Shown in pieces: positions 1-64,000 of a DNA stretch of 64,000 bases. The stretch spans positions 2,059,001 through 2,123,000 of the forward strand of contig NZ_CP032829.1 of NCBI RefSeq assembly GCF_003660165.1. The letters are read 5' to 3'. Origin of the DNA: Sphingomonas paeninsulae. GTDB taxonomy: Bacteria; Pseudomonadota; Alphaproteobacteria; Sphingomonadales; Sphingomonadaceae. The translations under genes and the position numbers were made by a program. How positions within the stretch are numbered: the first letter of the stretch is position 1; each line of letters opens with the position of its first letter. The notes beneath the pieces are model-generated. The model saw nothing but the letters and a program-made list of their open reading frames with translations, was not told where the DNA came from and searched no databases.

Positions 1-596
1 TTGCCGGGCCGATCCGGGTGGCAGGGACGGCGGGAATTGCGGCCTTGCTGCTCCCGGCGATGGCGGATTTTCTTTCGCGCCATCCGGCAATCGCGATAGA
101 GGTCGTCGGCGCGCGAGAGGCGATCGCTGCGGTCCAGCAACGCCATGCGGATATCGGCTTCGCAATCGCCCGCAGCAAGCCACGCGACCTCGCCGGAATA
201 CGGCTGACCGGGTTTGAACAATGTCGATATGTCCGCAAAGGGACGGCAAACAACGGCGCCGGCAACCGCGCGATCGGCTGGGGCCACGCAATGATGCTCG
301 CCAACCCCCAGCCATGGGCACGCCTGAACGCGCTGCCGCAGGATGAGCCGGGACTGGAGGTCGATGGCATCGCAGCCATGCACGAGGCGGTAAGGGCGGG
401 CCTCGGCAGCGCGTGGCTATGGCGCGCGATCGGCGATAGCGATAATCTTCTCGAGGCGCTGCCGGATGAAGCTCCTGCAACCACAGAGGCGGCGCTTTGG
501 ATCATCCATCGCAGCGATCTGGAGGTCGAGCCGGCGGTTGCAGCATTGCGCGATGCCGCAGACGGAATTGTCGGCGGATTTATAAAGACGACCTGA
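1..596 (+). CDS. LysR-type regulator, C-terminal effector-binding domain (5' end outside window)
   Basis: The open frame runs in from the window edge (codons from base 3) and ends with TGA. It begins inside the LysR substrate-binding fold: the stretch GPIRVAGTAGIAALLLPAM followed by FLSRHPAIAIEVV is the usual first strand and helix of the periplasmic-binding-like effector domain. The N-terminal winged helix-turn-helix must lie upstream of base 1, so the DNA-binding part cannot be judged. The gene ends 24 bases before the epoxide-hydrolase-like gene and reads the same way, so it may be co-transcribed with it or regulate it. The ligand is unknown. An internal GTG at 18 could start translation on paper, but that would remove part of the first strand, so truncation by the window edge is the better explanation. 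Confidence 0.8.
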   Translation, partial: AGPIRVAGTAGIAALLLPAMADFLSRHPAIAIEVVGAREAIAAVQQRHADIGFAIARSKPRDLAGIRLTGFEQCRYVRKGTANNGAGNRAIGWGHAMMLANPQPWARLNALPQDEPGLEVDGIAAMHEAVRAGLGSAWLWRAIGDSDNLLEALPDEAPATTEAALWIIHRSDLEVEPAVAALRDAADGIVGGFIKTT

Positions 597-620
597 AACA
601 GGCGTCCGGGGAGAGAAGTA

Positions 621-1589
621 ATGGCTGATTGGACACACCATCACGCGCGGATCAACGGAATCGGTATGCATTGGGTCGAAGAGGGAGACGGTCCGCTCAT
701 CATCCTCTGCCACGGTTTTCCGCATCTTTGGTTAAGCTGGCGGCGGCAGATCCCGGCACTGGTCGCGGCTGGATGGCGGGTGGTTGCGCCCGATATGCGC
801 GGCATGGGGCAAACCGACGCACCGACCGATCACCACGCCTATGACGTGCCCCATCTGGTTGGCGATCTCGTTGGTCTGCTTGATCATCTGGGCGAACGCG
901 AAGCGGTGTTCGCCGGTCTCGATTTCGGCGTCTTCACGATCTACGATCTTGCCTATATCCACCCGGAACGTGTCCGCGCCATCATCGCGCTGGAAAACCC
1001 GGCCTATCCCGACACCCCGGCAAAGGCACCGTTGGTAGAGGCCGCCGAATGGGCGAAGGACCATTTCGTCCATATTGATTATTTTCAGCCGGTCGGCCCG
1101 GCCGATGCCGCACTAAACGCCGCGCCGCGTGAGTTTCTGCGCAAGGTTTTTTACGCGCTTTCCGGCGATTACCACTATCTCGACGTATGGAAACATCCGC
1201 CCGGCACGGCCTATCTCGACGCTCTGCCAGAAACGCCGCCGCTGCCGTGGCCGTGGCTCGAGGAATGGGAACTCGAATGGTATGTGTCGGAATATAGCCG
1301 CTCGGGATTCACCGGCGGCCTCAACTGGTATCGTGCGATGGACCTTCGCTGGGCGCAGCGTCAGGCGTGGCGTGAGACACCCAGTTTACCGCCGTTCTTT
1401 TTCATCGGCAGCGAAAACGACGTCGATCTGGAGGCATGGCATGGTGAAGATCCGCTTGCCGCGATCCACACGCAATATGCCGACGTGCGGCGCATAGAGA
1501 TGCTGCCGCGCGCCGGTCATATGATCCAGCTCGAACGTCCAGACGATGTCAGCCGCCTGATGGTCGAGTTTCTGGACTCGCTGCGCTGA
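621..1589 (+). CDS. alpha/beta hydrolase, epoxide hydrolase/haloalkane dehalogenase type
   Basis: This 322-residue protein has the complete alpha/beta-hydrolase core: the oxyanion motif HGFP at residues 31-34, the nucleophile elbow GLDFG with Asp101, and the C-terminal catalytic His in AGHMIQ near residue 300. An Asp rather than Ser nucleophile places it with epoxide hydrolases and haloalkane dehalogenases, which form an ester with the substrate and hydrolyse it. The cap domain carries NWYRAMDLRW. The start is ATG 621 behind GGGGAGAG. It is a paralogue of the gene at 4346: both have a DYFQPVGPAD / HYFQTVGPAD segment and a YLDALP-PPLPWPWL segment in the cap. Substrate is not deducible; in this setting ring or side-chain epoxides, or hydrolysis of a related intermediate, are possible. 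No signal peptide is seen, so it is cytoplasmic. Confidence 0.85.
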   Translation: MADWTHHHARINGIGMHWVEEGDGPLIILCHGFPHLWLSWRRQIPALVAAGWRVVAPDMRGMGQTDAPTDHHAYDVPHLVGDLVGLLDHLGEREAVFAGLDFGVFTIYDLAYIHPERVRAIIALENPAYPDTPAKAPLVEAAEWAKDHFVHIDYFQPVGPADAALNAAPREFLRKVFYALSGDYHYLDVWKHPPGTAYLDALPETPPLPWPWLEEWELEWYVSEYSRSGFTGGLNWYRAMDLRWAQRQAWRETPSLPPFFFIGSENDVDLEAWHGEDPLAAIHTQYADVRRIEMLPRAGHMIQLERPDDVSRLMVEFLDSLR

Positions 1590-1592
1590 ACC

Positions 1593-2146
1593 TTATTCCG
1601 CAGCTTCTGCTGCAAATGGCAGGCATACTTCGTCGAAACCGAGGACGTGCGCCACACGGCCAAGTCCGACCCACGCCGCTACGCTGTTGGCGAGGTCCGC
1701 AATTTCCGCATCGGAAAACTGCGCGCGCATACGCGACCAATAGGCTTCGTCAGCAGCAAGAGATTTCGGTTCGGTGCCAAAGCGTTCGGCGAATTCGATC
1801 GCAAGAGCTTCGCGTGGGGAAAACAGCTTCGACGTGCGCCATTCGGTGACTGCCGCATAGAACGCCTCGTCCGGGGCGGGGCCATTGTCCACGACGGTTC
1901 CACGGGTGCCGGTTCCAGAGAACATGCCGCCAAGATCGCGCGCCGCACGAAAGCTTTGGCAGATGATGCATCCGTTGATTTCTGCGGTGCGTGCACGCCC
2001 GCCCTCAAACTCCCGAAGCGACAGGCGAGAATGCTGATAAACCGCCTTTGAAAAGGCCGCACCCGCATTCATGATCTCAGGTGCAAGATGCTCGGTGGCA
2101 TAGCCATAGGGGTCATGAGCACGGGGGCTGGAACGTCGATGCGCAT
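1593..2146 (-). CDS. carboxymuconolactone decarboxylase family (AhpD-like) protein, split by a frameshift
   Basis: The main frame (from ATG 2072) encodes 159 residues with NGCIICQSF, the CxxC active-site motif of the carboxymuconolactone decarboxylase/AhpD fold, then a helical region ending LGRVAHVLGFDEV. A better start lies further upstream: ATG 2146 behind AGGAGAG reads MRIDVPAPVLMT, and after adding one base in the G4 run 2109-2112 it continues PYGYATEHLAPEIMNAG into the main frame, giving 184 residues. The frameshift is therefore probably a homopolymer undercall; if real, translation from 2072 would lack the N-terminus. The gene lies 25 bases downstream of the FadB-type gene on the same strand. 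Members of this family act as peroxidase reductants or as decarboxylases or isomerases; the exact reaction cannot be told here. Confidence 0.75.
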
Positions 2147-2171
2147 CTTTCTCTCCTGTTTTATCGTTGCT

Positions 2172-4235
2172 TCAGTAAAACTGGCCTTTGCCCAGTGTCG
2201 GTGACGTCGGCCAATAAGTGTCGCCCTGTTCGTCGCGGAAACGGGCGATTTTGTCGGCAACGCCGGTCAGCCCCATTTCCTGAGCCCACCAGAGCGGACC
2301 ACCGAGGTGGCGTGGAAAGCCGATCCCGTTGACCATTGCGACGTCGATCTCCTGCGCGCGACTCACGATTCCTTCGTCGATCAGTCTCGCGCCTTCGTTG
2401 ACCATTGCAAAGATAAGCCTGTCGCGGATTTCCTCGTCGGTGATCTCGACGCGCTTTATGGCGTGTTTGGTGGCGTGGGCGGCGATCAGGGCTTCGGTCA
2501 TGGGATCGGGTTTGGCTTTGCCGTCCTCACCATAAGCGTACCAACCCGCGCCGCTCCGTCGGCCCAGACGGCCTGCCGCGAACAATTGATCGACAAAGTC
2601 CGCCCGCTTCTCGCGCGGAGTCAGGCGATCGGCGCGCGCTTGTCGGACCGTATGTTGCAGATCGATCCCGGCGAGATCGCCCAGCGCGAACGGTCCCATC
2701 GGAAACCCGAAATCGACCAGAACGCGGTCGATTGCCCAGGGGCTGGCACCTTCTTCCAACAGAAAATAGGCCTCACGCGATCGTTTCGCGAGCATTCTGT
2801 TGACGATGAACCCGTCGCATACGCCGCTGACGACGGCGATTTTGCCGAGCCGCTTGGACAGGGCCATGACCGACGCCACCACATCGGGCGCGGTCGCCTT
2901 GCCACGCACGCATTCGACGAGTTTCATCACGTCTGCGGGGTTAAAGAAATGCATTCCACAGGTGTCGGCCGGACGACCCGATGCCGCGGCCAGTGCATCA
3001 ATATCCAGATATGACGTGTTGGTGGCGAGGATGGCACCGGGCTTTGCAATGCTGCCCAGTGCAGCGAACAAAGCTTCTTTTATTTCACGTACTTCGCCAA
3101 CGGATTCGATCACCAGATCGGCTCCTGCGACTGCCGAAAGATCGGTGGACCAGCTTACCCGGTCCGCGCGGTCGATACGGGCCGGCTCGTCGATCTGGCC
3201 CCGTGTGACCGACTGCGCCCATGCCTTGTCGATCGCCGTTCGTGCCTTGGTCAGGCTTTCATCGCTGCGCGCGATCGCGATGACCTTCAGACCGGCTGCT
3301 GCCAATGTCGTGACGATGCCGCGTCCCATTGTGCCAAGGCCGATGACTGCCACCTGGTTGATCGGCCGCACCGGCGTCGCGGGATTGATGCCAGGCGTCC
3401 GGGCGACGGCGCGCTCAGCCAGAAACAGATGACGTAATGCCGACGATTGCGGTGATGCTATTGCCTGACGGCACAAGCGATGTTCCTCGGCCAGTGCTGC
3501 ATCCACATCATGCGCAAGACCGAAACGGATCGCCTGTAACGCGATGAGCGGCGCGTCCTGACCACGTTGCCGTCGGCGCGCCGTCTGTTCTGCTGCGTCC
3601 AGCAATTCGTTGTCGGCCACAGGGGACGGCAAATCGCGCGTGCGGCGCGGTGGCTCTCCCTTTGCGACAATCGCGCGAGCAAACTCCGCCGTCGCCGTTT
3701 CGAGCGCGCCGTCTGTGATGCGATCGATCAGACCGGCCGCCAGTGCTTCTTCCGAACCCACCTGTTTGCCTTCAACGGCGAGCGAAATCGTCAGCGGCAG
3801 GCCCGCCAGTCTGGGCGTCCGTACAGTGCCGCCAGCGCCCGGAATAATGCCGAGGCGCACTTCGGGAAAGCCGAACTGCGCATCATGGGCGGCGATGCGC
3901 GCGTGGCAGCCAAGGGCAAGCTCCAGTCCGCCGCCGAGTATCGTGCCATGCAACTCAGCGATCACGGGCTTCGCGGAGGCTTCGATCCGGGCGATCAATT
4001 CGGGGAGTTGCGGTTCCGTTTGAGGGCCATCGAACTCCTTGATGTCGGCCCCGGCGATGAACGTCCGACCTGCGCAACGAATGATGAGCGCCTGTAAGCT
4101 GTCGTCGGAATCGAGCCGGTCGAGCGCGGCGGCAAGGCCCGTCCGTACCGCAGCGGATGCGGCATTCACTGGCGGGTTGTCGATCAGGACGGTCGCTATC
4201 GCGCCGTCGCGGCTGAATGTTACCGTCTCTCTCAT
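2172..4235 (-). CDS. bifunctional enoyl-CoA hydratase / 3-hydroxyacyl-CoA dehydrogenase (FadB/FadJ type)
   Basis: The 687-residue protein has an N-terminal crotonase domain (oxyanion region GADIKEF; Glu-bearing motifs LELALGCHARIA and FPEVRLGIIPGAGGT) and a C-terminal NAD-dependent 3-hydroxyacyl-CoA dehydrogenase. The Rossmann motif is VAVIGLGTMGRGI near residue 295, the catalytic His is in MHFFNPADVMKLVE, and GFIVNRML follows. It would hydrate trans-2-enoyl-CoA and oxidise the L-3-hydroxyacyl-CoA formed. Length fits the FadB alpha-subunit family (about 700 residues). The partner thiolase FadA is not adjacent. The start at 4235 has only a weak ribosome site. It is transcribed divergently from the hydrolase at 4346 across a 110-base gap and is followed by the AhpD-like gene. 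It is likely to process acyl-CoA fragments released from the island's substrate. Confidence 0.9.
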   Translation of the reverse strand: MRETVTFSRDGAIATVLIDNPPVNAASAAVRTGLAAALDRLDSDDSLQALIIRCAGRTFIAGADIKEFDGPQTEPQLPELIARIEASAKPVIAELHGTILGGGLELALGCHARIAAHDAQFGFPEVRLGIIPGAGGTVRTPRLAGLPLTISLAVEGKQVGSEEALAAGLIDRITDGALETATAEFARAIVAKGEPPRRTRDLPSPVADNELLDAAEQTARRRQRGQDAPLIALQAIRFGLAHDVDAALAEEHRLCRQAIASPQSSALRHLFLAERAVARTPGINPATPVRPINQVAVIGLGTMGRGIVTTLAAAGLKVIAIARSDESLTKARTAIDKAWAQSVTRGQIDEPARIDRADRVSWSTDLSAVAGADLVIESVGEVREIKEALFAALGSIAKPGAILATNTSYLDIDALAAASGRPADTCGMHFFNPADVMKLVECVRGKATAPDVVASVMALSKRLGKIAVVSGVCDGFIVNRMLAKRSREAYFLLEEGASPWAIDRVLVDFGFPMGPFALGDLAGIDLQHTVRQARADRLTPREKRADFVDQLFAAGRLGRRSGAGWYAYGEDGKAKPDPMTEALIAAHATKHAIKRVEITDEEIRDRLIFAMVNEGARLIDEGIVSRAQEIDVAMVNGIGFPRHLGGPLWWAQEMGLTGVADKIARFRDEQGDTYWPTSPTLGKGQFY

Positions 4236-4345
4236 GGGAGAGACCTAGCATTCAATTTGCGCCATTGTCCATCATATCGGCTACGTATAGCGTTAGTCAT
4301 TCTATCTGAATTTCGTTTTATGCGTGGCAACGACAAGGGTGATAT

Positions 4346-5398
4346 GTGCAGACAAATGGTATCCGCGAGCGCCTGATTGATGTGGGCGGCCATTCGATCC
4401 GCGCGGTCGAGGCTGGCGAAGGTCCGCTTGTTCTTATGATCCACGGCTTCCCCGGACTGGCATGGTCCTGGCGGCATCAGATGGCACCGTTGGCAGCGGC
4501 CGGCTGGCGTGCGGTCGCGATTGATTGTCTGGGTTATGGCGGCAGCGACCGTCCGCTCGATCCCGCGCTTTATGCGGCCGACCGCGTGCAGGATTATCTC
4601 CTCGCGGTGCTCGATTTTTATGGGGTCGACACGGCGGTGATCGTCGGTCAGGATTTCGGCGCGCAATATGCGTGGAATTTGGCGGTTCGCGCGCCTGACC
4701 GGGTGTCGGCGCTCGTCACCACTATTCCTTATGACTATGATCTTGCGGGGCGTGCTTTGCTTGGTTCGGCGGAACGACTTTCCGCGGACGATCCGACGCC
4801 GCCGATCATGGCGTTTACCGACCGGCTGCCGACCGAGCGTTTCGCGGTTATGGCCGCGGATCATTTCGTGCATTTTCATTATTTCCAGACGGTCGGCCCG
4901 GCGGACCGTGAACTTGGCGAGGCGCTCGGTGATTATCTTCAGCGCAGTTTCTACGCACTCAGCGGGACCGGTGATCTATGGGCGTGGAAGACCATCCCGT
5001 CAGAGGGCAGCGGCTATCTGGACGCGCTGCCGGACGCGCCGCCTCTGCCGTGGCCGTGGTTGAGCGAGGAGGAATTTGCCGGTTTCGTGACTGGTTACGA
5101 CCACTCGGATATGATGCGGCGGATGATCGGCGGCCTCAATTCCTATCGTACCGCCGACATCAACTGGACGATCGGGCGCGAATGGGCCGATGCTGATGTC
5201 ACGGTGCCGACGCTGTTTATTTATGGCAGCAAAGACCCGTCGCTGGCATTTTTCCCCGACTGGGAAGAACGGATGAGGGCGCGTGTGCCGGGACTGCGCG
5301 ATATCGTGGTTATCGAGGGAGCCGGTCACATGGTCCAGCAGGAGCAGCCAGCAGCATTCAATGCGGCGCTGCTGGCCTTCCTCGAAACGGCACGCTGA
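4346..5398 (+). CDS. alpha/beta hydrolase, epoxide hydrolase type (paralogue of the gene at 621)
   Basis: This 350-residue protein has HGFP at residues 33-36, the nucleophile elbow GQDFGA with Asp103, and the terminal catalytic His in GAGHMVQ near residue 328, the pattern of soluble epoxide hydrolases. Its cap shares the HYFQTVGPAD and YLDALPDAPPLPWPWL segments with the protein at 621, so the two are duplicated and diverged. The start is a GTG at 4346 behind AAGGG; the nearby ATG at 4344 is out of frame. The stop TGA is directly followed by the ATG of the next gene, so the two are translationally coupled. No signal peptide is visible. The natural substrate cannot be assigned from sequence. 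Confidence 0.82.
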   Translation: MQTNGIRERLIDVGGHSIRAVEAGEGPLVLMIHGFPGLAWSWRHQMAPLAAAGWRAVAIDCLGYGGSDRPLDPALYAADRVQDYLLAVLDFYGVDTAVIVGQDFGAQYAWNLAVRAPDRVSALVTTIPYDYDLAGRALLGSAERLSADDPTPPIMAFTDRLPTERFAVMAADHFVHFHYFQTVGPADRELGEALGDYLQRSFYALSGTGDLWAWKTIPSEGSGYLDALPDAPPLPWPWLSEEEFAGFVTGYDHSDMMRRMIGGLNSYRTADINWTIGREWADADVTVPTLFIYGSKDPSLAFFPDWEERMRARVPGLRDIVVIEGAGHMVQQEQPAAFNAALLAFLETAR

Positions 5399-6223
5399 AT
5401 GCGGCTGGCCGGGCATCTTGGCGTGCGGGCGCCGGATGCGCCTCTGCTTCGTCATATGGCTGGTTCGGGAGACGCGGTTTCGCAGATCGCGCTTCTGGCC
5501 GAACTTGGTTTTGCGGGTGTGTCGGATAATTACCTGACGCTGCGTTCCCCGGAAGAACAGGAACGGATCGGCGACGCGCTGGCGCAGCATGGCCTCACGA
5601 TGGGGTCGTTCGTGCATGACCCACTCCGCTGGAACGAACCGACATGGTCGACCTGTGGGACCGCGCTCTCCAATGCGGTGGATATCAGTCTCGCTGCAGC
5701 AAAACGGTGCGGAAGTACGACGATAAACTGCATAACGGGACGCAATCCGGACCAATTGCTCGCAAATCAATACACGCAGATGGCAGAAAACCTCCGCTGG
5801 CAGGGCGATCGCGCGCTGTCGGCCGGCGTAACCCTGTGCGTCGAAGCAACCCACCCAACTTTCGCACCCGGCCTGTTAATCGAAAAATGGCAAGATGCGT
5901 GTGCACTGGTGTGCACTGTGGATCATCCGGCAGTTTTGATGAACCTCGATATCGGCCACGTCGCACTCCACGGCGACGACGTGATCGCCGCGATCGATGG
6001 GGCGGCACCGTGGCTCGGCATGGTTCAGGCAGCCGATGTGCCGGGGAGAGTGGAGCCCGGCGCGGGAAATCTTGACTGGACTGCCATCGCAGCGGCGCTC
6101 GACCGGGCCCAATATCGCGGTCTCGTCGAACTTGAACTGGAACCCGCTGATGACGGGGAGGTCGGTGAGCGTGCGATGTTGACGCGGCTCACCGACCTCG
6201 GTCTGCTTCCGGTTCTGGGTTAG
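5399..6223 (+). CDS. sugar phosphate isomerase/epimerase-like TIM-barrel protein
   Basis: The 274-residue protein has the xylose-isomerase-like TIM barrel pattern: CVEATHP (metal-ligand Glu on a strand), NLDIGHVAL (Asp and His ligands), a VQAADVPGR strand and a VELELEP strand near the C-terminus. Family members include hydroxypyruvate isomerase, inosose dehydratase and various epimerases, all using a divalent metal. The start ATG abuts the stop of the epoxide-hydrolase-like gene, so both come from one message. The stop overlaps that of the convergent TonB receptor by four bases. Its presence in an island with little sugar metabolism suggests action on a hydroxy-keto intermediate or a cleaved glycone, but this is inference. 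Confidence 0.75.
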   Translation: MRLAGHLGVRAPDAPLLRHMAGSGDAVSQIALLAELGFAGVSDNYLTLRSPEEQERIGDALAQHGLTMGSFVHDPLRWNEPTWSTCGTALSNAVDISLAAAKRCGSTTINCITGRNPDQLLANQYTQMAENLRWQGDRALSAGVTLCVEATHPTFAPGLLIEKWQDACALVCTVDHPAVLMNLDIGHVALHGDDVIAAIDGAAPWLGMVQAADVPGRVEPGAGNLDWTAIAAALDRAQYRGLVELELEPADDGEVGERAMLTRLTDLGLLPVLG

Positions 6224-8583
6224 AACGAAAAGCCGAAGTCGATCCCGTAAGTCGCGGGATCGCCATAGGAGATAGCCTGTGACGGATATCCGGTGAGGAT
6301 CGACCCCGATCCGATCACGAAGCCGGGGTAGCGTTTGTCGAGGATATTCTTGCCCCACAATGCAACCGAGAAGGACCGGTTTTCGCCACGATCGATCCGA
6401 TAGGTTAGCCGCGCATCGACCAGCGAATACGCCGCATTGACCGGCGCATCACGACCAGATGGTACCGAGGGGCCATCGCCTGCGGTCGTGTAAACCTTGT
6501 CCTTCCATGTGTAATCCGCGTGTGCGGTAAGCTTGCCCGGCCCAATTTCGCCGATTTCCCAATCGCCCGACAGGCGCACGCTGTTCTTGGGCGTGAACGG
6601 CAGCACGAAGTAACCGCTGATATTTTGGCCTACGACTGTCGGTGTGGCAGGGTTGACGACCGGATCGAAGATCGAACCGGCTGGAGCAAGCACATCGGTG
6701 ATTTTGGAAGTGATGCGGGAATAGCTCGCCTGAAGCGTCAGTCCATTGACCGGCACTGCCGTGACGTCCGCTTCCAGTCCTTTCACAGTCGCACGACCAA
6801 CGTTGAAGGTATCGGACAACGAAGCGTCCGCCGCGTCGGCAGAGATGTCGAGTTGCAGGTTCTTGTACTTGGCGATGAACCCGGCGAGATTTATACGCAG
6901 CCGCCTGTCGAGTAGATCGCTCTTCAGGCCCAGTTCGTAGCTGGTGACCGATTCTGGCCCGAACGTACGGGTGAACGTCGGTGAGGATTCGTTTGATCCG
7001 CCCGCTTTATATCCCGTCACGGCCTTTGCGTAGAGCGAGACGTTGTCGACCGGGCGGAAGCTGGCGGTGAACGAAGGGTTGAACTTCGAGTTGGCGACAT
7101 GGGTTTCGCCCACCAATGTGCCGAGCGGAGTCAATGTACCAGCGCCATTGAAGCGTCGGTTTGCCAGAGGTGAAACAATGCCGGTGAAGAACGAGCGGCT
7201 AAGTGTCCGATCGGCATCACGACTATCCTTGGTATAGCGTCCCCCGACCGTGAAATCGACCATGCCGCCGGTGAATTCCGGGGTCCAGGTGACCTGACCA
7301 TAGGCTGCCTTCGAAACCGATTTGGCCGTGGTAAAACGGTCCACTTGCACTTGCTGCCCCGGCATGCCGGTGCCGATGTCGGCTAGCTCAAGATGGCTCG
7401 CCTTTTCATTGAAATAATAAAGGCCAAAGACATATTTGATCGAAGTGCCCAGATTGCCGACTGCCTGGAGTTCCTGCGTGTAAGTCTTTGAACGGATATC
7501 GTCGAAGGCGGAGAACGGCGCCAAAAACGCTTCGACATAATCCTGATATGTGCCGACTTTGATATGGCGGTACGAGGACAGTGACCTTAAAGCCAGTGAA
7601 TCGCTCGGCCGGTATTCGACAACCAGCGATTGGCCATCCGACTTCACTTTACTGTAGGGAAGGTAAACCGGGCGATAGGCAGTCTCGACATCCGAGTTAT
7701 ATCCGGGGTTGAGGAGCGGCGCGAGGGGGCTGTCGGTGATGTAGCGTACCGGGGTGGTGCGTTGTTCGCTGTAATCGCCCGAATAATCTACGGTTACGTC
7801 GCTGCTCGGGGTCCACCGCACGGCACCGCGGACGGCATATTTGCGATCTGCCTGGAAATCATGAGCATCCGGCGTTCCCGCGGTATCGGTCGCGTTCTTC
7901 GCCCAGCCATCACGATTGCTGTACAGGCCAGTCAGCTTGACCTTAAAATTGGCGAACTCCGGCAAATTGAGGTTCACCAGTGCACGACGATAACCAAGGT
8001 TGCCGAGAGAGGCGAGGCCGTCGATACCGAATTCGCCCGTTGGCTTGCGGCTGATGATATTCACCGCGCCACCCGTCGTGTTACGGCCGTAGAGCGTGCC
8101 CTGTGGGCCACGCAGCACCTCGACCCGCTCGACATCGGCAAGATCGAAAGTCGATGCCTGTGGGCGCGACTGGTAAATGCCGTCGACATAAAGGCCTACA
8201 CCGCCATCTTTGGTTATGATGTTTGGATCACCGATGCCTTGTCCGCGCATGAACAGCACGAGCGTCGTGTTCGAACTTGGATATGGCGCGAAATAAAGGC
8301 TTGGCGTGGCCTGTACCACGCCGGTCAGGCCGGTGATTCCCGATGCCTGAAGTGCCGCCGAGGTGAGGGCGGTGATCGCGATCGGCGTTTGCTGAAGATT
8401 TTCTGCACGGCGCTGAGCGGTGACGACGATTTCCTCCACGCCATAGCCAGCAGTATCACCAGTCGTGGCCGGAGCCGCCTGTGCGGGCGCTGTTGTCGGG
8501 GCCTGCTCCTGTGCCTGAGCTGAGCCGACCGACATGGCTATTAGCCCTGATCCCGAAAGTGCAAGGCTCATCAATCTTTTCAT
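6220..8583 (-). CDS. TonB-dependent outer-membrane receptor 1
   Basis: The 787-residue protein starts with a signal peptide (MKRLMSLALSG, hydrophobic core, AQA cleavage region), followed by a low-complexity linker, the TonB-box/plug start VEEIVVTAQRR, and a plug domain with LRGPQGTLYGRNTTGGAVNI. A long beta-barrel ends in an aromatic residue (FGFSF), as expected of outer-membrane proteins. It would import a scarce or large substrate in a TonB-ExbBD-dependent way. It belongs to the sphingomonad-type catabolic receptors rather than clear siderophore receptors, because no iron genes are near. It is divergent from the VOC/GMC pair across a 153-base region with repeated motifs. The ligand is presumably related to the compound the island degrades. 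Confidence 0.92.
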   Translation of the reverse strand: MKRLMSLALSGSGLIAMSVGSAQAQEQAPTTAPAQAAPATTGDTAGYGVEEIVVTAQRRAENLQQTPIAITALTSAALQASGITGLTGVVQATPSLYFAPYPSSNTTLVLFMRGQGIGDPNIITKDGGVGLYVDGIYQSRPQASTFDLADVERVEVLRGPQGTLYGRNTTGGAVNIISRKPTGEFGIDGLASLGNLGYRRALVNLNLPEFANFKVKLTGLYSNRDGWAKNATDTAGTPDAHDFQADRKYAVRGAVRWTPSSDVTVDYSGDYSEQRTTPVRYITDSPLAPLLNPGYNSDVETAYRPVYLPYSKVKSDGQSLVVEYRPSDSLALRSLSSYRHIKVGTYQDYVEAFLAPFSAFDDIRSKTYTQELQAVGNLGTSIKYVFGLYYFNEKASHLELADIGTGMPGQQVQVDRFTTAKSVSKAAYGQVTWTPEFTGGMVDFTVGGRYTKDSRDADRTLSRSFFTGIVSPLANRRFNGAGTLTPLGTLVGETHVANSKFNPSFTASFRPVDNVSLYAKAVTGYKAGGSNESSPTFTRTFGPESVTSYELGLKSDLLDRRLRINLAGFIAKYKNLQLDISADAADASLSDTFNVGRATVKGLEADVTAVPVNGLTLQASYSRITSKITDVLAPAGSIFDPVVNPATPTVVGQNISGYFVLPFTPKNSVRLSGDWEIGEIGPGKLTAHADYTWKDKVYTTAGDGPSVPSGRDAPVNAAYSLVDARLTYRIDRGENRSFSVALWGKNILDKRYPGFVIGSGSILTGYPSQAISYGDPATYGIDFGFSF

Positions 8584-8736
8584 GTTTATAGAATCCTCTC
8601 TTGTTTGTTCATATTATTGGCGCGTTTATGACCTTTTGTGGCGTTATGACAATAACTGCGTAATTCAAAGATCATTATGTTACGCGTAATGACAAATATG
8701 CCGCACTCGATTCGAGCGCGAGCGACGGGAGAGGTT
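8584..8736. promoter_or_regulatory. divergent control region between receptor 1 and the VOC gene, with repeated motifs
   Basis: This AT-richer gap holds three copies of a GCGT(T)WATGAC-like motif on the plus strand: GCGTTTATGAC near 8622, GCGTTATGAC at 8641 and GCGTAATGAC at 8684. They resemble GCATTATGAC in the receptor 2/AraC gap near 14,208. The repetition suggests operator half-sites for one of the island's regulators. No sigma-70 promoter is convincingly placed by eye. Confidence 0.4.
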
Positions 8737-9273
8737 ATGTCACAGGCTTTGTTCGGTCCGATCGTCCAGATCGGTCATGTGGTTGCAGATCTGGATGCAG
8801 CCGTCGCAGGTCGCATTGCCGGTTTGGGGCAGGGCCCCTGGACGGTTTTTCGCGGCTCCGTCCTAAACAGTCACTATCGCGGTCATCCGACCCAGGTGAC
8901 CATGGATGTCGCGCTCGCGTATCAGGACGGTGTTCAAATCGAGTTGATCCAGCAGCGCGGAACCGACGCTTCTCCCTATATCGACACCACCGGACCCAAA
9001 TCAGGGCTTCATCATGTCGCATGGCTTGTTGATGATCTGGACGTCGCGCTTGCTGCGGCCAAAGCGCGTGGATTGAAGCCTGTATTTACCGCGACCAGTG
9101 CTGCCGTGCGTGTCGCCTATCTCAATTCGCCGGTGGAACCTGAAATTCTGTACGAACTGATTGAGGGCGCGGATATGCGCGCCATGATCGATGCTGGCAT
9201 TGTTGCCACCGCGGACTGGGACGGGACAGATGCGATCATGGAGATCGATATGTCCGGGTCGGGAGCAGCCTGA
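8737..9273 (+). CDS. VOC (glyoxalase/dioxygenase-fold) family protein
   Basis: The start is taken at ATG 8737, 3 bases behind GGGAGAGG, giving 178 residues; the frame is open upstream to 8677 but that extension lacks family similarity. The protein has paired beta-alpha-beta-beta-beta modules: QIGHVVADLDAAV near the N-terminus and LHHVAWLVDDLDVAL in the middle, with YELIEG near residue 150. The His, His and Glu in these segments are the usual metal ligands of glyoxalase-like enzymes, so a metal-dependent isomerase, epimerase or lyase of a CoA ester is plausible. The stop codon shares a base with the start of the GMC oxidoreductase, so the two are coupled. The exact reaction is not assigned. 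Confidence 0.78.
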   Translation: MSQALFGPIVQIGHVVADLDAAVAGRIAGLGQGPWTVFRGSVLNSHYRGHPTQVTMDVALAYQDGVQIELIQQRGTDASPYIDTTGPKSGLHHVAWLVDDLDVALAAAKARGLKPVFTATSAAVRVAYLNSPVEPEILYELIEGADMRAMIDAGIVATADWDGTDAIMEIDMSGSGAA

Positions 9274-10891
9274 TGGCGCGCGCGTTGCCAGAGAGCGCCG
9301 ATTACGTCGTGATCGGTGCCGGGTCGGCCGGTTGTGTCCTTGCCAATCGGTTGAGCGCCGATCCTCGCAACAAGGTCGTGGTTCTGGAGGCGGGCGGTCG
9401 CAACGATGGCCTGATGACGACGATGCCGGCGGGGATGGCGACATTGATGCGCGGTGCGAACGCCAGCAACTGGGCATTCGAATCCGAGCCTGTCGAAACA
9501 CTCGATCGCCGTCGTATGTCGGTGCCACGGGGCAAGGGCTGGGGTGGATCGTCGTCAATCAACGGAATGCTTTATGTCCGGGGGAATGCCGCCGATTTCG
9601 ACCAATGGCGGCAGATGGGCCTGCGGGGCTGGGGCTATGACGATGTCTTGCCCTATTTTCGGCGATCGGAAGATGGGCCGGAGGATTCAAACGCGTATCA
9701 TGGTTCGGGCGGTCCCCTGCATGTTCGCTTTGGTAAATCACGCGCGCCGATATACCCGGCGTTTATTGAAGCAGGGGTCGAAGCCGGGTTTCCGCACAAT
9801 CCGGATTTCAACGGTGCGACACAGGATGGTGTCGGTCCCTATCAAGTCAATATCGAAGGGGGCCGGCGGAGTGGTGCTCGGCGCGCCTTTCTGCTGCCTG
9901 CGCTCGAACGCCCGAATCTGGTAGCCGGAACGGACATCCATGTGACGCGGATCGTCGTGGAGGGTGGCCGTGCGGTTGCAGTTGAATACGCGCACGGCAA
10001 GTCCCGCGAGCAGGGCCGTATCGCGGTGACCGCAGAGGTCGTGCTGTGTGCGGGAACGATGCAGTCGCCGCAAATTCTGGCTTTGTCGGGAATCGGTGAC
10101 CCCGACCAGCTTGCCATGTTCGGTATCCCGGTCGTTGCCGGGTTACGCGGTGTCGGTCGCAATTTGCAGGACCACGTCGATGTCGCGGTCACTTATCGGT
10201 CACGCCTGCCGCTGTTGTGGTCGCAGACCAAGGGCTTTCGTGCTGCGTTGGTTGGGCTTCGCTATCTGCTTCGCCATGATGGCCTCGGTGCGGAAAATTC
10301 GCTGGAAATGGGCGGGTTCATTCGGACACGTCCCGAACTTGACCGGCCCGATGTCCAGATACAGTTCATTCCAGGGGCGATGGTCAATCACGGTCTGAAG
10401 GGGATGCAGCCTTTCGATGGTTTCTCGATCGACATGATCGCGCTTCATCCGGAAAGCCGGGGGAGGTGATGCTGCGATCCGCGGACCCGTTTGACACGCC
10501 TGCTATACATCCCAACCATCTCGCTACGCCCGGTGACCTCGCCACGCTTCGGGCGGCAATCCGCATCGCACGACAGATCGGCGCGCAACCGGCGCTGGCG
10601 CCGTGGCGGATCGGCGAGGATGAACCCGGCCCGGATATTGCGGACGATGCTGCGCTCGACATTTGGCTGCGCGCGCACGCATCGACAATCTTTCACCCAG
10701 TCGGCACTTGCCGGATGGGGGTGGACGGAGATCCGGGCGCGGTCGTCGACGGTGCGCTCAGGGTGCGCGGCATCAAAGGGTTACGGGTTGCAGACGCTTC
10801 GGTGATGCCGACTATCGTCAGCGGCAACACCAATGCGACAACGATAATGATTGGCGAGAAGGCGGCCGACCTGATCCTCAACCCAGGCTGA
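9273..10891 (+). CDS. GMC-family FAD-dependent alcohol dehydrogenase/oxidase, split by a frameshift
   Basis: The N-terminal part has the FAD dinucleotide motif YVVIGAGSAGCVLANRL and the GMC signature GGSSSINGMLYVRG. The C-terminal part, in another frame from about 10463, carries FHPVGTCRMG (active-site His) and SGNTNATTIMIGEKAAD. The first frame stops at 10469 just after HPESRG; adding one G to the run 10459-10463 gives SRGEVMLRSADP, the normal family reading, and a 539-residue protein. The enzyme would oxidise a primary or secondary alcohol to aldehyde, acid or ketone using FAD, like choline dehydrogenase or polyethylene-glycol dehydrogenase relatives. It is the second gene of the VOC pair and ends convergently into the SDR gene with a 14-base overlap. 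Confidence 0.85.
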
Positions 10892-11687
10892 AATCCGGCT
10901 GCGTTCGGTCCATAATCATCCGGTGGCGGCGTTCGAGCATAGGATCGAGCGCCTCCGGCTGGGGGACGATCCAATAGTCGCCGCGCGCGATCGCGTCGAA
11001 CACTGCTGCCGCGAATGGTTGCGGGTCCATCCCGTGCGTGGCGATCATGTCGCGGAGGGTGTCGACGAATTGTGTCGTTGCGGGGTGGATCGCGGTGCCA
11101 CCGAAAGGATCATCGAAAATCGCCGACCGCACCGGACCCGGCGCGAGCAGGCTGACAGCGATCGGCGCGCCAATCATGTCGAGTTCGCCCTTCAGCGCCT
11201 CGGTAAGGGCAACAACCGCAAACTTCGTGGCGCTGTACGGGCTCATCAACGGGCTCGGTCCGAAGCCGCCGACCGAAGCTGTATTGACGATCCGCGAGGG
11301 TGTGCCCGCAGCGATCATCCGGGGAACGAACGCGCGCAGTCCGTTAAGGACGCCACCGACATTCACTGCCAGCGACGCATCCCAGCGCGCTGGCTCGATT
11401 TCCCAAGTGAAACCGGTCGCCATGATCCCGGCATTGTTGAACAGCAGGTCGACCGTGCCAAGGTGATCGAATGCACGGTCTGCCAGCGCCTGCACCGCGA
11501 CGGAGTCCGTGACATCCGTCGGGATCGCCAGCGTATCGGGAAGCGAACTCGCTACTTCCTTCAGTGCTGCCTCATCCCGATCGGCGAGAATCAGGCGGAT
11601 TCCGCGATGTGCCGCCTCGTGCGCCAAGCCTAGCCCGATACCACTGGCGGCACCGGTAATGACGGCTGTTTTACCGGCGAAGTTCAT
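10878..11687 (-). CDS. short-chain dehydrogenase/reductase (SDR)
   Basis: A classical SDR of 269 residues: cofactor motif TGAASGIG, NNAGIM, and active-site YSATK. The start is the ATG at 11687 with GGAG seven bases upstream; the TTG at 11705 that would extend it overlaps the receptor stop and has no ribosome site. It probably oxidises or reduces a hydroxy/keto group on the imported compound with NAD(P). It is the second gene after TonB receptor 2 (15-base gap) and should share its transcript, which couples uptake to a first redox step. Confidence 0.87.
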   Translation of the reverse strand: MNFAGKTAVITGAASGIGLGLAHEAAHRGIRLILADRDEAALKEVASSLPDTLAIPTDVTDSVAVQALADRAFDHLGTVDLLFNNAGIMATGFTWEIEPARWDASLAVNVGGVLNGLRAFVPRMIAAGTPSRIVNTASVGGFGPSPLMSPYSATKFAVVALTEALKGELDMIGAPIAVSLLAPGPVRSAIFDDPFGGTAIHPATTQFVDTLRDMIATHGMDPQPFAAAVFDAIARGDYWIVPQPEALDPMLERRHRMIMDRTQPDFSLG

Positions 11688-11701
11688 TGGCTGATCTCCG
11701 T

Positions 11702-14083
11702 TCAATAGGTCACTTTGACTTCGACCGAGACCCGCCGCGGCTCGGCGTAGAACTTGCCGCCGAAGCCCAGCGATCCGAAATCGATACCGTAGAGCACCTG
11801 GTTCTCGTTCAACAGATTTTCTCCGTTTATCGCGATCTCGGCCTTGGTGCGCCCACCCAGCGTCAGGTCGGTCAGCGCGAGACGTGCATCGACTGTGTTG
11901 GTCGCAGACGAGTCAACCAGGTGCTGATAGGGGTTCACGGCATCGTTCGGATAGAAATATACGTGACTGCGATAGGAATAGGAAAGCCGGGCTGACATCT
12001 GTCCGACAGCAGTCAGATCAAACGCATATTCGGCTGCCACGTTGGAGTTGAATTTTGCGACGTTCGGGAATCGTGCAGTGCTGGCAATGTCGCTGACCAC
12101 GTTGGTGGCCGGATCGACGAACAGGAACTGCTTATATTTCGGGCTGGTGTAACCGAGTGAACCCGACAATGTCAGTCCACGCATCGGCAGCGCCGTAACT
12201 TCCAGTTCGACACCCTTGAAATCGGCCTTGCCGGCGTTGACCAGCAGGGTCGATGCGCCGCCGCTGCCTGCGGCAAACTGGGGCACCTGCAAATTGTCAT
12301 ATTTGCTATAGAATGCGGCACCGTTGATCCGCAGGTGACGGTTGAGAAGGTCCAGTTTCATGCCCGCTTCGTACGAAACGAGCTTTTCCGGATCGAACGA
12401 GTTTAGTTCGTCTGCCCGCGGATTGAAGCCGCCGGATTTGTAGCCCGTCGATACCTTGGCATAAACCAGAGCGTTGTCGGTTAGCTGGTAACTAAGCGAC
12501 CCCATAAACGACGTGTTGTGAAATTTAACCGCGCCGCGTGGTGGTCCGACAATCGTAGATACGCCAAAGCTGCTGTTCTGCAGGAATATGCTCTTGCGAT
12601 CTTCGGTATAACGAATGCCGCCGGTTACTTCGAGGCGCTTATCGAGTGCGCTTGGCTTCCAGCTGATCTGGCCGAACCCGGCGGCGGACTTGGAGATCTG
12701 GCTATATTTTGCCTCGGGAGCGAGGTTGATGCCAAGGTAAAATGGCGCCTGCGGCGTGCCAGCGTTCAGGATGAACGTCAGCATTTGATGGTTATCTTCC
12801 GAAACCTTCTCGCGGAAATAATAGGCGCCGAGGACGTAATTAAAGTCCCCGAACGATCCGAGAGCCTGAACTTCCTCGGAAAACTGCTTTTGATCCTGTG
12901 GTCCGTTATAACCGTTGTACGGCGTAACCGACTGGACAGACACCGCGTTGGTCACTGGATTGAGGACCAGCCCCTTGAGATCTCCCTGACCGCTCAGGCC
13001 CAGCACATTGTCGAGATGCAGCTTGCGGTACCCGGTGATCGATTTGAGCGTGAACGCTGGGGAAAATTCGTAGGATGCCGTGAGGTTATGGCCCTGGCTT
13101 ACGGTCTTCGACGTATAGCGATTTCCGACGCCGGGCTGTTGCTGACCCGATGTCAGGCGTTCGTCGGGGCCGACGAACTGGAGCGGAGCGCCGCCGAGCG
13201 AGGCCGAGTTACCATAATAGGCACGCGCCGCATCGCTGAGTGCCACCGTCTGGAAAAAGCCGGGTGTTCCGGTCCGGTGATCATAGTCGAAGGCGTAGGA
13301 AATCTGGAAAGCATTAAAGTCGCCTCGCAATGCGGCGTTGAAGGCATTGACGTTGAGCGCGCCGGGATCTTTATTTGCAGGCGTAAGGGTGTTGTCGAAA
13401 TAGCCGTCTCGCTGGCGATGATAATAGGTGAATGCGGCTGAGATCGGCAGATTGCCCAAGTCGCCGGTGTCGACCCGCACGCGGCCGAACAAGTTGTTGC
13501 GCGTGCCAAAGCCGCCCTTCAACGTGACACCGAATGTGTCGGCCGGCTTTCGCGAGACGAGCTGGATGGCGCCGCCTGTTGTGTTGCGACCGAACAGCGT
13601 GCCCTGTGGCCCGCGCAGGACTTCGATGCGCTCGAGGTCCACCAGATCGAAGATCGAGCCAGCACTGCGCGCGACATAGACGCCGTCGAGATAGATGCCA
13701 ACGGCTGTATCCAGCCCGAGAGATGGATCGGTCTGGCCGATACCGCGAATATTGATCGACGCGGCCGAAAGCGATGAGGATTGCTGGCTGATGACGAGGT
13801 TTGGCGCGATTTGCGCGACTTTTTCGACGGACTGCACATTGATTTTGTCCAGAGCGGCTGAGTCGAGCGCAGTGATCGAAATCGGCGTCTTCTGCAGGGA
13901 TTCCGACTGGCGACGCGCAGTAACAACGATGTCCTGCAATCCATCATTTTCTGCAGTGACACTTGGCGCAACTGGCTCGGCGGTGGTGGAAACCGGCGCA
14001 GTCTGGGCGTGAGCGCCGGATGCGACTGCCATTGCCGAAACAAACGCAGCGGACGCCAGTAAACGAGCCTTGCCGAGCAACAT
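11702..14083 (-). CDS. TonB-dependent outer-membrane receptor 2
   Basis: The 793-residue protein has a signal peptide (MLLGKARLLASAAF, cleavage after GAHA), plug start LQDIVVTARRQSE, plug motif LRGPQGTLFGRNTTGGAIQL, repeated barrel strands and a C-terminal EVKVTY strand ending in an aromatic residue. Its closest resemblance inside the window is to the other two receptors, so the three probably recognise related hydrophobic organic ligands. It is divergent from the AraC-type regulator at 14369; the 285-base gap carries inverted and direct repeats. The SDR gene follows on the same strand. Confidence 0.92.
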   Translation of the reverse strand: MLLGKARLLASAAFVSAMAVASGAHAQTAPVSTTAEPVAPSVTAENDGLQDIVVTARRQSESLQKTPISITALDSAALDKINVQSVEKVAQIAPNLVISQQSSSLSAASINIRGIGQTDPSLGLDTAVGIYLDGVYVARSAGSIFDLVDLERIEVLRGPQGTLFGRNTTGGAIQLVSRKPADTFGVTLKGGFGTRNNLFGRVRVDTGDLGNLPISAAFTYYHRQRDGYFDNTLTPANKDPGALNVNAFNAALRGDFNAFQISYAFDYDHRTGTPGFFQTVALSDAARAYYGNSASLGGAPLQFVGPDERLTSGQQQPGVGNRYTSKTVSQGHNLTASYEFSPAFTLKSITGYRKLHLDNVLGLSGQGDLKGLVLNPVTNAVSVQSVTPYNGYNGPQDQKQFSEEVQALGSFGDFNYVLGAYYFREKVSEDNHQMLTFILNAGTPQAPFYLGINLAPEAKYSQISKSAAGFGQISWKPSALDKRLEVTGGIRYTEDRKSIFLQNSSFGVSTIVGPPRGAVKFHNTSFMGSLSYQLTDNALVYAKVSTGYKSGGFNPRADELNSFDPEKLVSYEAGMKLDLLNRHLRINGAAFYSKYDNLQVPQFAAGSGGASTLLVNAGKADFKGVELEVTALPMRGLTLSGSLGYTSPKYKQFLFVDPATNVVSDIASTARFPNVAKFNSNVAAEYAFDLTAVGQMSARLSYSYRSHVYFYPNDAVNPYQHLVDSSATNTVDARLALTDLTLGGRTKAEIAINGENLLNENQVLYGIDFGSLGFGGKFYAEPRRVSVEVKVTY

Positions 14084-14368
14084 ATTTTATCCCCTAATTA
14101 GCTTCCCCGATCGATCGTCCGGGCGATTGCGATATTATGTCACGCATAGAGAGGCGTGATGAATGATGTCAAGCTAAACCGCGTAAGCTAAACTCTTCTA
14201 AGATACGCATTATGACATAATTATTCGTTTTATTGACGATCGATAGGGCAATGATAGGATTGTCAGTCTTGCTAATATTTACGCAAACTATCGCTGACTC
14301 TAGCTAATTATAACGACTTGCGCTAGCTTTGGGCATCGTCCGCGTTAGATGGATAAGGAGAGACCGAT
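14084..14368. promoter_or_regulatory. divergent control region, receptor 2 / AraC regulator, with repeats
   Basis: This AT-rich gap has an inverted repeat, ATTATGTCA at 14134-14142 and TGACATAAT at 14213-14221, and a direct repeat AAGCTAAAC at 14171-14179 and 14185-14193. GCATTATGAC within the right arm resembles the repeats before the VOC gene. Widely separated arms with direct repeats between them fit AraC-type looping control. The adjacent AraC gene is the natural candidate regulator, but this is inference. Confidence 0.45.
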
Positions 14369-15214
14369 ATGGGCAATGCCATGGCGAATGCGGAACTGCG
14401 GACGGCGCGGGCGCGCGTGCATGTCTATACCTATCGCTTTGAAACGCCTTCGCATCATACGCGCTCGCCGGGGCCGGATGTGCTGGCACTAATTTCCAGT
14501 AATGCTCCGGGTGGGGAGGGTTTTTACCGGTCTGCATCCACGACCAGTCGCATGGTTCCGCTCGGTGGTCTGATGATCGTCCCATCGGATACTTCGATCA
14601 GCGCGATGGGCCCTGGCGGTGAACGACGTCTTGCGGTTTGCACGATGGCTGACGGTATCCTGCCCAAAGGTTTTGACAGGAACGATCAGCGCCACTTGGC
14701 GATGTGCGCCGATATCCGCGATGCAAACGTACGCAGCGCAATGCAGCGAATGGCGGCCGAAGTTACGCGTCCTGGGTTCGGGTCGGACGTGTTGATCGAT
14801 GGGCTCGCTGCTGTGTTGCAGGTTGATCTTGCACGCTATTTCGATCTTACAAACCGACGCGAAACGGGGCATCGAGGCACTCTGGCACCGTGGCAGCTGC
14901 GACGAATCGAGGATTTTGTGCACGCTGCGGATGGTGGCCCACTCCGTATCGCCGATCTCGCCGCTCTGGTTGATGTAAGTCCCGGACATCTGGCGCGCAC
15001 GTTCAAACAGAGCACAGGCCGTACTGTCCACAAGTTCGTGGAGGAGGCAAGGCTTGCCCGCGCGCGGGTTTTGCTGGGCCAGACGCGTGTTCCCCTGAAG
15101 CAGGTTGCGGATCAGCTTGGCTTCAGTTCGCCCAGTAGTTTTTCGCTCGCCTTTCGCCGCGCCACGGGCACCACGCCGGGTCGGTTCAGAAGCGAGGCAA
15201 CCACGATCAATTGA
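14369..15214 (+). CDS. AraC-family transcriptional regulator
   Basis: The 281-residue protein begins at ATG 14369 behind AAGGAGAG. The C-terminal hundred residues are a double helix-turn-helix of the AraC/XylS class: LADLAALVDVSPGHLARTF for the first helix pair and VADQLGFSSPSSFSLAF followed by RATGTTPGRFR for the second. The N-terminal half does not show the cupin motif clearly and would bind an inducer. It stands between receptor 2 (divergent) and the main catabolic operon (downstream, same strand), so it is the best candidate for activating both. It shares overall layout with the second AraC gene at 32142. Confidence 0.88.
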   Translation: MGNAMANAELRTARARVHVYTYRFETPSHHTRSPGPDVLALISSNAPGGEGFYRSASTTSRMVPLGGLMIVPSDTSISAMGPGGERRLAVCTMADGILPKGFDRNDQRHLAMCADIRDANVRSAMQRMAAEVTRPGFGSDVLIDGLAAVLQVDLARYFDLTNRRETGHRGTLAPWQLRRIEDFVHAADGGPLRIADLAALVDVSPGHLARTFKQSTGRTVHKFVEEARLARARVLLGQTRVPLKQVADQLGFSSPSSFSLAFRRATGTTPGRFRSEATTIN

Positions 15215-15353
15215 TCCGTCAAAGTCGTCACTGGCGTTAAGACGGCTGCTTTGATGGCTAGATCGAAACATCGATGCGCCGATCGGAACATTCAGAACAT
15301 GCCCGATAGATCCGATCTGCGGCTATGAAGAATGACAATCCGAGAGGGATGAA

Positions 15354-17168
15354 ATGGCGAGCGAACGCATAATCAGGATCGGCGGAGGATCGGCATATTT
15401 CGCCGACAGCGCGCTTGGCGTGCCACAATTGCTGGCGGCGGGTGTGCTCGACTATCTGGTGTTCGATTACCTTGCCGAAGGCAGCATGGGAATGCTTGGG
15501 CGCATGCGGCAGGCCGATCCGGCTGCGACTTATCCGCCCGACTTTCTGTCCGTCCATGTTGGCCCCCATCTGGGCGAGATTGCGCGCCAGGGGATCAAGG
15601 TGGTCGCAAATGCCGGGGCGCTGGACCCGCTGGCGCTGGCACGTGCCGTCGAAGCGCGGATCGCTGCCGAAGGGCTGTCGCTCAAGGTTGCAGCAGTCAC
15701 CGGCGACGATTTGCTGCCGCGACTGGATGAACTCCGTCAGCGCGGCGTGAAGGATATGTTCACCGGTGCGGAATTCCCCGACGACGTTATTACCTGCAAC
15801 GCGTATCTCGGTGGCTTTCCGATTGCCGAAGCATTGGCGCGTGGCGCGGACATCGTAATAACCGGACGCATTGTCGATAGCGCGATTGTCCTTGGCCCGT
15901 TGATCCATGAATTCGGCTGGAAAGCCACCGATACCGACTTACTCGCAGCCGGGACGCTGGCTGGTCACCTTCTGGAATGCAGCACGCAAATTACCGGCGG
16001 CACGTTCACCGACTGGCGAGCTGTGGAAGGCTGGGAGACGATTGGCTTCCCGATTGGTGAGTGTCGCGCCGATGGCAGTGTGGTCATCACCAAGCCCGAT
16101 GGCACTGGTGGTCTGGTTTCGGTCGGCACGGTGGCCGAACAGTTGCTCTACGAAGTCAGTAACCCGTCCGATTATGTGGTGGCCGACGTGTCGTGCGATT
16201 TCAGCGATGTGCGGCTCACACAGCAAGCGCCGAACCGGGTTCACGTCAGTGGGGCGCGGGGAAGGTTCCGGACGCCTTTTCTGAAAGCCAGCGTTACTCA
16301 TGGAGCAGGTTGGCGAGCGATCGGTTACCAACCGATCATCGGTGAGGAGGCGGGGGCAAAGGCGCGGCGGCAGGGCGATGCATTGATCGCACGTGCACGC
16401 GCGCTGTTGCGCGGCCGCAACATGGCGGACTTCACCGACACCGCCGTTGCGGTCATCGGCGAAGAAGCGAGTTTTGGCGCACATGCCCGGATATCGGGCG
16501 CGCGTGAGGTCGTCCTGAAGATCTGCGCCGATCATCCCACGATGGAAGGGGCTGGCCTATTCGCTCGTGAACAGGCTTCAGGGATCACAACGATGTCGGT
16601 TGGCACCGGCATCAACATTGCGACCAGTGTGCTGCCGCTGACCGGGATATTCGCATTTTTGACCCCCCGCGAAGAGGTGACGGCGACAGTGACCATGGCT
16701 GGCGAGAGCTGGCAGGTGGCGAACCACGTCGGTCGCATGACGGAACCTGTACAGCCGCAACCGCCTGAGACTGCCGATGATCCGGGAACACTTATTCCGG
16801 TCGACCTGATCCGTCTCGCCTGGGCACGCAGCGGCGACAAGGGCGGCCTGTTCAATGTTGCCGTGATTGCGCGCGATCCGGCATTTCTGCCGTGGATTGC
16901 AGCCGCAATGACGCCTGAGTCGGTTGGTGACTGGTATGCCCATCTCGGGCGAGCGGGCACGCCGCCAAAGGCCGATCGTTTTCATGTGCCGGGCCTGTCG
17001 GCGCTGAACTTCGTCGTTCATGATTCACTCGATGGCGGAATTTTACGCGGTCGCGGACTCGATCCTGCCGCAAAGGGCATGGCGCAGGTCATCATGCGCT
17101 TTCCGATACCCATTCCCGCCACCCTGGCCGCACGAGCCGTCCCGGAACCCACGGAGAGTTTGGCATGA
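15354..17168 (+). CDS. AtuA family protein (DUF1446 plus ferredoxin-fold C-terminal domain)
   Basis: The 604-residue protein starts at ATG 15354 behind GAGAGGG. Residues 1-450 match the AtuA/DUF1446 pattern (RIGGGSAYFADSALGVPQ, VANAGALDP, NAYLGGFPI, ITGRIVDSAIVLGPL). The last 110 residues (LIRLAWARSGDKGGLFNVAV) match the AtuA-like ferredoxin-fold domain; fusion of the two is common. AtuA is required for citronellol and geraniol use in Pseudomonas, but its chemical role is not established. The usual partners, a geranyl-CoA carboxylase pair, are not in this window. It is the first gene of the main operon and overlaps the next start by four bases (ATGA). An acyclic or branched isoprenoid-like substrate is suggested by family but not proven. 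Confidence 0.85.
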   Translation: MASERIIRIGGGSAYFADSALGVPQLLAAGVLDYLVFDYLAEGSMGMLGRMRQADPAATYPPDFLSVHVGPHLGEIARQGIKVVANAGALDPLALARAVEARIAAEGLSLKVAAVTGDDLLPRLDELRQRGVKDMFTGAEFPDDVITCNAYLGGFPIAEALARGADIVITGRIVDSAIVLGPLIHEFGWKATDTDLLAAGTLAGHLLECSTQITGGTFTDWRAVEGWETIGFPIGECRADGSVVITKPDGTGGLVSVGTVAEQLLYEVSNPSDYVVADVSCDFSDVRLTQQAPNRVHVSGARGRFRTPFLKASVTHGAGWRAIGYQPIIGEEAGAKARRQGDALIARARALLRGRNMADFTDTAVAVIGEEASFGAHARISGAREVVLKICADHPTMEGAGLFAREQASGITTMSVGTGINIATSVLPLTGIFAFLTPREEVTATVTMAGESWQVANHVGRMTEPVQPQPPETADDPGTLIPVDLIRLAWARSGDKGGLFNVAVIARDPAFLPWIAAAMTPESVGDWYAHLGRAGTPPKADRFHVPGLSALNFVVHDSLDGGILRGRGLDPAAKGMAQVIMRFPIPIPATLAARAVPEPTESLA

Positions 17169-17971
17169 ACGACTATTCCTACCTGATGAAAGGGATCGTG
17201 CCACTTTCGACCGAAAGCAGCACGATGGTGAGTTCGTCGCGCTATCTGAACGATCCGCGGCTGCGCGATTGGGTGGCGACGCATATGTTGCGTCGCAATG
17301 GTCCTGACGTGCCGACGCCATCGGATTCGATTCAGCTCGTGATGATCCTGCGCGAGATTCAGGATATCGACCGCATCAACAGCCTGATCGCGGAGGAGCG
17401 TGCGCGGAATCCAGTGCTCGATGCATGGTTTGCGGAACGTTTCTCATCGAGCTTTGGACGCGAAGACCTTGCCAAATATGGTGCAGATACGGTCGGCGGT
17501 ATTTTCTATCGTCAGCTTGTCGACAACGATCTCCAAGTCGATATCGTGCCAAATTTCACCCCGCGCAACGACTATGAATATTTCCAGCTACGTTCGGGAC
17601 AGGTCCATGATCTGGAGCATATCCTTGGCGGCGGCGGGTTCGACTTCATCGGTGAACTCGTCCCCTATTACATGCGCCTGACGAACCTGTTCGTGCACCT
17701 TAGTCCCGAACTTGCAGGAGAGCTTGCTGCGTTTTCGATCCTCGGCTCGACACGCATCATTACTCGCGCGGTGCTGCACTATCCGCAGACCTGGCTGATC
17801 GTGCAGGAGACGATAGAGCGTGGTGCAAAGGTCGGGCGTGAATCTGATCCGATTTATATGATGCGTTATGAGGATGTGTTCGGGATGACTCCTGACGATG
17901 CGCGCACGCACCTTGGCATACGCGGTGCGCGAATGGTCGATACTTTTGCTGCATCGGCGCTGTGGTCTTGA
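17165..17971 (+). CDS. COQ4-family protein, copy 1
   Basis: The 268-residue protein contains the COQ4 metal-binding signature HDxxHx11E exactly: His148, Asp149, His152 and Glu164 in HDLEHILGGGGFDFIGE. Eukaryotic COQ4 acts on the C1 position of the ubiquinone precursor ring, with oxidative decarboxylation reported. No ubiquinone gene is nearby; instead it sits between AtuA and a serine hydrolase with overlapping or adjacent ends, as an integral part of a degradation operon. A second copy at 28401 has the motif at identical residue numbers and shares the N-terminal LSTESST and SSxYLNDPRLR segments. A catabolic reaction on a ring or acyl intermediate is proposed by inference; a scaffolding role is the alternative. 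Confidence 0.8.
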   Translation: MNDYSYLMKGIVPLSTESSTMVSSSRYLNDPRLRDWVATHMLRRNGPDVPTPSDSIQLVMILREIQDIDRINSLIAEERARNPVLDAWFAERFSSSFGREDLAKYGADTVGGIFYRQLVDNDLQVDIVPNFTPRNDYEYFQLRSGQVHDLEHILGGGGFDFIGELVPYYMRLTNLFVHLSPELAGELAAFSILGSTRIITRAVLHYPQTWLIVQETIERGAKVGRESDPIYMMRYEDVFGMTPDDARTHLGIRGARMVDTFAASALWS

Positions 17972-17973
17972 CG

Positions 17974-18843
17974 ATGGTTATGCAAGCCGCATCGATCCGG
18001 GATTATACCGTCAGGGATGGCCTGAAGCTTTTTGCCACGCATTATGGACCCGAACAGGGCGCACCGGTGCTTCTGCTTCATGGTGGAGGTCAGGCCCGGG
18101 GATCCTGGGCGCAATCGGGGGAGGCTCTCGCGCGAGAGGGGTTTCGGGCGATTGCGCTCGATATGCGCGGTCATGGTGATAGCGACTGGTCCCGCGATGG
18201 GCGCTATGCGCTGGATGCCTTCGCCGATGACCTGCGAGAGGTGATCGCGACGCTCGACCGCCCACCCGTGCTGATCGGTGCCTCACTCGGAGGACTGGCA
18301 TCGTTGCTGGCGGTTGGCGAAGTGCCAGAGGCTCCGGCAGCCGCCGTTGTGCTCGTCGATATCGTTCCCTGGATGGAAAAGCGCGGCGGTGAGCAGGTCG
18401 TCGATTTCATGCGCGGCACGTCTGGCGGTTTCGATACGATCGAGGAGGCAGCCGATGCGGTCTCCGGCTATCTTCCGCATCGTCCCCGACCTGAGCGGCT
18501 CGATGGCCTGTCCCGCAATCTTCGCAAAAAAGTCGATGGCCGTTGGTATTGGCACTGGGATCCCAATTTCGTTCGCCCGCAGGAGGGCTGGGACATGGAC
18601 AAAATCAATGAGCGGCTCTCAGACGCTGCGCAGGCAATCCGCGCACCTTTGATGCTGCTGCATGGTACGAACAGCGAAATAGTCTCGGCTGAGGGCGCTT
18701 CCCGGTTTCGGGCGCTGCTCCCGGATGCCGAGGTCGCACCGATTGCGGGCGCGCATCATATGGTTGTCGGCGACGATAATAATGCGTTTCTGGGGGCGAT
18801 CGTGCCGTTTCTCCGCCGTGTGCAGCCTATGGCCGTGGCATGA
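17974..18843 (+). CDS. alpha/beta hydrolase with Ser nucleophile
   Basis: From ATG 17974, two bases after the COQ4-like stop, the protein is 289 residues. It has HGGG near residue 36, nucleophile elbow GASLGG with Ser104, and catalytic His in GAHHMVVGDD near the C-terminus. A Ser nucleophile distinguishes it from the two Asp-type hydrolases at 621 and 4346, so an esterase, lactonase, thioesterase or C-C bond hydrolase (MhpC/BphD-like) activity is expected. It overlaps the acyl-CoA synthetase start by four bases (ATGA). In the operon it could open a lactone or ester before CoA activation; this is inference. Confidence 0.82.
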   Translation: MVMQAASIRDYTVRDGLKLFATHYGPEQGAPVLLLHGGGQARGSWAQSGEALAREGFRAIALDMRGHGDSDWSRDGRYALDAFADDLREVIATLDRPPVLIGASLGGLASLLAVGEVPEAPAAAVVLVDIVPWMEKRGGEQVVDFMRGTSGGFDTIEEAADAVSGYLPHRPRPERLDGLSRNLRKKVDGRWYWHWDPNFVRPQEGWDMDKINERLSDAAQAIRAPLMLLHGTNSEIVSAEGASRFRALLPDAEVAPIAGAHHMVVGDDNNAFLGAIVPFLRRVQPMAVA

Positions 18844-20665
18844 CGGGCTTCGTCGTCCCCTCGCGCGAGGAATCGATGGTGCGCCTGATGCGTGGCTATA
18901 CACGCGTCGCCAAATTCGCGCGCGATCTGCCCTATACGACCGCCGACAGACTGGAGGAGCGGGCCATCGACGCTGGCGACCGGCCGTTCATCCTCTTTGA
19001 GGAACAGTCGATCAGCTATGCCGAGATGAACGCACGCGCCAACCGCGTGGCACATGCGGCTGTGGCGACGGGATTGGGCAAGGGCGACGTGGTTGCGCTG
19101 TTGATGCTCAACCGTCCGGAGTTCGTGATGATTTGGCTGGGGCTTGCGAAGGCGGGCATCGTGACGGCACTCGTCAACACGACCGCGACCGACGATATTC
19201 TCGGTCATGCTTTGCGTCAGGTTGGTGCCAAGGCGCTGATTGTTGGGTCCGAACTTGCCGATGCGGTTGCTGGAATGCCAGTCGGTAGCTTGCCCGATCT
19301 GGTTTTCGAACAGTCCGAAACCGGTGCCGATCGCTCAGCGAACGGCTGGCGCGATTTCAATACGGAAATGAATTTGGCCTCGCCTGCTAACCTCGATCCG
19401 GTGACCAGAGCCGGTGTTGTGATGGCCGACCCTCTCTATCTAATTTTTACATCGGGCACGACCGGGCTGCCGAAGGCCGCCAAGATGAGCCACATGCGTT
19501 TCCTGAACGCGGGCGAGATGATGACCGGACTGATGGAGTTCGGTGCCGATGACACGATGTATTGCGTGCTGCCGCTTTATCACGGAGCGGGGGCATGGTG
19601 GTGCCTTCGGTTGCTTTGGCAACCGGACGGCCGTTCGTGTTGCGGCGAAAGTTCAGTCGCACCGCTTTTTGGCAGGACGTACGGCGGCATAACATTACCG
19701 CATTCTACTATATTGGAGAGGTCGTACGTTACCTGATGGCGACTCCCCCAGCGCCGGACGATCGCAACCATAATTTACGTGTGATGACCGGTGCGGGGCT
19801 GAAGCCCGATGTCTGGGCCGCTTTCATGGAGAGGTTCGGCGTCAGCAACGTCATCGAGGGGCTGGGATCGACCGAGGCGAACTACGGCATCACCAATGTC
19901 GATAACCGGATCGGATCGGTCGGGCGACTACCCTATCCGAAGGCCACCAACATCCGCATCCTGAAGTACGACGTCGAGCGCGGCGAGCATGTTCAGGACG
20001 CGGCAGGCAAGCATGTGGAGTCCGGGCCCCATGAAGCCGGAGAGATCGTCGCCGAGGTGCTTGATGGCACCGGGGTTGGTGGTTTTTTCGAGGGATATAC
20101 GTCCACTGAGGCAACCGAGGCCAAATTGATCCGTAACCTGTTTACGCCGGGTGATTGCTGGTTCCGATCGGGGGATCTCGTGCGTTTCGACGAGGATGAT
20201 TATTTCTTCTTCGTCGACCGGGTCGGCGATACTTTTCGGTGGAAGGGTGAGAACGTGTCGACGGCGGAGGTCGAGACGATCCTGTCGGCGTTCGAGGGGC
20301 CGTCGGTCGTTAACGTCTATGGTGTGAGCATTCCGGCGACGGAGGGGAGAGCCGGGATGGTCGCGCTGACTTATCCCGATGGCGTCGCGTTCGATCCCAA
20401 AGGATTTTATCGTTTCGCACAGTCCCATTTGGCCCATTATGCGGTGCCGCTGTTCGTGCGACTGACCTCGGTCGCGGACATGACCACCACTTTCAAACTG
20501 CGTAAGGTCGAGTCTCAGCACGAAGGCTATGATCCCGTTGCCACCGGTGGTGACCCGCTGTTCGTCGCTGATACCGAGGCGGGAAGCTACGTCCCACTCA
20601 CCACCCAGTCACTCGATCGATTGAAGATACTGCCCTTCCAAGGAGCTGAAGCTCATGCACGTTGA
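18840..20665 (+). CDS. acyl-CoA synthetase (AMP-forming, long-chain/FATP-like), split by a frameshift
   Basis: The first frame has the AMP-binding P-loop FTSGTTGLPKAAKMSH and runs to CVLPLYHGAG. The second frame resumes with MVVPSVALATGRPF, then GLGSTEANYG and the motif DRVGDTFRWKGENV that binds the adenylate ribose and catalytic region. One extra G in the run 19589-19593 joins them as YHGAGGMVVPSV and gives 608 residues, the normal length of very-long-chain/bile-acid-type synthetases. It would activate a carboxylic acid to its CoA thioester using ATP, the entry point for the acyl-CoA dehydrogenases just downstream. It overlaps the hydrolase upstream by 4 bases and the dehydrogenase downstream by 11. 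Confidence 0.87.
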
Positions 20666-21829
20666 TTTCACCCCCGAACAAAAGGCATTGCGCGCCGAAT
20701 TTCGCGCCTATCTCGACGGTATCATGACTCCCAAAGTCCGTGCCGCGACGCTCAATGCGGAAAGCGGTCCAGCCTATCGCGGAGTGATCCGCCAGATGGG
20801 CAGGGACGGCTGGCTGACGCCAGGCTGGCCGGTCGAATATGGTGGTCGCGGCCTTGATCCGTTGACGCAGAAAATTCTGCTCGAAGAGCTGGTGTTGGCC
20901 GATGCTCCATTTCCATTCGTCACGGTCAATACGGTTGGCCCTGCTCTCATGCGGCTCGGCACCGATGCACAGAAAAGCGATATTCTGCCAAGGATTGCCA
21001 GCGGCGACCTGATCTTTGCGATCGGCTATTCCGAACCCAGTGCTGGAACCGATCTCGCCAATCTGAAGACGAGCGCTGTGCGCGACGGCGACGATTATGT
21101 CGTCAATGGGCAGAAGATATTCACCAGCGGGGCAGAGGGGGCAGACTTCGTCTTCCTCGCGGTCCGCACCGATTCGGATGCGCCTCCGCATAAGGGCATC
21201 ACCATCCTGATGATGGATGCAAAACTGCCGGGTTTCTCCGTCACGCCGATCTGGACGGTTGGGGGCTTCCGCACCAACGTCACCTATTACGAGGACGTGC
21301 GTGTTCCCGCCGACATGGTCATTGGTCAGGTCAACGGTGGTTGGAAATTGATTGCCGAACAGCTTAACCACGAACGCATCGGCCTTGCCGCGCTGACTTA
21401 TGGCGCGAACGGCTGTTTCGATCAGGTGGTAGACTGGGCACGCGGAACTGCAGCGGGGGCGACGGCAAGCTCGTCGATGTGCCTTGGGTGCAAACTGCGC
21501 TGGGTGAAGCCTATGCAACACTCCGTGCGGTCGGCGTGATGGGCAATCGTGTTGCGGCGGAGGTGGCGCATGGATCGACCCGCGCCGATCTTGCCAGTGG
21601 CCTGAAGGTTTTTGGCACCGAGGGTGTGATCAAGGTCATGCGTCTGTTGCTCGACGTGCTTGGCCCCGTCGGCCTGGTGCGTGACGGATCGCCGGGAGCA
21701 GTGTTGCGTGGGCGGATCGAGCGTGAATATCGGAAGTGCCAGATCAACACATTTGGCGGTGGCACAGCCGAGGTGCTGCGCGATATGGTGGCACAAATCG
21801 GCCTCGGTATGCCAAGGGCGGCGCGCTGA
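20655..21829 (+). CDS. acyl-CoA dehydrogenase, catalytic subunit type (ChsE2/FadE29-like), split by a frameshift
   Basis: The N-terminal frame has the FAD-contact motifs IGYSEPSAGTDL and GQKIFTSGA, and ends soon after LNHERIGLA. The second frame continues with GDGKLVDVPW and ends INTFGGGTAEVLRDM. Adding one G to the run 21455-21459 restores a 391-residue protein. The Glu in NHERIGLA lies at the helix-G position used as catalytic base in isovaleryl-CoA-type dehydrogenases, while the alternative C-terminal Glu position reads GGGT. It should introduce a 2,3 double bond, probably as the active half of a heteromer with the product at 22777. The stop overlaps the MaoC-DUF35 start as TGATG. Confidence 0.86.
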
Positions 21830-22767
21830 TGGCCGAGCTTCTCGAACAGGCACGCGCATGGGTTGGGCGTGCGGCAAACACACCATCCGTCGCCCGCGAC
21901 GCCGTTAACCTGCCAATGATCCGCCGCTGGTGCGAGGCGATGGGTGAGACCAATCCGATCTATTATGACGATGCTGCGGCGCGGGCGGCGGGGCATCCGG
22001 GTATCGTGGCTCCGCCTGCGATGCTCGACGTGTGGGCGATGGCACCCTATCGGCCCGGCGGCCGAACCTCCGAAGAGAATATGCCGGTCCTCAATCTGTT
22101 CGATGCGGCTGGCTATACTGGTGTCGTCGCGACCAACGTAAAGCAACATTATGCGCGTTATCTGCGCATCGGCGATGTGGTCACTTCAACACCCAGCGTC
22201 GCGGACGTTTCGGACGAAAAGCGTACCGGGCTGGGGATCGGTCACTTCGTCACATTGGCCTATGACTTCACCAATCAGGATGGCGATGCGCTCGGTTCGA
22301 TGACGTTTCGGGTGCTGAAGTTCAAACCGAATCTCGCCCAGCCAAAGCTTGTCGAACCCACGGATACGGACGGCCCCGTTGTCGCGCATCCTCGACCTGC
22401 GATCACTCATGACAACGCATTTTTCTGGGAAGGGCTGTCCAATCGCAAGCTGCTCTTTCAGTCATTCGGTGGTCGCTTGCGTCACCCGCCGGGGCCGATG
22501 GACCCGGTAACCGGGTCGCTCGAATTCGACATTGTGGAGGCCAGCGGTCGCGGCACTATCCACAGCTTCGTTGTCGTGCATCAGCCGAGAATGCCGGGCT
22601 TTGAATACCCACTCCCTGTGGTGCTGGTCGAACTGGAGGAAGGCGTCCGCATCGTTGCCAATATGATCGACGCCAAGCCCGAAGACGTCGCCATTGGCCG
22701 TGCGGTCACCGTCGATTTCGTCGAGGTCGAGCCCGACTATGTGCTCCCTGCTTTCCGTCTCGCCTAA
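21829..22767 (+). CDS. MaoC-like dehydratase fused to DUF35 OB-fold domain (ChsH2-like)
   Basis: The start is ATG 21829, overlapping the upstream stop, giving 312 residues. Residues 1-170 form a MaoC/FAS1-DH-type hot-dog domain (MGETNPIYYDD, VAPPAML, VVATNVKQHYARYLRIGD). Residues 200-312 form a DUF35-type domain (FWEGLSNRKLLFQSFGGRL, HPPGPMDPVTG, VEVEPDYVLPAFRL). This is the architecture of mycobacterial ChsH2, which pairs with ChsH1 as an enoyl-CoA hydratase and uses DUF35 to dock the Ltp2 aldolase. The zinc-ribbon cysteines typical of many DUF35 proteins are absent. Small MaoC and Ltp2-like genes follow two genes downstream, which supports the same complex. Confidence 0.85.
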   Translation: MAELLEQARAWVGRAANTPSVARDAVNLPMIRRWCEAMGETNPIYYDDAAARAAGHPGIVAPPAMLDVWAMAPYRPGGRTSEENMPVLNLFDAAGYTGVVATNVKQHYARYLRIGDVVTSTPSVADVSDEKRTGLGIGHFVTLAYDFTNQDGDALGSMTFRVLKFKPNLAQPKLVEPTDTDGPVVAHPRPAITHDNAFFWEGLSNRKLLFQSFGGRLRHPPGPMDPVTGSLEFDIVEASGRGTIHSFVVVHQPRMPGFEYPLPVVLVELEEGVRIVANMIDAKPEDVAIGRAVTVDFVEVEPDYVLPAFRLA

Positions 22768-22776
22768 GGACCGTCC

Positions 22777-23909
22777 ATGGATTTCACCCTGACAGACGAC
22801 CAGCGCGAACTGCGCGATCTCGCGGCCCGTATCCTGAGCGATGCCGTGACCGATGAGAGCCTGAAGCAATTTGCCGCCGGCACTGCATCCTACGACGCCG
22901 GGCTGTGGACAACGCTGGCGGATGCTGGCCTGCTGGGCCTCGCTATCTCGGCGGATGCCGGTGGGCTTGGTCTCGGGATGGTTGAACTTGGCCTGCTGCT
23001 CGAGGAACAGGGGCGGACGCTTGCACCGATCCCATTGACTGCGACAATCGCGCTGGGGGCGGTGGCGATCGATCGTCACGGAAGTGCTGCACAGAAAGAA
23101 ACGTGGCTGCCAAAGGTTATTGCGGGACAGTCAATAATCACCGCCGCGATCGAGGAAGTAGGCGGGATCGATGCGATGTTGCCGACCACGCGCGCTCAGT
23201 CCGATGGCAATGGCTGGCGATTGAGCGGTGCCAAGGTGGCCGTGCCCTATGGTGCGCAGGCCGCAGCGATTCTGGTTACGGCGATGACCGTAAATGGCCC
23301 GGCGCTGTTCCTTGTCGATCCAGCCGGTCCCGGCGTTCGCGTGGATCCACAGCAATCGACCAGCGGTGAGCCGCAGGCGCTTGTCACATTCGACGGCGCG
23401 ACACTAACCGGCGATGCTTTGATTGGCAGTGTTGAGGACGGTGCCGCGATTGTGAGCGATCTGGTCGGGAGGGGCAGGTTGCGCTCGCGCAGCGGCAGGT
23501 CGGTGTCGCGGCTGAGGCGCTGCGACGAACGGCGGAATATTCGAGCAACCGGATCCAGTTCGGCAAGGCGCTCGGTTCGTTTCAGGGTGTCCAGCAACGC
23601 GCGGCGGATGCCTTTATCGATGTGGAGGCGATGCGTTCAACGTCGCTGCTCGCTGCGTGGCAATTCGATGCGGGGGTCGTGCAGGCTGCCGATGTCGCGA
23701 CCGCCAAATACTGGGCGGCGATGGGCGGTCATCGTGTCGTCCATACAGCCCAGCACCTGCACGGCGGGATGGGTGCCGACGTAACCTATCCAATCCACCG
23801 ATTTTTCCTTGCGGCCACCCAGATCGGACAGGCGCTGGGCGGTGCTGCGCCGATGCTGGCGAAAATCGGCCGCGAGGTTGCGGCAGGCAATAGCGAGCCG
23901 CTCGCATGA
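22777..23909 (+). CDS. acyl-CoA dehydrogenase, non-catalytic subunit type (ChsE1/FadE28-like), split by a frameshift
   Basis: The first frame begins MDFTLTDDQRELRDLAARIL and covers the helical and beta domains. The second frame, from about 23475, reads GQVALAQRQVGVAAEALRRT, then NRIQFGKALGSFQGVQQ and HLHGGMGADVTYPIHRFF. One added G in the run 23471-23474 gives 377 residues. At the helix-G site where the partner has NHER, this protein reads RGQVAL, so the catalytic Glu is absent, matching FadE28-like subunits that only complete the FAD site of a heterotetramer. It lies 9 bases after the MaoC-DUF35 gene and overlaps the small MaoC gene by four bases. Confidence 0.83.
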
Positions 23910-24325
23910 AGGACCAGCCGATGCGCTTTAACGATATTACCCTCGGGCAAACACTTCCCGAACTCGCCATACCGATCACGGCCAGCGCCATCGTGGCGGG
24001 CGCAATCGCGACCAATGATTTCGAAAACGTCCACCACGACAAGGCGGCTGCGCTGGCGACCGGCGTACCCGACATCTTCATGAATATCCTGACGACCAAC
24101 GGTCTGGTTCAGAGATACGTTAGTGACTGGTGCGGTACGGCGGGTCGTGTCGCGAGCGTCGAAATCAAGCTCGGCGCACCTAATTTCGTTGGCGATACCA
24201 TGATGATGACAGGGCATGTCGCCAAGCGAGAAGGCAGCATCGTCGATGTGGCCGTCAGTGGCCGCAATGCCATCGGCGAGCATGTCGTCGCCACCGTTTC
24301 ACTCGATTTCGGGAGCACGAAATGA
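23906..24325 (+). CDS. small MaoC-family dehydratase (ChsH1-like)
   Basis: The 139-residue single hot-dog protein has the MaoC hydratase signature ITASAIVAGAIATNDFENVHHDKAAA, split here as ATNDFENVHHD with the catalytic Asp and His. VASVEIKLGAPNFVGDTM follows. Length and single-domain form fit ChsH1, which alone is inactive and forms a heteromer with ChsH2. ATG 23906 overlaps the preceding stop; an internal ATG at 23921 is an alternative start. Expected role: hydration of the 2-enoyl-CoA made by the two dehydrogenases. The next gene, the Ltp2-like aldolase, overlaps by four bases. Confidence 0.85.
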   Translation: MKDQPMRFNDITLGQTLPELAIPITASAIVAGAIATNDFENVHHDKAAALATGVPDIFMNILTTNGLVQRYVSDWCGTAGRVASVEIKLGAPNFVGDTMMMTGHVAKREGSIVDVAVSGRNAIGEHVVATVSLDFGSTK

Positions 24326-25494
24326 CCGATGCACTGTCCGGCAAGGCTGCCATCGTCGGCATCGGCGCTACTGAATTCTCAAAGAACAGCGGTCGGTCGG
24401 AGTTGCGGCTCGCGGTCGAGGCCATCACTTCTGCGCTCGAGGATGCGGGCATCGATCGAGAGGAGGTTGACGGTCTTTGCACCTATACGATGGACAATAA
24501 CCCGGAGATCGAGGTTTTTCGCAACATCGGCGGACGGCAACTGAAGTTTTTTAGCCGGGTTCATTATGGCGGCGGCGCTGCCTGTGCCCCGGTGATGCAG
24601 GCGGCTATGGCGGTCGCGACCGGCGTTGCCGAAGTCGTGGTTTGCTATCGCGCCATGAACGAGCGTTCGCAATATCGCTTTGGCAGCGGCTATACTCCAC
24701 CGCCGGTCCCGAACGCGGAGTCCGCTCATTATGGCTATTATGTACCGTTCGGATTGGTATCGCCCGCGTCTTGGGTGGCGATGGCAGCACAGCGCTATAT
24801 GTACGAAACCGGCGCGACATCGGAGGATTTCGGTCGCGTTTCGGTTGCGTGTCGCCGCCATGCTGCCAACAATCCGAAGGCATGGTTTTACCAGCGGCCG
24901 ATCACTCTGGACGATCATCAGGCGTCTCGCTGGATCGTAGAACCTCTCCATCTGCTCGATTGCTGTCAGGAATCGGACGGTGCGCAGGCGATTGTGGTGA
25001 CCAGTGCAGCGCGGGCCGCCAAGCTCCGTCAGCCGCCAGCAATTATCCGTGCGGCTGCACAAGGAGCGGCGGATGACCAGCAGATGATGACCAGTTACTA
25101 TCGCCCGGATATCTCGCGATTGTCGGAGATGGATCTGGTCGCGGAACAGCTTTACGCGCAGGCGGGCGTCGGCCCCGATGCGATCCGTACTGCCACCCTC
25201 TACGATCACTTTTCGCCATTCGTACTCCCGCAGCTCGAGGCGTTTGGCTTTGCTGGACGAGGGCAGGCGAAGGACTTTGTGCGCGAGGGTAGTCTGGAGA
25301 TCGGTGGACGATTGCCGGTCAATACCAATGGCGGTCAGTTGGGCGAGGCTTATATCCACGGCATGAATGGCATTGCCGAGGGTGTCCGGCAGGTGCGTGG
25401 TACGTCGGTCAACCAGGTGCCCGGCGATGGCCTGGTCCTTGTTACTGCGGGGACGGGCGTACCGACCAGTGGTCTGATCCTCGGGGCTGCCTGA
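24322..25494 (+). CDS. thiolase-superfamily lipid-transfer protein, Ltp2-like (retro-aldolase candidate)
   Basis: The 390-residue protein has thiolase-fold features without acetyl-CoA acetyltransferase detail: AAIVGIGATEFSK at the N-terminus, HYGGGAACAPVMQAAMAVATG, DGAQAIVVTSA, TLYDHFSPFVLPQLEAFG, and the C-terminal LPVNTNGGQLGEAYIHGMNG. This is the pattern of Ltp2, which cleaves a tertiary beta-hydroxyacyl-CoA by retro-aldol reaction and needs the ChsH2 DUF35 domain. Position directly after the ChsH1/ChsH2-like genes supports that role. A true thiolase or SCP-x-like transferase is the alternative. It starts in a four-base overlap and its stop shares a base with the MFS gene. Confidence 0.85.
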   Translation: MTDALSGKAAIVGIGATEFSKNSGRSELRLAVEAITSALEDAGIDREEVDGLCTYTMDNNPEIEVFRNIGGRQLKFFSRVHYGGGAACAPVMQAAMAVATGVAEVVVCYRAMNERSQYRFGSGYTPPPVPNAESAHYGYYVPFGLVSPASWVAMAAQRYMYETGATSEDFGRVSVACRRHAANNPKAWFYQRPITLDDHQASRWIVEPLHLLDCCQESDGAQAIVVTSAARAAKLRQPPAIIRAAAQGAADDQQMMTSYYRPDISRLSEMDLVAEQLYAQAGVGPDAIRTATLYDHFSPFVLPQLEAFGFAGRGQAKDFVREGSLEIGGRLPVNTNGGQLGEAYIHGMNGIAEGVRQVRGTSVNQVPGDGLVLVTAGTGVPTSGLILGAA

Positions 25495-26678
25495 TGCTGC
25501 GCGATCGGATGCTGCTCGTTGCACTGATGCTCGGATCGGCAACGACGGCGCTGGTGCTGGTCGTGCTCATTCCGGTATTGCCGATGCTGGCGGCGTCGTT
25601 CGGTGGTGGCTCGAAAGGAGCCGCACTTTCGCAGGCGGTGATGACCGCTCCCGCCCTTGGCCTGATTACCGGCGGATTTATCAGTGCCGTGGCAATCAAG
25701 GCGCTTGGCGCACGTACCCTGCTGATTATCGGACTGGCGCTCTACGGTTTGGTGGGTTCTGCCGGTCTTTACCTGTCGGGCTCGCCGTCGTTGCTCGGTT
25801 CAAGATTTCTGCTGGGCGTCAGTGCATCATTCGTTGGGATTTCTGCGACCGCTTTGATCGCCGCGCTTTATGCGCCGGATGCGAGGGCGCGATTGCTGGG
25901 GTTTAAGGGGGCGCTGGGTTCGGTCGGCGGCATTATAGGTATTTTGATCGGTGGTGAACTCGGCTCGATCGGTGGTTGGCGGCTTCCCTTTGCGGTCTAT
26001 CTGGTAAGCTGGGTACTCCTTGCATTGGTCCTGCTTGGCCCCCGCGTTCAGGTCAAAGCCCCAGAGCGTATCGTGACTGTGGGCACCGGAAGATTACGCG
26101 TGTTGTGGCCGTTTTACGTGATGATCGTCGCGTTCGGTGTCGTGCTGATGATGACGAATACCCAATTGTCGTTTCTGCTTGCTGAGATCGGGGTGAATGC
26201 TCCCTCGGCAGTGGGACGCATTGCGGTGATGGCATCGGTTGGGGCGACGATCGGCGGGTTAAGCTATGGTTTTGTTCGGGCGCGCCTTTCATCGGGACAA
26301 TGTTTTGTGCTGGTGTTCGCGATCTGGACGGCGGGGCTTTCTATTCTCGGCTTTGCGCATGTACCGCAGACGGCCGTGATAGGCTGTGTCGTAACCGGTG
26401 CCGCAACGGGGCTTTTCCTGCCTCATATGGTGACCACGCTTGCTGCCGCAGCCGATGACGGTGTTCGCGATCGGGCAATCGCGATGTTTTACTCGGCGAT
26501 ATTTCTCGGCGATTTCCTGAACCCACTGGTGGTGGAACCGATCAGCGAACAGCTCACGCGGCACGGTGCATTTCGGGCGGTCGCGGTTTTCACATTCATT
26601 GCGATGATCGTCGCCGCGCTGGGCCGTTTTGGCCGGGCAGGGCGGCAAAATAAGGACTATGCCAATGGCGCACTATGA
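25494..26678 (+). CDS. MFS transporter, 12 transmembrane segments
   Basis: The 394-residue protein is almost entirely hydrophobic helices (for example LVVLIPVLPMLAASFGGG at the first helix) with a GALGSVGGIIGILIGGELG segment in the middle. The pattern fits Major Facilitator Superfamily permeases. It has no recognisable substrate motif. Embedded between the Ltp2-like gene (one-base overlap) and the amidohydrolase, it should move the operon's substrate or a released by-product across the inner membrane. No separate ribosome site is needed given the TGATG junction. Confidence 0.83.
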   Translation: MLRDRMLLVALMLGSATTALVLVVLIPVLPMLAASFGGGSKGAALSQAVMTAPALGLITGGFISAVAIKALGARTLLIIGLALYGLVGSAGLYLSGSPSLLGSRFLLGVSASFVGISATALIAALYAPDARARLLGFKGALGSVGGIIGILIGGELGSIGGWRLPFAVYLVSWVLLALVLLGPRVQVKAPERIVTVGTGRLRVLWPFYVMIVAFGVVLMMTNTQLSFLLAEIGVNAPSAVGRIAVMASVGATIGGLSYGFVRARLSSGQCFVLVFAIWTAGLSILGFAHVPQTAVIGCVVTGAATGLFLPHMVTTLAAAADDGVRDRAIAMFYSAIFLGDFLNPLVVEPISEQLTRHGAFRAVAVFTFIAMIVAALGRFGRAGRQNKDYANGAL

Positions 26679-28404
26679 TCTGATTCTTCGAGGTGGACTG
26701 CTTGTCGATGGGAGCGGTGGTGAGCCGGTCCAGGGCGATCTGGCGATCAGCGATGGGCTGATCTCTGCAATCGGCGTCATCGATGGCGACGGTGAGCGTG
26801 AAATTGATGTCACAGGGCGCGTGATTACCCCCGGATTTGTCGACATTCATACCCATTATGATGGTCAGGCGATGTGGTCGGAACGGATGAACCCGTCTTC
26901 TGCCCACGGCGTCACGACGGTGGTATTGGGCAATTGCGGGGTTGGTTTTGCACCTTGTCGCGCTGCCGATCACGATCTGCTTATCAACGTGATGGAGGGT
27001 GTCGAGGATATCCCCGGCGTTGTCATGGCCGAGGGGCTGGATTGGGATTGGGAGAGTTTTCCCCAGTATCTCGATGCTCTGGACCGCCGCCGACGGGATA
27101 TCGATATCGCTGCCTATCTGCCGCACAGCCCGCTGCGCGTGTTTGCAATGGGCGCGCGTGGGGCGGAACGGGCTTCTGCCACTAAGGACGATCTCGCACT
27201 GATGCGCACATTGGCGCGGGAAGCGATCGAGGCGGGTGCGCTCGGCTTTGCAACGTCGCGAACATTTATCCACCGCACGGCCTCGGGCCTTCAGATCCCG
27301 AGTTTCGACGCGTCGAATGATGAACTGGAAGCGATCGCCATGGGCCTTTCCGATGCAGGCGGCGGAATTTTGCAAGCCGTGTTGGACGTTCCGCAACGTA
27401 GCTGGGCAGAGGAGATCGGTGCGCTGAGGGAAGTGGCACGCCGTTCTGGCCGACCGGTCACGTTCACCTTTGCGGCCCCGAATGGTGGTCCGCCGATCTG
27501 GCAGCCGGTGTTCGATATGCTCGATGATGCAAAAGCACGCGGCGAAAGCCTGAGCGCACAGATTTTTCCGCGACCGATCGGCATGATTGTCGGGCTGGAG
27601 CTTTCGACCCATCCGTTTGCACAATGTCCCGGCTTTCAGCCGATTGCCGCCTTGCCGCTTGCCGAAAAACTGGCCGCGATGCGCGATCCGGTGCTTCGCG
27701 CCCGGCTTCTGAGTGAAGCGCCGATCGAAGGGCACCCGCTGGCGGCGATGGGCCGGGCGTGGGCGTGGATGTTCCCGTTATCCGACCCACCCAATTATTC
27801 GCCTTCGGCCGATGATAGCGTGGCCGCGCGGGCCGCCCGTCTTCAGGTTTCGCCAGAAGAAGTGGTGTATGATCTGCTGCTGGAAGAAGACGGCCACGCC
27901 ATGCTCTATGTCGCGCTCGGCAATTTTCACGATGGCAAGCTCGACGTGGTCAGAGACATGATCCTCCACCCCGGCACGATACTCGGTCTCGGCGACGGCG
28001 GTGCGCATTATGGAGCGATTTGCGACGCAAGCTATCCGACGTTCATGCTTGCTTATTGGACGCGGGATCGCGGTCACGATCGAATTCCGCTGGCCCTTGC
28101 CATTCGGATGCTGGCGCATGATCCGGCGCGTGTTGTCGGGCTTGCTGATCGCGGGCTGCTGGCGGTCGGCTATAAGGCGGATGTGAATGTCATTGATCTG
28201 GACCGGCTGACGTTGTGTAAACCTATGCTTTCTTACGATCTTCCTGCGGGTGGACGACGGCTCGATCAACGGGCGGAGGGGTATGATCTGACCATAGTTT
28301 CGGGTGAAATCATTGCCGAACATGGTGTGCCGACCGCGGCGCTGCCGGGGCGGCTGGTGCGTGGAGCACAGTCGGCTCCGTCCGTTGTCGGGGTGGCGGC
28401 GTGA
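26659..28404 (+). CDS. amidohydrolase, N-acyl-D-amino-acid deacylase-like
   Basis: The start is placed at ATG 26659 behind AAGG, giving 581 residues; it overlaps the MFS gene by 20 bases. Metal-site motif DIHTHYDGQ is near residue 60, the family hallmark GNCGVGFAPC follows, and GLGDGGAHYGAICDAS near the C-terminus supplies the late Asp ligand. The metallo-beta-lactam-like beta sandwich at both ends (LILRGGLLVDGSG; VNVIDLDRL) is normal for amidohydrolase-3 enzymes. Such enzymes cleave amide, lactam or related C-N bonds, but several relatives in degradation islands have no known substrate. If the substrate carries no nitrogen, ring opening of a lactone-like intermediate is possible. The stop overlaps the GTG start of the second COQ4-like gene. 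Confidence 0.82.
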   Translation: MPMAHYDLILRGGLLVDGSGGEPVQGDLAISDGLISAIGVIDGDGEREIDVTGRVITPGFVDIHTHYDGQAMWSERMNPSSAHGVTTVVLGNCGVGFAPCRAADHDLLINVMEGVEDIPGVVMAEGLDWDWESFPQYLDALDRRRRDIDIAAYLPHSPLRVFAMGARGAERASATKDDLALMRTLAREAIEAGALGFATSRTFIHRTASGLQIPSFDASNDELEAIAMGLSDAGGGILQAVLDVPQRSWAEEIGALREVARRSGRPVTFTFAAPNGGPPIWQPVFDMLDDAKARGESLSAQIFPRPIGMIVGLELSTHPFAQCPGFQPIAALPLAEKLAAMRDPVLRARLLSEAPIEGHPLAAMGRAWAWMFPLSDPPNYSPSADDSVAARAARLQVSPEEVVYDLLLEEDGHAMLYVALGNFHDGKLDVVRDMILHPGTILGLGDGGAHYGAICDASYPTFMLAYWTRDRGHDRIPLALAIRMLAHDPARVVGLADRGLLAVGYKADVNVIDLDRLTLCKPMLSYDLPAGGRRLDQRAEGYDLTIVSGEIIAEHGVPTAALPGRLVRGAQSAPSVVGVAA

Positions 28405-29222
28405 ACGACATTCCCTATCTGCTGCGCGGGGTGAGCAAGCTTTCGACCGAAAGTTCGACCCTGATAAGCTCCTCCAAATATCTGAACGATCCGCGACTGC
28501 GCATGTGGATTGCGGAGATCGTGCTGAAGCAGAACGGCCCGGACATGCCTGCACAGGCAGAGATGTATCCCGTTATCGCGCTTCTCGACGAATTGCAGGA
28601 TAAGGCGCGGATCGAGGAACTGTTCACCGCTGAACGGGCAAAGAATCCAGCGCTCGATGCCTGGTTCGAGGAAGGCTTTGTTTCCGATTACGACGCCGAT
28701 TATTTCAAGGCGTTCGGTGCGGGAACGCTCGGGCGCATTTTCTACGACGAAGTGATCGCCAAGAATTTCGAGATTGTGATTTACGAAAAGCCACCACCGA
28801 AAAGCCAGCTCGATTATTTCCTGCTGCGGTCAGGTCAAACTCATGACCTTGAGCACATCATGACCGGCGGCGATTTCTCCTATATGGGTGAACTGGTGCC
28901 TGCCTGGTTTCGGATCACCAATCATTTCAAGCATCTGAGTGCGGAACTCGCGGGCGAATTGTCGACCAGCTATATGTTCGTCACCTTGCGCTATACGGTG
29001 CGAACGCTCCTGCATTATCCCGAAGTCTGGACGATATGTCAGGACGCCGTCGAACGCGGTATGCGATGCGGGCGGGCGTCCGGGCCATTGTTTATGGCAA
29101 AATACGAGGATGTCTTTCATCTGTCGCTGGAGGATGCGCGGGTCGCACTTGGCGTAGAATGCGCGACGTTTGCGGACACCAGCGCCGCCTCAGCGGTCTG
29201 GGCCGCCAGGCCACAGCGATAG
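28401..29222 (+). CDS. COQ4-family protein, copy 2
   Basis: The 273-residue protein starts at GTG 28401 in a GTGA overlap with the amidohydrolase. It has the full HDxxHx11E metal motif, His148, Asp149, His152 and Glu164 (HDLEHIMTGGDFSYMGE), at the same residue numbers as copy 1. It diverges elsewhere, so the pair is an old duplication, not a recent repeat. It is the last gene of the long operon. With both copies keeping every metal ligand, both are probably active enzymes. Possible roles are oxidative decarboxylation or hydroxylation of two different intermediates, or formation of a heteromer; sequence alone cannot decide. Confidence 0.8.
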   Translation: MNDIPYLLRGVSKLSTESSTLISSSKYLNDPRLRMWIAEIVLKQNGPDMPAQAEMYPVIALLDELQDKARIEELFTAERAKNPALDAWFEEGFVSDYDADYFKAFGAGTLGRIFYDEVIAKNFEIVIYEKPPPKSQLDYFLLRSGQTHDLEHIMTGGDFSYMGELVPAWFRITNHFKHLSAELAGELSTSYMFVTLRYTVRTLLHYPEVWTICQDAVERGMRCGRASGPLFMAKYEDVFHLSLEDARVALGVECATFADTSAASAVWAARPQR

Positions 29223-29305
29223 TCCAAATGGACGATGCGGACTCGCCTCTTTTCGATCCATAGACGGTTAAACGCCGGTCGGCCGGTCAATTATAGGAAA
29301 AGCTC

Positions 29306-29848
29306 ATGTCTGTTCGGACACTGGAACCGACGCTGTCGACCGCTCCCACAAACGTGGAAAGCACCGCATCGGACGTCACGGCAGATTTGAAGCTGGCGCT
29401 GCGTCGGCTTGCGAAGGCAGTCGTGGTGATTACGGTTCGGCACGAGGGCCAGCGCTTTGCAATGGCGGCGACGGCGGTCGATGCGCTTTCGATGGAGCCG
29501 CCCTCTCTGCTCGCCTGCGTAAACCGTTCTGCCTCGATCTATCGCGCGATGACCGAGGCCAGCCATTTCGCGATCAACATCCTTGCGCGCGAACACGAGA
29601 ATCTGTCCCACCATTGCGGTGGCCTGAGCAAAGGCGAGGAGCGGTTCGCGATGGGAGCGTGGGAAGACGACGGAGCCGCTCCGGTACTGGCCGATGCGCA
29701 GGCCGCGATCATCTGTCGCGCCGATGCTCGTTTCGACTATGGCACGCACAGCATCTTCGTTGGCATTGCCGAACAGGTGCGGACGCATGGCATCGTCAAT
29801 CCGCTGGTCTATGTCGATGGACGATATACGGGGTCGGTGCTCGACTGA
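29306..29848 (+). CDS. flavin reductase-domain protein
   Basis: This 180-residue protein starts at ATG 29306 behind AGGAAAAG. After a 30-residue unstructured N-terminus comes the flavin-reductase-like fold: FAMAATAVDALSMEPPSLL, CVNRSASIYRAM, FAINILA and a C-terminal LVYVDGRYTGS. Such proteins use NAD(P)H to supply reduced FMN or FAD to a two-component monooxygenase. No matching monooxygenase is in the window, so the partner must be elsewhere or the protein serves another flavoenzyme of the island. It is separated from the COQ4-like gene by 83 bases and converges with the SDR on the other strand. Confidence 0.83.
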   Translation: MSVRTLEPTLSTAPTNVESTASDVTADLKLALRRLAKAVVVITVRHEGQRFAMAATAVDALSMEPPSLLACVNRSASIYRAMTEASHFAINILAREHENLSHHCGGLSKGEERFAMGAWEDDGAAPVLADAQAAIICRADARFDYGTHSIFVGIAEQVRTHGIVNPLVYVDGRYTGSVLD

Positions 29849-29871
29849 GCACAGACCCCGATGGCTGTCGG

Positions 29872-30708
29872 TCAGGCGTCGAAATTGGTTCCGGCGCTCA
29901 GTGTCCGATGCTGTTCCATAGCGGCGCGCACGTCACCCATCCGCCCCTCGATCGCGGCATAGGCGTCCGGTCCGGCAACGATTTGTGGCGGAGGATTCGG
30001 CATATCAGCCACCGCGACCAACAGTTCTGCAAGCTTCGCCGGGTCGCCCGTCTGCTTTCCGTCCACCGATTTCACCAGTGCCATGCGTGCATGGACGCCG
30101 TCGTCGTAATCGGTAACGGCGGTCTCTCCGGTCTTGAGCGAACGACCCGAAAAGTCGGTTCGGAACATGCCTGCTGCAATCGCCGTCACTTTAATGCCGA
30201 GACTGCCGACTTCGCGGTGAAGAGCCTCGCTCAATGCCTCCAGCGCGAATTTTGAGCTGGAGTAATAGCCTGTCGCAGGGTTGGAAATTCGCCCGGCCAG
30301 CGATGAGATTGTCAGAATGGTGCCAGCGCGACGGGCGCGCATTCCGGGCAGTACCGCCTTCATCATGCGGAGCGCGCCGAACAGATTGACCTCGTACATC
30401 GCTTTTACGGCGGCCTCGTCACCCTCCTCGATCGAGGCGACATAGCCATATCCGGCATTGTTGACGAGAACGTCGATTGCGCCAAACCGCGCCTCTGCTG
30501 CTGCGACGGCGGCCGATACCTGCGCAGGGTCGGCAACGTCGAGTTTCAGGGCGATCGCGCGATCGGGTGCCAAGGCGATGATATCGGTAACGTCTTCGGG
30601 ATTACGCGCGGTGACGACCGCCTGCTCGCCGATCGCCAGCACATATTCGGCGATCGCGCGGCCAATGCCGGTCGAACAGCCAGTGATAAGCCAGGTCCGC
30701 ATGGTCAT
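29872..30708 (-). CDS. short-chain dehydrogenase/reductase
   Basis: A classical SDR of 278 residues: TGCSTGIGRAIAEYVL, NNAGYGYV and active-site YYSSSK. The ATG at 30708 overlaps the stop of the DUF1214 gene (ATGA); a second ATG at 30702 is equally placed behind GAGGA, so the true start may be two codons later. Sequence resembles the oxidoreductase group with YSSSKFALEALSEAL, often acting on hydroxysteroid-like or aliphatic alcohols, but this gives no substrate. It forms a two-gene unit with the DUF1214 gene. Confidence 0.85.
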   Translation of the reverse strand: MTMRTWLITGCSTGIGRAIAEYVLAIGEQAVVTARNPEDVTDIIALAPDRAIALKLDVADPAQVSAAVAAAEARFGAIDVLVNNAGYGYVASIEEGDEAAVKAMYEVNLFGALRMMKAVLPGMRARRAGTILTISSLAGRISNPATGYYSSSKFALEALSEALHREVGSLGIKVTAIAAGMFRTDFSGRSLKTGETAVTDYDDGVHARMALVKSVDGKQTGDPAKLAELLVAVADMPNPPPQIVAGPDAYAAIEGRMGDVRAAMEQHRTLSAGTNFDA

Positions 30709-31940
30709 TCCTCGATCCGCCAGAGATAAGTGGGTGCGCGTTCGGCCTGCTGTGCCTTGCGCTCTGCCGGCGTGACGCGCTTCGTTCCTTCGGGCAGCAC
30801 ATTATTCAGCGCATCCAGCTTCACGACGCGACTGACAGCGCCAAAGCCTTCACCCGGTCGGCCATCGGCAAATTCCGCCCAGCGCAGCGTCAGCAATCCT
30901 TCGGGCATATCGCAGGGGTCGATCCAGTTCCAGACGCCGGGATCGTGCCGTGAAACGACATAGGTGAGGTTGCCATCGGCGTTGCGGACCGATTGCGTGA
31001 GATTGAGGCTGGACGTGCGGTTCACGATCTCGTTCGTGGTGCCCCAGATGTTGGTGATTGGGGCAAGGAAATAGCCCGCGCCGCCAAGACCAATATCAAT
31101 CACCAGCGCCTCGTCGTCGGCAAGATCGAAATGTCCCATGATGTAGAGTTGGTTGCGAAGCGCGCCGTCGCTGTCACGGTCGATCGTGAAGTCGAAGCCA
31201 TTGGCGTCCTTGTTCAGCGCCTGCGCGTTCCAGCGCATCGTGTTGTCGATATTCTTGGTGAGCATGGCCTGAGCCGCGGCCACGTTTTCATCGAAGCTGC
31301 GTTCGGGGGTCTTGGGCGCACCGCCAAGCCGCTCGATGCTGAGCATGTTCGGCCGCTCACGACCCCAGTCGGCGATTACGTCGCGGATGTAGAACTCGAC
31401 GGCTGCGGGGGATGAGCGAACATGGTTGGCACGGTCCCCTTTCTCGTCCGCATCGACGAAGATTTCGAATCCCCCGTTGGCATCCAGCACAATGTCCTTG
31501 CCGTCGAGCACGTCCACGGTGCCCATATGCTCATTCCAGAGCGTGAAGTAGTTTTCGGTCAAGCGGGGATTGGGCACGCTGCCCTGGATCACATAGCGTT
31601 CAGCGCCGTCGATCGGGATGACGCGATAGACTGAATCGGGATTGTCGAGGCCCCATCGCGATCCCGGCACGTCCACGCCATTCAGCCGGTGCGGAATGCG
31701 GGTGATCGTGACGATGGCGGGACGCTGGGGATCGGTGTTCAGTGACCAGATGATCGCGCCGAATACGACCTCATCATAATGTTTCTCGAACGCCTGACGC
31801 ATTGCCGGGCTGGGCTGGGTTTGCTCCAGCCAATAGGCACGGCGATCCGCGATGGTTGCCTTCATACGCGGATCGGCCAGAACGGCGAGCGCGGCTTGTT
31901 CGAAGCGGGCTTGCTCGGCAGTTGCAATGGGATTGGTCAT
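30705..31940 (-). CDS. DUF1214-domain protein
   Basis: The 411-residue protein begins at ATG 31940 behind AGGAG. The central and C-terminal part resembles DUF1214 proteins: GYFLAPITNIWGTTNEIVNR, then TSSLNLTQSVRNADG and YVVSRHDPGVWNWIDP, ending in a Trp-rich strand. No signal peptide is seen. The biochemical function of DUF1214 is unknown; such genes recur in sphingomonad and actinobacterial degradation islands. It is the first gene of a minus-strand pair with an SDR and is divergent from the second AraC regulator across a gap containing a perfect palindrome. Confidence 0.7.
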   Translation of the reverse strand: MTNPIATAEQARFEQAALAVLADPRMKATIADRRAYWLEQTQPSPAMRQAFEKHYDEVVFGAIIWSLNTDPQRPAIVTITRIPHRLNGVDVPGSRWGLDNPDSVYRVIPIDGAERYVIQGSVPNPRLTENYFTLWNEHMGTVDVLDGKDIVLDANGGFEIFVDADEKGDRANHVRSSPAAVEFYIRDVIADWGRERPNMLSIERLGGAPKTPERSFDENVAAAQAMLTKNIDNTMRWNAQALNKDANGFDFTIDRDSDGALRNQLYIMGHFDLADDEALVIDIGLGGAGYFLAPITNIWGTTNEIVNRTSSLNLTQSVRNADGNLTYVVSRHDPGVWNWIDPCDMPEGLLTLRWAEFADGRPGEGFGAVSRVVKLDALNNVLPEGTKRVTPAERKAQQAERAPTYLWRIEE

Positions 31941-32141
31941 GGGCGACTCCTGATTTACATCGCATCACGCTAATGCGTAGGGTGACGCGCGCAATGTTTG
32001 CGCATTCGCAAAAGGTGACCGAGTTTGCGATGAGTGACGCGAAATTTGAGAGCAATCCGTTCGTTGCAGGATTGTAAGCAGCGGACGCGCTGCTAGGTTC
32101 CGGTCGAACGCCCGGCGCATGTACGACGGGGGCAGGAGGCG
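31941..32141. promoter_or_regulatory. divergent control region, DUF1214 / AraC 2, with palindrome
   Basis: This 201-base gap contains the perfect inverted repeat TTTGCGCATTCGCAAA at 31997-32012, followed by AGGTGACC and, 20 bases on, TTTGCGATGAGTGACGC near 32030. A second TTTGCG half-site in similar orientation suggests a multi-site operator. The AraC regulator starting at 32142 is the obvious candidate to bind it. Confidence 0.45.
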
Positions 32142-33008
32142 ATGATGGATCGAGGCTATCGTATCACAGCCGAATTATCGCTGGCGCACATGCAACTGGA
32201 GCGACTGGTGCAGGACGGCAGCGGCCCGTTCGAGCGCGTCCATCGGCTGGATCGGCCATCGCTGGTGTATCTGAATGCGACCGGCGGTGGCAACGCGCTC
32301 GGCTGCTTCGGGGAACCGCGATCGCATCGATCGTTCAGTCCCTTTGGTTCAGCGGTGGTGGTGCCCGCACATATGGCCCTCCATGTCCGTTCTCCGGGCT
32401 TTGCCGTGCGCGAGATGACGATAGTGCGGTTCGAGGAATCGCCGTTCGAGGATCTGACCGGCGTCGATGCCTCGGCTAACGAAGTGGAGCTTGCCGCCTG
32501 CGCCGATGTGCGCGCGACAGGAGTTATTGCGGCGCTTGAGCGACTTTCTGCCGAATTTGCGCGACCCGCGATCGCACACGAGACGATAGTTGCGGGTCTG
32601 GGGATGTTGGTGTTGGGGGAGTTGGCTCGCCATTTCGAGGCATCCCGTAACCGCGCGTCAGGGCGTGGGGGAACGCTGGCGGCGTGGCAGGTGCGCCGTA
32701 TCGAGGAACGTTTGGTCGCACAGGACAGTCCGCCGCCTGACATCGAGGAACTGGCGGCATTGTGTGGCATCGGGCGGCGTCACCTGATGCGTGCGTATAA
32801 GGCGACAACCGGTACCACGGTGATGGCGAGGGTCCAGCAAACGCTGTTCGATCGCGCCGTGCACATGCTCGATGCTGAAAATCGCTCGGTCAAGGTGGTG
32901 GCGGGAGCGCTCGGCTATGACAGTCAGGGCAGTTTCGCCACAGCATTTCGTCGCCGCTTTGGTCAGACGCCGTCCGACTGGCGCGCGCAGAGGCGCGCGA
33001 TGCACTAA
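32142..33008 (+). CDS. AraC-family transcriptional regulator 2
   Basis: The 288-residue protein has a C-terminal AraC/XylS double helix-turn-helix: IEELAALCGIGRRHLMRAYK for the first half and VAGALGYDSQGSFATAFRRRF with GQTPSDWR for the second. The N-terminal 180 residues, the likely inducer domain, are only distantly like those of the regulator at 14369. The start is ATG 32142 behind GGAGG. The stop overlaps that of the convergent MFS gene by four bases. Probable targets are the divergent DUF1214-SDR unit and perhaps the sulfatase-receptor unit downstream. Confidence 0.87.
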   Translation: MMDRGYRITAELSLAHMQLERLVQDGSGPFERVHRLDRPSLVYLNATGGGNALGCFGEPRSHRSFSPFGSAVVVPAHMALHVRSPGFAVREMTIVRFEESPFEDLTGVDASANEVELAACADVRATGVIAALERLSAEFARPAIAHETIVAGLGMLVLGELARHFEASRNRASGRGGTLAAWQVRRIEERLVAQDSPPPDIEELAALCGIGRRHLMRAYKATTGTTVMARVQQTLFDRAVHMLDAENRSVKVVAGALGYDSQGSFATAFRRRFGQTPSDWRAQRRAMH

Positions 33009-34253
33009 GCTGGCTGGTCGAGACGGTTCGCGCGTGTTTCGGGTATGGCAAACCAGACGAGCGGTACTGCCAGATAAGAAACGAAGCCAAGCGCGGTGGC
33101 GGCCGGACCGATGCCGCCGATGCGGGCGGAAAGCGCCCCCAATATCCACGGTGCCAGCACGACGCCCCATCGTCCGATAAGGTTGTGGCACCACCCGTTC
33201 GCCGCTGCGCGTAAGCTGGTCGGAAACAGCTCTGAATTCAGCGTATATGCGACGACCCACACACCAAGCATCGCCTGTAACCCGACAAACCCCCGGCGAT
33301 CGGCAACCATGTGGTCGAGGTATAGCAAAGCTGCGTAAGTCCCCCCAAAGCGAGCATGAACAGCGTGATTGTCCAGCGTCGACCGATCAGGTCGGACAGC
33401 GCCCCAGCCGCCAGATAGCCAAGGAATGCTCCGCCTAGTCCGAACGGCGCAAGGCGGGCGAAATCGGTGGGTGCCCAGCCGCGCTCCTGCACGACGTATA
33501 GCGTGAAAAAGAGGCTGGAAACCGATGTTGCGAAGTTAACGATGAACCAAAGCAGGCTCATCGCGATGAATCGGCGACGGAGGGTCGGTGCGGTGAGTTG
33601 GCGAATTTCCTCACTTGGGCTGAGGCTAGGGGTGCCAGCCGTCCGGGCTGCGCGCCACACTGGCGTTTCGCGCAGTCGCCACAGAAGCAGCGGCATGATT
33701 AGCAGCGGCGCTGCGCCGATCACAAACAGCAACCGCCATCCGATCGTTGTCCCAAGAGCCGGAGCCAGCGCGAGAAAGGGGAGCGCCGCGCCAAAACTGC
33801 CGCACGCGCCCAATAATCCGTTTGCGCGCCCACGCAGCGACGGAGGCAGCGTTTCGCTGACGATAAGATAGGCCATCGCGATCTGCGTCACCATGAGCAG
33901 CCGCGTCACAAGTTGAATTGCGGTGTAGGAACTGAGCCCGAACGTGAACACAGTTGCCAGGGAACCGATTGCAAACCCCGTCGCTGCCAGCAGCAGGATA
34001 GGTCGCCGCCCAAAGCGGTCGGCCAGTCGGATCAGCACCCATGCCGCGATCGACCCAAGTGCAATGACTGCCAGCGCGCGGCCGAGTGTGGCGGGTGTGG
34101 CTCCATATTCCTTGCCCAGATAAGGCAGTACGACGCTCGTTAGGCTGATGTCGAAGCCTTCGAACATCACAACGAAAGCAAGCATTGCCAGCAGGCCAGC
34201 ATGAGCGCGCGTGAAACGCTCCCCAGTCACGCCAGCGGGTATGCTGGTCGGCA

Positions 34254-34254
<1 letters not shown>
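33005..34254 (-). CDS. MFS transporter 2, split by a frameshift
   Basis: The start ATG 34254 overlaps the sulfatase stop as TAATG. The first frame covers about nine membrane helices (for example FVVMFEGFDISLTSVVLPYL at helix 1, with RFGRRPILL in the loop between helices 2 and 3). It leaves frame after LALGG near 33341; the rest (LDHMVADRRGFVGLQAM to IPETRANRLD) is in another frame. Adding one C to the run 33341-33346 joins them as LALGGTYAALLYLDHM, giving 416 residues. The GRR/ETRG-type signatures place it with sugar/aromatic-acid-type MFS permeases. Coupling to the sulfatase suggests transport of a desulfated or sulfated substrate. Confidence 0.82.
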
Positions 34255-38214
<3,960 letters not shown>

Positions 38215-38709
38215 TCTATTTTCCCATCCTGGTGAATTGTGCGCAAATTAGCGATTTTTTGCGCTAATTTTGTCCGCATATGCTACGTGTAGGTGTTCTT
38301 ATATGTCAACTTGCGTAGTGCACTTGGCAGTGACGGATTTTGTCGAAAGCGACGTTGCGTAAGGGGTTTGGTGAGCGGTCCAAAGAACGCTGCCTTTAAG
38401 TCAGCGTTTACTGGATGCGCTGTGACACAAAACAGTTCCGGGCGGATTAAAGGCCGGCCTTCCGGCACAGGGTCTCGAGCCATCCCCGCGAGATAGCTTC
38501 GACGGTATCCGAAGGCTACGAACTGCCACGGTGATGGCCGTGAGGTCGTCGGTGCGAATCTTGTAATCGCTCGATTATGCCGAGCGGGCGTAGGTTTTTT
38601 CGGTTGCCAAGGCCTTATCTGTAATCTGTTCGGCATAATTGACCAGTTTTCTGAGCTGCCGCTGCAATGAAGGCTTGCCACTGGTCACCGAGACGGTGAG
38701 AATCTATTG
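38215..38709. promoter_or_regulatory. receptor 3 promoter region with inverted repeat, then unassigned DNA
   Basis: Close to the receptor start is a perfect inverted repeat AAATTAGCG (38245-38253) and CGCTAATTT (38262-38270) with an 8-base spacer, a likely operator. The remaining 430 bases contain an open minus-strand frame at 38283-38681, but its product has no recognisable motif and poor composition, so I do not call it a gene. Nothing else is seen here. Confidence 0.4.
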
Positions 38710-38778
38710 ATGCGAAAAGACGTCGATCATCTTCCTATAGTCCAGTAAGAAGAGCTGGCGCGCGTCAAGCAGATATTG

Positions 38779-39636
38779 ATGGAGGAATTTGTCGTCGCGA
38801 TATCGCGCGCGACGCAACCGTGGAAAAAGAACGGCAAGATCCAGAAAATAATACTTTTTGGCAGTTATAGTCGGAATGACTGGATCGATGAGCCGTCGCA
38901 GGGATACAAGTCGGACCTCGATATCCTGGTGATTGTTAGTCACAAAGATCTGACCGACGTCGCCGAATACTGGTATGTCGCCGAAGATAAAATCCAGCGC
39001 GATGGTGAAATCGCGCGCCCAGTCAACGTGATTGTTCACACTCTGGAAGAGGTGAACCGAGGCCTGACGCACGGCGAGTATTTTTGGGTCGATATCGCGC
39101 GCGATGGCATCGCTCTGTACGAATTGCCCGGCGTTGGGCTCGCAACCCCGAAACCGCTGACGGCGGCGGACGCGTACGAAATGGCACTTGCCTACTTCAA
39201 CAAGCAACTTCCGGCGGTCGATCGGTTTCTAGAGATTGCACAGATGGCAACACTGAAAGGAAGGCAGGATGCCGAGTGGCGTAACAATGCTGCCTTCAAT
39301 ATCCACCAAGCAGCGGAAACTGCCTACATATGCTTCTTGCTTGTCCGCACTCATTACGTACCACGGTCGCACAATATCAAGTTTTTGCGTTCGCTGGCCG
39401 AGGACAAGGAGCTGCGGCTCATCGACAGTTGGCCTCGCTCAACCAAACCGGATCGACGGCGCTTTGAACTTGCAAAACGCGCCTATGTCGAGGCCAGGTA
39501 CTCGAGTGCTTACGAGATCAGCAGCGACGATCTCCTCGCCATTACGGATGCAGTGCGCGACCTTCGCGACCGGGTCGAGGTGGTGTCGCGCAGCTGGCTC
39601 GATGTGCTGAGCGCGAAGGCCGGCATCGGATCATAA
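38779..39636 (+). CDS. nucleotidyltransferase (MNT) plus HEPN two-domain protein, N-terminus interrupted
   Basis: Residues 20-60 carry the nucleotidyltransferase motif FGSYSRND followed by SDLDILV, the metal-binding DxD. Residues 130-270 form a HEPN helical domain (NNAAFNIHQAAETAYICFLL, HNIKFLRSL). No RxxxxH RNase motif is evident, so it may bind nucleotide rather than cut RNA. The family's usual N-terminus lies upstream in frame: from ATG 38710 the DNA reads MRKDVDHLPIVQ, a TAA at 38746-38748, then EELARVKQILMEEF, matching the typical DHLP start. The gene therefore seems to carry a nonsense mutation, with possible restart at ATG 38779. MNT-HEPN proteins belong to toxin-antitoxin or nucleotide-modification systems; this one is solitary. 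Confidence 0.75.
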   Translation: MEEFVVAISRATQPWKKNGKIQKIILFGSYSRNDWIDEPSQGYKSDLDILVIVSHKDLTDVAEYWYVAEDKIQRDGEIARPVNVIVHTLEEVNRGLTHGEYFWVDIARDGIALYELPGVGLATPKPLTAADAYEMALAYFNKQLPAVDRFLEIAQMATLKGRQDAEWRNNAAFNIHQAAETAYICFLLVRTHYVPRSHNIKFLRSLAEDKELRLIDSWPRSTKPDRRRFELAKRAYVEARYSSAYEISSDDLLAITDAVRDLRDRVEVVSRSWLDVLSAKAGIGS

Positions 39637-39896
39637 GCCATCCAGGAAGGCGAGCAGTCGATCTTCGGCTTGTAGCGGCCGCCCTTTTGTCTGTTGAACG
39701 GCTTGATCGTGGCCAGCGCTGCTTCCTTCAGCGCGAGGTGGGCGTGCAGATAGGCTTGGGTCGTCTTGATGGACTCATGACCAAGCCACAGCGCGATCGC
39801 CGAAATATCCACGGCCGCCTGGAGGAGCTCCATCGCTGCACTGTGCCGAAAAACGTGTGGCGTGACCCGCTTTCGGCGGAGCAACGGGCTACTCGA
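39631..39896 (-). pseudogene. tyrosine recombinase/integrase, C-terminal fragment
   Basis: The readable part has VTPHVFRHSAAMELL, LWLGHESIKTTQAYLHAH: the HxxR box, the GH motif and the Tyr nucleophile in TTQAYLH of tyrosine recombinases. The N-terminal core-binding domain and first catalytic Arg are missing; a stop codon (TAA) lies just upstream of the fragment near 39896. Near the C-terminus the frame shifts: after GGRYKP the family ending EDRLLAFLDGL is found in another frame, ending at 39631. It is an inactive remnant at the boundary between the catabolic island and the capsule locus. Confidence 0.75.
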
Positions 39897-39948
39897 TTAC
39901 GCAAAGAATCTGGCTGGCTGTCGGCAGGCGCGCCTCGCGAAGCGTGCC

Positions 39949-40659
39949 CTATCGTCCAAATATCCTCTGAAATGCGGTCTTCTGGGGCGGCAGCTCCGTT
40001 TTCACAATGACGGCATGGCCGTTGAGATTGTGCATGACCACAGCCCCGCTCATCCCCCGCTTTTCGTTGACCAATTGAGTGATCCCCGAACATGCAGGAA
40101 AGCCGTAGTCGTCGAACACAACGATCCCTCCCACAGGCATTCTTGGCCAAACCCAATCGAAGATGTGTAGCGCGGACTCGTAAACATCCACGTCTATATG
40201 GCAAAGGGCAAACTGCCGATCTTCAATCTGGTGAGCTGTATCGTCGGGGAAAATGCCGGTCAGTATTTCGATATTGTCCACGTCAAAGGAGGCGGCCAAG
40301 TTTCTAACGTACTCCTCCGACGTGTCGGCATGCTCTCCGCCGACATACCTAGTATCGGCCTCACCAGCTTTGACGACGCCGCAGAAGGTGTCGCACATGA
40401 AAACCTTGGCTTCGGAACCAACAATCTGAAGTCGCTTGGCCATGATGCAGCCGGTGCCCCCGCGCCACACTCCGACTTCCAAGATGTCGCCAGGCAGTCG
40501 GGCGGCTTGCTCGACAAGTTGCCAAAGTTCGTAAGCACGCATGTGATCAACCAAGGTGCACGGGTGAGCTTGGTCGTAGAGACGCGTAAACAGTTCGTCG
40601 TCGTACCACGGTGAATAAGTTGCAAAAACATTCACTGGTGCATGCCAAAATTTGGCCAA
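39949..40659 (-). CDS. TylF/MycF-type SAM-dependent O-methyltransferase
   Basis: The 236-residue protein has the SAM site ILEVGVWRGGTG and the metal-binding core HIDVDVYES with FDDYGFPACSGITQLVNE, characteristic of the TylF (macrocin O-methyltransferase) family, which methylates sugar hydroxyls using Mg2+. In this locus it would methylate a capsule sugar. The start is ATG 40659. It is the downstream gene of a minus-strand pair with another methyltransferase (77-base gap), oriented against the main capsule operon. Confidence 0.85.
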   Translation of the reverse strand: MAKFWHAPVNVFATYSPWYDDELFTRLYDQAHPCTLVDHMRAYELWQLVEQAARLPGDILEVGVWRGGTGCIMAKRLQIVGSEAKVFMCDTFCGVVKAGEADTRYVGGEHADTSEEYVRNLAASFDVDNIEILTGIFPDDTAHQIEDRQFALCHIDVDVYESALHIFDWVWPRMPVGGIVVFDDYGFPACSGITQLVNEKRGMSGAVVMHNLNGHAVIVKTELPPQKTAFQRIFGR

Positions 40660-40736
40660 GTTTATTTCCTCTCATTGCGAGCGATCACCCTTCGCGAGGA
40701 GATGGTCAACACACCCGCCCCTTCGGCGTGAATTAC

Positions 40737-41465
40737 TCAGTCCCGCCTCGCGAAGATCTCGACGCCATGGCACCCACCATGATTGGCGTGGTGCATGTAG
40801 TATCGGCTGAAACCGCGCCGGACCATCATGGCGATCAGCAGGTTCATGTCGTAGTCGTACATGCTCATGGACCCAGCGGCCCGGTCCTTGCGCAGCAGCG
40901 GCTTGAGCTCGCGCCCATCCCAAGTCGAGAACTCGACGTTGGGGTGGTACTGGTCGGCGACACCTAAGGCATCCTTGAACAGCATGAAGTGGACGGACAG
41001 CATCGCCTTGGGCGAGGCGGCGTCAAGAAGCTTGCCGAAGAGATCGTAGCCGCGCGCTGGCGGGATGTGCTGGAACACGATAGAGCTGTGGATCCAATCG
41101 ATCAAGCAGTCCTGAGGGATGTCGAAACGGAACTCGACGTTCTCGGGCGGACTGTTCCGACGGGCTTCCTCCAGCATAGGGCCGGAGATGTCGATGCCGA
41201 AAACCCGATCTGCCATGGGGGCCATTGCGCGGGTGAGACGGCCTACTCCGCAGCCGAAGTCGATAGCGGTCTTGGGGGCGAACTCGCCGCCGAAATGGTC
41301 GATCAGGATTTGGCGAACGCCGACCATGTGGTTCGCGCCGGTCTGCCAGAACTCGGCCAACCCGGCTTCGTTGAGATTGTGTCGCAGGAACCGCTCATGG
41401 CTGAGCACGCCGAAGTAAGGCTCGAACTCCCCAAGGTTCGTCCAGTCGTTGTCGGTGTCGCGCAT
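40737..41465 (-). CDS. class I SAM-dependent methyltransferase
   Basis: The start is placed at ATG 41465 behind AGGGGA, giving 242 residues. The SAM motif is AIDFGCGVGRLTRAMA, with FGIDISGPMLEEAR as motif II and SIVFQHIPPARG as motif IV. The acceptor cannot be read from sequence; sugar or lipid-linked saccharide methylation is likely, given the neighbouring TylF-type gene. The long non-coding stretch upstream separates it from the divergent capsule operon at 42263. Confidence 0.8.
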   Translation of the reverse strand: MRDTDNDWTNLGEFEPYFGVLSHERFLRHNLNEAGLAEFWQTGANHMVGVRQILIDHFGGEFAPKTAIDFGCGVGRLTRAMAPMADRVFGIDISGPMLEEARRNSPPENVEFRFDIPQDCLIDWIHSSIVFQHIPPARGYDLFGKLLDAASPKAMLSVHFMLFKDALGVADQYHPNVEFSTWDGRELKPLLRKDRAAGSMSMYDYDMNLLIAMMVRRGFSRYYMHHANHGGCHGVEIFARRD

Positions 41466-42262
41466 AAGTTCCCCTGTTTCGCGGCAACCGATCACCCGCC
41501 CCGCGCCCATAGTCAACTAGGCATCATGAAGATCATTCCGCGAATGGCGGAGCGCCCCTGAGGCGTCGGCGACAGCGCCCAAGCCCTTCTCATTACCGAA
41601 CAAGTCGCTGAAGCGGTGATCATGAAATACGAAGCCGAACACACGCGCGCCAAGGAGGTCGAGATACCCGCACCTTTGAAGTGAGCCGCCACCATCATCG
41701 CGCCCCTATTCACCGCAGGCGTCGCTGCCGTTGTGTTTTGACTCATGTCATCGGTCTCTGAAAGGGAGGTCAACCTCGCCGGATGGATGAGCGGATTTCA
41801 GTGACTTCAGATGTCACAAGAAACAGCGCTCTCAAGTGGATGCCGAGGTTATACTTATTCGCACTGTCTTGTTCCGGAGGTGCATCATCGAAAGGAAAAG
41901 ATGGACCGGTGGTCCTGATGCATTCCCGTCGCTATCCGGCGGCTTGCAGGGTGTCCCGTAGCCTTTATAGTAAACCTTGAGTGGCGATAACTTGAAGCTT
42001 TCTAGCAGTTTAGTCTCGTATAATGCTTGCCCTCCGAAGATTTGGCAGCAATAAAGTCACGACTGCCAAGATGGTTCGTCTGCCATAACATTATTCGTCC
42101 TGTAATCGCCTCATTATGCGGTTTGATCACATTGACCCGTTTGTGAGGCCGACTTGGGATTTCCGCTCACCGGCCGCTTCAGACAGAGGTTTCGCTCCTG
42201 GATTCCTTTCGGTACAAGACAGCCTATTCCGACACATGGCAGCCTAAAGGAGCCATCCCGCT
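41466..42262. other. 800-base stretch without a supported gene; probable divergent promoter of capsule genes
   Basis: A minus-strand frame at 41513-41773 is open but its product has no family features and no good ribosome site. No JUMPstart (ops) sequence of capsule operons was found by eye. The last 150 bases are AT-richer and end with AAAGGAG before ATG 42263, so the promoter of the plus-strand operon probably lies there. Confidence 0.35.
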
Positions 42263-43093
42263 ATGAAATTCGACGACAAAGAAAGATCGGCCGCTTTCGT
42301 GAGTGCGCTCTATCATGCAATCCTAGGCCGCGACCCTGATCGAGAAGGCCTAGAGTCTCATGTTGAGCGGCATCGTAATGGCACGACCGATGAGGAAACA
42401 ATTGAAGCGTTTCTTTCGTCGCCAGAGTATTGCGCTCGCGAAATCACGAAAGTACGCCACCTTGTACTCGAGCGCGAAGGGCCAGAGGGCTTGCGTTCGC
42501 TATTTTCGCTTGACTACAGTCCCCCGGGTGAGGCGGGACGTTCCTATCGCCAACGAGTTTTGTCAGGCTTTCTGGATCGCTATTGCGCAGGACCAGTTGT
42601 GCTTGACGTCGGCTACACCGGCTACGATAATCCCGATCGCAAGGCAGCTCTAGCCGGAGCTATCGGTATTGATCTTGATTACCCAGGATATGACGGATTG
42701 ACTTTGCCGTTTGCAGATGACTCGGTGGATACAGTCTTTTCCAGCCATTGTCTCGAACACATAGCGGCGGATCACGCCGCGATTCAGGATTGGTTTCGGG
42801 TGTTGAAAGTCGGTGGATTCATTGTTTGCATGGTACCAAGCCAGGCACTTTATGAAAAAAGGCGTTTTCTCCCGTCGCGGTGGAATGCAGACCATAAGCG
42901 GATGTATACGCCTTCCAGCTTCTTGGAAGCTTTCGAGACTGCGTTGCAGGTCAACACTTATCGTGTCCGACACCTTTGCGAGAACGACACAGGTTTCAAC
43001 TATGCGCTGGGTCCCGAAAATCATTCGGACGGTGCCTATGAAATCGAGTTGGTAATCGAAAAAATCGTTCCGCCAAGCTGGTCTTTTTGTTGA
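42263..43093 (+). CDS. DUF4214 domain fused to a class I methyltransferase
   Basis: This 276-residue protein starts at ATG 42263 behind AAAGGAG. Residues 10-60 are a DUF4214 module (FVSALYHAILGRDPDREGL, then IEAFLSSPEYC). Residues 100-250 form a SAM methyltransferase of the methyltransferase-11 type (VLDVGYTGYDNPD, LPFADDSVDTVFSSHCLEH, FRVLKVGGFIVCMVP). DUF4214 of about 50-70 residues is common in sugar-related enzymes and surface proteins; its function is not settled, and binding of a glycan or partner protein is likely. This is the first of three consecutive genes with DUF4214 modules. Confidence 0.8.
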   Translation: MKFDDKERSAAFVSALYHAILGRDPDREGLESHVERHRNGTTDEETIEAFLSSPEYCAREITKVRHLVLEREGPEGLRSLFSLDYSPPGEAGRSYRQRVLSGFLDRYCAGPVVLDVGYTGYDNPDRKAALAGAIGIDLDYPGYDGLTLPFADDSVDTVFSSHCLEHIAADHAAIQDWFRVLKVGGFIVCMVPSQALYEKRRFLPSRWNADHKRMYTPSSFLEAFETALQVNTYRVRHLCENDTGFNYALGPENHSDGAYEIELVIEKIVPPSWSFC

Positions 43094-43235
43094 TGCCGCA
43101 AGTTGCGATGGTAGCCATGCTCGCCGCAACGGAGCGCTGAAGGAAACGAGTTCACTCCTTCAATGGCATTCTATAATTGGGTGTATCAACTTGCCTTGTG
43201 CCGATTTAAGGCGACAATGGCTTTAAGGATTTTGC

Positions 43236-45125
43236 GTGACCAACCGGCTATCCGATGCTCCGGCAAACAACATTTTTCTAAAAGCCCTCTTTGCAAAAGA
43301 TGATCTTCGCTTTCTGCAAGCAGTGTACTGGCTTTTCCTAGATCGGGAGATCGATGCGGAGGGCCGGAGCAGCTATCTACGGGACTTACGCGAGGGTTCC
43401 GGCCGTTCGGCCGTTCTGGCTATTATATCTGGATCGCACGAGGCGCTCGAAAAAGCCCGTTCGGTGCCGCTCGTTTTAATTGATATTATCGCTCGCGGGA
43501 CCAATCCTTTCATTTTGGAAGAGCTGTCACGACTTGAAGACCAAGCGTTCGTGAGGCTGGCCTATCGCACAATCCTGGCACGTGACGTCGACCAGGAGGG
43601 CCTCGACCTGTACTCTGTTCTACTGCGTACTGGCCGTAGCCGCGACGCTGTTCTGCGTGATCTTCGTACATCGCGTGAGGGACGACACGTTAAGTTAGAT
43701 TTGCCCGAAATCGATGGAGCGATCGCGCGTAGTTGGTTGATGCGAGTTCCGTTGCTAAGGCGCTTTGCGCGCAAATCGCTTACCACCAGCGAGAGCCGCA
43801 GCGTTCGAGACGCGCTCCATCGAATCGAAGGCAGTTTGGCAGAGTTCCGCAAACTGCCGCTTGGTAAAAAACTCACGGAAAGTCTTGTTTTAGAAGATGC
43901 GAGCTTGGAGCGGCTGAATGTGACAGCATTAGCCGAGATGCCTGCGGCGACGGGCGAATCCCGCAAGGTTACCGGCAACGTCGCAGTTTCCGCTCAAGCT
44001 TGGGCTGGGCAACTTCCTATCCGGCGCATCCTGCTGCTGAAACTAGATCATATTGGCGATTTCTTTGTTAGCGTGCGCGCCATGGTTATGCTGCGTGACG
44101 CATGGCCTGACGCGTTTATCACACTCGTTTGTGGCCCATGGAACGTGCAGCTTGCCAAGCAATTGAACATCTTTGATGAGATACGGGCATATAGCTTTTT
44201 CACGGCGAAAACCGGGGAGGAGGAATTCGATTGGGATGCCAAGGATTGGGCTGCCCGCTGCGATGGCATTCGCGCGCTTGATTTAGGCGCCTTCGATCTT
44301 GCCGTAGATCTACGCCACGACGTCGATACGCGTCCGATTTTGACCCGGATCGAGACTAAGTTGCGCGCTGGTTTCGCCTCCACGGGCGGCCGACTGCCCT
44401 CCACACCGCCATTAGATCTTTTCATCATCGAAGTTCCTGCAGACCTTCGCGATCAAATGCATGCCGAAGCTCGACTAATCGCATTGGCCTCGATGGTTGT
44501 CGAGACTTTATCTCCGCCCACCGAGCACCCAATCCGCCGACTAATTAGGCCAGGTGTTATAAAGCCTTTCGAGGACCGTCCTTACGTGATCTTTGCGCCC
44601 GGTGCCGGGTCCCCGAACCGGGCTTGGCCCGCTGAGAATTTCGCCGCGCTCATGCGCAAAACTCTCGATACATGGCAGGCCGGCCTCGTGCTTATCGGAT
44701 CAAACAGTGAGCGAGAGGTAAACGCTGGTATCGCTCAGCACTTTAGCGAGAAGGATTGTGCCGATCTGACGGGAGGGGCACTGGCCGATCTCGCCGCGCT
44801 TATCGATACCGCTAGCGTGTTCGTTGGCAACGATACCGGTAGCGGCCACCTATCGGCGTTGCTAGGGACGCCGACGCTGTGCATTTATGCTGGCGTAAGC
44901 GATCCACGCGTCTGGCAGCCGGTAGGGCCGTACGTGTCGATCGTTCATTCGCAGACTCCCTGCTCTTACTGCCACATAAATTTGCGCAAGGACTGTCGAT
45001 ACGAACTGCGATGCCTGTCAGAGATCGGAGTTGAAATGGCTTGGGTCGAGCTTGAGCGGCTTCGCACGAAGAGCTCGGCTCGAATAACTCTTGCCAAATC
45101 GATGCATAAAGGAGTGTTATCCTGA
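43236..45125 (+). CDS. two DUF4214 modules fused to a GT9 (heptosyltransferase-type) glycosyltransferase
   Basis: The 629-residue protein starts at GTG 43236 behind AAGGA. Residues 20-70 (FLQAVYWLFLDREIDAEG) and 95-145 (FVRLAYRTILARDVDQEG) are two DUF4214 modules. From about residue 260 comes a GT9 domain: RILLLKLDHIGDFFVSVRA, APGAGSPNRAWPAENFAAL, VGNDTGSGHLSALLGTPTL. The C-terminal Cys cluster PCSYCHINLRKDC is seen in heptosyltransferase-like GT9 enzymes. GT9 enzymes transfer heptose from ADP-heptose, which agrees with the heptose-activation operon at 55719-58225. Its stop overlaps the next start as TGATG. Confidence 0.83.
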   Translation: MTNRLSDAPANNIFLKALFAKDDLRFLQAVYWLFLDREIDAEGRSSYLRDLREGSGRSAVLAIISGSHEALEKARSVPLVLIDIIARGTNPFILEELSRLEDQAFVRLAYRTILARDVDQEGLDLYSVLLRTGRSRDAVLRDLRTSREGRHVKLDLPEIDGAIARSWLMRVPLLRRFARKSLTTSESRSVRDALHRIEGSLAEFRKLPLGKKLTESLVLEDASLERLNVTALAEMPAATGESRKVTGNVAVSAQAWAGQLPIRRILLLKLDHIGDFFVSVRAMVMLRDAWPDAFITLVCGPWNVQLAKQLNIFDEIRAYSFFTAKTGEEEFDWDAKDWAARCDGIRALDLGAFDLAVDLRHDVDTRPILTRIETKLRAGFASTGGRLPSTPPLDLFIIEVPADLRDQMHAEARLIALASMVVETLSPPTEHPIRRLIRPGVIKPFEDRPYVIFAPGAGSPNRAWPAENFAALMRKTLDTWQAGLVLIGSNSEREVNAGIAQHFSEKDCADLTGGALADLAALIDTASVFVGNDTGSGHLSALLGTPTLCIYAGVSDPRVWQPVGPYVSIVHSQTPCSYCHINLRKDCRYELRCLSEIGVEMAWVELERLRTKSSARITLAKSMHKGVLS

Positions 45126-45592
45126 TGCATCTCAACGATTTGTACGAGTGTGGCAATGAGCGATTCGTCTTAAATTGCTACCATCTGATCCTAGGCCGCG
45201 AGCCCGATGAAGAAGGGTTTCTTCATCACCTAAGCATGTTGCAGCAAGGACGTTCGCGCCTGCGGATAGTGCGCGGCATGATGCGCTCGAGCGAGGCTCG
45301 CCGCCGGGGTGCTCGCTTCGCGGGGCTACGCGGGGCTTTAGTGTGGGACTGGGTAATTCGCCGGAGTTATATCGGCCCGTGGCTCAACCGGATCGCATGG
45401 GCGCGCACTTCGAACGAAACGCTAACCCGTATCTGGAGCTTGGAGGAGGGCTGCAGAAAGCTCGTGCAAATGGCCGCCGATGATGCCGCTGCCAGGGAAC
45501 AGCAAGGTCAGCACTCCAAAGTCAAAAGTAGCGAAGCGAGCGCCGGGCTCTCGCCGCGTGGCTTGGAAATCTTCAACGAATTGCGAGCATAA
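45125..45592 (+). CDS. stand-alone DUF4214 protein
   Basis: The 155-residue protein has one DUF4214 module at residues 12-60 (FVLNCYHLILGREPDEEGF, IVRGMMRSSEARRR) followed by a charged helical tail without recognised domains. No signal peptide is seen. It is translationally coupled to the GT9 gene upstream (TGATG) and lies three bases before the double glycosyltransferase. It could be an adaptor that brings the DUF4214-tagged enzymes together, but this is a guess. Confidence 0.72.
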   Translation: MHLNDLYECGNERFVLNCYHLILGREPDEEGFLHHLSMLQQGRSRLRIVRGMMRSSEARRRGARFAGLRGALVWDWVIRRSYIGPWLNRIAWARTSNETLTRIWSLEEGCRKLVQMAADDAAAREQQGQHSKVKSSEASAGLSPRGLEIFNELRA

Positions 45593-45595
45593 GCA

Positions 45596-48154
45596 ATGCG
45601 CATCATCATAGACATGCAGGCGTGTCAATCGCCATTTTCCGCTATGCGTGGGGTTGGTCGCTACACCGACAACCTCGTGCGCGCACTCCTTGCCATAGCG
45701 GACCGGCACGAGATCTATCTAGCTTTCAACGGCGCGCTTGTGGACTCCGTCGAGCGCCTGCGCCAAGACTTTTCCGGCCTCGTTCCACCCGAACGGATGG
45801 TCGTGTTCAGCCATTATTTGCAAACCCAATTTGCCGCCGGCCGCGAGATCACACGCCCCCGGGAAGAGATCGTGCGCGTCGCAGAAATCGCTTGGCAAAC
45901 CTTTCTCAACGCTGTTCAGCCGGATATTATTTTTTCCCCTAACCTTCAGGAGGGTTTCTCCGATCCCGCGATCACCAGCGTGCGCGGCGTAAAGTCGAGC
46001 GCCCTTTACGTGACGACGCTGCACGACCTCATTCCGTACCATTTCGAAGATGAATTGTTATCCGATAGCAACGTTCGCGACTGGTACGAAGAAAAGATTC
46101 GGTATGTTGTGAATAGCGATGTTATCGTGACAGTATCGCACGCCACTAGAAACGATATGGTCGAGATTCTATCGATACCGGAAGACAAGATTCACGTCAT
46201 TCATTCTGGATTCGACGCCACTCTCTTCCGCAGTGAAATAGCTGCCGACGAACAAAGTCGCGTACGATTGAAATATGGATTGGGCGAAAGTTTCATTTTC
46301 TACTTTGGAGGAGGAGACCCCTGCAAAAATATTGCACGCCTGTTGAAAGCCTATAGCCTTTTGGACGAGACAACACGCCAAGGGGTACCGCTCGTTCTCG
46401 GTGGCAAGTCGTTCGAGCACGACCGATACGGCGACATGCACAATATCCTGCAGAAAAACCTTGCCGAACTGGGTCTCGACGCGGGAAATGTAATAACGCC
46501 GGGTTTCATTGCCGACGCGGACTTGCCGGCATTGCTCGCGGCTAGCAGCTGCTTCATCGTCCCATCCACATTTGAAGGCTTCGGCCTGCCCGCGCTCGAA
46601 GCGATGGCATGCGGCGCGCCGGTTATCGGATCCAACCAATCTGGCGTGGCGGAAGTCATTGCCAATCCGAACGCATTATTCGACCCCTATGATCCGCACT
46701 CCATCTCGCAAAAGATTCACCAAGTCTTGGAAGATGGCGACTTTCGCTCGGAGCTGCGCCAAGCCGGCCTCATGCGAGCTGCCGATTTTTCCTGGGCATC
46801 GGCGGCAAAGGAGTTTTTGGCCATCTGCGAAAAAGCCTTTGGTGAACGTCGTGTTGGACCGGAGGGATATTCGGGCGAACCGCTCCGTAAAGCGACCAAC
46901 GCCATGCGTCCCTTCACTTCTGCGCTCGACGGCACCGAATTGTCGGCACTGGCACGAACGCTCGATGAAAGCTTTCCACCTCCAGGCCGAACGACTCTCT
47001 ATCTGGACGTCAGTTCGGTCGTCCTGCAGGACGACCGATCGGGCATTCAGCGCGTCACGCGAGCGATCGCAACGGAAATGCTAGACAACCCACCATCCGG
47101 AATCCTCGTCGAACTAATCTATGCGTCTCCCGACCACGACAACTTTTATCGGGCGAACGAATACAAACGCAGCGGGCTCGGGCTCGAGGCCGCTGGAGCC
47201 GATGACTACGTCGCCTTCCAACCGGGCGACTTTTTGGTTTTCCTCGACCTTGCCCCACGCATGGCGATCAACCATCATCGCTACATCCGCTATCTGCGAG
47301 ACATGGGCGTCAGCGTCTACTTCTTCGTGCACGATCTGATTCCTCTACAGCGGCCCGAATGGTTTTCAGCTGGCGGCGTCGAGGAGTTCCGAGAATGGAT
47401 GGATACGGTTGTTACCGCAGACGGGGCACTATGCTCGTCAGAAGCCGTCGCCAACGATGTTCGGGACTATGTGCTACCGCGGCTTTCGCCGGGCCATCGT
47501 CCTTATCGTATTGGATATTCTCATCTCGGCACCGACATTGCGCGGTCGGCCCCAAGTATGGGACTGCCGGTCGATGCCCAATCGGTATTGGCAGAACTGA
47601 AAGCGCGCCCTACTTTTTTAATGCTTGGAACGTTGGAGCCACGCAAGGCTCATCGCCAAGCACTGGCAGCATTTCAGATGCTGTGGCGCGAGGGAATCGG
47701 CGTCAATCTGGTGATCGTTGGCCGTTGGGGCTGGAAAATGGGCAACTTCGACCAGGAATTGCGCGATCATCGCGAAATGAGTCGGCGTTTATTTTGGCTT
47801 AACGGCATAAGCGATGCATATCTTGAACTAATTTTCGCGGAGTGCAACTGCTTGCTCGCCGCGTCGGAAGCCGAAGGGTTTGGGCTACCGTTAGTCGAGG
47901 CTGCGCAGCGTGGCCTGCTCATTATCGCGCGCGACATTCCAGTCTTTCGTGAAGTGACCCAAGGTCACGCAGAGTTTTTTCCTGATACCCAGGAACCAGC
48001 TGCAATCGCCGATACGGTGCGGGATTGGACTTTGCGTACCTTGTCGGGATCCGTCGAAGCTCCGCGCGGAATTGAGACACGCCGTTGGCGGCAAACGGTG
48101 GATGGACTGAAAGAAATGATCTTTGGGGGGAAGTGGTTGTATAACCTCCCCTAG
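45596..48154 (+). CDS. double-domain GT4 glycosyltransferase
   Basis: The 852-residue protein consists of two complete GT-B/GT4 enzymes in tandem. The first (1-410) starts IIIDMQACQSP and has EGFGLPALEAMACG, the EX7E motif. The second (about 460-852) starts TLYLDVSSVVLQDD and has EAEGFGLPLVEAAQRG. Such fused enzymes can polymerise a repeating unit by adding two different linkages, as WbdA-type mannosyltransferases do. The second half resembles the GT at 54443 (TLYIDVAVVSVND; LGTLEPRKAH versus VGTLEPRKGH). The stop codon TAG lies in the CTAG target of the IS630-like element that follows, so the native end appears undisturbed. Confidence 0.85.
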   Translation: MRIIIDMQACQSPFSAMRGVGRYTDNLVRALLAIADRHEIYLAFNGALVDSVERLRQDFSGLVPPERMVVFSHYLQTQFAAGREITRPREEIVRVAEIAWQTFLNAVQPDIIFSPNLQEGFSDPAITSVRGVKSSALYVTTLHDLIPYHFEDELLSDSNVRDWYEEKIRYVVNSDVIVTVSHATRNDMVEILSIPEDKIHVIHSGFDATLFRSEIAADEQSRVRLKYGLGESFIFYFGGGDPCKNIARLLKAYSLLDETTRQGVPLVLGGKSFEHDRYGDMHNILQKNLAELGLDAGNVITPGFIADADLPALLAASSCFIVPSTFEGFGLPALEAMACGAPVIGSNQSGVAEVIANPNALFDPYDPHSISQKIHQVLEDGDFRSELRQAGLMRAADFSWASAAKEFLAICEKAFGERRVGPEGYSGEPLRKATNAMRPFTSALDGTELSALARTLDESFPPPGRTTLYLDVSSVVLQDDRSGIQRVTRAIATEMLDNPPSGILVELIYASPDHDNFYRANEYKRSGLGLEAAGADDYVAFQPGDFLVFLDLAPRMAINHHRYIRYLRDMGVSVYFFVHDLIPLQRPEWFSAGGVEEFREWMDTVVTADGALCSSEAVANDVRDYVLPRLSPGHRPYRIGYSHLGTDIARSAPSMGLPVDAQSVLAELKARPTFLMLGTLEPRKAHRQALAAFQMLWREGIGVNLVIVGRWGWKMGNFDQELRDHREMSRRLFWLNGISDAYLELIFAECNCLLAASEAEGFGLPLVEAAQRGLLIIARDIPVFREVTQGHAEFFPDTQEPAAIADTVRDWTLRTLSGSVEAPRGIETRRWRQTVDGLKEMIFGGKWLYNLP

Positions 48155-48170
48155 TGTTCGGTCGCAGTGA

Positions 48171-49112
48171 TTATGACTCGTTGAGCGCTGGCGTGGGATA
48201 GGATTTGGCCATTTTCAGTCGGGCCTTATCGGTGGAGAACATCCAGCGGATCTGAGCACCGCTTTCGGTGCGGCGCCGCTCCCAGGCGTGGATCTGCGTT
48301 TCGAGCAGTTCGCGGTTGTCGATGCGGCGGTCAAGACATTGTCGGCGCATGACGCCGATCTCGATTTCGGCCATGTTGAGCCAACTGGCGTGCTTGGGTG
48401 TGTAGTGGAACTCCAGACGCCGCAAGATCCGCCGTGCTTCGACGGCGGGGAAGGTTTGATAGATGGCGGAGGCGGTGTGAGTTGATAGGTTATCCATCAC
48501 GACGCGGATCTTGTCGGCGTCGTGATAGTCCCCATCGACCAGGTCGCGCATGCAGATGGCGAAGTCCTGATTGGCGCGCCGATCGGTGACCTTGACCTTA
48601 CGCCATGACCGGTTGGCGTCGATCATGACAAAAAGGTTGGCCGTGCCGTTCCGCTTGTACTCAGAATCGTAGCGATAGCGTTTCCCAGGTTTCGGCGTGA
48701 TGGGCACGCGGAACTCGCCAATGAGTTGGATTGGACTTTCGTCAAAGCAGATTCACCGGTCGCTTGGGATCATGAGGTTCAGCATAGAGATCGAGGAGAT
48801 CTTCCATGCGGGCGATGTATTCGCCATCGATCCTGGCGATACACCAAATTTGCTTTTGCCAGGGTTTCAGATCGTTATCGTCGAGTCGGCGGCGGATGGT
48901 CTCGCGTGAGACACTCTGGTGTTCGATCACTTCGACCAGAGCGTTGGCCAGAAGCTTCAAAGTCCGCCGAACGCATCCCTCAGGCGGATTCGAGCAAGCC
49001 AGGGCGACCAGTTGCACCTTTTCGTTGCCGCTCAGCTTTCGAGCCGCTCCCGGTCGTGGCTCTTCGCTGAGGGCGGCCTCTAGGCCGATCTCTACAAAAC
49101 GTTTTTTGGTGC
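48171..49112 (-). pseudogene. IS630-family transposase, damaged
   Basis: Reading from about 49112: KRFVEIGLEAALSEE, LVALACSNPPEGCVRRTLKL (helix-turn-helix region), NDLKPWQKQIWCIARI; then after a frame change near 48752: CFDESPIQLIGEFRVP with the first catalytic Asp, VMDNLSTHTASA with the second, and HYTPKHASWLNMAEIEIGV with the final Glu. The family's first fifty or so residues are missing; the sequence is replaced by the opposite-strand helix-turn-helix remnant. The internal frameshift is fixed by removing one A from GTGAATC, so it differs from the single-base deficits elsewhere. The catalytic triad is otherwise complete, but the protein is unlikely to be active. Confidence 0.8.
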
Positions 49113-49113
49113 G

Positions 49114-49377
49114 ATGCCAAATACGCGGGCGACGCTGGCGCGGTTCACCGGCAAACAGGGGCAGTATCTCGCCTTCATATGGGCCTATGCGCAGATTAAC
49201 CGCCGCGCTCCGGCGGAGGCCGACTTCTAACGCTACTTCAAGGCCACCGCAACGTCAGTTCACCAAATGCTCAAGACCCTCGACCAGCTCGGATTGATCG
49301 ACAAGCAGCCCGGTGTCGCGCGAAGCATTCAGTTGCTCATCCCGCCCCACGAACTACCCATTCTCGGAATGGACTAA
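49114..49377 (+). pseudogene. LexA/MarR-like winged helix DNA-binding protein, interrupted by a stop
   Basis: The frame from ATG 49114 reads RFTGKQGQYLAFIWAYAQIN then RRAPAEADF, a stop TAA at 49228-49230, then RYFKATATSVHQMLKTLDQL and GLIDKQPGVARSIQLLIPPH, ending at 49377. This is the LexA-N-terminal-type winged helix found as a small stand-alone protein in many bacteria (PPAEADxQRFF, VHQMxxTLERxGLI). Changing TAA to CAA would restore QRYF. It is enclosed by the right inverted repeat of the IS630-like element. Confidence 0.65.
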
Positions 49378-49404
49378 CTCGTCATAATCACTGCGACGGC
49401 AAAC

Positions 49405-50259
49405 TAGGACGGATCGACATTCATCTTAACCAGACCATAGCGGCGGCAAGGTGTACGAAGCCGGAGAAATGGATAGTGCGTCGATCATAGCGGGTGGCGA
49501 ACCGACGAAAATGTTTGAGGCGGCCGAAGCATCGCTCGATCTGATTGCGATGTTTGTAGATGGCGGTGTTGTGGGGAATGAAGACCTTGCGGTTGCGCTT
49601 GGACGGGATCACCGCCTCGGCGTTCATGGCTGCAATGCGCGCACGTAAGGCATTGCCGTCATAAGCTTTGTCAGCGAGTACGGCCTGTGCTGTCAGACCT
49701 TCGAGAAGGTCGGGCGCAGCATTAATGTCGCTGGCTTGGCCAGGTGTGATGCAAAATCGTACAGGCCGGCCGAGCGTATCTGCGAGCATGTGGATCTTGG
49801 TCGTCAGTCCGCCTCGGGAACGCCCCAGCGCCTGGTCCTTGGCCCCCCTTTTCCGGACGCTGCCTGCTGGTGGGCGCGAACGATGGTACTGTCGATCCTG
49901 AGATAGCTGTTGTCGCGGTCGGCGGCGAGCGTGTCGAATACCCGCTCCCACACGCCAGCGTGGCACCACCGGCTGAACCGTCGATGCACCGTCTTCCACC
50001 GCCCATAGCGCTCTGGTAGATCGCACCAGTGTGCGCCGGATCGCAAAATCCACAAACATCCGTTCACGAACAAGCGGTTATCCGATCCCGTGCGCCCGGG
50101 ATCGCTTACCTTGCCCGGCACCAACAGCGCAATCCTTGCCCACTGCGCCTCATTCAACTCGTATCGCCTAGTCCCCATCGTCCGCTCCGCGTCTCAACAT
50201 GGTGCCTCATGAATCAGACATCACTCCCTTTGGGAATCCTGAATGTCGATCCGCCCTAG
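49405..50259. mobile_element. IS5-family (IS427-like) element
   Basis: Inverted ends: CTAGGACGGATCGACATTC at 49405-49423 and the complement of CTAGGGCGGATCGACATTC at 50241-50259, one mismatch. Both ends carry CTAG, the usual target of the IS427 group. It contains one minus-strand transposase in two overlapping frames. The left CTAG at 49405-49408 is shared with the IS630-like element, so one element inserted at the edge of the other. Removing both would leave CTCCC-CTAG-TGGGT as the ancestral site. Confidence 0.82.
49421..50178 (-). CDS. IS5-family transposase, two overlapping frames
   Basis: OrfA (50178-49804) reads MGTRRYELNEAQWARIALLV and IDSTIVRAHQQAASGKGG; the DST contains the first Asp of the DDE site. 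OrfB continues from KDQALGRSRGGLTTKIH, with LADKAYDGNALR (second Asp) and HRNQIERCFGRLKHFRRFATRYD (Glu), ending 49421. The frames meet at the minus-strand run A4G6 (plus-strand CCCCCCTTTT at about 49844-49853), the kind of slippery site used for programmed frameshifting by IS427 relatives. Both parts look intact, so the element may be active. Confidence 0.85.
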
Positions 50260-50466
50260 TGGGTCAACACGGAGGAGAGCTGGCGACAGAAGTTCGAAAC
50301 AGCGTCTGCGCAGGCTTGACGCTCCGATGCGGCCTAAGCGCAGATATATTCCGCCAAGGGCCTTGTCGCCGCCCCCGTAGAACGCTTGCAGCCTTGCGAT
50401 GGACGGGGCCAACCTCTAAGGCTTCCGGGACTTGGAAGCGAAACTTCCAGAAAACAAGGGCCTTCC

Positions 50467-51675
50467 ATGCGCGCAGCCGTGAGACTTCTACTGCAGCGAT
50501 CAGTAAAACTCCCAATCCTCAGTCTTCTATCGTCAACGATGATTCTCTCGCTGTCGGCCTGCGGTGCCGGCGTGTTTTTCGGTGCCGACGGGCCATCGAC
50601 CGCCCGCATCAAAAAGGCTGGCGGAGAAAGCGGCTATGGGGCGCTTCTGCTTGAAGTGAACGAACAGACCGCCGCTCGCGCTAGCATAGCGGCACGCTCT
50701 CCCAGTTTTGCCGAGGTGTTGGGCGAAGGACAACCTTTTGGCACTATTATCGCTCCGGGGGACACACTAGGGATAACGATCTACGAAGCGCCGCCTGCGG
50801 TGCTGTTTGGCGCGGCCGCCCTCGACACCAGCAGTCTGTCGGCAGGATCTTCGCAACGCGGCAGCTCGCTGCCGTTGCTTCAAGTCTCTAATGCTGGGAT
50901 GGTGGACATCCCTTTCGCAGGACGCGTCCGTGCGGCTGGTCTTTCGCCACAGGATTTGGCCCGCGACATCGCCGCGCGATTAGTCGGTAAGGCGCACAGT
51001 CCACAGGTGTTGGTCAATATCGGTGAGAATGGGACTTCAGGAGTAACTGTAGTAGGCGAAGTTGCCAAGAGTACCCGCCTGACGCTTACCCCACGGGGAG
51101 AGCGCTTGCTTGATGCCCTAGCCGCAGGCGGGGGAGCCCGCGAAGCGGTCGATAAGGTTTCGATACAAATGACGCGCGGAAGCGCGGTCGTGGGAATGCC
51201 ACTCGAGCGCGTGATCCGCGATCCGCAGCAAAACGTCTATCTGCGTCCCGGCGATATCGTCACGGTCTACTATCAATCTCAGAGTTTCACCGTGCTCGGC
51301 GCATCCGGTAAGAACGATGAGGTGAAGTTCGAAGCTCAAGGCATAACACTGGCGCAAGCATTGGGAAGAATTGGTGGAATCCGAGATGACCGGGCAAATC
51401 CGCACGGCGTTTTCATATTCCGGCTCGAAGAACCGGCCGCGATTAATGCCGCTGACATCGGCACCATTCAACATACCCCGGAAGGAAAGATCCCGGTTAT
51501 ATATCGGGTCGATATGCGCAATCCTGCGACCTTTTTCGCTGCTCAGCATTTCATCATGCGTGACCATGACGTTGTCTTCGTTACAAGTGCGCCTTCTGCC
51601 GATCTACAGAAATTTGTTAATATTATTGGTGCCGCCATCTATCCTCTCGTTACCATAAAGGCTGCAGGATTCTGA
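50467..51675 (+). CDS. polysaccharide export outer-membrane lipoprotein (Wza/KpsD/BexD family)
   Basis: From ATG 50467 behind AAGGG the protein is 402 residues. A lipoprotein signal peptide ends in the lipobox LSLSAC near residue 32. Then come the polysaccharide export domain (IIAPGDTLGITIYEAPP, VDIPFAGRVRAAGLSPQDLA) and SLBB-like repeats (GVTVVGEVAKSTRLTLTP; VTVYYQSQSFTVLGASGKND). It forms the outer-membrane channel for capsule export with the KpsE-like and ABC proteins downstream. It is the first gene after the IS pair. About 200 bases upstream (50260-50466) show no gene and probably hold the leader. Confidence 0.87.
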   Translation: MRAAVRLLLQRSVKLPILSLLSSTMILSLSACGAGVFFGADGPSTARIKKAGGESGYGALLLEVNEQTAARASIAARSPSFAEVLGEGQPFGTIIAPGDTLGITIYEAPPAVLFGAAALDTSSLSAGSSQRGSSLPLLQVSNAGMVDIPFAGRVRAAGLSPQDLARDIAARLVGKAHSPQVLVNIGENGTSGVTVVGEVAKSTRLTLTPRGERLLDALAAGGGAREAVDKVSIQMTRGSAVVGMPLERVIRDPQQNVYLRPGDIVTVYYQSQSFTVLGASGKNDEVKFEAQGITLAQALGRIGGIRDDRANPHGVFIFRLEEPAAINAADIGTIQHTPEGKIPVIYRVDMRNPATFFAAQHFIMRDHDVVFVTSAPSADLQKFVNIIGAAIYPLVTIKAAGF

Positions 51676-51804
51676 CGTTTTTCGATCAATTCATAAACGC
51701 TTGGACCTCGTTCCCCCGACTATGTCGATGGCTGCAAGGCAGAGATATTCGCATTAACACGGTCTCGTGTTGTCTCATAAACTCCAAAGAATAGTGACAA
51801 AATC

Positions 51805-52926
51805 GTGTCCGCTAAAAATTTCAAAGCAACTACTGCCGGATTGACGAGGCTTCCAAGATTGTTTTGGTTTGCTACAGCGCTGCCAACGATATGCGCGCTG
51901 CTATATTACGGGTTGTTTGCCTCCAACGTTTACATATCTGAATCACGATTTGTAGTTCGTAGTCCAGACAAGCCTGCGGTCAGCGGACTCGGATTACTTG
52001 TAAAAAGTTCGGGCCTCTCCACTTCGGGTGATGAGATATACGCCACGAAAGACTATCTGACTTCGCGCGACGCTCTGAGGGCGATCAATCGCGGAAGCGC
52101 GTTCGAGCGAGCATTTACCAATACTGATGTGTCCGTCTTCGATCGATTTGATGGCATCCTTGGAAACCGCTCATTCGAAAATCTGTATAAATATTACGAT
52201 GGCAAGGTTAAGGTGGAGTATGACTCAGCGAGTTCAATCACTACTCTGACTGTCCGTGCTTATAATCCCAAAAGCGCCCAGCAGTTCAATGAACAATTGC
52301 TTGAAATGGCTGAACAGACAGTCAATCGAATGAGCGAGCGTGGGCGGCGTGATCTCATTAGCGTTGCGCAAAATGAGGTGAGTAATGCCAAGCAACAGGC
52401 TCAGGATGCTGCCGCCGCCCTTGCCAGCTATCGAGATCGACAGGGTCTGATCGATCCTGAAAAACAGGCCGCTATCCAGATGCAGATGATCTCCAAACTT
52501 CAAGATGGACTGATTACGACCAAAACACAATTACTCGAACTTCGCTCGTTAGCACCCGCAAGCCCGCAAATTCCGGTCCTAGAAACGCGTGCTAAAGGCC
52601 TTGCCCGCGAAATCGAAGGTCAAATTGGCGCAGTCGCAGGGAGTAAGGGTTCCCTTGCAGCCTCTGCTGTACAATATCAGCGTTTTTCAATAGCAAACCA
52701 GTTCGCAGAGAAGCAACTTGCAAGCGCGCTTGCCTCTCTAGAGGAAAGCCGCAGTGAGGCTCGGCGCAAGCACGCATATGTCGAGCGTGTCGTTCAACCA
52801 AATCTTCCCGATAATCCGCTCGAGCCCCGCAGGCTACGAGGTGTTTTTTCAGTATTTGTGCTGGGGTTGGTGGCTTGGGGCCTCCTGTCAATGCTGCTGG
52901 CGGGTTTAATGGAACATCGGGATTAA
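51805..52926 (+). CDS. capsule export inner-membrane protein (KpsE/BexC/CtrB family)
   Basis: The 373-residue protein has an N-terminal membrane helix (LFWFATALPTICALLYYGLF), a Wzz-type periplasmic domain beginning YISESRFVVRSPDKP, long coiled-coil regions around residues 190-300, and a C-terminal membrane helix (FSVFVLGLVAWGLLSMLLAG). This topology is that of the polysaccharide co-polymerase/adaptor proteins that bridge the ABC transporter and the outer-membrane channel. The start at 51805 is GTG; the 129-base gap from the KpsD-like gene holds no ORF. Confidence 0.87.
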   Translation: MSAKNFKATTAGLTRLPRLFWFATALPTICALLYYGLFASNVYISESRFVVRSPDKPAVSGLGLLVKSSGLSTSGDEIYATKDYLTSRDALRAINRGSAFERAFTNTDVSVFDRFDGILGNRSFENLYKYYDGKVKVEYDSASSITTLTVRAYNPKSAQQFNEQLLEMAEQTVNRMSERGRRDLISVAQNEVSNAKQQAQDAAAALASYRDRQGLIDPEKQAAIQMQMISKLQDGLITTKTQLLELRSLAPASPQIPVLETRAKGLAREIEGQIGAVAGSKGSLAASAVQYQRFSIANQFAEKQLASALASLEESRSEARRKHAYVERVVQPNLPDNPLEPRRLRGVFSVFVLGLVAWGLLSMLLAGLMEHRD

Positions 52927-52933
52927 CGTTGGC

Positions 52934-53728
52934 ATGCCTAACTCCGTGACCTCGATAGGGCGCAGCGTAGCCGTGCAGAGCCGGGTGATCTATGCGCTTC
53001 TTTTGCGCGAAATACTTACACGATATGGACGTCATAACATTGGGTTTTTATGGCTTTTTGTAGAACCCATAACTTTTACAACCGGTGTGACGGTCTTGTG
53101 GACTCTCAGCAAGGCAGTGCATGGGTCCAACATTCCAATCGTGGCGTTTGCGCTCACGGGGTACTCAAGTGTGCTGCTTTGGCGTAACATGCCATCGCGT
53201 TGCATTCACGCGATCGAAACCAATCGTTCTCTTATGTATCACCGCAATGTGCGCGCGCTAGATATTTTCTTGTCGAGACTTTTACTCGAGGCGGCGGGTG
53301 CAACTTGTTCTTTTGTTGTGCTGTCGATATTTTATATTTACATTGGATGGCTGGAGCCGCCGGCTGACGTTCTAACTGTCGCCGTGGGTTGGGTTCTATT
53401 GGCATGGTTTGGCATGGCGCTGGCAATTTTCTTAGGTGCGCTTTCGGAGAAAAGCGAGTTGGTAGACAAGATCTGGCACCCATTATCTTACCTGATCTTT
53501 CCTCTATCGGGAGCAGTTTTCATGGTCGACGCCTTGCCAACAAGCGTACAGAAACTTGCTTTGCTTATCCCTATGGTAAATGGCGTCGAAATATTACGGG
53601 AAGGATACTTCGGTCATTTAGTGCGACCCCATTACGATCTTCCTTATCTGGTGACTTGCTGCATAGTGTTGACGTTTGCAGGCCTTGTTCAACTTTCGGA
53701 TGTTGCGCGCAAGATAACGCCGCAATGA
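52934..53728 (+). CDS. capsule polysaccharide ABC transporter permease (KpsM/CtrC family)
   Basis: The 264-residue protein has six predicted hydrophobic helices of the ABC-2 type and opens with VIYALLLREILTRYGRHNIG, the conserved N-terminal segment of KpsM-like permeases. The segment SYLIFPLSGAVFMVDALP lies in the second half. It carries undecaprenol- or lipid-linked capsule across the inner membrane with the ATPase that follows. It starts 7 bases after the KpsE-like gene, and its stop overlaps the ATPase start (ATGA). Confidence 0.88.
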   Translation: MPNSVTSIGRSVAVQSRVIYALLLREILTRYGRHNIGFLWLFVEPITFTTGVTVLWTLSKAVHGSNIPIVAFALTGYSSVLLWRNMPSRCIHAIETNRSLMYHRNVRALDIFLSRLLLEAAGATCSFVVLSIFYIYIGWLEPPADVLTVAVGWVLLAWFGMALAIFLGALSEKSELVDKIWHPLSYLIFPLSGAVFMVDALPTSVQKLALLIPMVNGVEILREGYFGHLVRPHYDLPYLVTCCIVLTFAGLVQLSDVARKITPQ

Positions 53729-54405
53729 TACGCTTTGAAAATGTCATTAAGACATATCCAACACGGCTCGGAGAGCGGGTGATATTGGACAATGTGTCTT
53801 TTACGCTTGAGCGCGGTGAAAAGCTTGGTGTTATGGGTCGAAATGGAGCAGGTAAATCGACGCTTGTTCGACTGGTCAGCGGCGCAGAAAGTCCCAACTC
53901 GGGCAGAATAGACCATAGTATGTCGGTTTCTTGGCCTTTGGCCTTCGGGGGAGCCTTTCAAGACGGGTTAACCGGTCAGGACAATCTGAAGTTTATCAGT
54001 CGTATCTACAATCAAGATTTTCGCCAAAACCTGGACTTTGTGGAGCAATTCGCGGAGCTTGGTACCTACCTGCGTGAGCCGGTGAGCTCATATTCCTCGG
54101 GTATGCGCGCCAGACTTGCGTTCGCTATCTCAATGATCATCGAATTTGATTGTTACTTAATTGACGAGATCAGCGCGGTTGGCGACGTACGTTTTCACGA
54201 AAAGTGTCAAGTCGAGCTTTTTGAACGTCGCAGCGACCGCGCCATGCTAATTGTCTCGCACGATATCAATTATGTACACGCGCATTGCCAGCGCTTTGCG
54301 GTCCTCCATCAGGGACATCTCAAGTTTTTTGATGATTTCGATGCCGCATACCAGGCGCATCTCGACGCCATGCACGTCGAGGGCTATCAGTTTTCCGCAC
54401 TGTGA
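53725..54405 (+). CDS. capsule polysaccharide ABC transporter ATPase (KpsT/CtrD family)
   Basis: The ATG at 53725 overlaps the permease stop and yields 226 residues. Walker A GRNGAGKST, signature SSYSSGMRARLAFA, Walker B FDCYLIDE and the switch His in LIVSHDINYV are all present. The short form without an O-antigen-binding C-terminal domain is that of group 2/3 capsule transporters. Export is thus of the ABC type; the Kdo-linker enzymes KpsC and KpsS that usually go with it are not in the window. Confidence 0.88.
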   Translation: MIRFENVIKTYPTRLGERVILDNVSFTLERGEKLGVMGRNGAGKSTLVRLVSGAESPNSGRIDHSMSVSWPLAFGGAFQDGLTGQDNLKFISRIYNQDFRQNLDFVEQFAELGTYLREPVSSYSSGMRARLAFAISMIIEFDCYLIDEISAVGDVRFHEKCQVELFERRSDRAMLIVSHDINYVHAHCQRFAVLHQGHLKFFDDFDAAYQAHLDAMHVEGYQFSAL

Positions 54406-54442
54406 CTGCCAAGGCCAACACCGGCCAATTAGGCCCTGCCGT

Positions 54443-55708
54443 GTGCTGAAGCGAATCTGGCGTTTACGCCAGCGCTTGGAATTGCCAGCGCATGGCTTGC
54501 ATCAGACACTATTTCCGCGCGCGTTGCGCTCTTGGCGCGTTCGACGTTGCTCTCAACACCGCCCAGACTGCTCTTCGCCTTTACACCGCACGCTCTACAT
54601 CGATGTAGCAGTTGTAAGCGTAAATGATGCCGGCACAGGAATTCAGCGGGTCGTGCGCGCGCTAGCGCTCGGCTTGGCTCGACAGAAGCCTCCTGGTTGG
54701 CAAATCCAGTTTGTCGCCGCCACGCGCGAGCAGCCCTACCATTGCGTGGCCTGGCCTGATTCGGACACAAATAGCGAGAAGCTCCAACTTATCCAGTTCC
54801 GCCCCGGCGATGTATTCGTTGGCCTCGATTACTCTTTAAACGCGCTCCGCTGGCACCGTCGCCAGATCGCAAGCTTTCGTCGTCAAGGCGGCATTATTTG
54901 GTTTTTGGTTCACGATCTTTTGCCGGCACAACGGCCCGACTGGTTTTCTTCCAACACAGTTTTACGCCATCAGATATGGCTCGATACCGTAGCTGCTATC
55001 GCTGACGGCTTTCTGTGCAACTCACGACAAACCGAAGCAGATATCATCGAGGCACTAAAAGTATACGGTCTTGCTTCAGGTGATTTCCGGACATGCGTCC
55101 TGCCAATGGGGCATGACATCCGCGAGGCTCCCCACATGGCGTTGGTGGAAAATGACAGCGGGTGTGAAGGGATACATGCGCTTCGTGGCAAATCTTTCTT
55201 TCTCAAAGTTGGAACGCTAGAACCCCGTAAAGGCCATATCGATCTAATCCGCGCTTTTGAAACGCTGTGGGCAAATGGATTTGACCAAACACTTGTCTTG
55301 CTCGGCCGCCGTGGATGGCACGTTGATGACCTATGCGAAGCAATCACCACACATCCAGAATATGGTCGGCGGCTGATCTGGCTCGACAACGTGAATGACG
55401 CCGGTCTTATCGAAGCTTTTCGTGAAAGCGAAGGTGTGCTTGTGGCCTCGCTTGCGGAAGGATTCGGCCTGCCGCTGATCGAGGCGCTGGGCCACGGCAA
55501 ACCAGTGTTGGCACGTGACATACCGGTTTTTAAATTGCACGAGCCAAACGGCGTGTGGTTCTTTCCGGCTGATGCATCGTCTCAAACTTTGGCTGATTAT
55601 ATTTTTCGTTGGCGCCTAGCCATTCGTGCCGGTGCCGTAATTATCCATCCGCCAAAAGGCGGATGGGAGGCATCAGTGCAGACGCTGCTCGCTGCGGTTA
55701 CCGCTTGA
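54443..55708 (+). CDS. GT4-family glycosyltransferase
   Basis: The start is uncertain; GTG 54443, 38 bases after the ATPase stop, gives about 421 residues. Earlier in-frame codons overlap the ATPase gene. The GT-B domain begins TLYIDVAVVSVNDAGTGIQR and has FLVHDLLPAQRPDWF, KVGTLEPRKGH and the EX7E motif EGFGLPLIEALGHG, as in GT4 enzymes. It resembles the second half of the double GT at 45596, suggesting one arose from the other or both from a common ancestor. It would add a sugar to the capsule repeat. Confidence 0.8.
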   Translation: MLKRIWRLRQRLELPAHGLHQTLFPRALRSWRVRRCSQHRPDCSSPLHRTLYIDVAVVSVNDAGTGIQRVVRALALGLARQKPPGWQIQFVAATREQPYHCVAWPDSDTNSEKLQLIQFRPGDVFVGLDYSLNALRWHRRQIASFRRQGGIIWFLVHDLLPAQRPDWFSSNTVLRHQIWLDTVAAIADGFLCNSRQTEADIIEALKVYGLASGDFRTCVLPMGHDIREAPHMALVENDSGCEGIHALRGKSFFLKVGTLEPRKGHIDLIRAFETLWANGFDQTLVLLGRRGWHVDDLCEAITTHPEYGRRLIWLDNVNDAGLIEAFRESEGVLVASLAEGFGLPLIEALGHGKPVLARDIPVFKLHEPNGVWFFPADASSQTLADYIFRWRLAIRAGAVIIHPPKGGWEASVQTLLAAVTA

Positions 55709-55718
55709 TTACACTTGT

Positions 55719-56225
55719 TCAATGGAGAATAATATCTTTGAGCATGAAACGTGGCGGATCGAGCAGATAGCTCTGTCCAACGCCTGCGGCCCCCGCCGCG
55801 AGGATATCGCTGTCTTTGTCGCCGACTAGGATTGAATTTCCAAGATCTATATCGTGCTCGCACGCAGCCTGAAGAATCATGCCCGGCTGCGGCTTGCGGC
55901 ACCTGCATGCAATTGCAAATTGCGCGACTATACCGTCGGGATGATGTGGGCAGTGATAGATGCCGTCGAAGTTGATTTTCTCTTCCGCGAACACCGCGCG
56001 CATGTGCGCCTCAAGCGTGAAATACTCTGCGAGCGAGAAATAACCGCGCGCGATGCCGGACTGGTTGGTAACCACGATTAAAGCGTAGCCCAGCGTGCGC
56101 GCACGGCGCAGCGCGTCGAATACGCCGTCGATGACCTCGAACTGCTCCGGACGGAAAATGTAATGGCTATCGATATTGATGACGCCGTCCCGGTCTAGGA
56201 ACAGCGCGCGCCGCCTGGCGGTCAA
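55719..56225 (-). CDS. gmhB: D-glycero-D-manno-heptose-1,7-bisphosphate 7-phosphatase
   Basis: The 168-residue protein has HAD motif 1 LFLDRDGVIN, motif 2 VVTNQSGIARGYF, the zinc-binding loop CPHHPDG with CRCRKPQPGM, and motif 4 VGDKDSDILAA, all typical of GmhB. It removes the C7 phosphate of heptose 1,7-bisphosphate. The start is probably TTG 56225, overlapping the upstream stop as TTGA, since no ATG or GTG precedes the first motif. It is the last gene of the gmhA-hldA-hldC-gmhB operon. Confidence 0.87.
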   Translation of the reverse strand: MTARRRALFLDRDGVINIDSHYIFRPEQFEVIDGVFDALRRARTLGYALIVVTNQSGIARGYFSLAEYFTLEAHMRAVFAEEKINFDGIYHCPHHPDGIVAQFAIACRCRKPQPGMILQAACEHDIDLGNSILVGDKDSDILAAGAAGVGQSYLLDPPRFMLKDIILH

Positions 56226-56701
56226 GGTTTGCTCTTACGGATACGCTTTACTAATGCGGTGGTGGAATATCCGGGCCGAAAGGCAATAGCGTGAGCCTCG
56301 CCACCATACGATCGGACAAAGCGACTCTCGTCGAGCGTCTCGATGTCATAATCGCCGCCTTTGACATAGATGTCCGGGTGGACCGCGTGGAGAAGCTCGA
56401 TTGGCGTGCGTTCGCTAAAGGACGTCACAAGCGCGACCGATTCGAGCGCTGCCAGCATGAAAGCCCGGTCTGCCTCCGAGTTGATTGGCCGGTCATCACC
56501 TTTTCCGAGTAGCCGTGCCGAGGAATCTGTGTTGATACCAACGATGAGCGCACCGCCAAGGCTGCGCGCGCGCGCGAGATAGTCGGCATGCCCGGGGTGC
56601 AAAAGGTCGAACACGCCGTTCGTGAAGACCAATGGACGGGCAACTGAAGCTAAACGTTCATCGATCTCGGAGCGCGAGACGATCTTATCCGCCGGGCTCA
56701 T
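56222..56701 (-). CDS. hldC: heptose 1-phosphate nucleotidyltransferase (HldC / RfaE domain II)
   Basis: From ATG 56701 (ATGA overlap with the kinase) the protein is 159 residues. It has the cytidylyltransferase-like motif FTNGVFDLLHPGHADYL, containing the HxGH nucleotide-binding signature, and VKGGDYDIETL. It transfers AMP to heptose 1-phosphate. In many bacteria this is fused to the kinase as HldE; here the two are separate genes. The epimerase HldD, needed for ADP-L-glycero-D-manno-heptose, is not in the window. Confidence 0.85.
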   Translation of the reverse strand: MSPADKIVSRSEIDERLASVARPLVFTNGVFDLLHPGHADYLARARSLGGALIVGINTDSSARLLGKGDDRPINSEADRAFMLAALESVALVTSFSERTPIELLHAVHPDIYVKGGDYDIETLDESRFVRSYGGEAHAIAFRPGYSTTALVKRIRKSKP

Positions 56702-57651
56702 TCCTTTTCGCTCGCTGGTAACGGCGGACGCGCGTTTATCACTTCGTTGAACTCGACAATTGAAGTGCCGAGCTTGCCGACCGCGATGCCGGCCGCGGTG
56801 TTGGCAAAGGCTACCGCCTCTTCCCAACTCCTGCCGCTTCCTAGCATCACGGCGATACCTGCAATCATGGTGTCCCCCGCGCCTGACACATCGAACACTT
56901 CGCTCGCGCGCGCCGGCTGGTGTAGCGCATGCCCCTCGCGGTACAGCTTCATCCCCTGCTCGCTCATCGTCAGCAACAACGCATCCATTCCGAGGCGCGC
57001 GCGCAATGCCTCCGCCTTGTCGTCCATCTCTGCGACGTTGCTCCATCCGCCGACCGCGTCCGACAATTCTGCTCGATTGGGGGTGACGGCCGTCGCGCCG
57101 GCATAGCGCTGATAGTCCTGGCCCTTGGGATCGACGAGCACGGTCTTTCCGTGGCGTCGCGCGATCGCTATTAACGCTTCGATGGCATGCAGTGCCCCCT
57201 TACCATAATCCGACAGGATGACAATGTCGGCTAAGGTGACGATCTCTTCGAAATCGGCGCGCTTGGCCTCTAGCGACTCGTGCGATGGCGCCTCCTCGAA
57301 ATCGACCCGCAGCATTTGCTGGTTCTGGCTGATCAGCCGAAGCTTCAACGTCGTCCGGATTCCGGGATCTACATTCAACCGATGCGCGACCCCTGCCTCG
57401 TCCAGCGCGTCGCGGAGGCGGTCGGCGGTGGCGTCGGCACCGACAACTGAAAGCAGCGTGGCCTGAGCGCCGAGCGACACGACGTTGCGCGCGACATTGG
57501 CGGCCCCGCCGGGGCGTACATCGCTACGCGTCACATGTACGATCGGTACCGGCGCTTCGGGCGATATCCGGCGAACGTCGCCAAACCAATATTCGTCGAG
57601 CATCACGTCCCCGACGATCAGGACACGAACCCCTGCGACGAGATCACGCAT
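56698..57651 (-). CDS. hldA: D-glycero-beta-D-manno-heptose-7-phosphate kinase (HldA / RfaE domain I)
   Basis: From ATG 57651, overlapping the gmhA end by 8 bases, the protein is 317 residues. It is a PfkB/ribokinase-fold kinase: VLIVGDVMLDEYWFGDVRRI, then RPGGAANVARNV and the catalytic VFDVSGAGDTMIAG with the Asp base. ISPEAPVPI is specific to the RfaE1 group. It phosphorylates heptose 7-phosphate at C1. An upstream ATG frame to 57702 exists but would overlap gmhA further. Confidence 0.87.
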   Translation of the reverse strand: MRDLVAGVRVLIVGDVMLDEYWFGDVRRISPEAPVPIVHVTRSDVRPGGAANVARNVVSLGAQATLLSVVGADATADRLRDALDEAGVAHRLNVDPGIRTTLKLRLISQNQQMLRVDFEEAPSHESLEAKRADFEEIVTLADIVILSDYGKGALHAIEALIAIARRHGKTVLVDPKGQDYQRYAGATAVTPNRAELSDAVGGWSNVAEMDDKAEALRARLGMDALLLTMSEQGMKLYREGHALHQPARASEVFDVSGAGDTMIAGIAVMLGSGRSWEEAVAFANTAAGIAVGKLGTSIVEFNEVINARPPLPASEKE

Positions 57652-58225
57652 CGGCAGGTTGAAAGACGGTATCGAGATAAGCGCAGATCGCGTGATAGAC
57701 AATCTGGTGCGCGGACTGGATTTGGTCTGTGTGCTCGAGCGGGACGACGATCGAAAAGTCGCTCATCGCTGCGAGCTTACCGCCAGACCGTCCCAGCAAC
57801 CCGAGCGTCGTGGCGCCAATGGCATGGGCCGCTTCGAACGCCCGCATCACATTCGTCGAATTGCCAGAGGTAGAGATGCCCCAAACAACATCGTCGGGTT
57901 GAGCGAGCGCTTCGACCTGCCTGCTGAACACCGTCTCATACGCATAATCGTTGCTCCATGCCGTTAGCACCGAGCTGTCTGTAGTCAGCGCGATCGCTGC
58001 GAGGCCACGCCGTTCGATTTTGAAACGACCGACGAGTTCCGCCGCGATATGCTGGGCATCCGCTGCGGACCCGCCATTGCCCATAATTAGAATTTTCTTG
58101 CCTGCCTGCAGTGCCTCCGCCAACGCTTCCGCCGACGGTACAATCGTAGCGGCAAATTCTGGCGTAAGCGCGCGCCGTAGCTCAGCAATGGCAATAGCCA
58201 CGTCATCAACGATCGAATACGCCAT
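57644..58225 (-). CDS. gmhA: sedoheptulose-7-phosphate isomerase
   Basis: The start is ATG 58225 behind GGAGAG, giving 193 residues. The SIS-domain motif GNGGSAADAQHIAAELVGRF, then LTTDSSVLTAWSNDYAYE and STSGNSTNV are diagnostic for GmhA. It converts sedoheptulose 7-phosphate to D-glycero-D-manno-heptose 7-phosphate, the first step of heptose activation. It heads the minus-strand operon, which is convergent with the capsule export operon. The promoter must lie in the non-coding stretch beyond 58226. Confidence 0.9.
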   Translation of the reverse strand: MAYSIVDDVAIAIAELRRALTPEFAATIVPSAEALAEALQAGKKILIMGNGGSAADAQHIAAELVGRFKIERRGLAAIALTTDSSVLTAWSNDYAYETVFSRQVEALAQPDDVVWGISTSGNSTNVMRAFEAAHAIGATTLGLLGRSGGKLAAMSDFSIVVPLEHTDQIQSAHQIVYHAICAYLDTVFQPADA

Positions 58226-58863
58226 ATCAACTCTCCGCATTTCAATCTTCGCATGCTGTAGTCTGCAATAACGCAATGCGATAGCGCGACCATTGTGGTC
58301 CTTGCCGCTCCCGCATTGCAGCTGTCAACGCCCGTAGTGCGGCTGCGCAACTTTCGGGTTGGATGAACGGCGGAACGTGTCAACGATTGTGAGACAGCCG
58401 GATCAAGAGATTAGGCTATCGTAATTCGCTCGTTGGTTGGTGGATTGATCCAGACCGCGGTTGGTTTCTGTGGCGGCTTTGGAGCTCGATTGACGAAGCG
58501 TTCCGAGGTTGTGCGGAAAGCCTGGTCAAGGATAGTTCAGGCGATGCAGCCGCAGGCGGTGTCACCAGCATCGGCCTGCGGCCTTCTTCGGTGGCAGCGC
58601 CTGCGGCTGCGGGGATCTGTTCGTCTGTAATGCGCGGGATAACCATGGTGATATCTCATCCGCGCCCTCAAGGGTAAAATACCGGCAGCGCGTTGTCTCA
58701 TCATCGTTGGCACGGAGGGCTCGGGCGAATGCTACGCTCCTGTAATGATGAGAAAAGTGAGGGCGGTGGCGTTCCAATTTAATTTGCGCGAGGCTACCTG
58801 ATAAGCGAAAAGCTCAGCCCGAGGGACTATCCGAAATTTCGTGTGTGGGCGGGCGGTTAAACA
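58226..58863. other. 640 bases without a supported gene
   Basis: This holds the presumed promoter of the gmhA operon near its right edge of 58,226-58,320 and then degenerate DNA. A minus-strand frame at 58416-58646 is open and starts MVIPRITDEQIPAAAG, but nothing identifies it. Given the insertion sequences next door, decayed mobile DNA is the likely origin. Confidence 0.4.
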
Positions 58864-59345
58864 TTACGCCGCCATGGCCTTGATAAAACGCTCACCGAAG
58901 ATGACGCCTAACTGAGCCTTTGCCATGGTCCACTCACGTGGTGGCATTTTTTCTTTCTCGGATCGATTCAAGACCAGATAGAGGAGCTTGGTTGCGGCCT
59001 CGTCGCTGGGGAAATGGCCCCTGGCCCTGACGGCACGGCGAAGCTTTGAATTCAGCGATTCAATGGCATTGGTGGTGTATATGATCCTGCGAACATCATC
59101 GGGGAACGCAAAGAAAGGGATGACCTCGCCCCACGCCCGCCGCCAGCTCTGCCCGATGGCAGGATAACGCTGACCCCAGGGGCCAGCCTCGAACGCCGTC
59201 AGCGCTTTTTCCGCAGCCTCGGCATCAACAGCACGGTAAACCGTCTTCAGTGCGGCAGCGAGGTTTTTGCGGTCTTTCCAGCTCACAAACGCCATGGAGT
59301 TGCGCAGCAGGTGGACGATGCATATGTGGACGGCCTCCGCCTTGC
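58864..59345 (-). pseudogene. IS256/Mutator-family transposase, C-terminal fragment
   Basis: The readable part begins CIVHLLRNSMAFVSWKDRK and continues YPAIGQSWRRAWGEVIPFF, then YTTNAIESLNSKLRRAV, a signature of Mutator-type transposases that includes the catalytic Glu. It ends normally at 58864. About the first 60 per cent of the protein is missing; homology stops near 59345, where about 150 unassigned bases lead to the IS66 end. Confidence 0.82.
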
Positions 59346-59570
59346 AATAGCCTTAGCAGTATTTGACCGATCGCTTGCGTTCATATGTCCGGCCTCGAAA
59401 GAGCGGCCGCAATATGACCGCGGGCCAAGATGGTTTCCGCTGCGTGGGTTCCAAACACGTTTCCGGCCTATAATGGCCATTGCATCGTACGGAAGTAAGC
59501 GTGGCCTGACGGCCGCCTTGCCCGTTGGTGGTTTGACGGGTTGATTGTCGCTCTTTGAGCGGGGCGGCCA

Positions 59571-60029
59571 GTGTCGGACGAGATCACAGATTCAGCGAGC
59601 GAAGAAGCGAGCGCTCATACGAGTAGTCGTACGAGTGCTCGGATACAGATTGTTTCCCGGGTTTCGGGCCGGCGGCGCTGGACGGTCGACCAGAAGCTGG
59701 CGGTGCTTCGCGATGCCTTTGGTCCCGACGGTTGCGTGCGGATGGCAGTCGAGCGCCATGAGGTTGGCAGCGGGTCGATCTATAGTTGGCGCCGGCAAGC
59801 GATGTCCGGCGTGCTCGGCGGCATGCGTAAAGTGCCCGACCCTGCATTTGCCGAGGTGACGGTCACAGAGCCACCGGCGTTGCCTGCACCAGAGATTGCT
59901 CCACAGGGAACGGCCCAAACCGGCTTGAGCCAGATCGCGATCGAGCTTCCTTCAGGTGTGCGACTGACGATGGACGCGTCGGTCGATGCCGATGCACTGT
60001 CTCGAGTGATTGGCGTCCTGACCCGATGA
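59571..60029 (+). CDS. tnpA: IS66 TnpA accessory protein
   Basis: The 152-residue protein has the helix-turn-helix of IS66 OrfA: RRRWTVDQKLAVLRDAFGPD followed by VRMAVERHEVGSGSIYSWRRQ. The C-terminal part (LSQIAIELPSGVRLTMD) is typical of TnpA. It overlaps tnpB by four bases (ATGA). It is complete, but since tnpC is cut it cannot support transposition alone. Confidence 0.85.
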   Translation: MSDEITDSASEEASAHTSSRTSARIQIVSRVSGRRRWTVDQKLAVLRDAFGPDGCVRMAVERHEVGSGSIYSWRRQAMSGVLGGMRKVPDPAFAEVTVTEPPALPAPEIAPQGTAQTGLSQIAIELPSGVRLTMDASVDADALSRVIGVLTR

Positions 60030-60373
60030 TCCCGTTGCCGCCGTCGACGCGGATATTTCTGGCTTGCGGCGCGACCGATATGCGCAAGGGTTTCGATGGC
60101 CTTGCGGTCATGGTGCAGCAGGTCCTGACGCTCAGTCCTCATTCCGGCGCGCTGTTCGCGTTTCGCGGCAAGCGCGGCGATCTGGTCAAGCTGCTCTGGT
60201 ATGATGGCCAGGGGCTGTGCCTCTTTTCCAAGAGGATGGATCGCGGCCGGTTCGTCTGGCCATCGACCCAGACCGGCTCGGTGGCGATGACTTCGGCACA
60301 GCTTTCGATGCTGTTGGAGGGCATCGACTGGCGTCGTCCGGAACGCAGTTTCACGCCAACACTGGCGGGCTAA
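60026..60373 (+). CDS. tnpB: IS66 TnpB accessory protein
   Basis: The 115-residue protein shows the highly conserved IS66 OrfB pattern: IFLACGATDMRKGFDGLAVM, LFAFRGKRGDLVKLLWYDGQ, GLCLFSKRMDRGRFVWP. Length is normal. Its role in IS66 transposition is known genetically but its biochemical function is not. It is complete. Confidence 0.9.
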   Translation: MIPLPPSTRIFLACGATDMRKGFDGLAVMVQQVLTLSPHSGALFAFRGKRGDLVKLLWYDGQGLCLFSKRMDRGRFVWPSTQTGSVAMTSAQLSMLLEGIDWRRPERSFTPTLAG

Positions 60374-60409
60374 AAACACCCTGTTTTCGTCGCCTTTTCG
60401 TCGGTTTTC

Positions 60410-61159
60410 ATGGTGCCGGGATGCCCCGTCTGCTATGTAAGTGCGGTGACAGACACAGGCTTTTCTATCCCTGAAAAGGATGCTCGCATCGCCGAGCTGG
60501 AAGCCGCTTTGGCAGCAGCCCACGCCGATATTTCCGCCCGCGACATCCTCATCGACACGCTGCGTGTACAGATTGCCCGGCTTAAACGGATGCAGTTCGG
60601 CAAGTCGTCCGAGAAGCTCGACACCCAGATCGCCCAGCTTGAGCTGGCGCTCGAAGAACTCGAAGCCGAAGCCGTTGTGACCGACGCGCGTCGTGCGCAT
60701 CCGGTTCAGGTCGAGCGGCCGGTTCCCGTGCGGTCATTGCCCGATCATCTGCCACGTACCGAACAGCGGATCGAACCCGAGCAGGGCAGTTGCACCTGCC
60801 CGGACTGCGGCGGTGCATTGTGCCCGCTCGGACAGGACAGTGACGAGATGCTCGACGCCGTGCCGATCCAGTGGCGTGTCGTCCGCACCATCCGGCCCAA
60901 GTATAGCTGCCGTGCGTGCGACAGGATCGTGCAGGCACCAGCGCCGGTAAAGGCGATTGCCCGAGGCAAAGCCACGTTCGGCACGCTGGCCCATGTCGTC
61001 GTTGCCAAGTTCGATCACCATCTGCCGCTCTACAGGCAGGCCGAGATGATGGCAGCCCAAGGCATCGACATCGATCGTTCGACGCTGGCGGGCTGGGTCG
61101 GCCAAGCATCGGTATTGTCAAATCGCATCCAAAGGCGACCCCTGTTTCGCGCCCAATAA
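60410..61159 (+). pseudogene. tnpC: IS66 transposase TnpC, truncated at its 3' end
   Basis: The protein begins with a coiled-coil/zinc region: ARLKRMQFGKSSEKL, TCPDCGGALCPLGQD, then YSCRACDRIVQAPAP and the start of the catalytic domain (FDHHLPLYRQAEMMAAQGI, DRSTLAGWVGQAS). From 61116 the frame is IS21 sequence (VLSNRIQRRPL and stop), so all catalytic Asp/Glu residues beyond the first part are gone. ATG 60410 or GTG 60446 could start it. Confidence 0.85.
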
Positions 61160-61711
61160 TGACCCCCGCTGAGATGCCGGACTGCTGCGTTTCGGAGGTT
61201 TCGGCGCGTTGATCGAGATTGGGATGCTGGAGAGGCTGCAACGCAGGGAGGGCGTAGCCCGACCGGAGTTTCAGCCTCTCCAGCATAAATCCTTTTCCCT
61301 TTCCGCCGCAGGGTCAGCTGCGGTTTTTGAAGCGCCAGGAGTCGTTGCCGGTCTCGATGATATCGCAATGATGGGTCAAGCGATCGAGCATGGCGGTCGT
61401 CATTTTGGCGTCGCCGAACACTTGGGGCCAATCGGCGAAGGCGAGATTGGTGGTGATCAGCAGCGAGGTGTTTTCGTAAAGCTTGCTGATCAGGTGGAAC
61501 AGCAGCTGTCCGCCTGACTGGCTGAACGGCAGATAGCCCAGTTCGTCGATGACGATGAGATCGTACCGCAGCAGCTTCTCGACAAGGCGACCGCTGCGGC
61601 CAGCGGCATTTTCCTGTTCGAGCTGATTGACCAGATCGACGAGGTTATAGAAGCGGCCGCGGGCCTGGGCTCGGATGACCGCTGAGGCGACCGCAATGCA
61701 CAGGTTGGACT
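61116..61711 (-). mobile_element. IS21-family remnant
   Basis: On the plus strand it begins TGTCAAATCGCATCCAAAGG, an IS21-type terminus with TG and an internal repeat ACCCCTGTTTCGCGCCC. It includes the minus-strand 3' part of istB and the typical spacer between istB and the end. It is cut at 61711 by the IS3 end (TGTAACGG). istA and the other terminus are missing. Confidence 0.72.
61314..61711 (-). pseudogene. IstB helper ATPase, C-terminal part
   Basis: Reading from 61711 the protein is [19 protein letters not shown], then [36 protein letters not shown] (Walker B) and [20 protein letters not shown] with a [12 protein letters not shown] end at 61314. Only the Lys-Ser of Walker A remains. It is typical of IstB of IS21 elements, and the copy is cut within Walker A by IS3. 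Confidence 0.87.
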
Positions 61712-61770
61712 TGTAACGGTTTTGCGCCGGTCACTTGAGAGTTTAAAACTCGTTCAAGGAGACCGACGAG

Positions 61771-62009
61771 ATGATCAAGCATACCGAAGAGTTCAAGCGG
61801 GAGGCGGTGCGTATTGCGCTGACCAGCGGGTTGCCACGTGACCGTATTGCGTCGGATCTGGGGGTCGGCAGGTCGACGCTGGGCAAATGGCTGTCACAGC
61901 ATCGTCCGGCTGACCTGGTGCCAGCGCCGCAGGCAGATTTAGCCCGCGAGAATGAACGTCTGCGCCTCGAGAACCGCGTACTCAAGGAGGAGCGGGACAT
62001 CTTAAAAAA
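61771..62009 (+). pseudogene. IS3 OrfA, 5' part (interrupted by IS110)
   Basis: From ATG 61771 the product has MIKHTEEFKREAVRIALTSG, the helix-turn-helix RIASDLGVGRSTLGKWLSQH, and a leucine-zipper region ENERLRLENRVLKEERDILK, as in IS3 OrfA. It breaks within TTAAAAAA (62002-62009); the last codons lie at 63604-63637 after the IS110 copy. On its own the frame reads on into IS110 to 62103. Confidence 0.85.
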
Positions 62010-62232
62010 CCGTCCCGGGCTGGGCCCGCCTGTGTGCGGTAGAAACGGGCCGTGCTACTGTATTGGCGGAAGGGTCGCGGCCGATGGCTTATTGGTGGCA
62101 TGATCCCCGTTAAAAAACGTGGCCCGTGGGTGTTTGCGAACTTGAGAGTGGTGACGCCGTATTGCGACGATCCCGGTTAGGAAGATGACGTTTAGCATCA
62201 CCCATACCCTTCTGCTTTGAAGGAGAAATGGA
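62010..62232 (+). ncRNA. predicted bridge RNA region of the IS110 element
   Basis: The leader of IS110-group elements encodes a bridge RNA whose target loop matches the insertion site and whose donor loop matches the element ends. Here TTAAAAAACGTGGCC at 62110-62124 consists of TTAAAAAA, identical to the 8 bases left of the insertion (62002-62009), and CGTGGCC, the reverse complement of GGCCACG at 63604-63610 on its right. Further on, TTAGGAAG at 62177-62184 equals the right terminus with flank (63597-63604), and GACGTTT at 62187-62193 nearly complements the left start AACCGTC. Order target then donor is as expected. Exact RNA ends are unknown. Confidence 0.65.
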
Positions 62233-63600
62233 ATGGCTAAAGCAAAATCCAAAGACATTGATGCGTTGTCGATGGTCAACCCTGGTGCCGCCGCAATCGA
62301 CATCGGTTCGACCATGCACATGGCGGCCATAAATCCCGAGGCTGACAATAAACCGGTACGAGCATTCGGCACATTCACCGGCGACCTGCACGATATGGCC
62401 CGCTGGTTCAAAGAATGTGGCGTCACGAGTGTGGCAATGGAATCCACCGGCGTTTACTGGATCCCGGCCTATGAGATCCTGGAGGGACACGGTTTTCACG
62501 TGATCCTGGTCAATGCGCGCTACGCCAAGAACGTACCCGGCCGCAAAACCGATGTCAGCGATGCTGCATGGTTACAGCGGCTTCACAGCTACGGGTTATT
62601 ACGCGGCAGCTTCCGTCCGGAGGCCGAGGTGGCGACGTTACGTGCCTATTTGCGCCAGCGCGAGCGACTGATCGAATATGCGGCTTCTCATATCCAGCAT
62701 ATGCAAAAAGCGCTGATGGAGATGAACGTACAGCTCCACCATGTCGTCTCTGATATCACCGGTGTGACGGGCATGCGGATTATCAGGGCCATTGTCGCGG
62801 GAGAACGCAAACCCGGCGTCCTTGCCGAAATGCGCGATATCCGTTGTCACGCCAGCGTCGAGACAATCTGTGCAGCGTTGTCGGGGAACTGGCGGGATGA
62901 GCACATCTTCGCACTTTGCCAGTCGCTGGCTCTGTATGATTTTTATCAGACCAAAATCGTTGAATGTGACCGAAAGCTGGAAATCGCGCTTCAGAACCTT
63001 GCAGTCGAACAAGGTCACGATATCGGAAACCTACCCAAGGTGCGGACCAAGACAAAGCAGCCGAACACGCCAGACTTCGAGGTCCGTTCGGCGCTTTACC
63101 GTGTCCTCGGCGTCGACCTGACACAGATCCACGGGATCGGCCCATCATTGGCGCTTAAGCTTGTCGGTGAATGCGGGACAGACCTTGCCGCATGGCCCAG
63201 CGCCAAGCATTTTACATCGTGGTTATGCCTGGCACCGGGGAACAAGATATCGGGAGGTAAGCTGCTCTCGTCGAAAACACGTAGGTCATCAAGTCGAGCT
63301 GCGGCGCTGTTACGCTTGGCCGCCACGACTATTGGCCGTAGCGACACTGCCCTTGGTGCCTTTTACCGCAGACTGTCAGCACGCGCCGGAAAGGCCAAAG
63401 CGGTGACCGCGACGGCGCGCAAAATCGCAGTCCTGTTTTATAACAGCCTGCGTTACGGCATGAAGTATCATGATCCCGGTGCCACCCAATATGAGGAACG
63501 CTATCGCTCGCGGGTAATCGGCAATCTCCAGCGTCGCGCCAAGGCGTTCGGCTTTGCCTTGCACGAGTTACCGGCAGCACCTGAAATGGCTGTTTCTTAG
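62233..63600 (+). CDS. IS110-family DEDD transposase (bridge-RNA-guided recombinase)
   Basis: The 455-residue protein starts at ATG 62233 behind AAGGAGAA. The RuvC-like N-terminal domain has AIDIGS (Asp23), MESTGVYW (Glu70) and KTDVSDA (Asp107, Asp110), the DEDD set. The Tnp domain near residues 325-350 reads WLCLAPGNKISGGKLLSS, containing the Ser nucleophile region of transposase-20. It would recombine the element with target DNA using the bridge RNA. No frameshift or stop is seen, so it is probably active. Confidence 0.92.
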   Translation: MAKAKSKDIDALSMVNPGAAAIDIGSTMHMAAINPEADNKPVRAFGTFTGDLHDMARWFKECGVTSVAMESTGVYWIPAYEILEGHGFHVILVNARYAKNVPGRKTDVSDAAWLQRLHSYGLLRGSFRPEAEVATLRAYLRQRERLIEYAASHIQHMQKALMEMNVQLHHVVSDITGVTGMRIIRAIVAGERKPGVLAEMRDIRCHASVETICAALSGNWRDEHIFALCQSLALYDFYQTKIVECDRKLEIALQNLAVEQGHDIGNLPKVRTKTKQPNTPDFEVRSALYRVLGVDLTQIHGIGPSLALKLVGECGTDLAAWPSAKHFTSWLCLAPGNKISGGKLLSSKTRRSSSRAAALLRLAATTIGRSDTALGAFYRRLSARAGKAKAVTATARKIAVLFYNSLRYGMKYHDPGATQYEERYRSRVIGNLQRRAKAFGFALHELPAAPEMAVS

Positions 63601-63603
63601 GAA

Positions 63604-64000
63604 GGCCACGCAGTTCTTCGCGAGTCAGCGGCCATGAGGTTCGCATTCGTGGAGAACTGGCGTCATATATGGTCTGTTGAGACCATCTGCCGGGTGATGC
63701 GGGTCAGCCCTCGCGGCTATCGTTCCTGGCGGTCACGACCGATCAGTCGTCGGGAGCGGACAGACATGAAGGTGCTGGCCCATATCCGGGAACAGTATAG
63801 CCTGAGCCTTGGCAGCTATGGTCGTCCGAGGATGACGATGGAGTTGAAGGAGGCAGGCCTCGACGTTGGCGAGCGCCGGGTCGGGCGACTGATGAAGATC
63901 AACGGGATCAAGCCAGTTCGTACGCGCAAACACAAGGTGACAACTGACAGCAACCACCGCCTGGGGGTTGCGGCAAACTGGCTTGACGGTGACTTTGCCG
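63604..64000 (+). CDS. IS3 OrfB (integrase core), incomplete at window edge
   Basis: After the last codons of OrfA (63604-63637), OrfB reads from ATG 63634: MRFAFVENWRHIWSVETICR, VMRVSPRGYRSWRSR, and SYGRPRMTMELKEAGLDVG, then RVGRLMKINGIKPVRTRKHK. This is the helix-turn-helix and linker before the DDE core of IS3 transposases; the catalytic residues lie beyond 64000. It would normally be made as an OrfAB fusion by -1 frameshifting on A6G. Confidence 0.87.

Follow-up and report, generated by a model that had tools for sequence, protein, structure and literature searches.

A pair of COQ4-like genes in a catabolic operon

The window, a 64,000-nt stretch of the Sphingomonas paeninsulae genome, contains on its plus strand two genes for COQ4-like proteins, designated COQ4-A and COQ4-B, together with the following genes:

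14369..15214, + strand, AraC-family regulator, likely the local regulator of the operon (Pfam HTH_18, 2e-22)
15354..17168, + strand, AtuA family protein with a C-terminal AtuA_ferredoxin domain, partner of COQ4-A (Pfam AtuA, 1.3e-130; AtuA_ferredoxin, 1.1e-23)
17165..17971, + strand, COQ4-A, COQ4-like, AtuA-linked lineage (motif, tree, AlphaFold2 model, matches of the group profile to COQ4 structures in the PDB)
17974..18843, start possibly at 17962, + strand, alpha/beta hydrolase (Pfam Abhydrolase_1, operon context)
18840..20665, + strand, AMP-binding CoA ligase in two frames, 18840-19736 and 19562-20665 (Pfam AMP-binding, first part)
20655..21829, + strand, acyl-CoA dehydrogenase in two frames, 20655-21539 and 21488-21829 (Pfam Acyl-CoA_dh, first part)
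21829..22767, + strand, MaoC-DUF35-like fusion (partial NCBIfam HadA and BbsA matches below cut-off; operon comparison)
22777..23784, + strand, second acyl-CoA dehydrogenase (partial NCBIfam matches below cut-off; operon comparison)
23906..24325, + strand, small MaoC-like hydratase (partial NCBIfam HadB match below cut-off)
24322..25494, + strand, Ltp2-type SCPx thiolase/aldolase (NF005892, 673 bits against a cut-off of 469; lipid-transfer protein PDB 6ok1, E 6.7e-172)
25494..26678, + strand, MFS transporter (Pfam MFS_1)
26665..28404, + strand, D-aminoacylase-like amidohydrolase, partner of COQ4-B (Pfam Amidohydro_3)
28401..29222, + strand, COQ4-B, COQ4-like, amidohydrolase-linked lineage (motif, tree)
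29306..29848, + strand, flavin reductase, RutF/HpaC-like (NCBIfam RutF, 5.5e-32, below the equivalog cut-off)

The original prediction of two COQ4-like ORFs with an HDxxHx11E motif at identical residue numbers was verified, as H148, D149, H152 and E164 are present both in COQ4-A (268 aa, ATG start; motif string HDLEHILGGGGFDFIGE) and in COQ4-B (273 aa, GTG start; HDLEHIMTGGDFSYMGE), and the predicted divergence elsewhere in the two copies agrees with their 49% identity. Each gene overlaps its upstream partner by 4 nt, with COQ4-A starting at 17165 and AtuA ending at 17168, and COQ4-B starting at 28401 and the amidohydrolase ending at 28404. The AlphaFold2 model of COQ4-A was all-helical and confident (pLDDT 92.6). 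The AtuA protein matched both domains of its family (PF07287), and sequence comparison gave no convincing solved relative for it.

With two acyl-CoA dehydrogenases, MaoC-DUF35, MaoC and Ltp2 in one operon, the gene set is igr-like; the igr operon of Mycobacterium and Rhodococcus (ChsE1-E2, ChsH1-H2 and Ltp2) serves the degradation of the cholesterol side chain, and we take the MaoC-DUF35-like fusion to be ChsH2-like and the small MaoC-like hydratase to be ChsH1-like. The CoA ligase and the first acyl-CoA dehydrogenase, both frame-split here, measured 604-613 aa and 390-392 aa in eight relatives with the same operon, and the ORF of the second acyl-CoA dehydrogenase has 335 aa here compared to 372-380 aa in these relatives.

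The amidohydrolase shares with D-aminoacylase (1m7j) membership of the amidohydrolase family, the HxH and GNC motifs and the late Asp. In contrast, two His aligned with metal ligands of D-aminoacylase, presumably H220 and H250 in 1m7j numbering, were missing in 21/21 aligned partners and relatives, the second position being placed by reading the alignment. Judged from these residues, the COQ4-linked amidohydrolase therefore probably catalyses a reaction other than that of D-aminoacylase.

The two proteins belong to a separate COQ4-like clade

The match to Pfam Coq4 (PF05019) was marginal, with 22.8 bits for COQ4-A, just below the cut-off of 22.9, and 24.6 bits, above it, for COQ4-B. Among solved structures, a profile of 14 relatives matched two COQ4-family chains, 3msq (E 4.7e-24) and 6e12/Alr8543 (E 4.2e-14), and profile-profile alignment with hhalign against 14 ordinary bacterial COQ4s gave a probability of 98.5 over 206 columns. 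In a tree built by a quick method, the relatives separated from 19 ordinary bacterial COQ4s (SH-aLRT 99). By these sequence and profile comparisons, COQ4-A and COQ4-B are members of a COQ4-like clade with COQ4-family ancestry.

HDxxHx11E was found in 74/74 distinct clade proteins of a set chosen by profile alone, and therefore the motif is not there by chance. Residue 151 was Glu or Asp in 71 of these 74, as opposed to Phe, Trp, Leu or Tyr in 18/18 ordinary COQ4s. Both counts were taken from the profile-selected set because the search pattern of the named set (79 loci kept of 134 relatives) already contained HD[ILF]EH. The motif was likewise carried by all 139 distinct clade proteins kept, out of 140, the one dropped being a fragment of 117 aa from the edge of its locus. 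The N-terminal SSxLxSSSxYLN region is the clade's own. Profile matches below 60 bits were counted as outside the clade. Clade copies reached 8 or more per genome, a lower bound since scoring with profile A1 was limited to at most 8 candidates in each genome; the S. paeninsulae genome has four, three of them within ~72 kb.

Coupling to AtuA and amidohydrolase recurs across the clade

Neighbourhoods were taken from 60 stretches chosen among the profile matches, with genes called by a simple in-house caller. AtuA was adjacent to 31/139 clade genes and a D-aminoacylase-like amidohydrolase to 46/139, compared to means of 3.6 (sd 1.8) and 8.2 (sd 2.8), respectively, for random positions (500 draws) inside the same loci, which had themselves been selected around COQ4. 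One or the other partner lay at most three genes away from 93 of the 139 genes, and neither did for 46, some of which were cut by locus ends. Same-strand spacing was ≤30 nt in 25/30 AtuA-COQ4, 17/26 amidohydrolase-COQ4 and 16/16 COQ4-amidohydrolase pairs. The coupling claimed for the two copies, evident here from the 4-nt overlaps, is thus a recurrent property of the clade, and the proposed search for further COQ4-like genes linked to AtuA or Ltp2 returned the 31 AtuA-adjacent genes and nine loci, that of the window among them, with a COQ4-to-Ltp2 operon.

In nine loci COQ4 is followed by the hydrolase, and in all of them the order COQ4, hydrolase, ligase, acyl-CoA dehydrogenase, MaoC-DUF35, acyl-CoA dehydrogenase, MaoC, Ltp2 was conserved. 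These igr-like loci, including the window with its split genes, make up 9/21 of the COQ4-A lineage; in two of the nine, AtuA was not adjacent to COQ4. Clade neighbourhoods as a whole showed varied partners, with TonB receptors and SDRs nearby.

Ordinary sphingomonad COQ4s did not share this neighbourhood: AtuA or the amidohydrolase was found anywhere in the locus for 0/19 of them (from 18 of 20 fetched family stretches), these 19 being mostly best-scoring PF05019 matches rather than a random sample and different from the 19 in the tree. A thiolase/DUF35 operon lay beside 8 of the 19, so a catabolic context is not unique to the clade. Pterin-dependent chemistry, considered on account of a carbinolamine dehydratase-like gene after COQ4 in locus L074 and of folE in the pNL2 cluster, was dropped because all clade loci together held only two carbinolamine dehydratase-like genes and one folE.

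Counted from tree labels, the COQ4-A lineage has 21 members, 18 with adjacent AtuA, and the COQ4-B lineage has 10, six with an adjacent amidohydrolase. On the tree, the AtuA/amidohydrolase label required five changes for the 93 partnered genes, and 32 for all 139 genes when "none" was taken as a third state. Local duplication of one COQ4 inside the operon was ruled out because COQ4-A and COQ4-B fall in different supported lineages. Of the view that the two copies are catabolic relatives in one operon, the catabolic part stands by context; rather than one duplicated enzyme, they represent two lineages with different usual partners.

The clade tracks steroid degradation

The steroid C/D-ring marker ipdA, which has a role in steroid-ring cleavage, was detected in 31/32 clade-positive and 10/266 clade-negative genomes. 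The ipdA-positive set comprises 41 of 42, G236 (39% identity, 149 bits) having been dropped; G135, with two partial matches, was counted as clade-positive and left out of the position count. Among the listed genomes, all 10 genera that varied pointed in the same direction, and 0 of 20000 within-genus permutations of the genomes listed in the tables reached the observed ipdA/clade count. Physical linkage was also seen: ipdA lay within 60 kb of 30 of the 116 clade genes listed, which were spread over 18 of 31 genomes. In S. paeninsulae, three of the four clade copies have ipdA at a distance of 29-40 kb, in an ipdA-type cluster directly upstream of the window and between COQ4 copies. In a Thauera MAG, an AtuA-COQ4 pair is located 4.5 kb ahead of hsaC/ipdA/ipdB/ipdC/echA20-like genes on the same strand. 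Among the organisms carrying the clade are Chol11, Sphingobium estronivorans and Croceicoccus estronivorus.

The exceptions, one clade-positive genome without ipdA at 1e-40 (G016) and ten ipdA-positive genomes without the clade, indicate that the clade does not provide a core step in the degradation of steroid rings. Growth of tardaugens on bile salts is reported to have stayed intact (PMC12882949), which we counted against the steroid reading. The substrate class of the clade is most probably steroids, and we consider it reasonably likely that this COQ4-like clade was recruited in sphingomonads to the catabolism of steroids, or of close polycyclic terpenoids, where its members would carry out some C-C step.

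Proposed reaction and alternatives

Each COQ4-like protein would be a metal-dependent enzyme with a hydrophobic COQ4-type groove in which a steroid takes the place of the prenylated benzoate. AtuA or the amidohydrolase may make or hand over the COQ4 substrate, or form a complex with COQ4, which would then take a carboxyl group off an activated position, such as that of a beta-keto or vinylogous beta-keto acid. This proposal is based on analogy with C1 decarboxylation in ubiquinone synthesis: a reconstructed ancestral animal COQ4 reportedly released CO2, or exchanged COOH for OH, in vitro (PMC7615680), and reviews including PMC11495197 report decarboxylation by COQ4 in human cells as well. From this analogy we infer that the clade enzymes perform a decarboxylation that depends on a metal, or some related C-C step. 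COQ4-A would work together with the ligase, acyl-CoA dehydrogenase, MaoC and Ltp2 of the igr-like set, and therefore most likely at the time of side-chain removal or right after it, and COQ4-B, paired with the amidohydrolase, would act on another intermediate or substrate. The C-C-step explanation and its rivals overlap with each other.

A possible alternative to decarboxylation, held tentatively, is that the metal site serves hydratase, isomerase or hydroxylase chemistry. The clade-specific Glu/Asp151 beside the ligands, in place of the Phe, Trp, Leu or Tyr of ordinary COQ4s, means that the reaction may differ, and neighbours of differing chemistry, such as a class II aldolase and the alpha/beta hydrolase, fit this option; however, no positive sign of any such reaction was seen.

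It is somewhat unlikely that the clade consists of catabolic metalloenzymes for plant or fungal terpenoids more generally, with steroids as one of several substrates. Eight or more copies per genome, the varied partners, the TonB receptors and the SDRs would all suit many peripheral substrates, as would the ancestry of AtuA, which is named after acyclic terpenes, and the presence among the hosts of Tom-named Sphingobium strains, whose tomato origin we presume from the name. Against this stands the near-complete co-occurrence of the clade with ipdA.

A non-catalytic role, in which the proteins serve AtuA or the amidohydrolase as lipid-binding scaffolds or as carriers of substrate, appears doubtful: for yeast Coq4, a part in organising the Q complex was proposed (PMC11495197), and tight coupling to one partner suits a subunit, but the four motif residues kept in 74/74 proteins would be needless in a pure scaffold.

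A specific form of the decarboxylation proposal, to which we assign little probability, is that the clade swaps a carboxyl for a hydroxyl on a carbon of the steroid, such as the C17 side-chain end or an oxidised methyl, as in the single-step exchange on the benzoate ring reported for human COQ4. AtuA or the altered amidohydrolase would provide the free acid. If true, sphingomonads would possess aldolase- and thiolase-independent steroid side-chain shortening, and the side-chain steps called unknown in Chol11-type degraders would be accounted for.

Ubiquinone synthesis

Sphingomonads make ubiquinone. In line with the original prediction of no ubiquinone genes nearby, none was recognised when translations were read by eye across the window, the ~51 kb before it and the 20 kb after it; methyltransferase matches in this region were all below cut-off, and ubiG lies ~0.8 Mb away (C3:1254924). 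The genome gave no UbiD match and no ordinary COQ4, its four COQ4 matches all being clade members. Three congeneric genomes, G154, G204 and G244 (98, 100 and 90% complete), matched neither UbiD nor either COQ4 query, so the genus evidently depends on neither, assuming that it makes ubiquinone as sphingomonads do. Likewise, a comparison of tables found neither UbiD nor PF05019 in 126/298 family genomes, and much of the family must therefore use something else.

That one or more of the four copies is the ubiquinone C1 decarboxylase of this genome, its catabolic neighbourhood being incidental, would fit a genome with UbiG but neither UbiD nor ordinary COQ4, and the in vitro C1 decarboxylation by ancestral animal COQ4 (PMC7615680), yet it is very improbable given the three congeneric genomes, the 126 family genomes and the multiple copies per genome tracking ipdA. 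Ubiquinone service by the clade copies is thus unlikely, and the ubiquinone-biosynthesis GO term placed by automatic annotation on clade genes of N. aromaticivorans and strain ES2-1 is probably wrong for the clade.

Comparison with known systems

In the open-access literature searched, no paper linked COQ4 to steroid catabolism: the main text of the Caenibius tardaugens paper (PMC12882949) names neither COQ4 nor AtuA, the Chol11 papers searched do not mention COQ4, none of the papers listed in a broader sphingomonad search contained the word Coq4, and the one hit that paired Coq4 with steroid degradation was unrelated. This agrees with the claimed novelty of the role and suggests that COQ4-family participation in steroid catabolism would be new relative to the literature searched, where COQ4 appears only in coenzyme Q biosynthesis. 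Reports on the chemistry of COQ4 in that pathway are recent. A large prokaryotic clade in steroid operons with the metal site kept would show further uses of the fold and offer bacterial proteins for studying the COQ4 reaction, and its members are candidates for unexplained steps in the degradation of bile salts and other steroids in sphingomonads.

Compared to COQ4, the ubiquinone C1 decarboxylase of PF05019, the clade is alike in sequence family by profile and in the HDxxHx11E metal motif, and differs in its separate branch, SSxLxSSSxYLN region, Glu/Asp151, many copies per genome and steroid context. With igr and igr-like operons, one of which is present in Caenibius tardaugens (PMC12882949), the window operon has in common two acyl-CoA dehydrogenases, MaoC-DUF35, a small MaoC and an Ltp2-type aldolase in one cluster; in contrast, it has AtuA, COQ4, the alpha/beta hydrolase and the ligase in front. 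On plasmids of N. aromaticivorans and of strain ES2-1, AtuA-COQ4 has as its neighbour an FAD oxidoreductase, KstD-like by reading, and Lrp/AsnC regulators as well as genes for a ligase or an amidase lie no more than ~17 kb away. Sphingobium sp. Chol11, in whose bile-salt pathway the side-chain steps are described as unknown (PMC8399759), also has the AtuA-COQ4 pair, its COQ4 being 79% identical to COQ4-A, and is reported to be without Ltp2/Sal2 homologues (PMC8399759), whereas the window operon has an Ltp2-type gene.

Membership and motif of the COQ4-like clade

The genes considered here are the two COQ4-like copies of the window, which belong to one group (hereafter, the clade; other PF05019 relatives are called ordinary COQ4s), and an amidohydrolase neighbor.

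17165-17971, + strand: COQ4-A, partnered by AtuA
26665-28404, + strand: D-aminoacylase-like amidohydrolase
28401-29222, + strand: COQ4-B, partnered by the amidohydrolase

Translation of both COQ4 copies revealed H148, D149, H152 and E164, bearing out the original prediction of an exact HDxxHx11E motif at identical residue numbers. Their Pfam Coq4 scores were marginal (22.8 bits for COQ4-A and 24.6 for COQ4-B; cut-off 22.9). The group profile matched the two solved COQ4-family chains, 3msq (4.7e-24) and 6e12 (4.2e-14), and aligned with 14 ordinary bacterial COQ4s at a probability of 98.5. The AlphaFold2 model was all-helical (mean pLDDT 92.6), with the motif residues in helices 136-155 and 162-178. 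Among 74 clade proteins picked by profile alone, all kept HDxxHx11E, and residue 151 was Glu (68 proteins), Asp (3), Met (2) or Tyr (1); the same residue was Phe in 7, Trp in 7, Leu in 3 and Tyr in 1 of 18 ordinary sphingomonad COQ4s. In a 158-protein tree, 139 clade members parted from 19 ordinary COQ4s at one branch (SH-aLRT 99), although this tree was built by a quick method and carried warnings of long branches meeting.

An operon-like gene series in the window

The source genome comprises 3.99 Mb in three contigs, the window being C3:2059001-2123000; its relatives place it among the sphingomonads. Translations, Pfam/NCBIfam and PDB sequence matches defined a same-strand series at 14369-29848, in the order AraC regulator, AtuA, COQ4-A, alpha/beta hydrolase, CoA ligase, acyl-CoA dehydrogenase (ACAD), MaoC-DUF35, second ACAD, small MaoC, Ltp2-type aldolase, MFS transporter, amidohydrolase, COQ4-B and flavin reductase. 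COQ4-A shares 4 nt with the end of AtuA, and COQ4-B shares 4 nt with the end of the amidohydrolase; the predicted coupling is real and recurs across clade loci. Both COQ4 copies are free of frame changes; the ligase and first ACAD are split and the second ACAD is shortened by them. Frame-changed (split or shortened) genes were as follows.

18840-20665, window
20655-21829, window
22777-23784, window
9273-10891, window
34254-35851, window
11331-13747, fetched stretch L005

Because other nearby genes are split too, and the ligase and ACAD counterparts are longer and unsplit in eight relatives with the same operon, the window's frame changes are likely assembly indels; decay is possible. Transposase-like genes and remnants were seen by eye in translations of the downstream part of the window, at 48171-49789 and 58864-63600, and past its end at 3-5961 of another stretch (L009).

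AtuA and amidohydrolase partners

Partners were counted for 139 distinct clade genes from genomes and plasmids. The search for further AtuA-linked COQ4-like genes, proposed with the original prediction, found AtuA adjoining 31 of them, and the amidohydrolase adjoined 46; random positions in the same loci gave 3.6 (sd 1.8) and 8.2 (sd 2.8), respectively. Either partner lay at most three genes away in 93/139. A profile-chosen subset of 60 stretches with 67 clade genes gave 13 adjacent AtuA, 23 adjacent amidohydrolases and 44 with either within three genes. Spacing was operon-like, with COQ4-amidohydrolase gaps of at most 5 nt in 16/16 pairs. Partner type required 5 changes on the tree across the 93 genes having a partner, and 32 across all 139 when "none" was counted as a state. 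By tree labels, AtuA was adjacent in 18 of 21 members of the COQ4-A lineage, and the amidohydrolase in 6 of 10 of the COQ4-B lineage. A class II aldolase replaced the alpha/beta hydrolase beside COQ4 in 7/139 (e.g. L068:4929-5705).

The source genome encodes six amidohydrolases of this kind, two of them adjoining COQ4 copies. A split AtuA lies beside another copy (G000:C2:476762-479900), away from all four COQ4 copies, so that AtuA and the amidohydrolase may associate with each other too. Twenty-one aligned amidohydrolases retained HxH, GNC and the late Asp, and all 21 lacked His at both positions aligned with the metal ligands H220 and H250 of D-aminoacylase. The D-aminoacylase label thus says little about function, and the 26665-28404 protein and its relatives are probably misnamed in annotation.

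Association with steroid catabolism

A steroid C/D-ring-type gene set occupies the 33 kb (stretches L007 and L008) that immediately precede the window. It includes two CoA-transferase subunits, one of them IpdA-like (260/255 bits to 6con/6co6, which we take to be IpdA, versus 82 for glutaconate CoA-transferase), an HsaC-like dioxygenase (260 bits, under the 450 cut-off, and 257 bits to BphC). Members of the hydratase, thiolase and SDR families in the set exceed their family cut-offs, and we assign them to mycobacterial KstR2 genes. Three source-genome COQ4 copies (2016192, 2076168 and 2087404) lie 31, 29 and 40 kb from ipdA (2047205), the C/D-ring marker; the fourth is at 2.88 Mb.

Across 298 family genomes, the clade occurred in 32, ipdA in 41 and both in 31, with ipdA in 10/266 clade-negative genomes (Fisher 2.9e-32, relatedness ignored). 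Within ten varying genera, among listed genomes, ipdA was present in 18/18 clade-positive versus 2/27 clade-negative genomes, and 0/20000 within-genus permutations reached the observed clade-ipdA count. Thirty of 116 listed clade genes, in 18/31 genomes, lay within 60 kb of ipdA, many assemblies being fragmented. Chol11, Sphingobium estronivorans, Croceicoccus estronivorus, N. aromaticivorans and N. sp. ES2-1 are among the named hosts; pNL2 and ES2-1 p1 share the order FAD oxidoreductase, AtuA, Coq4, TonB receptor, Coq4, D-aminoacylase. In a Thauera MAG, where contamination is possible, AtuA-COQ4 precedes hsaC/ipdA/ipdB/ipdC/echA20-like genes (named from Pfam matches and gene order) by 4.5 kb on the same strand.

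All nine loci with an alpha/beta hydrolase after COQ4, including the window with its split genes, share the order COQ4, hydrolase, ligase, ACAD, MaoC-DUF35, ACAD, MaoC, Ltp2, with AtuA directly ahead in 7/9. The association of the clade with steroid catabolism is real, strong on context and weak on reaction; the proposed catabolic relatives of COQ4 are upheld by context, through ipdA co-occurrence and the conserved operon. No report linking the clade to steroid catabolism was found in the literature searched.

Ordinary COQ4s and ubiquinone synthesis

Nineteen ordinary sphingomonad COQ4s were recognised in 18/20 fetched stretches (of the others, one was a blind pick and in one the script missed the gene), and AtuA and the amidohydrolase were absent from the loci of all 19. 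Eight of the 19 adjoin a different thiolase/DUF35 operon. In stretches L201-L208, at about 9300-10250 in each, an ordinary-type COQ4 (HDLFH or HDLYH) adjoins an Ltp2-like thiolase and a DUF35 protein, with nitronate monooxygenase-like and GntR-like genes also directly beside it; this linkage of the family to catabolic genes is the second found, and distinct from that of the clade.

The clade genes might instead serve ubiquinone synthesis in the source genome, where UbiG was found (219.7 bits, cut-off 103) but no UbiD match and no ordinary COQ4. Three genomes of the same genus (G154, G204 and G244) have no UbiD, PF05019 or clade gene, so the missing UbiD does not force clade genes into that pathway, and we consider this role very unlikely. 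UbiD was present in 13/298 family genomes and PF05019, clade members counted, in 169; comparison of the two tables left 126 with neither, in which the ubiquinone C1 decarboxylase is unaccounted for.

Proposed role and comparison with known systems

According to PMC7615680, a reconstructed ancestral animal COQ4 catalyses Zn-dependent decarboxylation at C1 in vitro, and a review describes human COQ4 in cells as a single-step oxidative decarboxylase. By analogy, the clade would still catalyse a decarboxylation with the help of a metal, or else some related C-C step, acting on a steroid acid that AtuA or the amidohydrolase would prepare for it. COQ4-A probably serves side-chain removal, the steps of which, in sphingomonad bile-salt degraders, are called largely unknown in PMC8399759 and PMC12175502. 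Since deletion of the igr-like operon (two ACADs, MaoC-DUF35, MaoC and Ltp2) of C. tardaugens left bile-salt growth unaffected, according to PMC12882949, the substrate of the window operon may be a steroid other than bile salts.
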